Of a stretch of 33,200 bases of DNA, positions 1 to 33,200 are shown piece by piece. The stretch comes from Candidatus Curtissbacteria bacterium (lineage in GTDB: Bacteria > Patescibacteriota > Microgenomatia > Curtissbacterales > GWA2-41-24): NCBI GenBank assembly GCA_024654445.1, contig JANLHP010000006.1, positions 1-33,200 on the forward strand. Direction: 5' to 3'. A program made the position numbers and the translations under genes. Position 1 is the stretch's first letter, and each line of letters begins with the position of its first letter. The notes beneath the pieces were generated by a model that did not search any database, was not told where the DNA came from, and worked only from the letters and a program-made list of their open reading frames with translations.

Positions 1-126
1 GTTGGGGTTGAGTTTTTGGTTTTCCCATTGAGCGAGAACAAAGTTGGCGTCGTAGGCCCTAAGGATCTTCCCTTCCGGCGATTCGTATAAACCGTTTCCG
101 ATTTTACGTGTGTAATCTCGTTCCAT
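1..126 (-). CDS. Truncated CDS, N-terminal 42 residues of an unknown protein
   Basis: An open frame starts at an ATG (base 126 on the minus strand) and runs off the left edge with no stop. The visible part begins MERDYTRKIGNGLYESPEG and is hydrophilic, with no signal peptide or membrane segment. It lies 32 nt downstream of the small membrane protein gene at 159-389, in the same direction, and no Shine-Dalgarno sequence precedes it. It is probably the next gene of the late operon. Too little is visible to assign a family. Confidence 0.5.
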   Translation of the reverse strand, partial: MERDYTRKIGNGLYESPEGKILRAYDANFVLAQWENQKLNPN

Positions 127-158
127 TTATTGTTTGTTTTTTAAAATAATGTCACTTG

Positions 159-389
159 TCATAAGCCGTCTGTTTTTTTATCGTCATTTAAGAGTTCCAG
201 TGCCTTTTCTCTGGCGGCTTTTTTGCTGCCGTTGTTGTTCAGAACAAGTAACAAAATTGAAGTTGAAAGTCTATCCAGCTTATTGTGCATCTTGTTAAGT
301 TGTCTTGTGGTTATCACCAGAAGAAAAGACGCTACGAACATGGGGTAAGTTTGGGGGTCGGAAGCAAGGCGAATCAAAAAATCGTCCAT
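159..389 (-). CDS. Small putative membrane protein (76 aa), unknown function
   Basis: A 76-residue protein with a hydrophobic stretch at about residues 15-30 (YPMFVASFLLVITTR). An amphipathic segment follows at about 31-52, and the tail is charged and lysine-rich. One membrane-spanning helix plus a basic cytoplasmic tail is compatible with a small holin or another membrane-acting phage protein, but no family motif is visible. The start is well supported: a perfect copy of the phage promoter element ends 6 nt before this ATG (390-425). It is divergent from the plus-strand trio that begins at 485, so it may be the first gene of a separate transcript running off the left edge. Confidence 0.55.
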   Translation of the reverse strand: MDDFLIRLASDPQTYPMFVASFLLVITTRQLNKMHNKLDRLSTSILLLVLNNNGSKKAAREKALELLNDDKKTDGL

Positions 390-425
390 GTTAAAAGCTT
401 AGAGTCGGATTTTATCGCAACGCAA
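390..425 (-). promoter_or_regulatory. Phage promoter element, leaderless type (upstream of the 159-389 gene)
   Basis: On the minus strand: TTGCGT at 425-420, an 18-nt spacer containing GATAAAA, TAAGCT at 401-396, then 6 nt to the ATG at 389. The 16 nt TTGCGTTGCGATAAAA are identical to those of the portal element at 30627-30662. The geometry puts the expected transcription start at or beside the start codon. Confidence 0.7.
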
Positions 426-432
426 ATCAAGT

Positions 433-460
433 TTGACTTTTGACGAAGAAGTGATAGTAT
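433..460 (+). promoter_or_regulatory. Putative plus-strand promoter for the 485-1154 trio
   Basis: TTGACT (433-438) and TAGTAT (455-460) are separated by 16 nt, about 25 nt before the ATG at 485. A second candidate is TTGACG (440-445) with TATTAT (466-471). It lacks the ATAAA spacer core of the minus-strand phage elements, so it looks like an ordinary sigma70-type site. This fits independent expression of the trio. Confidence 0.4.
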
Positions 461-484
461 GGTGTTATTATTCTGCCTGCCAGA

Positions 485-736
485 ATGGTAAAAACACTAC
501 TTGTTGTCATATTTTCATCTTTAATATTGGCTGGATGTACTTCTACCGATTCGTCAGTTAGCGGGATAACGGATACAAATTACTCAGAAGAAAGACCACC
601 ATCAACCGGGGATTATGATTGCTCAGATTTCTCAAGTCATTCAGAAGCTCAAGACTTTTTTGATTCGGAAGGTTATGGGGATCCACACGGGCTAGACCGT
701 GATGGAGATGGGGAAGCCTGTGAAACGCTACCATGA
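485..736 (+). CDS. Excalibur-domain lipoprotein
   Basis: An 83-residue protein. Residues 1-17 form a lipoprotein signal peptide with lipobox LAGC, so lipidation is predicted at Cys18. A low-complexity Ser/Thr linker follows. The C-terminal 40 residues form an Excalibur-like domain: a YDCSDF start and the motif [11 protein letters not shown], whose D-x-D-x-D-G loop is the calcium-binding signature. The two Cys residues are spaced as in that family. After export it would be anchored on the outer face of the cytoplasmic membrane. It is on the strand opposite to the late genes, has its own promoter candidate, and its stop overlaps the next ATG. No Shine-Dalgarno is evident. The role is unknown. 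Phage-encoded lipoproteins often act at the cell surface, for example in superinfection exclusion, but that is inference here. Confidence 0.85.
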
Positions 737-1017
737 AGTTTAAGTTATTTATTATATTTTTAATTCTGGTTATAGGTAGTTTTCTTTTTTACTGGTTTCA
801 GATTAGAACTAGTGAGATTAGGAAGGAATGTCACAGAAGTAATTTTGACAGAGTCAACGAGTCAAATTTCGAATGGGCAGAAGGAAAAGAGTGGTCGCCT
901 ACGGGGACATATGAAAGAAGAGATCATCTGTGGGGTTGGGTCTATCCAGATCAAGGCGATTTGGAAGTAAAAACTACGAATTACAAACTTTGTTTACAGA
1001 AGGAAGGATTAAAGTGA
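733..1017 (+). CDS. Small single-pass membrane protein, unknown function
   Basis: A 94-residue protein. Residues about 4-21 ([18 protein letters not shown]) form a strongly hydrophobic N-terminal helix, and the rest is hydrophilic with two Cys residues (CHRSN and KLCLQ). This suggests an exported or periplasm-facing domain tethered by an N-terminal anchor. The ATG overlaps the stop of the Excalibur lipoprotein gene by 4 nt, so translation is probably coupled. No family recognised. Confidence 0.7.
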
Positions 1018-1154
1018 AGGAAATAGCAGCTGGTGTAGCTTGGCTCACTGGCGGATTCTTGCTTTATAGGATTGGTCAAATATATGGGTTCTTGGCATTT
1101 ATGCTGGTATCAATTGTAGCCCTATTGATTTATCACAGCAGCAACGACAAGTAA
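1014..1154 (+). CDS. Small hydrophobic membrane protein (46 aa, GTG start)
   Basis: I place the start at GTG 1014, which overlaps the TGA of the previous gene (GTGA) and follows a purine-rich AAGGAAGG site by a few nt. An in-frame ATG at 930 also exists, but it lies deep inside the previous gene. The 46-residue product has two adjacent hydrophobic segments (about residues 6-20 and 24-41) and ends in a short polar tail, so it is an integral membrane peptide. It closes the plus-strand trio and ends 2 nt before the convergent 1157-3145 gene, with no obvious terminator between them. Function unknown. Confidence 0.55.
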   Translation: MKEIAAGVAWLTGGFLLYRIGQIYGFLAFMLVSIVALLIYHSSNDK

Positions 1155-1156
1155 GG

Positions 1157-3145
1157 TTATTTCGGTACTAAACTCTCTATTTGCTTCTTTTCCTGTTTGC
1201 TTTCTGTCGTTTCTTTTGGTTCCTTATATTTAAATCCGTACTTTTTGAAAACATTTTCCTGTATTCTGTCCCTAGACTTGGTAATTGCCTTTTGCTTGGC
1301 CTCGTTTGACAAGTTCTTGTAGGAGTCCGTAGTATGTGTCGTTTTATACCATTCGTCGTATTGTTTGTTAAATTCGTTATTCGCCTCTCTGAATTTGCTT
1401 TCCCCAACTTTTTCCTTAAACGCTGTTTGTGCTTTCGTAGGCTTCTTTGCCCACTCACTTTCAGATTTTCCGTAAGTGTTGGCTCCTATACCTAAGTTGT
1501 CAACAATCATTGCAAGCAAGGTGTCAGCAGAGTTTGGGTCTTTTTCAAGTTCTCTATAAGTGGTCACACCAATTGGCACAAATAAGGTCTCCAGTATGCT
1601 TTCAGCAGATTTAGGGTCTCTACCCTCGCGATCTTGGCCTTCAAAATAATTCCTAATAACTGCTGCTGCTGGGGAAAGTTTATTCTCAAAAAAGTTGTAT
1701 ATAACGTCTTTGCCTGTTTGTGCTCCAAATTCACCCGAATTGATAGGGCTGACCATGCCAGTAGTAGAAGATTTTGAAGACATTTTAAGTAGTCGTGCTG
1801 CTAGTGTAATCAGTGCGCTCGAGCCGCCAGTTACATCAAATCGTGTGTTACCAATCTTGATTTTCCCAAAATCGGCGCTTCTAGGATCTGTCTCAACACT
1901 TCCTGGACGCACTGCATTTGCTATTGCTAAAACAGCAGCCGTACCAGTAATTACTTTCACAAGGTTCACAGCAGCTTGCTTTCTGACAAAATTGCTTCCT
2001 CCAGCCCCGGTAAAAACATGGCCCAAGGTGTCAACTTGGCTCTTCAAAAATCTAGGAGAGAAAAAGATGTTATTAAGTGTTGTTGCCGTCGAACCCTCAA
2101 GTCTGCCTAGATTTCCTCTACCCGTTAAGGAATTAACCATTGAAGCAATTGGCTGAAGTTCTTTAGGGTCGTCGATATTTATGCCAGAGCGCTTGGCAAT
2201 TTCTAAGTATTTATCAAATATGTCTGCTCGCTGGCGGTAGACAAATCCTGTAAAGGCATTTTCGGAAGCCTTAAAAACTCTGCCAGCAAGGGGTACTTTG
2301 GTTGCTATAGTTCCTGGATACGCTTCTTCAATAGTTCCAATGGCAAGCTTTGCCTTCACCATCCGCTCGTAATTTGGTCGTGAAACGATGTCAGCATTCA
2401 ACTCGTCCATTACCTGTTTTCCGCCAAAAGTCTTGAAAATATCAACAAATGTTTTTCTGGCGTTTCTTTGCCAAATAAGGGGATTGGTCATTAAGGTTTT
2501 CCATCCTTGCCTAAAAATCGCGCTGTTATCTAGGGAAGCCTTAATAGACTTTGCATTTCCAGCAACATCGGAAAGATTCTGGCGTACATTTGTCGGTTTA
2601 GCTCTATCTGCCAAACTCAATCTTTTTGTACCCTCTTTGAGATCATTCGTGTAATTCATCAACTCTACTTTTGCTCTACCATATGCAATTCTTTGTGTTT
2701 CATCAGCAAAAGTTAGGTCCTCTTTCTGTAGGGTTCTTGCTTCTTGAACCTTCTTAGATAAATCAGAAATAGTTTTCGCTTCCTGTTCTGTTACACCAAA
2801 TCCTAACCTAGTAGAAGCCAAATCTTGTAAAAATACCTTTTCTTCTTCAGGGCTTAGTATTTTGTCCATTCTTTCGATTCTGGAAATTAGGTCTCGTTTG
2901 GCTTGTGGGGTAATACCAGATACTTTTTTGGCCCAAGTTATGTAGCCTCTTTGCTGATTTTTCAGAAGTAATTTACTCTCAAAAAGGCCATTTACCTGTA
3001 CTCCATTTTCTTTCCCGACCAGCTTTTCAAGGAAAGCACGCCTCTCTTCGCTGGTCATTTTTCCCAGTTCGTCAGGGTTAAGAGTGCCATCTTTCAAGGC
3101 TCTTTTAAATTCTTGTACTTTTTCTGGTATTAAACAAAATGTCAT
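1157..3145 (-). CDS. Large internal-virion/ejection-type protein (662 aa)
   Basis: A long, mostly helical, charged protein with no signal peptide. Residues 1-200 are coiled-coil-like. Residues about 210-350 are a conserved-looking helical region, and 392-412 is a hydrophobic segment (NLVKVITGTAAVLAIANAV). The following block, with DPRSADFGKIKIGNTRFDV near 420-438, resembles the C-terminal regions of very large phage polyvalent proteins (LPD38-like, from memory of the pattern). The tail is lysine/glutamate-rich. It follows the 655-aa RelA/SpoT-like gene by 1 nt and is the last gene of the late minus-strand block. The hydrophobic segment in an otherwise soluble protein fits an internal or ejected virion protein that inserts into membrane. 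That role is inferred from position and composition. Confidence 0.7.
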   Translation of the reverse strand: MTFCLIPEKVQEFKRALKDGTLNPDELGKMTSEERRAFLEKLVGKENGVQVNGLFESKLLLKNQQRGYITWAKKVSGITPQAKRDLISRIERMDKILSPEEEKVFLQDLASTRLGFGVTEQEAKTISDLSKKVQEARTLQKEDLTFADETQRIAYGRAKVELMNYTNDLKEGTKRLSLADRAKPTNVRQNLSDVAGNAKSIKASLDNSAIFRQGWKTLMTNPLIWQRNARKTFVDIFKTFGGKQVMDELNADIVSRPNYERMVKAKLAIGTIEEAYPGTIATKVPLAGRVFKASENAFTGFVYRQRADIFDKYLEIAKRSGINIDDPKELQPIASMVNSLTGRGNLGRLEGSTATTLNNIFFSPRFLKSQVDTLGHVFTGAGGSNFVRKQAAVNLVKVITGTAAVLAIANAVRPGSVETDPRSADFGKIKIGNTRFDVTGGSSALITLAARLLKMSSKSSTTGMVSPINSGEFGAQTGKDVIYNFFENKLSPAAAVIRNYFEGQDREGRDPKSAESILETLFVPIGVTTYRELEKDPNSADTLLAMIVDNLGIGANTYGKSESEWAKKPTKAQTAFKEKVGESKFREANNEFNKQYDEWYKTTHTTDSYKNLSNEAKQKAITKSRDRIQENVFKKYGFKYKEPKETTESKQEKKQIESLVPK

Positions 3146-3146
3146 A

Positions 3147-5114
3147 TTAACACTTGATACTTTCTACGAATTTTCCCCAATCATACTTATCTGGCGTCTT
3201 AACTCTCTTTTGAATATCAGCAACTACTTTGTTGCTCATTTCCGTTGGTGTTTTCCCGCTGTATCTTCTCTTAAATGCTTCTTCTCGCACTTTTACTATG
3301 TCACTCATTAGTTTTACTGGGGAATCAGGGTCTATTTCGGTCAGGATGCTTAATTCCTGCCCAAGACGGGTAGACTGTAGTGATGCCAGCCTTCTTGCGA
3401 GCGCTACGTCACCTTCTGCCAGGTTTTGCATGGCAACATAGATAGAATTGCGAAGTATCCCTTTGGGGGCTTCTTTCTCTCCCGCCAGAACTGCGAGCGC
3501 TTCGTTTGGGTTTTTGCTCACGTAATCAGAAGCTTTGGCGATATTTTCCTTCTTACTCATTTCTTTGTAAGTAGAGAGGCCGAGCTGGTCTTTTATTTCT
3601 TGTGGTGCTTTATCTAGGGATTTGGTAACTCGTGCTTCCAGTCGGCTTAGTTTTTCTTTGCCTTCTCCAACTGGTAACTGGTTACGAGGAACTTTTATTT
3701 CAGATTCACCTTTCATTAAGTCGTTGGCAATTTTGTTCGACCTTATCTTGTCTGCTTCATGTTCAGCCATTCTATTTTTTGGAATGACTTTCAAGTCACG
3801 CCACTTCTCATAAATCGGATGGATTGCGTCTGCGACCCTTTTACTCTGTTCTGTATGGACTTGAAATTCTACTGGCTCACCATTTTTGAGTCTGGCTTGA
3901 ATATTTATGCCCCGATAGCCAAAAGGTGAGGGGCTCTTAAAATAATCCTGTGAATCGACAACCTTTAATTTTTTGGTGACCGCCTCAGTAGCTTGTTGAA
4001 CTTTATCTTGTGTAGTAATAACCCTTCCTGCGAGTACATCCGCGAACTCGTCTGCATTTCTACTTTCATTCTGGAAACGGATAATTTTTCCCTTAATACT
4101 TTCTGGAGATTTAATTCTTGTTTTAAAAGTACCCCCAATATCTTTAGCTACTTCCGTTACTATAGAATCAAAATCAGCCTTGTTTTCTTGACCTATCTTT
4201 TGGAGTCTGTTAATATTCGCATCAGCTATGACCGATTCAGTACCCCGCTTTGTTAAAAGAGGATCTAACATTTTTCGAATAGACGAAACCCCAGAAGGAG
4301 CACTAACCGCTTTCAAGCTTGTTGACCGTGCTTGGGTTGAGGTTGGTTTCCCAGCGGAGAAAGAATTTGAAGGAATGCCACTTGATCCTTCCGAAATTGC
4401 CTCTTTACCCAAAGACTTACCTGCTGCTTGAGGCTTAACAGCATTTTTAACTATTTTCCCTCCCGTTTCTTCAATCGTTTCTTTGACGAACTTTTTCATC
4501 GCCGACCTAGCGCTAGTCTTTATTCCCATCGTAGCTAGGTTTCCAATTGGAATAAAATCAGCAACATCGAACGCAACAGAAATAGCAGGATTGGCAAACG
4601 CTGTAGTAAGTGCCTCTCCCCATCGTTTATTGTCCATGTGGTCTTTAACCTCACTGACAGTTTTTGGTAAATTCTTGATGCCCTGTTTAAGTTCTTTTTT
4701 GCCCTCTTTGGTCGATAAAAGCTCAAGGCTTTTGCCCCAGCTTTGTGCGACTGATCCAGGCATTTGCCCCACAAAGTCTACGATTTCATCATATAGGCCT
4801 TTGCTTTTGTATTTTTCAGCAACTTTGGGATAAATACGATCTGGCGCTTTCTGTAAAAGTCTGCCAAATGGTGCGCCGAGTCCTTCGTCAGGGTTTGGCT
4901 TACTTGTAACTGCTTTCTTAAAACCATCAAAAACAGACCTTACTGATGTAATTAGTTTGCTCTCCTGTTTTGGTTGAGCCTGTGGTGCCGTGACAAATGC
5001 CCCTGGCTCATTTCTTGCGCTTTGGGCGCTGGAGATTGGTTGTATTACCCGATTCGAAGTTTGAAACTGTGGGGCATTATTTGCGTTGCCCCCAGAAATA
5101 GGTTGAATAACCAT
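3147..5114 (-). CDS. Virion-associated protein with RelA/SpoT-like nucleotidyltransferase domain (655 aa)
   Basis: Residues 1-60 are Gln/Asn-rich and disordered; 60-215 are helical; 215-280 are a Ser-rich linker. Residues about 310-440 form a RelA/SpoT-type synthetase fold. Visible motifs are RIKSPESIKGK (333-343), matching the family's R-x-K-S-x-x-S-I-x-x-K; ADVLAGRVI with D359 at the metal-binding Asp position; GYRGINI with Y400 at the nucleobase-stacking Tyr; and EFQVHT with E416 at the catalytic Glu. The C-terminus is helical. Known enzymes of this fold make (p)ppGpp or, in toxSAS toxins, pyrophosphorylate tRNA or make (pp)pApp. No HD hydrolase domain is seen. The gene sits among internal-virion-type genes (1-nt spacing on both sides), so a cargo enzyme delivered with the DNA is a reasonable inference. 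The substrate is unknown. Confidence 0.75.
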   Translation of the reverse strand: MVIQPISGGNANNAPQFQTSNRVIQPISSAQSARNEPGAFVTAPQAQPKQESKLITSVRSVFDGFKKAVTSKPNPDEGLGAPFGRLLQKAPDRIYPKVAEKYKSKGLYDEIVDFVGQMPGSVAQSWGKSLELLSTKEGKKELKQGIKNLPKTVSEVKDHMDNKRWGEALTTAFANPAISVAFDVADFIPIGNLATMGIKTSARSAMKKFVKETIEETGGKIVKNAVKPQAAGKSLGKEAISEGSSGIPSNSFSAGKPTSTQARSTSLKAVSAPSGVSSIRKMLDPLLTKRGTESVIADANINRLQKIGQENKADFDSIVTEVAKDIGGTFKTRIKSPESIKGKIIRFQNESRNADEFADVLAGRVITTQDKVQQATEAVTKKLKVVDSQDYFKSPSPFGYRGINIQARLKNGEPVEFQVHTEQSKRVADAIHPIYEKWRDLKVIPKNRMAEHEADKIRSNKIANDLMKGESEIKVPRNQLPVGEGKEKLSRLEARVTKSLDKAPQEIKDQLGLSTYKEMSKKENIAKASDYVSKNPNEALAVLAGEKEAPKGILRNSIYVAMQNLAEGDVALARRLASLQSTRLGQELSILTEIDPDSPVKLMSDIVKVREEAFKRRYSGKTPTEMSNKVVADIQKRVKTPDKYDWGKFVESIKC

Positions 5115-6233
5115 TTAAGAAACAAATTTTCCTTCTTTAAATTCATCTAAACTTTCTTGAGCTGGTCCCCAAGGGGAATAAGAGTTATAGAGTCTGTAAA
5201 TCTCATCAATGCTTAAGCCGTTTGTCCCGCCATAATGAGGCACTAATTGTCTCGGGGTAACACCTGCCTTAACATCATTAATGAAGTTTTGTTGAGTTTG
5301 CTGGGCGTCTACGTTTTTTTGATCAGAGACAGATGCCGCTTTTGGCTTACTTGAAGCTACATTCTGCCTGCTTATAATCTGTCCGGTTCTTGAGTTAATA
5401 ACCGCAAAGCCCTGGTTTGTGCCATCGTCAAAGGAGATTGTGCTTGTTTGAATATTCTTTTCTCTTTGGGCATTGATGGCGCTGTAGATCATGCTGCTTG
5501 AAATTCCTGTTGACCGTGTAAGGTTGGCTATAGCTTCACCGCTTGCGTTATCCAAAGCTCCGGCAGAAAGAAGCGTATTAAACTGGTTTAGGGCTTGTGT
5601 AGCAGCCTGAGAGTTAATATCAAATTGCTTAACCTGTAAATTAAGCTGTGTTTCAATGTCGGCCTTTTTAGTAGCTATCTGGTTTTGCAGTGCCAAAGTA
5701 TCCTGCGCGAATTTCGCGTCCAGTTTCGCAATCCTTCCTGTCATTGTCGCCTCGGACAAGAAGGGGTTATCTTTAATTTTGGCGACTGCTTCATTTTTTG
5801 CCAGTGTTTTTGCGTTAAGGTCTGCCTCAATGTCCCTAACGCCTGAATTTGCGTATAAACTTTCATACTGTTGAGGTAGGTTTATAGTCTCGGGTGCTTG
5901 AAACCCTGCCTCTGTTCCGGAACCACCCGGACCTGAAGGCCCGGAAGGCCCGGAAGGTTGAGGTGTTGCGGAAGGTTGGAAAGTCCGTTGCTGCTCTTGA
6001 AGATAGGATTGAAACTGTGGGAATGGTACGTTTTGCGCCTGCGCCGATTGCCTGTTTACCTCTTCGGAAACTTGTTGCCCTGCGCCAATTTGGCTAGAGC
6101 GAGAGTTAATCTGGCCTGGCGCAGATAAGGTTCCCTGTGCAAATTGTTGCCCATCATACCAACCAAGTTCATTAGCTTGTATTACTTGCCCGCTATTTAA
6201 CTTAACTTGGTTTCCTGAAACAATGCTCGCCAT
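5115..6233 (-). CDS. Putative internal virion protein, coiled-coil and Gln/Ala-rich (372 aa)
   Basis: Residues 1-90 are polar and Gln-rich. A Pro/Gly/Ser segment (about 92-106, with repeated PSGPSG) acts as a linker. Residues about 130-230 are helical and rich in Ala, Gln and Asn, likely coiled coil. The C-terminal 100 residues include a short globular-looking piece (VTPRQLVPHYGGTNG). There is no signal peptide or enzyme motif. Its stop abuts the RelA/SpoT-like gene, and the start follows the homing endonuclease stop by 1 nt without a Shine-Dalgarno site. Composition and position between the adaptor and the other large proteins fit a podovirus-type internal core or ejection protein. No named family recognised. 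Confidence 0.65.
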   Translation of the reverse strand: MASIVSGNQVKLNSGQVIQANELGWYDGQQFAQGTLSAPGQINSRSSQIGAGQQVSEEVNRQSAQAQNVPFPQFQSYLQEQQRTFQPSATPQPSGPSGPSGPGGSGTEAGFQAPETINLPQQYESLYANSGVRDIEADLNAKTLAKNEAVAKIKDNPFLSEATMTGRIAKLDAKFAQDTLALQNQIATKKADIETQLNLQVKQFDINSQAATQALNQFNTLLSAGALDNASGEAIANLTRSTGISSSMIYSAINAQREKNIQTSTISFDDGTNQGFAVINSRTGQIISRQNVASSKPKAASVSDQKNVDAQQTQQNFINDVKAGVTPRQLVPHYGGTNGLSIDEIYRLYNSYSPWGPAQESLDEFKEGKFVS

Positions 6234-6234
6234 T

Positions 6235-6747
6235 TTATGTATTCACTCCAATCTGGTTAAGATATGCAAATTCACCGAAGTATTGTTTTGCTGCATAGTT
6301 ATATGCTTCCCCTGCTTGTTCTGATGTTTTGAAATAACCTAAACAAATTCTTTTCTTATTTACATTTATTTCAGCTCTCCACCTTTTTATCCTTTTATGA
6401 TCGTTGGCAAAGAAAACTCCTTTAAAGCCATTCTTACTACTTCTTGTATTTTGCATATTTTGTGTCCAACTTCCTATCCTTAAATTTTCTTTTCTATTAT
6501 CTAGTCCATTAAAATTTTTATGATCAGTTGTTTTATCTTCTGGACAATCAATTATTAAATTATGCATATAAATATTTTTATATTTTGTTTTATCAAATTT
6601 ATTGTCTTTGTTTTTAAAATATTCTCGTCTATGAGCATATCCATTATCATAATGCCACCTAAATTGGTTTAGATAGTCAAAATCTTCATTATCTACAATA
6701 ACGAATTTACCTTTTCCAATTTTTCCACTTAATTCTATTTTCTTCAT
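6235..6747 (-). CDS. HNH homing endonuclease with AP2 DNA-binding domain
   Basis: A 170-residue protein. An N-terminal segment leads into an HNH nuclease core: MHNLI near residue 81, then DHKNFNGLDNRKENLR (about 95-110), which carries the His and the paired Asn residues of the H-N-H motif. The C-terminal part (GFKGVFF...WRAEINVNKKRICLGYFKTSEQAGEAYNYAA) is a textbook AP2 domain used for DNA binding in phage homing endonucleases. The ATG overlaps the adaptor stop (ATGA). The gene is clearly more AT-rich than its neighbours, which fits recent insertion of a free-standing selfish element between two structural genes. It does not interrupt any neighbouring frame. Confidence 0.9.
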   Translation of the reverse strand: MKKIELSGKIGKGKFVIVDNEDFDYLNQFRWHYDNGYAHRREYFKNKDNKFDKTKYKNIYMHNLIIDCPEDKTTDHKNFNGLDNRKENLRIGSWTQNMQNTRSSKNGFKGVFFANDHKRIKRWRAEINVNKKRICLGYFKTSEQAGEAYNYAAKQYFGEFAYLNQIGVNT

Positions 6748-7484
6748 ATATCAAAGCGCCCGCGTAAGTCCTTGCTATTACTTCCTCCAAACATATCAGA
6801 AACTTCAAACATTGGTTGTAGCTTTTCAAACTTCGCCTGCTCCCGTGCAATTTTGCCCCAAGCAACCGCGAGTATCTGTTTGGCCTCAGCGCTTCTGAAT
6901 TGGGCGGATTTGTCTTCATCAGTTTTAGCTTTTAGAATTGCGACTGCTTCAAGTTGTATGGCTTCATTAGCCTCTGGAGTAGAGTAAGAAAAGACTGTCG
7001 TATCACTATCGGCACTCATAGCAGTAACCACTTTTATCCCCCAGATACAGATGACACCTATTCCTGTTGCAAGGCTTCCAAGTGTGGTAGGTACAGGCCA
7101 GATAAAGAACCTTCTCCATTGGTTCGCCCACTTTTTATCGGTTGAGTCTGGGTTATCTTCTTTCCAATTTAAGTAATCATCAAAAGAAAGCGGGCTTCCG
7201 TCCGGGTCTTCACCATAGCGCTCTTCTTCTGCGTCAGAATTAGTGATTGAAAGTTTCCAAATAGAATTAGAACGCCAGTTTTGAGGATAGTCGTAGTATT
7301 CTTGATTGGCTTGGGTAACAGTTTTTTTTGCGTCCTGAAGTTCTGGCCACGGCAATAGACCCCCTGCCTTCCTGTAGGCTCGGTTTATAGCCCTGTCAAT
7401 AAGGTTAGGAGAATATAACGTAGATTCATCACCTACGGTTAAGTCGTCTTGGCAAGCTACCCGTATATCCGCTAAAGTAACCAT
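6744..7484 (-). CDS. Head-tail adaptor/connector-like protein (246 aa)
   Basis: The N-terminus (LADIRVACQDDL) and the following helical block (PNLIDRAINRAYRKAGG) match the usual start of phage head-tail connector proteins, where several helices pack under the portal. Residues about 120-160 contain a beta-rich insert (RRFFIWPVPTTLGSLATGIGVICIWG). The C-terminal third is again helical (EANEAIQLEAVAILKAKTDEDKSAQ...). Length and layout fit a gp4/gp6-type adaptor. The gene has its own phage promoter element, ending 7 nt before the ATG, and no Shine-Dalgarno site. Assignment rests on fold-like pattern and position, not a diagnostic motif. Confidence 0.65.
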   Translation of the reverse strand: MVTLADIRVACQDDLTVGDESTLYSPNLIDRAINRAYRKAGGLLPWPELQDAKKTVTQANQEYYDYPQNWRSNSIWKLSITNSDAEEERYGEDPDGSPLSFDDYLNWKEDNPDSTDKKWANQWRRFFIWPVPTTLGSLATGIGVICIWGIKVVTAMSADSDTTVFSYSTPEANEAIQLEAVAILKAKTDEDKSAQFRSAEAKQILAVAWGKIAREQAKFEKLQPMFEVSDMFGGSNSKDLRGRFDI

Positions 7485-7521
7485 ACTCTCAAGGTTAGAG
7501 GTGGATTTTATTTAAAGGCAA
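7485..7521 (-). promoter_or_regulatory. Phage promoter element, leaderless type (upstream of adaptor gene)
   Basis: Minus strand: TTGCCT at 7521-7516, 18-nt spacer with AATAAAA, TAACCT at 7497-7492, then 7 nt to the ATG at 7484. The promoter region fills the gap between the fibre paralogues and the adaptor gene. Confidence 0.7.
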
Positions 7522-7529
7522 GAGAAGAT

Positions 7530-7961
7530 TTATAAATTAAGGTTATTTTTAAATATCTTAAAATAAATTACAAGAGTTTTACTTGCTAAAGTGGAATCAA
7601 TTCTAAAAATTAAAGCGGTGGTTGTTGTATAAAGATTTATACTTTCATGAGGTGCATTTCCAGAACCAGTAAAATAAGGTAAATTAATATATTGTCCTGC
7701 TGACAAAATTCCACCAATTACTGCAACAAAAAATGGATAGTAACCTAAATTATGAGTATATATTGTTACTTCGTCAATTATAGGTGATTGCAGTGGATCA
7801 GTTATCACTAACCAAGGAGTAGGATTTGTAAAATTATAGGTATAACTATCAGAAATAGCATACTTGAAAGTGTTGTAATCCGAACTGAAAATTAGATTAT
7901 TAGGATCAGTTTCAGTAAGAGCATTAAATCCTGATTTCGCAACAATAATTTTATTTGTCAT
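7530..7961 (-). CDS. Small fibre-like paralogue 1 of 3 (143 aa)
   Basis: The N-terminal 35 residues share a pattern with the two upstream genes: K-x-G-x-N-A-L-T-x-T-D-P-N, followed by F-x-S-x-Y-N-T-F-K. The rest is beta-rich and diverges, with NLGYYPFF as a second shared block. No signal peptide or enzyme motif. The ATG overlaps the stop of the next paralogue (ATGA). AT content is high. It is the last gene before the adaptor promoter. A small virion-surface or fibre protein with a conserved attachment end and a variable outer half is the best guess. Confidence 0.6.
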   Translation of the reverse strand: MTNKIIVAKSGFNALTETDPNNLIFSSDYNTFKYAISDSYTYNFTNPTPWLVITDPLQSPIIDEVTIYTHNLGYYPFFVAVIGGILSAGQYINLPYFTGSGNAPHESINLYTTTTALIFRIDSTLASKTLVIYFKIFKNNLNL

Positions 7962-8341
7962 GCTAATGGTATTTCACAAATATAATATCTTAAAGTAGGT
8001 GTGTAATTACCACCAGTATTATTCGTAAAAGTATACGTGATATTTGTTGCATCAACTTTTACTGATGCTAATTGAAATGATGATCCTAAAGCTGCTGCTG
8101 AATGACTTCCTGCTAAGCTAACTCGTCCATCAGCGAATTTAATCATAGTAAAAACAAAAGGAATAAAACTTTGTCCATGAGCCACTGTATGTGAATTTCC
8201 ACCCGATGCTGAAGTTGGAGAAAAAGTTCCAGTGGCTAAAATTTTGAAAGTATTATAAGCACTGTGAAAAATAAAATCGTTTGGATCAGTTGAAGTTAGT
8301 GCATTTTTACCAGCTTTGGCAACTCTAATTTGAAATGTCAT
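7958..8341 (-). CDS. Small fibre-like paralogue 2 of 3 (127 aa)
   Basis: It shares the N-terminal pattern IRVAKAGKNALTSTDPND and SAYNTFK with its neighbours. The central part (VAHGQSFIPFVFTMIKF) aligns with HNLGYYPFF and HNLGYIPFF in the other two copies. The C-terminal half is beta-rich and unique. It overlaps both neighbours by 4 nt (ATGA), so the three are probably translated as a coupled set. Tandem duplication followed by divergence is the simplest origin. The function is inferred as a virion-surface or fibre component. Confidence 0.6.
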   Translation of the reverse strand: MTFQIRVAKAGKNALTSTDPNDFIFHSAYNTFKILATGTFSPTSASGGNSHTVAHGQSFIPFVFTMIKFADGRVSLAGSHSAAALGSSFQLASVKVDATNITYTFTNNTGGNYTPTLRYYICEIPLA

Positions 8342-8688
8342 ACTTGTTGATCGTAAAAAATATAATATAGAAAATTATGATCGCTACCATCAGTATGAGA
8401 AAAATGTATAACAGATGTTGTAGCATAAGCATTATATCCAGCACTCGGATTATATAACCATCCTAACTGGAATAAACCACTTCCTAAATCAACAAAAAAA
8501 GCAAAAAATGGAATATATCCTAAATTATGGGTGACTTCTGCACTCCCTCCAGTTGGAACATTTATTACTCCACGATCAAACTCTTTAATTAATACATTGT
8601 CTTGATCTGAATATAGAGAAAAATGGTCAGGATCTGTATCGGTCAATGCGTTATATCCTGGCAATGCAACTCGTATAACATTTGTCAT
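8338..8688 (-). CDS. Small fibre-like paralogue 3 of 3 (116 aa)
   Basis: It starts IRVALPGYNALTDTDPDHF, matching the shared N-terminal block. VTHNLGYIPFFAFF in the middle is the second shared block. The remaining beta-rich part is specific to this copy and ends in aromatic residues (FLYYIFYDQQV). The start codon overlaps the stop of the 164-aa fibre gene. No membrane segment or enzyme motif. Confidence 0.6.
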   Translation of the reverse strand: MTNVIRVALPGYNALTDTDPDHFSLYSDQDNVLIKEFDRGVINVPTGGSAEVTHNLGYIPFFAFFVDLGSGLFQLGWLYNPSAGYNAYATTSVIHFSHTDGSDHNFLYYIFYDQQV

Positions 8689-9182
8689 TAGTCTGGGTCT
8701 CCTATCACAATTGCTGGGATTCCATCGTTAAGATATACAGTCCTCCCGTTCCCGCTTGTAGCCTCTTCGGTAATTATTGAATTTGAAACAATTGTTGATC
8801 CTGCCCTAACTTGTCCTGCAAAAATCGCACTTCCGTCTGTTCCGTCAATCGCAAAAGTAGTTAATCCTGCTATATCCCTTGCTGTTATTCCGTTAGGAGT
8901 AATTCTTAAATCTCCCGTCAGACCCTCCTGGAAATTACCTACCTGAATTGCTCCAGACTGAACTAGCTTGAATTCTTCCAATATTTTCCTACTTCTCGTA
9001 TTAAGAGCCGTACTTAAAAGTTCTACGGCAGTCCTTTTAACTGGGAACTTCTCTCCCTTTGTGGTAGCAGGGCTGAAAGTATCGTTTTTACCACCTTCGG
9101 AAACCGAAGTGGGGATTACAAGAGGCTCACCCGGAAACGGGTTGTCCTCGATTACTTCTGGTTCAAAAACGTCTTTAGCCAT
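8688..9182 (-). CDS. Tail fibre/tip-like structural protein (164 aa)
   Basis: The N-terminal 60 residues are acidic and Pro-rich. The C-terminal 100 residues (LRITPNGITARDIAGLTTFAI..., then DGSAIFAGQVRAGSTI) have the repetitive short-strand pattern of trimeric phage fibre and tail-tip beta-structures, ending with GIPAIVIGDPD. The gene overlaps the nozzle-like gene upstream by 8 nt and the paralogue downstream by 1 nt. Assignment as a virion fibre protein is by pattern and position. No receptor-binding domain can be named. Confidence 0.6.
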   Translation of the reverse strand: MAKDVFEPEVIEDNPFPGEPLVIPTSVSEGGKNDTFSPATTKGEKFPVKRTAVELLSTALNTRSRKILEEFKLVQSGAIQVGNFQEGLTGDLRITPNGITARDIAGLTTFAIDGTDGSAIFAGQVRAGSTIVSNSIITEEATSGNGRTVYLNDGIPAIVIGDPD

Positions 9183-10782
9183 TTATAAAATAAGTGTTGA
9201 TCCTAAAAATCTCAGGTGTAGTGTTGCCGCTTGGATTTAAAACAAGCCTAGTTTCTATTATGTCCATTTCTTCGCCTATCCTGAAAGTTGCTTTTTTACC
9301 GCCCGTTGAAGTAAAAGCGCTGTTCCCGTCTGCGGTATTTGCCTGCACAAAAGTGCCTGATTTGTTTTTCTGATAATAAAACTCGACACTGCACCCTGTC
9401 GGTAGCTCGTCCATAAATACCTCAACGTGGGTAAAGATTGTTGGTTTTTCGGCTTTTGTAACGGGGACTCGATATTCTAATCCTTCCCATATGCCCGTAG
9501 CCTTTGTGGTTGAATCTACCGCCCGAACCCCAAAATCCGTCCCATCGCGGTATGAGGCAATATCCGTGCCGTCTACGTTCACCACAGCCCCTATCTCATC
9601 CACGTCCATCTCGTATTCAAGGTTCATGGTGAATGGCTGCTCTTTGTTTTTTCTGCCGATTGTGTAAATGCCGTTTTTACCGCTGTCTGCCCCGAATACT
9701 CCCCATAAGGACATATTCCCAAGTGTTTGTCTGTCAATCCAGCTATCAGCGGGAAATACCCAGTCAAACATTTCTATTTCCTCAACTTCGTTGGCTACCC
9801 CACCTGGGTTTACCCTTCCGCCTCCTGGGAACTTTTTATACGGTATCGAATCGGTAAAGTTGGCAAAGAATAATTCGCCGTTAGTACCTATCTGTATTAA
9901 AGGCACTTCGCAGTCTATCGCTCCATTTACCCCTTTATTCGGGTATCCTGCGGGGTAACTCCCAAAAACCGCCCTTCCGTTTCTCTCGACAATAGTTTTT
10001 ATAAATCTTCCCGGGATTATGTCTAAAGCTTCATTTGTCCATGAATCGTCATAACCAACCAAAGCCACTTTTGACCCATTGGCTATGTAGTTTGCACCAC
10101 CTACCTGTTTCATAGTGTGCCAGTCAGTACCTGTTAAGTTATCGGCAATTTCTTCGGTATCGCTCCAGTCGGAAGCACCGGGTAAAGGTTTTCTTTTAAT
10201 TGAAGTAGCAGTTGCCCATTGTAAATAAGTTGCTCCTGTATCAGACGGCTTTTCAATAGCGCCTTTAATTGCTCCATCAGGGTCTTTATATACATTTCTT
10301 GTAAATCCGTCTGAGTACCTTCTGTAAATGTTTCCTGCGTTACCGAATCCGTAAGTGTTGCCGTCTGTTGCCTTCACCCACGCAATTACTAGATCAACAT
10401 ATACATTATTAAGTCCTGCCGATGGTGAAAGAGACGGACTTACCGATGAAGAAGGAGAGGCACTTTGTGAAGGCGATAAACTAGCTGATGAGCTTCTTGA
10501 AGCTGAGGCTGAAGGTGACAAAGAAGGAGAATTAGATTTGGACGGACTAACCGAAGCACTGGCACTACTGCTGGGTGAAACTGATGGACTTGGTGAGAGA
10601 GATGCAGATTGAGAATGGCTTGTACCAAAAAGCCCTTCTTCCTTCATTGCTTGCCCAGCAGAAAGAGTATCTACATCCTTGCGAATGTCACAGTTACTGG
10701 CAAATTTAAAGGCTCCACGCACGCCTCGATTGGCAAAACTACTGACCCCGCCCTCGAAACTTTTCTGTTCCAAAACTCCCAT
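9175..10782 (-). CDS. Tail nozzle/hub-like protein with inserted Ser-X repeat (535 aa)
   Basis: Residues 1-54 (GGVSSFANRGVRGAFKFAS...) and 122-535 (with DGNTYGFGNAGNIYRRYSDG) look like one beta-rich structural domain, probably a propeller-like tail-tube or nozzle protein. Residues 55-121 interrupt it with Ser-Pro, Ser-Ala and Ser-Val dipeptides. The repeat is therefore a loop insertion rather than a terminal stalk. The C-terminus (TPEIFRINTYFING) is typical of a folded end. It has its own phage promoter element just before the ATG and overlaps the next gene. The tail role rests on position (between fibres and adaptor) and on the beta-rich pattern. A minor capsid or host-attachment protein remains possible. 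Confidence 0.6.
   Translation of the reverse strand: MGVLEQKSFEGGVSSFANRGVRGAFKFASNCDIRKDVDTLSAGQAMKEEGLFGTSHSQSASLSPSPSVSPSSSASASVSPSKSNSPSLSPSASASRSSSASLSPSQSASPSSSVSPSLSPSAGLNNVYVDLVIAWVKATDGNTYGFGNAGNIYRRYSDGFTRNVYKDPDGAIKGAIEKPSDTGATYLQWATATSIKRKPLPGASDWSDTEEIADNLTGTDWHTMKQVGGANYIANGSKVALVGYDDSWTNEALDIIPGRFIKTIVERNGRAVFGSYPAGYPNKGVNGAIDCEVPLIQIGTNGELFFANFTDSIPYKKFPGGGRVNPGGVANEVEEIEMFDWVFPADSWIDRQTLGNMSLWGVFGADSGKNGIYTIGRKNKEQPFTMNLEYEMDVDEIGAVVNVDGTDIASYRDGTDFGVRAVDSTTKATGIWEGLEYRVPVTKAEKPTIFTHVEVFMDELPTGCSVEFYYQKNKSGTFVQANTADGNSAFTSTGGKKATFRIGEEMDIIETRLVLNPSGNTTPEIFRINTYFING
10420..10620 (-). repeat. Ser-X dipeptide repeat inside the nozzle-like gene
   Basis: Encodes residues 55-121 of the 535-aa protein: Ser at nearly every second position, alternating with Pro, Ala, Val, Leu, Lys or Gln. 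It forms an imperfect 6-nt periodic DNA repeat. Confidence 0.85.
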
Positions 10783-10819
10783 AACCTAAAGATTAGAGAC
10801 CGAATTTATCGGAAGACAA
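10783..10819 (-). promoter_or_regulatory. Phage promoter element, leaderless type (upstream of nozzle-like gene)
   Basis: Minus strand: TTGTCT at 10819-10814, 18-nt spacer with GATAAAT, TAATCT at 10795-10790, then 7 nt to the ATG at 10782. It occupies essentially the whole gap to the previous gene. Confidence 0.7.
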
Positions 10820-10820
10820 G

Positions 10821-13460
10821 TTAGTCTGGTGAAGAAGGTAATGCATCCCACTGCTTGTACTTCGGTTCGTAGACATCGTTATTTTCCGAATACTTATCAC
10901 CATAGGTGTTTCCTATTAGCGAGTATTTATCCACATATTCAATAGGAGATTGTGACGGACTGGCGCTTTGACTGGGACTGGCAGAGGCCGAAGGGCTAAA
11001 ACTTGCACTGGCTGATTTTGAAGCTGAGGCACTTGCCGAAGCACTGCCACTGGCTGAGGGGGAAAGTGACGCCGACCCACTAGCAGAAGGTGAAACGCTA
11101 GGTGATTCGCTAGAAGATTGTGAAGCGCTTTCACTAGCCGAAGGACTAAGAGACGCCGATTCAGAACTGGACGGACTGAGAGACGGAGACTCACTTGCGC
11201 TGGCACTGGTACTCGCTGAGGCTGAGCCAGAGGCGCTAGCCGAAGCTGATTGTGAGGCCGAATCACTTTTTGAGGCCGAGGCACTAGCGGAAGCGGAAGC
11301 AGACTTTGAAGCGCTTTTGGACGCTGACGCTGATGCACTGTCACTGCTAGAAGCAGACGGGCTTAAACTCTTTGATTCTGACGCAGACGTAGAAGAACTT
11401 TCCGAACTGCTAGGAGACTGTGAGGCGGAGGCAGACTTGGACTCCGAAGCTGACGCACTGGCGCTGGGTGATTGTGAAGCCGAGGCACTAGCACTTTCCG
11501 AGGCGGATGCAGATTTTGAGGCACTCTTACTTTCACTTGCACTAGGACTTAAACTTTTAGACTCAGACTTACTCTCTGAAGCAGAGACGGATGCCGAGGC
11601 GCTTGCACTCTCAGAAGCTGATTCAGATGCACTTCCCCCCGATGGACTCGCAGAAGCGGATTCACTGGCACTTTCGCTTGCGCTCGGAGACTGGCTTTTA
11701 CTAGCAGATTTTGATTCACTTGCTGATGCGGAAGCTGATGCTGATGCAGACATTGACGCACTAGGACTTTGTGACTTTGATTCGCTAACGGATGCAGATG
11801 CTGAAGCAGATTTAGATTCAGACTTCGACTCACTGGCACTTGGAGAGAGACTCTTTGACTCAGAAGCTGAACCAGAGGCGGAGGCACTTTTAGAAGCACT
11901 CGCCGATTCAGAAGCTGACGGACTTTGCGAGGGGCTTACTGAAGGTGACACGCTTGGACTAATAGATGGACTAATTGAAGGACTAACAGAAGGAGAGACT
12001 GATGGACTCGCTGAAACACCCGTCGCTGCTTTTATCTCAATAGCAACCCCTCCAATGTCAGCGGTTGGTGAGGTAATATCTACCCCTGTATCATTTGTTG
12101 CTTTAAATTCCGCTACCGCTCCAGCTTCTCCTGCTACCTGTTGATTAGCCGAAGTTAAGGCAAATCCTGTTCCTGCTGTCATGTTCCCCTCACCAGCATT
12201 ACCAAAACCACCATAAGTAGCATTGTCGACATCAGAAAAAGCAGCTAAAGTGATAGTTAATGAAGTTGCGGCCGCTGCCTCCCCTGTTACCGCCTGAACG
12301 ATTGCTCCCGAACCATTAGTTCCTGAAGTATCCATTCCCGTTATCTCATCAATGACCCAAGTCTTAGCAGTTTGTGTTCCACTCCACGTGATAGTTACTG
12401 CTCCTGCACTCGGAGAAGCGCCCATTGCTCTATAAAGAAAGACTGTTCTTCTTGATCCCGAAGCGTCAAAATCTCTATGACCTATCTCCACCCACGTCAG
12501 ACCATTACCCGAGATACTGGATATTGCTGGTTGAACTGAATCGGCACGTGCACAGATCGTTAACAGAATAAGTTTGTTTGCAGAGGGAGAAATAGACGCG
12601 GTATCGGAATTAGTATCATCAGTTGCATCCTGCCCAGAAGTTAAATTTGCAACGGATAGACTAGGTGCTATTGAAGGAGATATGCTAGGCGAAACACTTG
12701 GACTGACTGAGGGTGAGACAGATGGACTAACACTAGGCGAAACAGAGGCAGACGGGCTTTGGCTAGGAGACACAGATGGAGATACACTTGGGGATACTGA
12801 TGGAGAAGCTGAGGCTAAAACCCCAATGTCCTCAACTGCAAAAGACGCAGCTATCAATCCGTTGACTGTTGGTGTCACACTAAAAGCTTGTGCGCCTGTC
12901 GCCCCCGCAGGGGTCTTTACCTTGTATGTAAAAATTTGTGGCTCATTTAGTGCTGTTTGCTCAACTGTATAGCCCGTGGGCGTAGATACGGTAGTCGATG
13001 TGCTGTTGTCGTGAAAGAGAACAGCACAATGGATCGCATTATCAGTAGTGGTGATAATGCTAGGGGCGGACAACTCCCCTGAACCTTCAACATTATTACA
13101 ATTCCCCGTACTCGGAGCGATATTAAAAATGGTGCTAGGGTGGGGGTTTTGAAAAGTAACTGCTACAACTGACCACCGACCGCTTGTTCCCAACGTAAAG
13201 TTATACGTTGTTGGATCGCCTGCTTGTATCCTTCTGGAGAAGATGGATATGACATGGCCTGATGTCGTATTAGGTTGGTAATCGTTAATATGTTCAGTAA
13301 AAGGAGTTGAACCATTGTTATCTACAATTGTAGTCAAATTGTTTCCATGAACTGTAATAACAACTACGTCACCTGTGGTTGTTCCTGTCGGAGCAGAGAC
13401 AGACATCGCCGTACCTGTTGTACTTGAGTTTTTATTTGACGATCTAACTATTGTTGCCAT
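10821..13460 (-). CDS. Giant Ser-repeat virion stalk protein with two beta domains (879 aa)
   Basis: Layout: beta-rich domain 1 (about 1-213), Ser-Pro-Ser-Val linker (215-270), beta-rich domain 2 (about 271-480), a roughly 355-residue Ser-X repeat (482-838), and a C-terminal tail (839-879) with spaced Y-x-x-K-Y motifs (EYVDKYSLIGNTYGDKYS, then EPKYKQW). X in the repeat is mostly Ala, Glu, Lys, Pro, Val or Gln, and longer units such as SLSPSASESKS recur. No signal peptide. Both beta domains resemble phage or cell-surface carbohydrate-binding-type sandwiches. A long flexible stalk with repeated hydroxyls is expected to be virion-exposed and is an obvious O-glycosylation substrate, but modification is inferred. 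Its tail is shared with the 351-aa protein next door. Confidence 0.75.
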   Translation of the reverse strand: MATIVRSSNKNSSTTGTAMSVSAPTGTTTGDVVVITVHGNNLTTIVDNNGSTPFTEHINDYQPNTTSGHVISIFSRRIQAGDPTTYNFTLGTSGRWSVVAVTFQNPHPSTIFNIAPSTGNCNNVEGSGELSAPSIITTTDNAIHCAVLFHDNSTSTTVSTPTGYTVEQTALNEPQIFTYKVKTPAGATGAQAFSVTPTVNGLIAASFAVEDIGVLASASPSVSPSVSPSVSPSQSPSASVSPSVSPSVSPSVSPSVSPSISPSIAPSLSVANLTSGQDATDDTNSDTASISPSANKLILLTICARADSVQPAISSISGNGLTWVEIGHRDFDASGSRRTVFLYRAMGASPSAGAVTITWSGTQTAKTWVIDEITGMDTSGTNGSGAIVQAVTGEAAAATSLTITLAAFSDVDNATYGGFGNAGEGNMTAGTGFALTSANQQVAGEAGAVAEFKATNDTGVDITSPTADIGGVAIEIKAATGVSASPSVSPSVSPSISPSISPSVSPSVSPSQSPSASESASASKSASASGSASESKSLSPSASESKSESKSASASASVSESKSQSPSASMSASASASASASESKSASKSQSPSASESASESASASPSGGSASESASESASASASVSASESKSESKSLSPSASESKSASKSASASESASASASQSPSASASASESKSASASQSPSSSESSSTSASESKSLSPSASSSDSASASASKSASKSASASASASASKSDSASQSASASASGSASASTSASASESPSLSPSSSESASLSPSASESASQSSSESPSVSPSASGSASLSPSASGSASASASASKSASASFSPSASASPSQSASPSQSPIEYVDKYSLIGNTYGDKYSENNDVYEPKYKQWDALPSSPD
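10947..12017 (-). repeat. Long Ser-X coding repeat (about 355 codons)
   Basis: An imperfect 6-nt periodicity encodes residues 482-838 of the 879-aa protein. Both AGY and TCN serine codons are mixed throughout, so amino acid pattern rather than DNA identity has been kept. A second shorter stretch (about 12651-12818) encodes the Ser-Pro-rich linker between the two beta domains. The plus-strand open frames across these repeats are compositional shadows. Confidence 0.9.
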
Positions 13461-13497
13461 GTTATGTTATATTTCTCCTATGTTTAAATGGTTACAA
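13461..13497 (-). promoter_or_regulatory. Variant phage promoter element before the 879-aa gene
   Basis: Minus strand: TTGTAA at 13497-13492, exactly 37 nt before the ATG as in other elements. The ATAAA core and TAnnCT box are not kept; TATAAC nearer the start could be a -10 box. An AGGAGA site 14 nt before the ATG suggests this gene may also use Shine-Dalgarno initiation. Confidence 0.35.
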
Positions 13498-13605
13498 TCC
13501 ATATTCTGGATGCTACGGGATCGTTGTGACGAGTGCGGGGGCAAGGTAGAAGACTTAGCCGAAAGAAGAGCTGTCTGTCTCAGTTGCGGCAAGACCTTCA
13601 GATAA
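13480..13605 (+). CDS. Small zinc-ribbon protein on the plus strand (41 aa)
   Basis: A 41-residue frame within the 167-nt gap between two minus-strand fibre genes. The N-terminus is hydrophobic and aromatic (MFKWLQSIFWML). It is followed by CDECGG, 13 intervening residues in all between the Cys pairs, and CLSCGKTFR: a Cys-x2-Cys / Cys-x2-Cys zinc ribbon. Such a motif is very unlikely by chance in non-coding DNA. There is no Shine-Dalgarno; TATATT lies 6 nt before the ATG and could serve a leaderless transcript. The start overlaps the promoter region of the divergent 879-aa gene. Function unknown; a small transcription-related or scaffold zinc protein is possible. Confidence 0.5.
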   Translation: MFKWLQSIFWMLRDRCDECGGKVEDLAERRAVCLSCGKTFR

Positions 13606-13627
13606 GCTGTATTTCTCACGAATGTTT

Positions 13628-14683
13628 TCATAGCGTTGTTGAGTATTTATCCGTATAAGTATTACCTACTGTTGAGTATTTATTCACATACTCGGCAGGA
13701 GAAGGGGAAGCGCTGGCTGAGGCGCTTTGCGACAAAGAAGCCGAAGGACTAAGAGACGGACTGGCTGAGCGACTGCCCGATGCTGAAGCACTAGCTGACG
13801 CGCTAGCTGAACTACTTGCACTAGGAGAAAGACTGGCACTGGCACTCATTGACTCAGAAGCTGATTCACTGGCACTCATTGATGCAGAAGCACTTTTACT
13901 TGCTGATTTAGATTCACTAGCAGAAGGACTTAAACTTTGGCTTGCTGAAGCGCTAGCACTACGGGAGGCTGAACGAGAGGCACTGGCAGACTCGCTTGCT
14001 GAAGGGCTTAAACTAGCCGATGCCGATTTCGACGCGCTTGCGCTTGCAGACGCGCTCGGTGAAAGCGATGTGCTCGGACTCAACGATGGGCTTCCTTCTC
14101 CTGATCTAATATCATCCCAAAAAGCCGTTCCTGTTGTTGAAGTAGATTGCGCTAAAACCACATGGGTAATACTTGTAAAACCGTTATTCCCAATATCAGC
14201 AACGTAAGTTGAATATGTTCCCCCATCTAATCTTGCCCGAAACCTTGAATTGGCTTGATCAATTTCAATATCAACTTCATACCATTGATTAGCATTAGGG
14301 GAAGCAGATAAAACCTCAGTTGTATTACCGACAAGACTAATCCCAGCATCAGCATCAAAAAGAAGACGAACTTGGTCATTTGCACTGCCTGATGCACTCC
14401 TTAAAGTAAATGCAAATGTAATTGACCCTGCGGCAACTGAGGATTTTCTAATTGCTACATGGACTATACCTGAAGTAACACCTGTTGTTAATTGTCGTTC
14501 ACTAACCGCATCGGCTTCGCTTAAAGAAACTGCCTTTGCACCTTCAAAAACAGTCGTCCCTTGGACTTGAGGTCCTGTTCCAGTTACGGCTGTCCAAGCT
14601 CCAGCCCAACCAGTACCCCCATTATTGGTGGCTAAATTACCATCCGAATATGTGTTGAAATTTTCAATTGCTGTCCACGACAT
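13628..14683 (-). CDS. Lectin-like fibre protein with Ser-X stalk (351 aa)
   Basis: Residues 1-195 form a beta-rich domain resembling a concanavalin A-like/LamG jelly roll. Visible markers are WTAIENFNTYSDGNL at the start, WYEVDIEIDQANSRFRARLDG in the middle, and TGTAFWDDIRSG at the end, a common closing strand of such domains. Residues 196-327 are Ser-X repeat. The tail (328-351, EYVNKYSTVGNTYTDKYS) is clearly related to that of the 879-aa protein. This suggests both stalks attach through the same C-terminal module and present different heads. It has a strong phage promoter element ending 6 nt before the ATG. A role in glycan binding on host cells is likely but inferred. Confidence 0.75.
   Translation of the reverse strand: MSWTAIENFNTYSDGNLATNNGGTGWAGAWTAVTGTGPQVQGTTVFEGAKAVSLSEADAVSERQLTTGVTSGIVHVAIRKSSVAAGSITFAFTLRSASGSANDQVRLLFDADAGISLVGNTTEVLSASPNANQWYEVDIEIDQANSRFRARLDGGTYSTYVADIGNNGFTSITHVVLAQSTSTTGTAFWDDIRSGEGSPSLSPSTSLSPSASASASASKSASASLSPSASESASASRSASRSASASASQSLSPSASESKSASKSASASMSASESASESMSASASLSPSASSSASASASASASGSRSASPSLSPSASLSQSASASASPSPAEYVNKYSTVGNTYTDKYSTTL
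13703..14098 (-). repeat. Ser-X coding repeat of the lectin-like fibre gene
   Basis: Encodes residues about 196-327 as alternating Ser with Ala, Leu, Pro, Glu, Lys, Arg or Met, with recurring SLSPSASES units as in the neighbouring 879-aa gene. Confidence 0.88.
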
Positions 14684-14719
14684 ACACTTAGACTAGAGGA
14701 TGGTTTTATCTGAAGACAA
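14684..14719 (-). promoter_or_regulatory. Phage promoter element, leaderless type (upstream of lectin-like fibre gene)
   Basis: Minus strand: TTGTCT at 14719-14714, 18-nt spacer with GATAAAA, TAGTCT at 14695-14690, then 6 nt to the ATG at 14683. It separates the tail-fibre transcript from the glycosylation cassette that ends at 14721. Confidence 0.7.
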
Positions 14720-14720
14720 T

Positions 14721-16367
14721 TTATTGGAGGGTGGCTACGAGGTTTTCGGTAAGTTCCCAACCGGGAATTATAGTATCATGCTCTTCCCAGTTAATAAGCA
14801 GTTGTTGGTTTCTGTACTGATCTTTTCTCCACCTTTGACCAGTTGCATTGGCTCCATGCTTTATGTCTACATTTGGAAGATCTGATTTCCATGTGTCGTG
14901 CTTAAACTGGTTTTTCCACTCAATTCTTCCGTGGGTGAAAGGCTCGTGGCCCATATGCCTAATAAATCTGTTAAATTCTTCTGTAGACAGTTCCCGTTCT
15001 TTTTCCTCAATTAACTTAAATCTCTCCCGATAGTGGGTCAGCGCTGCGTCTCTAAAAACACACATCCCAGAAAGTTGGTTTACATCGTAGTGCAGAGCGT
15101 GTCCATCGGGCATCCTCAAAAACCAGACGTTCTGATTAAAATAGAAGGTGTTCTCGTCTTCAGGTACAAAGTCAAAATGTGAAGGGTGATATAGAACGTC
15201 GTGTTCTGTGAAAAAGATTATGTCACTTTTGCTGTTTTCCAACGCTCCCAAGATTTCCTTATACATTGCCACATAGCCACGCTTCAGAGAAGGAAAGCGC
15301 ACATTCTTAACCCCAAAGTCCATCTTCTTCAAAGAAGCACTGACAATACTTATCTTCTTATCCTTGCTTATTTTCTGTAATCTATCCCTCACAGGCTTGG
15401 CGATTTTCTCATCAAGCTGATTGTCGGTATAGTAAATTGCTCCTTTTGAGATGCCCCAATCCGGCGGATTAAACTTATCAAGTATCCACTGAAACTTACG
15501 AGTTGCCAAAGGCCAATTATCTTTTTGGAATAATTCCCGCGATAATTCCCGATTAGCATTGACTTTGTCTTGAGGGTTAGGATATGGGAAACCAAAGTCA
15601 CCGCCGCGAGTGCGGAACATATGGGCATACCAAGTATCAATATTTGAAATAACCTGCCCGCCCGAGAGCCACATTTTACAAGCAACCTCGACGCCTTGTT
15701 GCCCCCAACTGTGGAAGTCCTCACTGCATATATCCAGCTCAAACCATTTTTCTTTTGTAATCATAAAACACGAGCCTTGTATACTCATTGTTTCCCTATA
15801 GTTAGGATTTCCATTAACCCCCTTTAGGTTTTCAGGGTCTTTTGCCAGTGCTCCATGGTATTGGAAGTGCATCGTCTTATCAAAGCGGAAAGTAAAAGTA
15901 AAAGGGCTTTTCTTGGGAATCCAGACAACATCTTTTGTAGTGGGTTTGCCACACGTTTCACAAGGACCGGAGGGGCTCTGGTAGCGCCTGTGGCCGTCTG
16001 GGCATACCCAGTCAAAGGCGTGGAGGTTACGCATACCGGGGATTATTACCGCATTGTCTCCTATATCCTCAAAAGCTTTAAGCATTTTGCGGTCAAAACC
16101 CTTGTCAAAAGCGACGTGGGCATCACACTTCATTAAGTATTTTCCTTTTGCAATCTTTGCGGCTTGGTTTGTTCCCGCCCGTTGGCCTACCGAAACAGGG
16201 TTATAAATTACGGTTACTTTGTCACTTACTGGCAGTGGAGGATTAGGCAAATAGCCATCTAAAATAGCGATAATTTCGGTGCTGGCCTCACTATTGTCGA
16301 GAATGTCCTGAATAGTCCGGGCTAAAAATTCTTCCTGCCTCGCGGGGATTAAGATGGAGAGATCCAT
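14721..16367 (-). CDS. Two-domain glycosyltransferase with GT2 domain and inserted zinc-ribbon-like loop (548 aa)
   Basis: Residues 1-about 300 are a GT2-type transferase: LSILIPARQEEF at the nucleotide-binding start, KCDAHVAF (80-87) in place of DxD, and a C-terminal W-x-L-D-K-F-N-P-P-x-W block shared with the two other GT2s in the window. Between residues 122 and 140, CPDGH plus CETCG form a Cys/His cluster absent from those relatives. Residues about 338-520 look like a second GT-A-like domain: KISIVSASLKK, then FFTEHDVLYHPSHFDF with E388-H389-D390 as a DxD equivalent. It would transfer two sugars or act bifunctionally from NDP-sugars. The start follows AAGGAAC, and it overlaps the upstream gene by 19 nt. 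Last gene of the cassette. Confidence 0.8.
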   Translation of the reverse strand: MDLSILIPARQEEFLARTIQDILDNSEASTEIIAILDGYLPNPPLPVSDKVTVIYNPVSVGQRAGTNQAAKIAKGKYLMKCDAHVAFDKGFDRKMLKAFEDIGDNAVIIPGMRNLHAFDWVCPDGHRRYQSPSGPCETCGKPTTKDVVWIPKKSPFTFTFRFDKTMHFQYHGALAKDPENLKGVNGNPNYRETMSIQGSCFMITKEKWFELDICSEDFHSWGQQGVEVACKMWLSGGQVISNIDTWYAHMFRTRGGDFGFPYPNPQDKVNANRELSRELFQKDNWPLATRKFQWILDKFNPPDWGISKGAIYYTDNQLDEKIAKPVRDRLQKISKDKKISIVSASLKKMDFGVKNVRFPSLKRGYVAMYKEILGALENSKSDIIFFTEHDVLYHPSHFDFVPEDENTFYFNQNVWFLRMPDGHALHYDVNQLSGMCVFRDAALTHYRERFKLIEEKERELSTEEFNRFIRHMGHEPFTHGRIEWKNQFKHDTWKSDLPNVDIKHGANATGQRWRKDQYRNQQLLINWEEHDTIIPGWELTENLVATLQ

Positions 16368-17128
16368 TTTTTGTTCCTTTCGAGTAATGATCCGGTAATT
16401 TCCGGATCATAACCAACCGACTCAGCCCATGCTTTCCAAGCATAAACATCTTTTGGTATGCACTTTGAGTTCATTCCCCGGTTGTCCGGGTAAATCATCG
16501 TCCACCATAGGTTGAATCTGGGATCATCTCCATAAACCGCTTGAATTACAGTGTAGTAATCAACCCCTGCCTTCTCACATACATCATAAAGCTCTTGGCA
16601 TTGTGCAACTTTAAAAGCAATTGCCCTGTTTTCACTAAGCTTAATAACTTCTGCTTCTTTACAAGTTACTTGTCTAATAGAAATGTTGGCATTATAAACA
16701 GTTGTATAAAGTTCGATTAACTTTTTTCTGGCTTTTGGCTTACCGCCAATAATTAAAAATGGTCTTGTTTTTGGGTCAAGTAGTGGATGTGCTGGAGTTT
16801 CACCTAAATATTCCGGTTGATACACCAAATCAATTCCCGGCAAATATGGCATATTATCACAATCACCAGGATTTAAAGTTGAACGAATAACAATAAGTGG
16901 ACATTTACACCATTCAATAACCTCTTTAACTATAGAAACATCTAATCTACCTCCATCAATTAAAGGGGTTGGCACGCAAATAAAAGCTACGTCACTCTTA
17001 TTTACTTCCTGTTTATCTTTTTCGCTGGCATGAGTGGGAATATACGGGTCATAAATAGCCGCATCTGGGAAAAGTTCATTCATTGCACCACCGACCCAAC
17101 CCATACCAATAATTCCTACATTAGTCAT
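16349..17128 (-). CDS. Short UDP-glucose/GDP-mannose dehydrogenase-like protein
   Basis: I place the start at ATG 17128 (MTNVGIIGMGWVGG), preceded by AAGGG; an in-frame upstream ATG at 17152 lies inside the previous gene. The N-terminal Rossmann fold has GMGWVG. YQPEYLGE matches the conserved catalytic-Glu region. EAEVIKLSENRAIAFKVA matches the central helix with its catalytic Lys. GMNSKCIPKD carries the catalytic Cys. At about 259 residues it lacks the C-terminal UDP-binding domain of the 400-450-residue family. It may still oxidise a sugar nucleotide to a uronate, or act on another substrate. It overlaps the phosphatase gene by 8 nt. Confidence 0.8.
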   Translation of the reverse strand: MTNVGIIGMGWVGGAMNELFPDAAIYDPYIPTHASEKDKQEVNKSDVAFICVPTPLIDGGRLDVSIVKEVIEWCKCPLIVIRSTLNPGDCDNMPYLPGIDLVYQPEYLGETPAHPLLDPKTRPFLIIGGKPKARKKLIELYTTVYNANISIRQVTCKEAEVIKLSENRAIAFKVAQCQELYDVCEKAGVDYYTVIQAVYGDDPRFNLWWTMIYPDNRGMNSKCIPKDVYAWKAWAESVGYDPEITGSLLERNKKWISPS

Positions 17129-17471
17129 GCAAATTCCCTTCGTGTAGTCCAACTATCTTGTCTGCCTCAAATAGCGCCCTAGCCCTCGCGAGTAAATCTT
17201 TATTGTGCGGTCTTGGATATTTATCCGGGCCAATATCGTAGAACTTAACTTTCGACTTATATTCTTCTGGAATCAAAGAAAGAAGTCTTTCTTCAGGAAC
17301 GGTAATTACGTCTGCCCATTCAAATAGCATCCTCAAGGTTTCAGGTGAGTGATATTTCAATCCGGCAGTCAAAGTCTCGAAACCTTCAACGTATTTTAAA
17401 AGCCACGCCATAGTTACCGATCTATTGTTTCCATGTTCGCAAACACACAAAATATGCTTTTTAGATTGCAT
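17121..17471 (-). CDS. Low-molecular-weight protein-tyrosine-phosphatase-like protein (116 aa)
   Basis: HILCVCEHGNNRS near the N-terminus is a phosphatase P-loop (Cys-x5-Arg-Ser) in the LMW-PTP position, after a beta strand. ADVITVPEERL resembles the later conserved strand. DIGPDKYPRP near residues 83-92 may supply the general acid usually found in a D-P-x-Y element. The protein is slightly shorter than the usual 140-160 residues. Within an NDP-sugar operon it could dephosphorylate a sugar phosphate or regulate a kinase; neither can be told from sequence. It is preceded by AAGGAG about 12 nt from the ATG, so this segment may be translated independently. Confidence 0.7.
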   Translation of the reverse strand: MQSKKHILCVCEHGNNRSVTMAWLLKYVEGFETLTAGLKYHSPETLRMLFEWADVITVPEERLLSLIPEEYKSKVKFYDIGPDKYPRPHNKDLLARARALFEADKIVGLHEGNLHD

Positions 17472-17503
17472 AATACAATTTAACTCCTTTTGTAAACTTT
17501 CCT

Positions 17504-18442
17504 TTATTTATCATTCAAAATGGTTCTCCTCAACCCCTCTTCCAAGCTCACCTTTGGTTCCCAGCCTAATACTATTCGAGCTTTCCTAATATCAGCCAAT
17601 GTCTGAGACGGTTCGTATTGTGCGGGGTTAGGGGTGGGCTCAATTTCTTTCCCCATAAGCTTACGGATAGTCGCAAGTAGCTCATTGATAGAATTGTTTG
17701 TGCCCGAACCACAATTAAATATCTCCCCATGAACATCCGACTGTGCCATCAACATAAGTAGCTCTACTATGTCGTCAATATAAATAAAGTCTCTTCTTTG
17801 CTCGCCGTCTCCAAACTTTACAAAAGGAATGTCTTTTTTGAGAGCATTAATGTAAGTGGCAACCGCACTTGTATAAATTCCTTCAACTGGCATCCGAGTT
17901 CCGTATGCGTTAAAAGGCCGAATAGCGTTAAATTCTAATCCGTATAGTTTCTCGAATAACTGGCAATATTGCTCCCCAATTAGCTTGGAAAGAGCATAGG
18001 CATTCATCGGGTTAGGCTTCACGTCTTCCGGCGTAGGATATAGTTCCTGCTCTCCATAAAGATTAGAGCTGGACATAAAAACTACTCTTTTAACCTTGTT
18101 GTCACGACAATGTTCTAAAACTTTTACAGTACCATTTACATTTACCTGGTCCGTTTCCGAAGCGTGTTCAATTGACCACTGTGGGCGGGTAAGGGCTGCT
18201 AAGTGGAAGACCACATCAACTCCTTTAAATAAACGGCCAACGTCGCCCAGAATGTCAGTGTCATAAACGGTCAGTCGCGGGTCGTCTGGCAGATTCGCAT
18301 ACTTACCATGAGAAAAATCATCAACAATGGTTATCTCGGTTCCATGTCCATCAATAACCGCAACCTCGCTGTCTTCTTTAAGCAGTCGGTCAACCAAATG
18401 ACTGCCAATAAATCCCGCTCCTCCGGTGACTAAATATTTCAT
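17504..18442 (-). CDS. NAD-dependent sugar-nucleotide epimerase/dehydratase (SDR)
   Basis: A 312-residue extended short-chain dehydrogenase. TGGAGFIGSH is the NAD-binding G-x-x-G-x-x-G. FMSSSNLYG and YALSKLIGEQ (the Y-x-x-x-K catalytic pair) follow in order. RPFNAYGTRM and RRDFIYIDDIVELL are standard C-terminal substrate-binding markers. The length is complete. It is closest in pattern to UDP-glucose 4-epimerase, GDP-mannose dehydratase and similar enzymes; the exact substrate cannot be read. It overlaps the isomerase gene by 4 nt and would modify the nucleotide-sugar made by the upstream kinase and nucleotidyltransferase. Confidence 0.88.
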   Translation of the reverse strand: MKYLVTGGAGFIGSHLVDRLLKEDSEVAVIDGHGTEITIVDDFSHGKYANLPDDPRLTVYDTDILGDVGRLFKGVDVVFHLAALTRPQWSIEHASETDQVNVNGTVKVLEHCRDNKVKRVVFMSSSNLYGEQELYPTPEDVKPNPMNAYALSKLIGEQYCQLFEKLYGLEFNAIRPFNAYGTRMPVEGIYTSAVATYINALKKDIPFVKFGDGEQRRDFIYIDDIVELLMLMAQSDVHGEIFNCGSGTNNSINELLATIRKLMGKEIEPTPNPAQYEPSQTLADIRKARIVLGWEPKVSLEEGLRRTILNDK

Positions 18443-18840
18443 AATAGTTTTTTAATTGCGTGTGCGAACCTTAAATGTTCATTTTCCAATTTCTCAAAGT
18501 CCCGATCTTTGCCAAAAATTTCGAATTCATAAGTTTTTATTCCTATAAATTTTGCGTATGCTAATGCCTCTACAATATTCGCGGAAGTTCCACTACAAGA
18601 AATTGTTATAAATAAATCCTCTCTATCGGCATAAATTTCTAATTGCTTGCTAAAGACTTGATCGTACCCAAAATCGTTAGCGATCATGGTCATAATCGAA
18701 GTGTTGCTGCTCAAATTAATTGCCTTAATTCCTTTAGAAAATAAGTCGTTAGTAAAATGCTCGGCATTGGCTGAACTGCCGCCATTACCACAAATAAAAA
18801 CAAGTCGCGCTTTTTTAATCTGTTCAATCAGTTCCTTCAT
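18439..18840 (-). CDS. gmhA: Phosphoheptose isomerase-like SIS protein
   Basis: A 133-residue SIS-fold protein. FICGNGGSSANAEHFTNDL matches the phosphosugar loop and following helix of GmhA, and ISCSGTSANIVEAL is the second SIS loop. The C-terminal LENEHLRFAHAIKKLL resembles the GmhA helix carrying the catalytic His. GmhA turns sedoheptulose 7-phosphate into D-glycero-D-manno-heptose 7-phosphate. This copy is shorter than the usual 190 residues because the N-terminal helices are missing. It overlaps the HddA-like kinase gene by 4 nt. That pairing strongly supports heptose chemistry, although another phosphosugar isomerisation is possible. Confidence 0.78.
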   Translation of the reverse strand: MKELIEQIKKARLVFICGNGGSSANAEHFTNDLFSKGIKAINLSSNTSIMTMIANDFGYDQVFSKQLEIYADREDLFITISCSGTSANIVEALAYAKFIGIKTYEFEIFGKDRDFEKLENEHLRFAHAIKKLL

Positions 18841-19769
18841 TTTTGTATGTTAAAAATCACCTTGCTACCGTCTTTTGACAGATTAAATGGAAGCTCCCGA
18901 AGCCCTAACGCCTTTCTAACAGCTTCTTTTTTCTCAGGTGGTACTACTAGAAGCAAAAACCCTCCACCACCGGCTCCGACAATCTTTCCGCCTAATGCCC
19001 CTGCCAATAAGGCTTTGTAATAAGTCCGTTCGATAAAATCGTTAGTAACAGATTTATTAAGCTGTTTTTTTAGTTGCCAGTACTCATCAAGAAGACTACC
19101 AAAATGTAAAGGATTATTTAAGGCATCAACTCCTTTGTAGGCAAGCTCCTTATTTAAATCAAGTATTTTTTTCTTAAATTGTGTATTTTTAAGTATTTTT
19201 TCTGATTTTCTTGTAATTCCAGTGTAAAAAAGCATAAAGTAGTTATTAGTTTCAGTACTTAGAGAGAATCTCAAAACGTTTTTACCAAATTCAAAAAAGT
19301 TTAATCCGCCAAAACCTATCGCATATTGGTCCTGATACCCGATAGGTTTCTTAAGAATGTCTATCTCTATTTGGCAGGCCTCCTCCACCAACTGTCTTGC
19401 CGCTACGCTTCCCCCTTTGTAGTTATGCAAGGCATTTAGCACTCCAACTGTTACAGCGCTGCTCGACCCTAATCCTGATCCTTCGCTAGGAATATCAGAT
19501 AAAAAAGTAATTTCGATGCCTTTATCTACTCCCACCAACTTCATCGCTTCCCTGACTAAATCGTGTTTGATGTCATCAACCTTATTTACCTTTTCTTTAA
19601 CGGAATAGTTAATATAAATCATGTCGTCAAAGCGTTCTTTAACAATTACATAAACATATTTATCAATCGTGGTAGTTAAAACCGCGCCACCATACTTTTT
19701 AAAGTATTTTGGGAAATCAGTATTGCCACCTAAAAGCGAGATTCTGAGAGGAGTCTGGGTAACTATCAT
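18837..19769 (-). CDS. hddA: GHMP kinase, D-glycero-D-manno-heptose 7-phosphate kinase-like
   Basis: A 310-residue GHMP kinase. TPLRISLLGGNTDFPKY is the N-terminal substrate motif seen in HddA-type kinases. PSEGSGLGSSSAVTVG (about 92-107) is the ATP-binding motif 2. GGKIVGAGGGGFLLLV is the C-terminal motif 3. All three GHMP motifs are intact. In the GDP-heptose pathway this enzyme phosphorylates heptose 7-phosphate at C1. It overlaps gmhA and the nucleotidyltransferase by 4 nt each (ATGA), so the three are a coupled module. A close relative acting on fucose or another sugar cannot be excluded. Confidence 0.8.
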   Translation of the reverse strand: MIVTQTPLRISLLGGNTDFPKYFKKYGGAVLTTTIDKYVYVIVKERFDDMIYINYSVKEKVNKVDDIKHDLVREAMKLVGVDKGIEITFLSDIPSEGSGLGSSSAVTVGVLNALHNYKGGSVAARQLVEEACQIEIDILKKPIGYQDQYAIGFGGLNFFEFGKNVLRFSLSTETNNYFMLFYTGITRKSEKILKNTQFKKKILDLNKELAYKGVDALNNPLHFGSLLDEYWQLKKQLNKSVTNDFIERTYYKALLAGALGGKIVGAGGGGFLLLVVPPEKKEAVRKALGLRELPFNLSKDGSKVIFNIQK

Positions 19770-20176
19770 GCTTCTTTAACCCTTTCTCTTAAACCAGATG
19801 TGTGTATATCTAGTGAATCTATATAAATTATCGGTATACCCATATCAGTTATTTTTTTATCACCATTCTTGTAATCTGATCCTAAAAACCTTATATCTAT
19901 GTTGAAAATTTGCGCTAAAAAGGGTAACTCATTTTCTTTTTCATAAACGATAACCCGGTCAACATACCTACAACCCCATAGCTTTAATTGTCTTTCTAGA
20001 ATCGTTTCAATAGGCTTATTTTTGTAAGGTTTTTGATAGCTAGGGTCAACATGAAGACCGACAATCAATTCATCACAATATTTTTTACACTCTCTTAATA
20101 GGTGTATATGCCCAGCGTGGAGAAGGTCAAAAGATCCGCAAACAAAACCTTTAACTTCACCAACGGTTTTTTTCAT
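19766..20176 (-). CDS. Sugar-phosphate nucleotidyltransferase (cytidylyltransferase fold)
   Basis: A 136-residue protein. GSFDLLHAGHIHLLRECK has the HxGH nucleotide-binding motif near residue 22, and HTSGLRERV near the end is the (S/T)-T-S-x-x-R-x-R motif. Both active-site signatures of TagD/RfaE-C-type nucleotidyltransferases are present at the expected spacing. It would couple CTP or ATP to a sugar or polyol phosphate. Next to GmhA- and HddA-like genes, activation of heptose 1-phosphate is the likely reaction. The substrate is inferred, and glycerol 3-phosphate is an alternative. It overlaps both neighbours by 4 nt. Confidence 0.82.
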   Translation of the reverse strand: MKKTVGEVKGFVCGSFDLLHAGHIHLLRECKKYCDELIVGLHVDPSYQKPYKNKPIETILERQLKLWGCRYVDRVIVYEKENELPFLAQIFNIDIRFLGSDYKNGDKKITDMGIPIIYIDSLDIHTSGLRERVKEA

Positions 20177-20739
20177 TTATCCAACTCCTTCTTCTGTAAA
20201 GTACAAATTATTTGATTGTACCTACTCTCACCGCCATTATTTATAAATTGAATCTGAAAGCCAAAATCTTTTAAGTCAAACGTCTCTGTGTTGTTAGTAA
20301 AAATGCCATCTTGTTTGGCGTTCCAGTGGTGCAAATATCCTGTTGAAAGTTGATCGAGCGCACAATTTATATAAACCCAGCCACCAACCTTGCATACACG
20401 GATCATTTCTTTGACTGATTCTTTGGCATTTTTAGTATGATCTAAGGCATTAAGGCAGTGAACAATATCAAAAAAACCATCTGGGTATGTTAATTTCTCC
20501 ATATTCTGCTGTTCTACTGAAATAACAGAAGTTAATTGGCGCTTTCCCCAATACTCACTAAAATCTTGCTTATCACAATGATAAATCTCAACTTTGATTC
20601 CAGGTAAATATGATCCAATCATGGAGAATGGGCCGGAACCTACGTCGACTATTTTAACTTCTTTTTTATCCCCAATCAGGGGTAAGAGATAATCTACAAG
20701 TGGTAAAGGTTTATTGAATTTTATATAAGCTTTAGTCAT
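20173..20739 (-). CDS. Class I SAM-dependent methyltransferase (Methyltransf_11 type)
   Basis: A 188-residue protein. VKIVDVGSGPFSMIG is SAM motif I. A strand with an acidic end (EIYHCDKQD) is motif II. YPDGFFDIVHCLNALDHT matches motif IV, with the common H at the end of the helix. KVGGWVYINCAL is motif VI. The N-terminal KFNKPLPLVDYLLPLIG could be the substrate lid. It overlaps both neighbours by 4 nt (ATGA). In this cassette a sugar or glycan O-methyltransferase is likely; the acceptor is unknown. Confidence 0.8.
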   Translation of the reverse strand: MTKAYIKFNKPLPLVDYLLPLIGDKKEVKIVDVGSGPFSMIGSYLPGIKVEIYHCDKQDFSEYWGKRQLTSVISVEQQNMEKLTYPDGFFDIVHCLNALDHTKNAKESVKEMIRVCKVGGWVYINCALDQLSTGYLHHWNAKQDGIFTNNTETFDLKDFGFQIQFINNGGESRYNQIICTLQKKELDK

Positions 20740-21296
20740 TGTTTAAAGAACATCCAACAAGGTACTAGTCTTCCTCCTCCTCTAAATTCAAAAAGTGGCG
20801 CTATATGGTTTTCTTCTGTGTATTCTTGAACGGCTTGAATTACTCCATAGTTTCTAGTTGGATCTTCTTTGTAGTCGTGGCCGGCAACAATTCCTCCTGG
20901 TTTAACTTTTTTAGTCCATTCGGTAATATCTTCTAAAACGTATTCGTAAGAGTGGTTGCCGTCTATGAAAACGAAATCATAAAAATTATCTGGTATGTGT
21001 TTGACAACCTCCATGCTTGTATTCCTGTCTATATGACAATCGTAAGAAGCTACTCTTTGCAAAGCTTCTTTATAGATTTGTTCCATTTCCTCTTGACTGT
21101 GAATTTCTTCGCCTTCTGTATATGCCAAATAAGGGTCAACACAAAGCAGATCTAACCCCGGTATCCCCTCTAAAAGTTGTTGTGCGTATTTACCATGATC
21201 CGTACCTATTTCAACACCAACCTTAGCCCCTCGCTCGGCAAGCATCTGTATAAACTCACGCCTCCTGCTAAAATGGTTTATTTGTAATTGGGTCAT
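20736..21296 (-). CDS. Class I methyltransferase (Methyltransf_24 type), copy A
   Basis: A 186-residue protein. VGVEIGTDHGKYAQQLL is SAM motif I. LLCVDPYLAY holds the motif II acid. YDFVFIDGNHSYEYVLEDI is the signature D-G-N-H-x-Y stretch of Methyltransf_24. KPGGIVAGHDY is the later metal-binding-like H-D motif. It is clearly paralogous to the next gene upstream (21268-21954): same order of motifs and similar length core. Members of this family include O-methyltransferases acting on sugars of antibiotics and glycans. The start codon lies inside the neighbouring gene (29-nt overlap). Confidence 0.8.
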   Translation of the reverse strand: MTQLQINHFSRRREFIQMLAERGAKVGVEIGTDHGKYAQQLLEGIPGLDLLCVDPYLAYTEGEEIHSQEEMEQIYKEALQRVASYDCHIDRNTSMEVVKHIPDNFYDFVFIDGNHSYEYVLEDITEWTKKVKPGGIVAGHDYKEDPTRNYGVIQAVQEYTEENHIAPLFEFRGGGRLVPCWMFFKQ

Positions 21297-21954
21297 TTTT
21301 AGGTTTTACGATAAACCAGCTTCTGTAGCGGTCTCTTTTGAGCCCTTTGTCCGTTGGAGTAACTAGGAACACTGGTAATAGGTGATAAGCCGTTGTGTAG
21401 GCATTGACGACCTTCTGGACGTGGTTAAATTTGCGTGAAGGGTAGCGGACGTAGTCGTGGCCTGAAAGAATACCGCCGGGGCGTATTTTTTTCAGCCAGT
21501 AGTGAATGTCTTGGGCTACATTTAGAAAATCATGGTTGCCGTCAATGTAAACAAAATCTTGTGAGTTATTCCCAACTACCTTGACTACTTCCATTGAAGG
21601 TTCTCGAATAATATGGCACTTGCTGTCGTAAGGTTTAAGCCGTTCTACTGTTTCCTCATACCTTTTATCAAAAAATTCCTGATTCTCACCTGACTCTGGC
21701 TGTTGACCGAGTTCATAAGCCTCAGCCATCCAAGGATCTATACATAAAAGGGTTAAGTCAGGTACGGTTTTCATAAGAACTTCTGCATATTCTCCCTGGT
21801 CTGTACCAATTTCTACGCCTTCTTTAAATCCTAGCTCAGCAAATAAATGAGCTAAGCCTACTGCCCCTATCAGTTCTGGAATTTCAATGAAGTATTGGTT
21901 CGCAACAGTGATTTTGTATTTTTTTACTATGTAATCCAAAGTATCTACTCCCAT
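21268..21954 (-). CDS. Class I methyltransferase (Methyltransf_24 type), copy B
   Basis: A 228-residue paralogue of the adjacent gene, with motifs in the same order: GVEIGTDQGEYAEVLM, LLCIDPWMAEAY, DFVYIDGNHDFLNVAQDI and RPGGILSGHDYVRYPSR. It has a longer N-terminus (about 45 residues) and a C-terminal extension with RYRSWFIVKPK. A strong GGAGG site 4 nt before the ATG shows it is independently translated. Tandem duplication and divergence suggests two methylation positions or two sugar acceptors. Overlaps both neighbours. Confidence 0.8.
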   Translation of the reverse strand: MGVDTLDYIVKKYKITVANQYFIEIPELIGAVGLAHLFAELGFKEGVEIGTDQGEYAEVLMKTVPDLTLLCIDPWMAEAYELGQQPESGENQEFFDKRYEETVERLKPYDSKCHIIREPSMEVVKVVGNNSQDFVYIDGNHDFLNVAQDIHYWLKKIRPGGILSGHDYVRYPSRKFNHVQKVVNAYTTAYHLLPVFLVTPTDKGLKRDRYRSWFIVKPKNDPITNKPF

Positions 21955-22466
21955 AGATCCTCCAAGCCTTGAAAATTAGAAAGCACTGTGGCGTGCCTAT
22001 CGTCTTTATCCCAAACCCGCTTGTGCTTAAATAAAGGGTAAATCTCAGAATAGTGGTAGTTCTTTTCGTGCCTCTCGTTAGAGTCGTGGGCAATAATGTA
22101 TTTAGCCTTGTTGGCAAGTTTTTTAATTGTCTCTTTTCTGGAATCGTCAGGCGTCTGGTCAACCAAAACAACGTCCCACTGTTTATCTATTAAGGGTGAC
22201 TCTTCGTAAACGTCAACCAGTTCTAGCTTGTGGTACTTGTTCTCGTACAAAAAGTGCATGAAGTCTGAGGTTTTGAATGTTTTTAACCAGCCGGGGTCGT
22301 TTTCAAGGGATAGCAGGTTTCGTTTGCCAATAGTGCAGGCGTAGTGGAGATAAGGAGTAGACCCCAATCCTATTCCAAGCTCCAATATATCTCCATCAGT
22401 TTTATTAACACACGCTATCAATGCTCCTAAGTGGGTAAAATACGAGCCACTGTACGGTTTAGCCAT
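21945..22466 (-). CDS. Putative SAM-binding methyltransferase-fold protein (173 aa)
   Basis: DGDILELGIGLGSTPYLHY (about 24-42) is a class I SAM motif I. LLSLENDPGW has the motif II acid, and WDVVLVDQTPDDSRKETI a motif IV-like strand with Asp. AKYIIAHDSNERHE is a motif with His-Asp reminiscent of the neighbouring Methyltransf_24 proteins, but more divergent. A GGAGG site precedes the ATG, and it overlaps the neighbouring glycosyltransferase gene by 8 nt. Catalytic competence is uncertain because the substrate side is poorly recognisable. Confidence 0.68.
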   Translation of the reverse strand: MAKPYSGSYFTHLGALIACVNKTDGDILELGIGLGSTPYLHYACTIGKRNLLSLENDPGWLKTFKTSDFMHFLYENKYHKLELVDVYEESPLIDKQWDVVLVDQTPDDSRKETIKKLANKAKYIIAHDSNERHEKNYHYSEIYPLFKHKRVWDKDDRHATVLSNFQGLEDLWE

Positions 22467-23370
22467 TTTGCTCCCTCCATTCTTGTAATTTTTCTCTCCA
22501 ATCAGGATCCCACGTCGGCATTGGCATAAATTTATCTACAAACCACTCGAATTTAGGGTGTTTTAACCAGTATTCAGCCGTTAAGTTATAGGTTCGCTCG
22601 GTTGCTACTTTATCTTCTGGATAACCTCTATCTTTAGAATCTTGGTGTAAATGTGCGTACCAAGTCTTTTTATTAACCATGACCTTACCGCCTTCAACCC
22701 AGTTCTTTAAGGCAATCCACAATGGCTCTTGCCCATGACCGTATGGATCAGTAATTGGGAATCCACCTAACTCAAAAAACCTGTCTTTGGTCATAAACCA
22801 GCCAGAGCCATGAATTTGTGGGGTTTCATCAATAAAGAAACTATCTATACCTTCTTTAGTATTAACAATCCCAAACTTTCCATTACCAAATTTTCTCTCC
22901 TCTGTTCTCTCTGGCCAGTGACCACCAGCCTTAAATCTTAAACCTCTTTTATCTGTAAACGGACAACTAAGATAAAAGTAGTCATAAAACCTATCATCCT
23001 GCCATTCCCACGTTTCGCCATTCAAAACATAGAATCTTGGAGTAACCACCCAATCATCTTGCATATCAGCCTGTAGAATCTCGTCAAAGCCCTTACCAAA
23101 GGCACAATGGGCGTCTGACTTATAAATGTATTTACCAGTAGCTAGCGCTGCGAGTGAGTTTATATTTGTTTTGATACCTACATTTACAGGAAATCTAATT
23201 ATTTTTAAATTTGGGAATAAATCTTTTGGAATATCATTAAAAGGTTCTCCATTTAAACCAACTATAACTTCACATTCACCCGTAGCGTTTTCATAAATAC
23301 TTTTAAGAGTCCTGAAAATATTTATGTCTTTCTCTCCACAACTAGGTATAATAATACTTACTTTAGCCAT
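22459..23370 (-). CDS. GT2 family glycosyltransferase (303 aa)
   Basis: VSIIIPSCGEKDINIFRTL starts a GT-A fold. CEVIVGLNGEPF continues the nucleotide-binding core, and KSDAHCAFGKGFDEIL holds the DxD-equivalent (Asp-Ala-His). PQIHGSGWFMTKDRFFELGGF is the acceptor-side loop typical of GT2 N-acetylgalactosaminyl/polypeptide-like transferases. WYAHLHQDSKDRGYP and FEWFVDKFMPMPTWDPDW are shared with the two other transferases here. It would move a sugar from an NDP donor to a glycan or protein. The start overlaps a 34-aa membrane peptide ORF by 13 nt, and the end overlaps the methyltransferase gene. Confidence 0.85.
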   Translation of the reverse strand: MAKVSIIIPSCGEKDINIFRTLKSIYENATGECEVIVGLNGEPFNDIPKDLFPNLKIIRFPVNVGIKTNINSLAALATGKYIYKSDAHCAFGKGFDEILQADMQDDWVVTPRFYVLNGETWEWQDDRFYDYFYLSCPFTDKRGLRFKAGGHWPERTEERKFGNGKFGIVNTKEGIDSFFIDETPQIHGSGWFMTKDRFFELGGFPITDPYGHGQEPLWIALKNWVEGGKVMVNKKTWYAHLHQDSKDRGYPEDKVATERTYNLTAEYWLKHPKFEWFVDKFMPMPTWDPDWREKLQEWREQNG

Positions 23371-23462
23371 TTTTCAGTCAACCTTAGTAAAAATCCTGCA
23401 ATCAAACCCATTAAAGCTATATCTATATAGCTGAATCTTTTTTGTGTAAGAAATTTAATCAT
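23358..23462 (-). CDS. 34-aa single-pass membrane peptide between two glycosyltransferases
   Basis: The ATG at 23462 overlaps the TGA of the preceding glycosyltransferase (ATGA). The product is MIKFLTQKRFSYID followed by the hydrophobic helix IALMGLIAGFLLRL and a basic end (TEKWLK); the stop lies 13 nt inside the next glycosyltransferase. Tight overlap on both sides and a clear membrane helix with positive flanks argue for a real gene. It may tether the transferases to the membrane, but function is unknown. Confidence 0.5.
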   Translation of the reverse strand: MIKFLTQKRFSYIDIALMGLIAGFLLRLTEKWLK

Positions 23463-24355
23463 TGTACCCATCCCATCTCCTTTATCTGTTCTTTCCAGTC
23501 AGCTGGCCATGAAGGCATACCCGGAAACTTCTCGTCAATAAACCAAGCAAAGTCGTGTGTTCTGCCTTCCCACCTATCATTTAGCCAATACTCGGCGCTC
23601 CAACTGTCCGCTTCCACATTACCCCCCGGCATTTTGTAAAATCTTCCATACTGCTTACCTTTGTGTAAATGTGCGTAGAAAGTTTTTTTACTGATGATTA
23701 GCTTTCCCCCACTCAACCAGCACTTAAACCCAATTTCTTGTGCTTCCTGTGCAAATTGACCGTATCCTGTTGCATCCATCAGGTTTAACTTGTCGAAATA
23801 CTCTCTAGTCATAAACCAACAACTCCCTTGCATTGATGGACTCTCTACCAAATCTTGATCTTTGGTTTGATTTCTACGCTCTCTCCATTCAACGCCATGA
23901 GTGCCATCATCATTTGCTTTACCTTTACGAGGAAAGTCCTGATACATTTGAACAATCGGGTACTTATCATCCGTGCGTTCTTCAATTTTCCAGTCCTCCG
24001 CATTTAGAGCATATCGCTGAGGCACTTGCACCCAATCAGGCTGATGGTCTTTTTTAAGAATTTCATCAAAACCTTCACCGAACATTACATGGTCATCGCA
24101 CTTTATAATAAATTCTCCTTTAGACATGGCCACAGCTTTATTTATTCCAGCACGCATACCTATAGGTGAATCCCCATGTATATAATGAACTCTTGCATCC
24201 TCTGAGAGAGGCTCGGGCCATTTTTGCTCTACGTTTACAATTACTTCTATGTCCCCCTTAGCCTTATCAAGAATGTCGGTAATAGTCTGAGAACAAAAGG
24301 GACTGTTATAATTCGGGATGATTACACTTAGTTTTCCTTTAATTTGTTTTTGCAT
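23459..24355 (-). CDS. GT2 family glycosyltransferase (298 aa)
   Basis: LSVIIPNYNSPFCSQTI opens the GT-A fold. DIEVIVNVEQKWPEPL and then KCDDHVMFGEGFDEIL hold the DxD-equivalent (Asp-Asp-His). SMQGSCWFMTREYFDKLNL corresponds to the acceptor loop. FYAHLHKGKQYGRFYK and FAWFIDEKFPGMPSWPADW match the closing blocks of the other GT2s in the cassette. The three are therefore paralogues, probably adding successive sugars to one glycan. The start overlaps the Tad2-like gene by 17 nt, linking it to the regulator/Tad2 unit. Confidence 0.85.
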   Translation of the reverse strand: MQKQIKGKLSVIIPNYNSPFCSQTITDILDKAKGDIEVIVNVEQKWPEPLSEDARVHYIHGDSPIGMRAGINKAVAMSKGEFIIKCDDHVMFGEGFDEILKKDHQPDWVQVPQRYALNAEDWKIEERTDDKYPIVQMYQDFPRKGKANDDGTHGVEWRERRNQTKDQDLVESPSMQGSCWFMTREYFDKLNLMDATGYGQFAQEAQEIGFKCWLSGGKLIISKKTFYAHLHKGKQYGRFYKMPGGNVEADSWSAEYWLNDRWEGRTHDFAWFIDEKFPGMPSWPADWKEQIKEMGWVQ

Positions 24356-24608
24356 CTATTACCACCATCCAATCCTCTCCTTCTAAATCTCCTTGCGAAA
24401 CAGACCATGTATGAAAAGCCCCTTTGGTAAATATCGTCAACCATTCGCCTTTTAAGAATCCGTAGTCTTTATTCCCCCAGGAGATTCTTGCTACTTTCTT
24501 CCCGTTAATAACCTCACGCATAGCATCCGGGAATGACATTGTTATTGATTCTCCTTGGTTTCTCGGAATTGGCGTTAATGATTCGGGTAATGTTTGTTTA
24601 TCCATCAT
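24339..24608 (-). CDS. Tad2-like (DUF2829) protein, candidate Thoeris anti-defence
   Basis: The core runs from SFPDAMREVINGKKVARISW through FLKGEWLTIFTKG to WSVSQGDLEGEDWMVV. This is the family pattern M-x-F-x-x-A-L-x-x-x-x-x-G-K-x-V-x-R-x-x-W with a closing D-L-x-A-x-D-W-x-V-V. Characterised family members (Tad2 of phage SPO1) sequester the cyclic ADP-ribose-derived signal of Thoeris. The start at 24608 follows GAGGG by 6 nt and gives an unusual 25-residue N-terminal extension. ATG 24539, 10 nt after AAGGAG, would give a core-only 66-residue protein of typical family length and may be the true start. It overlaps the RHH gene upstream and the GT downstream. Confidence 0.75.
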   Translation of the reverse strand: MMDKQTLPESLTPIPRNQGESITMSFPDAMREVINGKKVARISWGNKDYGFLKGEWLTIFTKGAFHTWSVSQGDLEGEDWMVVIDAKTN

Positions 24609-24765
24609 TCTCATCCCTCACTGAAGCTGAAGCGCTTACATCTTTGGCTTTTAAGTCTTGAATGTATTTATCTATAGCCCTGCGGATATGCTCAGATTCG
24701 TTGCCGGGGAGTTCTTTTAAAGATTTGAGTTGATCTTCTCTTAAATAGTGGGCAGTCCTGACCAT
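24598..24765 (-). CDS. Ribbon-helix-helix DNA-binding regulator (55 aa)
   Basis: The start at ATG 24765 is chosen because a phage promoter-like element lies exactly 37 nt upstream; an in-frame GTG at 24780 also exists. TAHYLREDQLKSLKELP forms the strand and first helix, and SEHIRRAIDKYIQDLK the second helix of a CopG/RHH fold, where the strand contacts the major groove as a dimer. The C-terminal 18 residues are polar. As first gene of the unit leading to Tad2 and the glycosylation cassette, it may autoregulate that operon, possibly through repeats near its promoter. This role is inferred. Confidence 0.75.
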   Translation of the reverse strand: MVRTAHYLREDQLKSLKELPGNESEHIRRAIDKYIQDLKAKDVSASASVRDENDG

Positions 24766-24802
24766 GTGCCAATGATGCACATGAATTTTTATTTTAAGTC
24801 AA
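24766..24802 (-). promoter_or_regulatory. Phage promoter-like element upstream of the RHH/Tad2/glycosylation operon
   Basis: Minus strand: TTGACT at 24802-24797 and an ATAAAA core in the spacer, 37 nt from TTG to the ATG at 24765, as in the strong elements. The -10 position reads GCATCA and is off consensus, so activity may be weaker or need an activator. There is no other promoter-like gap before 14721, so it may drive the whole cassette. Confidence 0.5.
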
Positions 24803-24812
24803 TAAGGGAAAT

Positions 24813-25109
24813 TTAAAGAAGTGCTATATAAGAAACATCATCACCATTATTATCTGTAATCATATAAAGAAGATTTAAGTTTGGTATTTCAATCCAATCC
24901 GTATCTTGCCCTGCGTCAAGTTCAAACCCCGCAGTTGTATTAGTTTCTGTACCTGGCACAGTTACACCCGCACCGCCAAGATAGACGTTACCGGAATTGC
25001 TTGCTAAGGCTCTAAATTTAACTTTAGAACAGGCAATATCCGGCATTTGGGCGGCTGTTGTTCCTCCCTGTATCTCTCCTGATATTACTGATGTGTAAAA
25101 GTTTGCCAT
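24813..25109 (-). CDS. Small virion structural protein (98 aa), head decoration/fibre type
   Basis: Beta-rich: KVKFRALASNSGNVYLGGAGVTV, then FELDAGQDTDWIEIPNLNLLYMI and NGDDVSYIALL. This strand pattern is common in short phage head-fibre or decoration proteins that carry one jelly-roll-like fold. No signal peptide. The ATG overlaps the stop of the Ser-repeat gene by 1 nt, and no Shine-Dalgarno precedes it, so translation is likely coupled. It is the last structural gene before the RHH/Tad2 unit. Confidence 0.6.
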   Translation of the reverse strand: MANFYTSVISGEIQGGTTAAQMPDIACSKVKFRALASNSGNVYLGGAGVTVPGTETNTTAGFELDAGQDTDWIEIPNLNLLYMITDNNGDDVSYIALL

Positions 25110-26056
25110 TATGGGAATGATATTGATGCACTTGGACTTGGGCTTCCTGATGGCGAAGTTGATGCTGACGGACTGTAAGACGGACTTACCGAGCGTGAAG
25201 CGCTGGCAGATGGGCTTGGACTTCCCGATGGCGACAAGGACGCGCTAGCTGATTTAGAAGCGCTTCCTGACGGACTCTTTGAAGCCGATCCAGATCTCGA
25301 GGCTGACGCACTTGCTGATTTCGATGCACTAGCACTGGCAGAAGCCGAAGCGCTGGCAGAAGCCGAAGCGCTGGCACTAGCAGATGCTGATGTTGACGGA
25401 CTAAGGGAAGGTGAAGAACTAGCAGACGCCGAGGTAGACTGCGACAAAGAAGGGCTAGACGATGCCGATGCCGACGTTGAAGGGCTAAGTGAAGGCGAAG
25501 AACTTGCCGATGCTGACTTAGATGCGCTACCACTGACCGAAGTAGATGGAGATAGTGATGCCGAAGGACTAGACGACTTACTGACAGAACTAGATGGGCT
25601 GGCGCTTTTAGATGCCGACTTAGAAGCTGAGCTTGATGGACTCAAAGAGAAGGACGCTGAGAGAGAAGGACTCAAAGATGTTGATGGCGAAGCAACTGCA
25701 CTCATTACCGCTGTCCAGATAGCAGCAGTAGATGTACCTGTGTTCCTGTATACATTTCCACCGGTTTTATCAAGATCGTAAAACACTGCACCCGTTTTAA
25801 AACCGGAATCTCCGGTAGGCAAAGTATCACCTTCTGCTTCTAAGATATTATCTGTTGAAGCGTGAGCATTTGGATTTTGAGGATCTGTAACCCTATCTGT
25901 GTCCCACCTTAATACTCTGTTATTCCTGTAAGGCTCAAGCGCTGTTAAAAAGTTAGCTTCCCCAGTTGTCCTTTGAGCACTGGCAATCGCCTCAACCCTT
26001 GTGAGTTCGTCCCTTGTTTCTCTTGGTAAATCTAATTTATTTTTGAATACTGCCAT
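25109..26056 (-). CDS. Ser-repeat virion protein next to the capsid gene (315 aa)
   Basis: I use ATG 26056 (MAVFKNKLDLPRE) because GAGGG lies 4-5 nt upstream; the 26086 start has no such site. Residues 1-120 are a polar domain that may dock on the capsid; FKTGAVFYDLDKTGGNVYRN is its most distinctive stretch. From about 123 to the C-terminus the protein is Ser-X repeat (Ala, Pro, Leu, Lys, Val, Gln, Arg), ending SISFP. It lacks the Y-x-x-K-Y tail of the fibre genes. Located directly after the major capsid gene, it may be a head decoration with a flexible glycan-carrying tail. The modification is inferred. Confidence 0.7.
   Translation of the reverse strand: MAVFKNKLDLPRETRDELTRVEAIASAQRTTGEANFLTALEPYRNNRVLRWDTDRVTDPQNPNAHASTDNILEAEGDTLPTGDSGFKTGAVFYDLDKTGGNVYRNTGTSTAAIWTAVMSAVASPSTSLSPSLSASFSLSPSSSASKSASKSASPSSSVSKSSSPSASLSPSTSVSGSASKSASASSSPSLSPSTSASASSSPSLSQSTSASASSSPSLSPSTSASASASASASASASASASASASKSASASASRSGSASKSPSGSASKSASASLSPSGSPSPSASASRSVSPSYSPSASTSPSGSPSPSASISFP
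25112..25690 (-). repeat. Ser-X coding repeat of the capsid-adjacent gene
   Basis: Encodes residues about 123-315. A unit near TSASASSSPSLS is repeated three times in the middle with closely similar DNA, so slippage or recombination-driven length change is plausible. Confidence 0.88.
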
Positions 26057-26106
26057 TTTTCCCTCTAAAAAAAGCCTATTCTCCAAACCTAATGCTCTTT
26101 CATATA

Positions 26107-26131
26107 GCTTTAGGCTTTAAGCTTTAGGCTT
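26107..26131. repeat. Tandem GCTTTAG repeat between capsid and Ser-repeat genes
   Basis: GCTTTAGGCTTTAA at 26107-26120 is followed directly by GCTTTAGGCTT at 26121-26131. A further GCTTTAG occurs at 26159-26165, at the capsid stop. The gap 26057-26161 holds no other gene. On the minus strand the GGACA with AATAA near 26138-26150 is only weakly like the phage promoter. An operator or structured leader is possible. Confidence 0.45.
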
Positions 26132-26161
26132 GTGCTACTTATTTACTGTCCTACTTTAGCT

Positions 26162-27268
26162 TTAGAATTTCCAGAATCCTAATGCCGCTTGGTGTCTGTT
26201 AATATCTTTTACTTTAGCTCCGTATACGAATAGGTCTTTGTAGGCTGTACCAAAGTCCCCAATTAAATCTTCTTCCATTCGGGCATCAAGTACCTTTTCA
26301 GCAAATGTCATCCAATTCTGGTGTCCGGCTAGAAGATAATATCCGGCTGTATTGTCTCCGTTAAGCCTGTTACTCATAAAGAGTTTGAAGCCTTGTAGTG
26401 TACCCATGAAACCTTTTTTGACTAAATCTTGATATGCTTCGTCTACATGAAGGACTACTCCGGTTCCTTGAGTTAATATTGTGAAGAACTCAGGAGGCGC
26501 GATTAGGAATCTGTCTGTGTCTGGTACTGCTGAATAACCATCTTTCTCTGCTAGATTCAATCTCTGAGCTAGAGTAGCTACTTTATTAAGAATATTTGCC
26601 GCTGTAATAGTAAGGACTGTTGTGGCTTGGATTGTGTAAGTTGCTGTTGCCGCGATTGCTCCGCCTGTGTAGACTGATGTAACATCATCAAGGTCATCTT
26701 CAATGATAATGTCAGTTGTTGAGTTGAAAGTCTTAACTCTGTACCAAGACGTATGTCCGTCTGCTTTGAATGGTCTTCCAACCATTGCCGATGTAAAGGT
26801 CGTTCCATCTCCTGTTACTTGCCCCGTGGTTACATCAACTGTAACCGTTCCGGTTGTTTCATCAGTTCCAACCCAATTTCCGCCTCCAACATCTCCATAA
26901 AGATCAAAGACAAAATTATCCATATTCAATGATCTTTCATTACCAACCTGTTCTACGATATAAGGATGTGGATTCTTAATGTAAGAAAGCCATTTTGCAA
27001 GAGTTTTCTCTTTCCAGTAGAAAGATTTGTATGTATCAATTATTAGCTGACCATTGTTTTCTGTTAGGGAGTCTGCGGTAAGTGCCGCGTCTGCGTAAGT
27101 TTTCTCGGAGAGTTTGCCAAAGTCGAGGATATTGAGCTTAGAACCTATACCATTAATTTCTCCTTCGTAGTTTCTATTAGTTACTTCACCAAGCAAATCT
27201 CGGTCATACACAAACTGCATGACTTTGCTTGAAAAACCTTCGGCTAATTTTGTTCCGTATGCTGACAT
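26162..27268 (-). CDS. Major capsid protein (HK97-fold, P22 coat-like)
   Basis: A 368-residue protein. The N-terminal region (KVMQFVYDRDLLGEVTNRNYEGEI, then GSKLNILDFGKLSEKTYADA) and SFYWKEKTLAKWLSY are usual for coat proteins of this type. Residues about 135-235 are a Thr/Val-rich beta insert (GTVTVDVTTGQVTGDGTTF...), probably an I-domain-like insertion. The C-terminal half (RLNLAEKDGYSAVPDTDRFLIAPPEFFTIL, TLQGFKLFMSNRL) matches the P-loop/A-domain pattern of many coat proteins. It lies between the scaffold candidate and the decoration genes, the normal position. It has an upstream promoter-like element and a structured 60-nt leader with a hairpin next to the ATG, but no Shine-Dalgarno site. 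Confidence 0.85.
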   Translation of the reverse strand: MSAYGTKLAEGFSSKVMQFVYDRDLLGEVTNRNYEGEINGIGSKLNILDFGKLSEKTYADAALTADSLTENNGQLIIDTYKSFYWKEKTLAKWLSYIKNPHPYIVEQVGNERSLNMDNFVFDLYGDVGGGNWVGTDETTGTVTVDVTTGQVTGDGTTFTSAMVGRPFKADGHTSWYRVKTFNSTTDIIIEDDLDDVTSVYTGGAIAATATYTIQATTVLTITAANILNKVATLAQRLNLAEKDGYSAVPDTDRFLIAPPEFFTILTQGTGVVLHVDEAYQDLVKKGFMGTLQGFKLFMSNRLNGDNTAGYYLLAGHQNWMTFAEKVLDARMEEDLIGDFGTAYKDLFVYGAKVKDINRHQAALGFWKF

Positions 27269-27270
27269 TT

Positions 27271-27299
27271 CGGTAAAAGTGTTTTTTTAACCTTTACCG
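27271..27299 (-). promoter_or_regulatory. Hairpin in the major capsid mRNA leader
   Basis: On the minus strand CGGTAAA (27299-27293) pairs with TTTACCG (27277-27271) around a 15-nt A-rich loop, ending 2 nt before the ATG at 27268. It may set translation level or mRNA stability of the most abundant virion protein, since no Shine-Dalgarno is present. Confidence 0.5.
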
Positions 27300-27331
27300 T
27301 CTCTTGCGAGGTTTGGAAGTTATCTAGTTTT

Positions 27332-27361
27332 AAGTATGAAAAGGAATTTTATTTGATGTCT
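27332..27361 (-). promoter_or_regulatory. Candidate capsid-gene promoter (phage element variant)
   Basis: Minus strand: AAGACA at 27361-27356, 18-nt spacer with AATAAAA, CATACT at 27337-27332. It keeps the ATAAA core and the CT of the -10 box but not TTG, and unlike the leaderless elements it lies about 60 nt from the ATG, giving a real leader. Confidence 0.4.
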
Positions 27362-27377
27362 AGGGGGCAAAATGAAG

Positions 27378-28205
27378 CTATAAATCGGATTCTATCAATC
27401 CAGCACTAAGCTTTTCTTTCCATAAGTTGTAGTTTGACTCCCTTAATTTGCGTCCTTCTTCCAAAGTTAGTTTCCCATTTTTGGGTTGCGGTTTATCATT
27501 TGGCCCACCGCTTCCCTTTTCAAACATCCGTCCTTTGTTGTTTGGTTTATTTGTCGAATGGTCATGCAAAAAAGCAGATGTTAATATTTTAAACGGTACG
27601 CTATTGTTCTCTTCCTTTGTCGCGAACTCTTTAAATTCCTCAGTTTTCCCTTCCAAATCAGGGTTATCAATCAAAGTTTTGGGGTCATCTACAAAGGTTT
27701 CTACCGATTCATTCCACTTTTCGATCTTAGTGGCCTGCGCTTTGGCGTCTGATATTACCTTTCTCCAACTTCGTGAAACAACCGTCTCTTTAGCAAGAGT
27801 TTTCTCAATATCACTCATTACGTCCCAATCTGGGAACTCTTTTACCAGTTCTTCTTCGGTAGGCTCTGGGATTTCATCAGCGTCAGTTAATGCCTTGTTA
27901 ATTACCCTATTTTTAGCGTATATTTTCTGGTTTTCGCGGGCAGAGGCGGAGGATTTCTTTTTTTCGTCCTCTAATTTCTTTTTTAAAGCTTCTTTTTCTT
28001 CTTCGGAGGGTTCGGCTTGCTCTTCTTCCTCTTTCGGCTCTTCTTCCGGCGCTTCAGGTTCGGGGACTACTTCCGGCTCTGGGGTCTCTTCTTTTTCTTC
28101 GTCTTGTGGGATTTGCTGTCTGCCTTCTAACTCTTCAGCGGCTTTAATAGCCTCTTCTTCTTTGGCTTTTAATTCTTCGGCAGACGGCTTATTTTGATTT
28201 GGCAT
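27378..28205 (-). CDS. Candidate scaffolding protein (275 aa, acidic coiled coil)
   Basis: Residues 1-85 are extremely Glu/Pro-rich (EEKEETPEPEVVPEPEAPEE); 85-215 are charged helices; the C-terminus is basic (GKLTLEEGRKLRESNYNLWKEK). Acidic N-terminus, long helix and a basic C-terminal capsid-binding patch directly upstream of the major capsid gene is the usual scaffold layout. No protease motif is seen. The start is inside the preceding gene (17-nt overlap). Confidence 0.68.
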   Translation of the reverse strand: MPNQNKPSAEELKAKEEEAIKAAEELEGRQQIPQDEEKEETPEPEVVPEPEAPEEEPKEEEEQAEPSEEEKEALKKKLEDEKKKSSASARENQKIYAKNRVINKALTDADEIPEPTEEELVKEFPDWDVMSDIEKTLAKETVVSRSWRKVISDAKAQATKIEKWNESVETFVDDPKTLIDNPDLEGKTEEFKEFATKEENNSVPFKILTSAFLHDHSTNKPNNKGRMFEKGSGGPNDKPQPKNGKLTLEEGRKLRESNYNLWKEKLSAGLIESDL

Positions 28206-28407
28206 TTTTCTTTACCGTCTCCGACTCTTCGGAGGTTTGGTCTTTAGCTTTTGGAGCTTTTGGATTGAGAACGCTGTCGTATTCTTCCAATTGTGCTTTC
28301 TTGAGGTAAGAACGCCTTGCCCTTAAAAACCCTATCTCGCTGGCATTTAAGGCTTCCGGCTCTTTGGTAAGGATTTTGTCTAAGTATTCTTGGGATCGTG
28401 GATCCAT
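28189..28407 (-). CDS. Small head-region protein (72 aa), unknown
   Basis: A hydrophilic, charged helical protein (PEALNASEIGFLRARRSYLKKAQLEEY) with a lysine-rich C-terminus and no membrane segment. It has a clear phage promoter element ending 7 nt before the ATG. It overlaps the scaffold gene, so the promoter probably also drives scaffold synthesis. No family recognised. Confidence 0.6.
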   Translation of the reverse strand: MDPRSQEYLDKILTKEPEALNASEIGFLRARRSYLKKAQLEEYDSVLNPKAPKAKDQTSEESETVKKNAKSK

Positions 28408-28444
28408 ATTGTTAAGGGTAAAGATGAATTTTATTTAAAGTCAA
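28408..28444 (-). promoter_or_regulatory. Phage promoter element, leaderless type (upstream of 72-aa and scaffold genes)
   Basis: Minus strand: TTGACT at 28444-28439, 18-nt spacer with AATAAAA, TACCCT at 28420-28415, then 7 nt to the ATG at 28407. It begins directly after the stop of the 32-aa gene. Confidence 0.7.
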
Positions 28445-28543
28445 CTATTTCTTCTTTTTCCTCTTTGCTTTTGCCGCGGCTTTGTACCCCGCTTTAGTAT
28501 ATGGAAAATGCTTTACTTTACCTTTAACTTTTACTTTGGGCAT
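28445..28543 (-). CDS. Small very basic protein (32 aa)
   Basis: The product MPKVKVKGKVKHFPYTKAG is followed by an Ala/Lys-rich helix ending in four lysines (YKAAAKAKRKKKK). GAGGG about 9 nt before the ATG, overlapping the stop of the 113-aa gene, supports translation. Short basic proteins with a PYTKAGY motif are found near portal and capsid genes of many phages and may bind packaged DNA or the procapsid. The exact role is unknown. Confidence 0.65.
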   Translation of the reverse strand: MPKVKVKGKVKHFPYTKAGYKAAAKAKRKKKK

Positions 28544-28548
28544 ACTTA

Positions 28549-28890
28549 TCACCCTCTTCCAATGTTTCCAACCATCTCATCTAATGCTTCTTGGGCTTTT
28601 TGGGGAGACTGTAGGAAGGATCCAAGTAAAAGATAGTTCTCGAGTCTCGCCTGTAGTTTAGTTAATTTGGGATTTTCGACCTTAAAAATAAATATTCTAA
28701 TGAAGGCTGGTTCTTTTGAGATTTCCCGTGCAACCGCGTCTTTCATCTCGGTTACATAGTCCCTTAGTTTTTCAGGGGTGAGTTGAGACTTTTGCACAAT
28801 CTCAAGCATTTTAAAATAGGTCTCTTTCTCGCTGGCGTTAAGAGTGTCTATGTTTATACCTTGGTCTTCCAGTTTGTCGGTTACGCTCAT
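28549..28890 (-). CDS. Portal-adjacent helical protein (113 aa), unknown
   Basis: A soluble, mostly helical, charged protein (VTDKLEDQGINIDTLNASEKETYFKML..., ending DEMVGNIGRG). It shares the N-A-S-E phrase with the nearby 72-aa protein, but no wider similarity is clear. Translationally coupled to the portal gene by an ATGA overlap. A portal-associated head protein is likely from position only. Confidence 0.6.
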   Translation of the reverse strand: MSVTDKLEDQGINIDTLNASEKETYFKMLEIVQKSQLTPEKLRDYVTEMKDAVAREISKEPAFIRIFIFKVENPKLTKLQARLENYLLLGSFLQSPQKAQEALDEMVGNIGRG

Positions 28891-30626
28891 GCTTGAAATT
28901 GTATTGGCGGTTGTTGTTGTGGTTGTCCTGGCGCTCCGGGTGGCATAGGCGGAGCCATCAAGCCTTGTGCTATCATCTGTGCCTTTTGCTCTTCAAACTG
29001 GATAATCTCGGCTATCTCATCGGGTTTGAGGTCAGCAAGCTCAAGCGCTTTTCTTTGCATAACTTCCAAAAGCTTAGGATTACCGGGCATCAAATTCAAG
29101 GCAGATACCATCTTATTTAGTGAATCGGTATCGTTGGCCTTCTTCTCGTCCTGACTCCAAACTTTTACCCTATAACCAGCTTTTGTCATCCAGTCTTTGG
29201 GGCTTATCTCTCTTTCAAATACATCACTGGTGTTTTTACCCTCTTTGTAAATCTTGACCGCATCGAGTTTGTCTTTTGCCGCCTCAATCAATTTCAAGAA
29301 CTTGGTCGCTCTTTGCTCCCATGCGCGGGTGTAAAACTTGCTCATGCCCTGTGTTCTTGCCTTTGCCTCACCTTGAGCTAGTTGTACTTCGCCAAGCGTA
29401 GTTTGCCCTTTGGTTTCTATCCCTTGTTGCGTGGTGGTTGCTCCTGTTGCTTTTTCGGTCATACCAACCACATAATCCATCTCGTCTATTGACTCGGAAA
29501 GGTCAGGAATATCTACCTTTTGAAGCACGTCTGAAGGCTTGCCGGGGACCGGATACCAGCCCCAAGGTACAGGATTAAAAGTTGAAGGTATAAACCCATC
29601 AGCTTTAAGCGAGGAGTCGTAGTAGTGCATACCGAAGTTGCGAAGTGTCCTGTTTTCAACAAGCTGTGAGAACCAAGAATTTAAGACTTTATTAGGAACC
29701 CGTACAATATCAGCGATCCCATCAGTCCAAAAGTCCTGCTTATCAATGTCATCGCCCCAAGTGTTGTACCTAAAATGGTTTCTCCAATAGTGATCTTGAG
29801 TAGTGCCGATTATCTCTTCTTGGGGTTTTTTCATTAAAATTGTCTGTTCTTCCGCCTCAACAAATACAAATATCTGGTCGGGGACAGTTTTTTTGTCTAT
29901 CTTCTCGCCTTCCCTGAAAACAAAGTGCATAGTTAGCTCGACATAGGTTTCGCCAAGCACCGGGTCTTCAGTATCTGTTACTCCCATGTCGGCTAGCTTC
30001 TTATTCTTCTGTTGTAGGGAATTTTCGTTGTCTTTGGCTTTTATAATTCCAAGTTGGGATTCAAAGAACTGTTCTAACTTTTTAACTTCTTCCTGGTCAT
30101 AGTCATGGTTGTTTTTGAGGCTTGAAAGGGGTCTGAAGATATGTGTGTGGATTAGAAATCGTGACGAGTCAATATCATAAGGATTCATGAACCTGTCAAC
30201 TAAAATGTCTTCGGGGTCTTCAATGTCAAATACAATCCGTCCATCTTCTACCTGCCACGAATCAAAAGAGCGCCCAAAGAAAAAGTCCTGCTTTTTGTCT
30301 ACAATGTCCTGGATCGTTGCGTTGTTTTGCTCAAGTGTCCACTTCCAGTACTCATTTTGGAATACCTCGGCTTGTTTATCGTTATCTAAGTTCTCAAATT
30401 CAATAACAGGCATATCGTCAACGTCTTTAAGAAGTGTGCGAAGGGTGGTTTTCATCAAGGGAAGATTGACGCTCTGCCGTTGGGTTAGTCGGTTGATGGT
30501 TACTTTATCGCGGTAGAGTTCGTAGTTTTCGCGCCAGTCCTCTTCACGCCTTTCGCGGTAGTTAAACCCCGTCTCTTTATTATTTAGAAGCATCATTAAA
30601 GTTAGATTATCTAGTTCTTCGGCCAT
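28887..30626 (-). CDS. Portal protein (579 aa)
   Basis: The start is taken at ATG 30626 (MAEELDNL), 6 nt after a phage promoter element; a TTG two codons earlier is also in frame. The protein has a helical N-terminus (YRERREEDWRENYELY), then NLPLMKTTLRTLLKDV and DPEDILVDRFMNPYDIDSSRFLIH, patterns common in portal proteins of podovirus-like metagenomic phages. GATTTQQGIETKGQTTLGEVQLAQGEAKART is the usual helical stem region, and the C-terminus is Pro/Gln-rich (APPMPPGAPGQPQQQPP). It lies immediately after the terminase gene and would form the dodecameric channel at the unique vertex through which DNA is packaged and released. Confidence 0.85.
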   Translation of the reverse strand: MAEELDNLTLMMLLNNKETGFNYRERREEDWRENYELYRDKVTINRLTQRQSVNLPLMKTTLRTLLKDVDDMPVIEFENLDNDKQAEVFQNEYWKWTLEQNNATIQDIVDKKQDFFFGRSFDSWQVEDGRIVFDIEDPEDILVDRFMNPYDIDSSRFLIHTHIFRPLSSLKNNHDYDQEEVKKLEQFFESQLGIIKAKDNENSLQQKNKKLADMGVTDTEDPVLGETYVELTMHFVFREGEKIDKKTVPDQIFVFVEAEEQTILMKKPQEEIIGTTQDHYWRNHFRYNTWGDDIDKQDFWTDGIADIVRVPNKVLNSWFSQLVENRTLRNFGMHYYDSSLKADGFIPSTFNPVPWGWYPVPGKPSDVLQKVDIPDLSESIDEMDYVVGMTEKATGATTTQQGIETKGQTTLGEVQLAQGEAKARTQGMSKFYTRAWEQRATKFLKLIEAAKDKLDAVKIYKEGKNTSDVFEREISPKDWMTKAGYRVKVWSQDEKKANDTDSLNKMVSALNLMPGNPKLLEVMQRKALELADLKPDEIAEIIQFEEQKAQMIAQGLMAPPMPPGAPGQPQQQPPIQFQA

Positions 30627-30662
30627 AATCAAAGGTTAAAGTCCATTTTTATCGCAACGCAA
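30627..30662 (-). promoter_or_regulatory. Phage promoter element, leaderless type (upstream of portal gene)
   Basis: Minus strand: TTGCGT at 30662-30657, 18-nt spacer with GATAAAA, TAACCT at 30638-30633, then 6 nt to the ATG at 30626. The first 16 nt are identical to the element at 390-425. Confidence 0.72.
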
Positions 30663-30663
30663 G

Positions 30664-31914
30664 TTACCATTCAACGCCGCCGGGGTTGTTGTCTTGTGGC
30701 GTTGAAATGCCGTCTACTTCGGGGTAATAAGGTTTGACACCGCCTGGATCGCTAGGTTCCCACTTAACAGTTCCTTTGCCTGATGATATTGCATACCGAA
30801 TGCCATCCATGTGGTGGTTCCAAATATCACTTGGTTCGTTGGTAGTTTTTCCTTCCCTGTCTATCTTCCAAAGATAATTTCTATATTCTTTTAGGGTATT
30901 AACACTTCTTTTGGTTATAAATATCTTCTGATCTTGGACTAATTGAATACCCTGATTAACAGAGTCCTTGCCTTTGGTACTCGGGAAAATAGGTACTCCG
31001 AAGCTGGCAATCTCATCAATGCTTTTGGGTTCTGCTGAATCGGCAATAACCGAACCTCTGTCTAAGTTGAGGAACAATTCGGATATTTGCCTGTTTGATA
31101 ATCCCTTTTGGTGAATTACTTCATCAATGACATAAGAATCGTTCCATTTGTAAATTGCATCGGCGGCACTTGGATCGATACTGTAGCCAAAATCCAAGCC
31201 ATACTTCTCAAGTCTTGCCTCCTCAGGTACTTGGTCTATGATTTTCCAGCCTGTATAAATGCGTCCCTCAAGTTCTCCTAGCTGACCTAACCCATATACT
31301 TGCCACCACGCGCGGTTATTTCTATGTGATTCAATCTCAGCAACTGTAATAGGGTCTAAAGCCTCATTATCTTTGTAAGTTAAGGTAATAAAGTCAACAT
31401 CTTCCCTAACGCCAAGTATTTCTGTGTAAAACCAAAACTCTGCTGTGGGGTTCCAATCAAGCCAGACAATCTCTCTTGTCCTGACCATTAACTGGTCAAC
31501 AATGTTGTAAGCCATATTGTTACCCTCATTAACAAACAACACGTCACGTCTTGCGCCGTGAGCCTTAGAATATGTATCAAACGTAGCAAACTCTAATCTA
31601 TTACCTGTCTCAAATGTATAAACGTGCTTAGTGTCGTGCCACAGACTATCTTTCCAATACCCCCTATCTTTCATTATGTTTTGGAAATCAATCATTGCCC
31701 CCTTTTGCAGATGCGGATAAGACTCGGAAGTTACTGTTGCTAATTTGTTTACATTCCTTGAAGACTGACAATAATCAATTAACCAAATTAGTATTGACAT
31801 GGTTTTGGAAGCGGCAGTACCTCCGGCAACGGCTCTTATTCTCTTTCTTAACTCGAATATCTTATGAGTTGCCGTGGTATCAACAATATTATTTTTCTGT
31901 AGATTTTGATCCAT
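30664..31914 (-). CDS. terL: Terminase large subunit (416 aa)
   Basis: The ATPase domain has P-loop AGGTAASKT (about residues 32-40), an unusual Walker A with Ala-Ser in place of Gly before Lys-Thr, and DVLFVNEGNN as Walker B with the catalytic Glu. The C-terminal nuclease keeps its acidic residues: YGLDFGYSIDPSA, VIADSAEPKSIDEI and HHMDGIRYAI (the last a family hallmark). It docks on the portal, translocates DNA using ATP and cuts concatemers. It overlaps the small subunit gene by 26 nt. The nuclease motifs place it in the T4/Terminase_6-like branch by eye; subfamily assignment is not certain. Confidence 0.92.
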   Translation of the reverse strand: MDQNLQKNNIVDTTATHKIFELRKRIRAVAGGTAASKTMSILIWLIDYCQSSRNVNKLATVTSESYPHLQKGAMIDFQNIMKDRGYWKDSLWHDTKHVYTFETGNRLEFATFDTYSKAHGARRDVLFVNEGNNMAYNIVDQLMVRTREIVWLDWNPTAEFWFYTEILGVREDVDFITLTYKDNEALDPITVAEIESHRNNRAWWQVYGLGQLGELEGRIYTGWKIIDQVPEEARLEKYGLDFGYSIDPSAADAIYKWNDSYVIDEVIHQKGLSNRQISELFLNLDRGSVIADSAEPKSIDEIASFGVPIFPSTKGKDSVNQGIQLVQDQKIFITKRSVNTLKEYRNYLWKIDREGKTTNEPSDIWNHHMDGIRYAISSGKGTVKWEPSDPGGVKPYYPEVDGISTPQDNNPGGVEW

Positions 31915-32257
31915 AAATAGGGGTTGGTAGGTCTTTGTCGTTCGTAGTCGTATCAGTTCTTTCCTTCATGCCGTGGTTATTCTGCAAGAGCAGTTTGACG
32001 ATTGTTGAGTTAACCTCTTTACCACCATAAATTCCGTCATCAATTAACTGCTTTGCCTGTATAGCCATAAGTTTTCTTAAAGCGGCGGAAAACTGCGGAT
32101 ATTTTTTGCCCCATTCGACCAAAGTGTCGCCATCGACATCAAGCCACAGCGCGAAACCTTGCATTGTAGGTAATGACGTTTGCTCTCTTCCTGTGGTTTC
32201 TAGATATTTGTTCAATTCGTCCACAAAAGAAGGGTCGTATTTTGTCGGTCTAGCCAT
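31889..32257 (-). CDS. terS: Terminase small subunit (122 aa)
   Basis: The N-terminal DNA-binding part (PTKYDPSFVDELNKYLETTG, then GFALWLDVDGDTLVEWGKKYPQFSAALRKL) has the usual terminase small-subunit helix-turn-helix, in which a phage-type sequence reads W-x-x-x-x-P-x-F-x-x-A. The central helix IQAKQLIDDGIYGGKEVNSTIVKLLLQNNHGMKE is the oligomerisation domain. It selects viral DNA and stimulates the large subunit. It overlaps the 48-aa gene upstream by 8 nt and terL downstream, forming a coupled packaging module. Confidence 0.88.
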   Translation of the reverse strand: MARPTKYDPSFVDELNKYLETTGREQTSLPTMQGFALWLDVDGDTLVEWGKKYPQFSAALRKLMAIQAKQLIDDGIYGGKEVNSTIVKLLLQNNHGMKERTDTTTNDKDLPTPIYGSKSTEK

Positions 32258-32396
32258 TCAATGCCTTTCTAAGCCCCTTAATAACACTGACTCTCTCGTT
32301 TCTGTTTTTAACTTTGTAGCCTCTTTTCAAACGATTCACGTCAACCTTCATAACCTTTGCCGTCTTTCTTAGTAATTTATTAACTTTCCCGCTCAT
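32250..32396 (-). CDS. Small basic protein (48 aa) before terS
   Basis: The ATG at 32396 overlaps the TGA of the upstream gene (ATGA), and the stop lies 8 nt inside terS, so it is held in a tight coupled chain. The sequence is strongly basic (MSGKVNKLLRKTAKVMKVD, then LKRGYKVKNRNERVSVIKGLRKALNG), with no membrane segment. A nucleic-acid-binding accessory protein is plausible. No family recognised. Confidence 0.5.
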   Translation of the reverse strand: MSGKVNKLLRKTAKVMKVDVNRLKRGYKVKNRNERVSVIKGLRKALNG

Positions 32397-32689
32397 ATAC
32401 TCCTCAGTTGTACATAAGAGCTCCTGTTGCCGTTTTTTCCGCTCGGATCAACACCGCGCCGTATATAGCCCTTTAATAAAAGAATCTTGATAGCGTAGAT
32501 GGTTGTGGGATCAATAATGCCTTCAGCTCTCATCGCGTTAATAATTTCCATATAAGGAACTGGTGTTTTTTCTGTCTTTACCCATTGCATAACAAATCTC
32601 ATCACCTTCGTTTGTGGCTCGTTTATCTCGCTTAGGTTTACGTAGACAGTTTGCATTTTGTCCAACAAAAAAGCGGCACTTCCAACCAT
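32393..32689 (-). CDS. Winged-helix-like protein upstream of terminase genes (98 aa)
   Basis: VMRFVMQWVKTEKTPVPYMEIINAM, EGIIDPTTIYAIKILLLKGYIRRG and NGNRSSYVQLRSI give helix-turn-helix plus wing, typical of a small winged-helix DNA-binding domain. The start is uncertain. ATG 32689 lies inside a hairpin; ATG 32656, just after a T-run, would give an 87-residue protein beginning MQTVYVNLSE. No Shine-Dalgarno supports either. It could be a late-gene regulator or a terminase accessory protein. Confidence 0.55.
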   Translation of the reverse strand: MVGSAAFLLDKMQTVYVNLSEINEPQTKVMRFVMQWVKTEKTPVPYMEIINAMRAEGIIDPTTIYAIKILLLKGYIRRGVDPSGKNGNRSSYVQLRSI

Positions 32690-32709
32690 TTCTGATTAGA
32701 AATACCGCT
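32667..32709 (-). terminator. Terminator/attenuator-like hairpin before the terminase block
   Basis: On the minus strand AGCGG (32709-32705) pairs with CCGCT (32676-32672), followed directly by a run of U (CCGCTTTTTT). Inside, ATTTCT (32703-32698) and AGAAAT (32693-32688) form a second 6-bp stem with loop AATC. It looks like an intrinsic terminator, but it lies at the start of the late block and overlaps the ATG at 32689, so it may be a regulated attenuator. Confidence 0.45.
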
Positions 32710-32751
32710 ATGGTGTGATCTCCCGTTAAGGCTCTACACTAATTTCGGTTG

Positions 32752-32919
32752 TTATTTAATTTTTTTATCCCCGAGTTTCTCTTTTAAACCGAGTAAAAAC
32801 GCTGTCATGGTAATCTCAAAACTAACTTTAACACTGCTACCCATTTTGTCAACTATAAGCTCCGCGGGTATCTTAGTCTTCCCGTCTGGAATAAATGATT
32901 GAGCAGGTGTTCTTTTCAT
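32752..32919 (-). CDS. Small protein of unknown function (55 aa)
   Basis: A frame too short for routine ORF cut-offs, starting ATG 32919 with GGAGAGG about 7 nt upstream. It reads MKRTPAQSFIPDGKTKIPAEL, then VDKMGSSVKVSFEITMTAFLLGLKEKLGDKKIK. No membrane or catalytic motif. It is separated by about 60 nt from the winged-helix gene, and the terminator-like hairpin lies in between, so it may end an earlier transcript. Confidence 0.55.
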   Translation of the reverse strand: MKRTPAQSFIPDGKTKIPAELIVDKMGSSVKVSFEITMTAFLLGLKEKLGDKKIK

Positions 32920-32982
32920 CTACTTACCTCTCCAAAATCTCACCCGAATAATAATTTGTTAATCTTGAAAACTTTGGCAAAC

Positions 32983-33198
32983 TCATCTTGGGCTTGATTT
33001 TTGTCCTGCTTTATATGCTTCTCTTTTTTCTTTTTTATGGTTTTTTATTAAAATATCCATTGTTCTTGAATGTTGTACTCTTTGTAGGTCAAGACTATGT
33101 TCAATTTCCTTGCCAATATATGCCTCTAATTGGTTAATTAAGTCATTGTAAAACTTAGTTGTCGGATAAATCTCGTACTCGTCGGGGTTATCCAGCAT
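32983..33198 (-). CDS. Unknown hydrophilic protein (71 aa), possibly 5'-truncated
   Basis: The ATG at 33198 is only 2 nt from the right edge, so the true start may lie outside. The product is charged and helical (YPTTKFYNDLINQLEAYIGKEIEHSLDLQ), ending in a basic tail (KNHKKEKREAYKAGQKSSPR). No motif recognised. Same direction as the late genes. Confidence 0.5.
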   Translation of the reverse strand: MLDNPDEYEIYPTTKFYNDLINQLEAYIGKEIEHSLDLQRVQHSRTMDILIKNHKKEKREAYKAGQKSSPR

Positions 33199-33200
33199 CT

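Follow-up and report, generated by a model that had tools for sequence, protein, structure and literature searches.

A candidate mucin-like O-glycosylation cassette in the virion module of a Patescibacteria phage and its chromosomal counterparts

Mucin-type O-glycosylation is usually regarded as a eukaryotic trait. In animals it is begun by the polypeptide GalNAc-transferases (GT27), which use UDP-GalNAc as donor and Ser/Thr as acceptor. The serine-rich repeat glycoproteins (SRRPs) of streptococci and lactobacilli have (Ser-X)n tracts and dedicated glycosyltransferase (GT) genes adjacent to them; GtfA/GtfB (GT4) act as initiators, export runs through accessory Sec, and the proteins are anchored to the cell wall. 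Chlorovirus and mimivirus decorate their particles using virus-encoded GTs, methyltransferases and sugar-nucleotide enzymes, and we know of no linkage of this machinery to Ser-X tracts. In the mycobacteriophages Che8, Corndog and Myrna, virion proteins are glycosylated and GTs are phage-encoded (Freeman et al. 2023, as summarised in PMC12363180), and the gene order of Corndog places GT and O-methyltransferase genes amid structural genes (PMC4351075). Caulobacter phage Cr30 and Synechococcus phage SynMITS9220M01 carry genes for an HddA-like kinase, a GmhA-like isomerase, an epimerase and a GT together, as does the locus described here; the Cr30 and SynMITS9220M01 regions examined contained no GT of the GT27-like family described below and no Ser-X tract.

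The window analysed is a tailed-phage contig of 33.2 kb, which binning had placed with a ~1 Mb MAG of the ultra-small Patescibacteria. Its virion module includes four genes with Ser-X tracts, defined as strict runs with Ser at every second residue:

30664..31914, minus strand: terminase large subunit, given for context (family and PHROG-type profile match)
26162..27268, minus strand: major capsid protein (MCP), marker of the virion module (phrog_267, E 6.2e-10)
25109..26086, minus strand: SX325, a conserved N-domain of ~120 aa followed by a Ser-X tract of 192 residues that closes with ...SASISFP
24813..25109, minus strand: conserved 98-aa protein between SX325 and the cassette, present in relatives, with no family match
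13628..14683, minus strand: SX351, a globular N-domain, a 132-residue Ser-X tract and a C-terminal EYVNKYSTVGNTYTDKYS motif
10821..13460, minus strand: SX879, repeated globular domains with Ser-X tracts between them and a C-terminal YVDKYS...GNTYGDKYS motif
9175..10782, minus strand: conserved protein of the virion module, carrying a Ser-X insertion of 68 residues close to the N-terminus

Inside this module, on the same strand and flanked by the Ser-X genes, lies a cassette of 14 close-packed genes (14721-24614) for three GT2-class GTs, methyltransferases and sugar-nucleotide enzymes:

24339..24614, minus strand: small Tad2-like (PF11195) protein (E 6.9e-10), conserved, immediately preceding the first GT
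23459..24355, minus strand: GT298, GT2/GT27-like glycosyltransferase, first of the GT genes (Pfam, profile and fold)
22459..23370, minus strand: GT303, second GT27-like glycosyltransferase (Pfam and profile)
21945..22466, minus strand: MT173, resembling class-I methyltransferases in its motif but without a Pfam match, kept in cassettes
21268..21954, minus strand: MT228, methyltransferase (Methyltransf_24)
20736..21296, minus strand: MT186, methyltransferase, paralogue of MT228 (Methyltransf_24)
20173..20739, minus strand: MT188, methyltransferase (Methyltransf_11)
19766..20176, minus strand: HldE-C/cytidylyltransferase-like sugar-phosphate nucleotidyltransferase
18837..19769, minus strand: HddA-like D-glycero-D-manno-heptose 7-phosphate kinase (GHMP)
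18439..18840, minus strand: GmhA-like sedoheptulose-7-phosphate isomerase, a short SIS domain
17504..18442, minus strand: NAD-dependent sugar-nucleotide epimerase/dehydratase
17121..17471, minus strand: small protein resembling CX5RS cysteine phosphatases, weakly similar to LMW-PTP/YwlE
16349..17152, minus strand: compact UDP-glucose/GDP-mannose dehydrogenase-like enzyme, CxPKD present, C-terminal domain lacking
14721..16367, minus strand: GT548, GT27-like glycosyltransferase with a fused second domain, final gene of the cassette

The first-pass annotation had described an overlapping operon with three GT2-type GTs, four methyltransferases and sugar-nucleotide enzymes. Neighbouring cassette genes do mostly overlap or abut, and Pfam found GT2 domains in all three GTs. 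Three of the four methyltransferases have a Pfam methyltransferase domain, and MT173 has no family match. The sugar-nucleotide enzymes were recovered as UGD-like, epimerase, GmhA-like, HddA-like and HldE-C-like homologues, mostly under equivalog cut-offs, and several are heptose-pathway-like. The GmhA-like and HddA-like matches were strong, yet under curated cut-offs, and the best PDB match was HddA. No HAD protein that could stand for GmhB, a HAD phosphatase, was recognised in the cassette; the operon contains the CX5RS phosphatase-like protein.

A comparison with SRRP loci found that the phage locus shares their pairing of long Ser-X repeats and dedicated GTs next to them. The GtfA/GtfB initiators, accessory Sec and cell-wall anchors of SRRP loci were not recognised in the phage contig, and the cassette GTs are GT2-only. 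As in the mycobacteriophages, phage-encoded GTs and methyltransferases lie inside the structural module. The mycobacteriophage modifications, as summarised in the source above, are made by few genes on capsid and tail-tube C-termini, whereas here a 10-15-gene cassette has its own sugar supply and dedicated Ser-X proteins. Chlorovirus and mimivirus differ in being eukaryotic viruses with different GTs. The first-pass annotation, whose author knew of no described system of this layout but did not exclude one, had missed that phage-encoded virion glycosylation with GT/methyltransferase genes within a structural module is known from mycobacteriophages. The GT27-like enzyme class, the Ser-X substrate and the chromosomal twin appear to be new. 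A search of 50,697 phage records returned no relatives of the MCP, GT548 or GT298.

By sequence and modelled fold, the closest solved relatives of the phage GTs are the polypeptide GalNAc-transferases. When the GT profile was compared with the PDB, the best 14 sequences were polypeptide GalNAc-transferases aligned across the entire GT-A domain (E 2.5e-17), and other bacterial GT2s scored lower and were mostly matched over their N-terminal part. An AF2 model of GT298 (pLDDT 90.6) gave the same result, as all 50 of the 50 PDB matches listed were polypeptide GalNAc-transferases (best E 3.2e-17). Residues D87-x-H89 and H229 were invariant across 48 homologous sequences, and their aligned counterparts in GalNAc-T1 are DaHC and GHVFR; we take the Asp-x-His and distal His to be metal-binding. 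The phage GTs therefore share the GT-A fold, Asp-x-His and distal His of the eukaryotic enzymes (CAZy GT27), at a fold-aligned identity of only about 14-21%. The C-terminal ricin-type lectin domain of GalNAc-transferases is absent from the 298-aa GT, which has GT2 domains only. A protein acceptor for the phage GTs would be consistent with this likeness, which alone is no proof of one. Mucins are Ser/Pro/Ala-rich repeat substrates, and in this they resemble the putative Ser-X substrates of the phage.

The long Ser-X repeats first noticed from the sequence alone are real: the strict runs are 48-230 residues long, provide ~398 Ser sites over four genes, and are rare in control contigs picked by random 15-mer (1 such tract in 120 loci). 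SX879 alone contains tracts of 48, 126 and 230 residues (404 in total) and has a homologue on the host contig C12. All six Ser codons are used in the tracts, with TCN and AGY intermixed, and Tandem Repeats Finder detected short, weak arrays only; the tracts are therefore repeats at the protein level. The SX325 gene lies directly downstream of the capsid gene, and SX325 is a probable glycosylation substrate. Its N-domain was modelled at pLDDT 88.7 and a fold search against the PDB gave no match. Synteny suggests that the Ser-X proteins are located in the virion. The 'nozzle' identity initially given to the product of 9175-10782 was dropped, as its PDB profile match was confined to the Ser-rich tract.

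Co-occurrence of the repeats and the cassette was examined in two samples. Among relatives picked by the MCP alone, independently of GT or Ser-X, a Ser-X gene was present at 38/38 loci, and a GT at all 19 loci with at least 3.5 kb downstream. The Tad2-like protein before the first GT and MT173 were also conserved in these relatives. The second sample consisted of contigs chosen by Ser-X DNA alone using a mixed TCN/AGY pattern; a TCN-only pattern, tried as well, gave mostly chance matches. With a 'long' tract set at 100 residues, a threshold fixed after the data were seen, such GTs occurred in 19/31 Ser-X-selected records with long tracts (20/32 including G034) compared to 0/30 control records (Fisher p 2.8e-8). 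Of 23 contigs outside the MCP family, 20 had their Ser-X genes no more than 3 genes away from a GT (expected 13.7, p 0.001, gene-order test). This test replaced a permutation of Ser-X genes by base coordinates, which allowed overlaps and was uninformative. The proposed pairing of repeats and cassette was thus borne out in MCP-selected and in unrelated contigs, and it is incomplete: 12/32 long-Ser-X records had no detected GT, most being short fragments and two being phage fragments of 31 and 26 kb.

Collectively, these results make it likely that the cassette is a late cytoplasmic O-glycosylation module that acts on the phage's Ser-X virion proteins and has genes in common with cellular loci. 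The phage would produce Ser-X ('mucin-like') virion proteins: one whose gene adjoins that of the capsid protein, two large ones encoded on the far side of the cassette, and an insertion within a further protein of the virion module. GT298, GT303 and GT548 would put the first sugar on Ser residues of the tracts and then extend it, using unusual donors, probably including heptose, provided by the sugar-nucleotide enzymes. The methyltransferases would cap the glycans, and the assembled virion would bear dense methylated O-glycans. Expression is presumably late, and the glycans may serve host-type surface mimicry, shielding or adhesion. Supply genes differ among relatives and the end GTs are constant, as expected if an exposed glycan were under diversifying selection. 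That the phage glycosylates its own Ser-X virion proteins, as the first-pass annotation had proposed, is supported by the GT27-like enzymes (sequence and fold), the co-occurrence and the virion-module position; the two larger Ser-X fragments with no GT weigh against it, as does the lack of the heptose genes in some relatives (G013, L045 and L047).

The literature describes phage GTs that alter host antigens, and the host MAG bears its own heptose/polysaccharide locus. The cassette might instead remodel a glycan on the surface of the host, for superinfection exclusion or serotype conversion, the Ser-X tracts being disordered spacers. We consider this unlikely. No credible transmembrane segments were found in cassette proteins of the phage contig, a hydrophobic stretch in HddA (residue 258) being judged a false call, and family searches recognised no lipid-linked initiating transferase, flippase or polymerase in the cassette, which is unlike a surface-polysaccharide locus in this. 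Moreover, the phage GTs are most like protein O-GTs, and the cassette genes lie in the virion module and track Ser-X genes even where no capsid-family homology is recognised. Hypermodification of phage DNA, with sugar placed on bases as by phage GTs in the literature, is very improbable, given that no nucleotide-base-modifying enzyme was recognised beside the cassette, which sits in the virion module linked with Ser-X genes.

Related GT and Ser-X loci are present in Patescibacteria chromosomes, including the phage contig's own MAG and one complete genome. They adjoin a conserved Tat-signal-like membrane protein (211 aa), and tatC borders four of them. In a class sample, the 211-aa protein gene was present in 23/23 GT-positive genomes, and in 21 of these it shared a contig with the GT, at a distance of about 8 kb or less. 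Contigs of host MAGs often break off within Ser-X genes. These loci had been missed in the earlier sequence-only reading.

This Tat linkage, and the locus in the phage contig's own MAG, would also fit chromosomal loci that are primary (a surface glycoprotein linked to Tat, or an element of phage origin that was domesticated), with the phage copy mainly cargo that alters host Ser-X proteins during infection. We regard this as improbable, as the phage carries Ser-X genes of its own in tight linkage with the cassette and has neither the Tat-signal-like membrane protein nor the Y1-SH3 gene. In the GT tree, chromosomal GTs are interleaved with phage GTs. The presence of the loci in chromosomes suggests that phages share coat chemistry with cells and exchange genes with them, and that the coats of phage and host are made in the same way. 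More tentatively, and with somewhat less than even confidence, we propose that a bacterial mucin-type system, in which GT27-like enzymes O-glycosylate giant Ser-X proteins and whose chromosomal genes lie beside that of the Tat-signal-like protein (and in some cases next to tatC), moved repeatedly between Patescibacteria and phages, and that virions wear a methylated glycoprotein coat of the host kind. A prokaryotic, phage-borne form of mucin-type O-glycosylation, with GalNAc-transferase-like enzymes and Ser-X substrates, would provide a compact protein-glycosylation gene set. It would also suggest in concrete terms how the phages of episymbiotic Patescibacteria present themselves, and would allow the idea of a common surface chemistry of phage and host to be tested. 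Some 'O-antigen sugar' genes that have been published as auxiliary metabolic genes in phages of Patescibacteria might then be virion-decoration genes.

The C-terminal half of GT548, initially read as a second GT-like domain, gave no sequence match in the PDB; it is a separate module elsewhere, occurring as stand-alone genes of ~215-260 aa in other cassettes. Relatives of the compact UDP-glucose/GDP-mannose dehydrogenase-like enzyme are mostly 249-260 aa long.

All main genes of the window lie on the minus strand. Their order is terminase, portal and scaffold (both named by position), HK97-type capsid protein (matching phrog_267), the Ser-X protein SX325, a 98-aa protein, a Tad2-like protein and the glycosylation cassette. 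Beyond the cassette lie SX351 and SX879, then a conserved protein interrupted by a Ser-X insertion, and more virion-module genes.

25109-26086, minus strand: Ser-X-tract protein SX325
14721-24614, minus strand: cassette of glycosyltransferases (GTs), methyltransferases (MTs) and sugar-nucleotide enzymes
23459-24355, minus strand: cassette glycosyltransferase GT298
22459-23370, minus strand: cassette glycosyltransferase GT303
21268-21954, minus strand: cassette methyltransferase MT228
14721-16367, minus strand: cassette glycosyltransferase GT548
13628-14683, minus strand: Ser-X-tract protein SX351
10821-13460, minus strand: Ser-X-tract protein SX879
9175-10782, minus strand: conserved protein with Ser-X insertion

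The window spans the whole of contig C6 (33,200 bases), which belongs to a MAG of 1.04 Mb that is 96.7% complete. The existence of relatives 39-47 kb long suggests that the contig is incomplete. Since binning places a contig of the same phage family in a Candidatus Woesebacteria MAG, the host is probably a Patescibacterium, an assignment that depends on binning.

Serine alternates strictly over 192, 132, 404 and 68 residues in four window genes, giving ~398 Ser sites. Ala and Pro predominate at the X positions, followed by Lys, Leu, Glu and Val. The tracts draw on all six Ser codons and switch between the TCN and AGY sets, while the underlying DNA is hardly repetitive; thus the pattern is maintained at the protein level. 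Phages of the family carry extra Ser-X genes, with one protein reaching 1064 Ser-X residues. SX351 and SX879 share a C-terminal YxxKYSxxGNTYxDKY motif. In the window (25109-25140) and several relatives SX325 ends in PSASISFP, a possible assembly or recognition tail, preceded by a tract that differs. No N-terminal signal or membrane segment was recognisable in the Ser-X proteins.

The three window GTs were aligned with homologues on other contigs (alignment A1, 48 sequences), and the invariant positions include D87, H89 and H229. Polypeptide GalNAc-transferases ranked first when the A1 profile was compared with the PDB and were matched along the full GT-A domain (E 2.5e-17). Scores were lower for other bacterial GT2s, most of which matched in the N-terminal part alone. 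The DaHC and distal YAH motifs align with the corresponding GalNAc-transferase residues. All 50 listed PDB matches of a GT AlphaFold model (pLDDT 90.6) were GalNAc-transferases, the best with E 3.2e-17 and a TM-score of 0.73 on the query. Because the lectin domain of GalNAc-transferases is absent from the window GTs, they are termed GT27-like here and not GT27 members.

Co-occurrence of GTs and Ser-X genes was examined in three samples. Among loci picked by capsid protein alone, a Ser-X gene was present in 38/38 with at least 500 b downstream, and a GT in 21/23 with at least 2.5 kb and 19/19 with at least 3.5 kb. Among records picked by Ser-X DNA alone, an A1-like GT occurred in 19/31 with long tracts (at least 100 Ser-X residues, a limit set after the data were seen). 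One record initially classed as short-tract, G034, has a 500-residue tract near two GTs; its transfer gives 20/32 long-tract records and leaves 0/19 in the short-tract class (40-99 residues). Random-15-mer control records gave 0/30 (Fisher p 2.8e-8 for 20/32 against these controls), where the controls lean to cultured phages and the contigs share ancestry. Removing four records that also fed A1 gave 16/28 against 0/30 (p 3.8e-7). In the sample picked by GT, Ser-X tracts also occurred in most of the distant GT-bearing contigs, and a 45 kb record seemingly lacking one had a 220-residue tract elsewhere. Outside the capsid family, Ser-X genes lay at most three genes from a GT in 20 of 23 contigs (expected 13.7, p 0.001). 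Contig G014 has the same sandwich (Ser-X, GT548-like ... GT298-like, Ser-X); its terminase similarity to the window is weak, and it has no match to the window's capsid protein.

The best reading is that the cassette would O-glycosylate the Ser-X virion proteins in the cytoplasm, before assembly. A cassette acting on the host surface is argued against by its position inside the virion module, by cassette proteins without a credible membrane segment, and by the lack of a recognised flippase, polymerase or lipid-linked initiator in the window cassette.

Besides three GT2-class GTs, the cassette encodes four methyltransferase-type proteins, three of them with Pfam support and the fourth lacking a match. 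Its other products are a compact NDP-sugar dehydrogenase (CxPKD motif present, C-terminal domain absent), an epimerase, a GmhA-like isomerase, an HddA-like kinase, an HldE-C-like nucleotidyltransferase and a CX5RS phosphatase-like protein. The sugar enzymes appear to resemble the nucleotide-heptose pathway, with scores below curated cut-offs. Across relatives GT298 stays first and GT548 last. GT303, MT228 and the compact dehydrogenase are usual; the remaining MTs, the epimerase and the heptose-like trio vary in presence. This variation of supply genes favours evasion or diversification as a possible role of the proposed virion glycans. UDP-glucose-dehydrogenase-like enzymes of ~250-267 aa (window 16349-17152 and relatives), with CxPKD and without the C-terminal domain, are a conserved feature of both phage and chromosomal cassettes. 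A separate polysaccharide locus in the same MAG (contig C22, 47000-62000, locus L004) has HddA-like (~40% identical), epimerase and GmhA-like genes.

A second cassette in this MAG, on contig C12, adjoins GAPDH, S1-domain and RadA-like genes; the Ser-X gene at its end has 42% identity to SX879. Sharing with the host favours mimicry of host-type surfaces as a possible role of the proposed virion glycans. A1-like GTs were found in 6/380 genomes of a phylum sample, one positive (G202) being a tail-bearing phage contig, and in 23/374 of a class sample. In the complete 916 kb genome G674 the locus is in the chromosome. Two proteins are encoded beside the cassette in chromosomal-type loci of several genomes, one of Y1-transposase/SH3 type and the other a membrane protein of ~211 aa; neither was found in phage loci. 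The membrane protein has a conserved internal K/R-R-x-F-L-K and hydrophobic stretch, like a Tat signal, and occurs in 23/23 GT-positive genomes compared with 30/351 others (class sample; p 2e-22), by our reading of positions no more than about 8 kb from a GT in 21/23. In four loci tatC (Pfam TatC) adjoins a giant Ser-X gene. In a tree of 104 GTs, chromosomal and phage GTs interleave and well supported branches require at least 11 label changes, which argues for repeated exchange between phages and chromosomes. The ~211-aa protein marks Ser-X/GT loci in Patescibacteria chromosomes (L475:13389-14021 on contig C12, L507, L509, L515, L517); the 30 further class-sample genomes carry it without a close GT. 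Y1-transposase/SH3 genes flank the loci on both sides in G688 (L509/L510) and G681 (L517/L518), hinting at mobility; the chromosomal loci may thus have a mobile or phage-derived origin.

In mycobacteriophages Che8, Corndog and Myrna, virion proteins are glycosylated by phage-encoded GTs (Freeman et al. 2023, as cited in PMC12363180), and Corndog places an O-methyltransferase and GTs between its portal and protease genes (PMC4351075). Heptose clusters occur in Caulobacter phage Cr30 and in a Synechococcus phage, where the regions examined contain neither the window's GT family nor Ser-X tracts. Patescibacteria phages have been reported with O-antigen nucleotide-sugar genes, read there as auxiliary metabolism. 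A non-exhaustive literature search found no paper on the combination of this GT, Ser-X tracts and cassette.

In most relatives the Tad2-like gene (PF11195, Thoeris anti-defence 2-like; 24339-24614) is kept immediately upstream of the first GT; it may serve to evade defence or to bind a nucleotide or sugar as part of the cassette. A 655-aa virion-module protein (3147-5114) has a RelA/SpoT domain (Pfam E 6.7e-12), possibly (p)ppGpp-synthetase-like within an internal or ejected protein. Three tandem genes at 7530-8688 with like N-terminal starts (ALTDTDP/ALTSTDP/ALTETDP) are probable paralogues.
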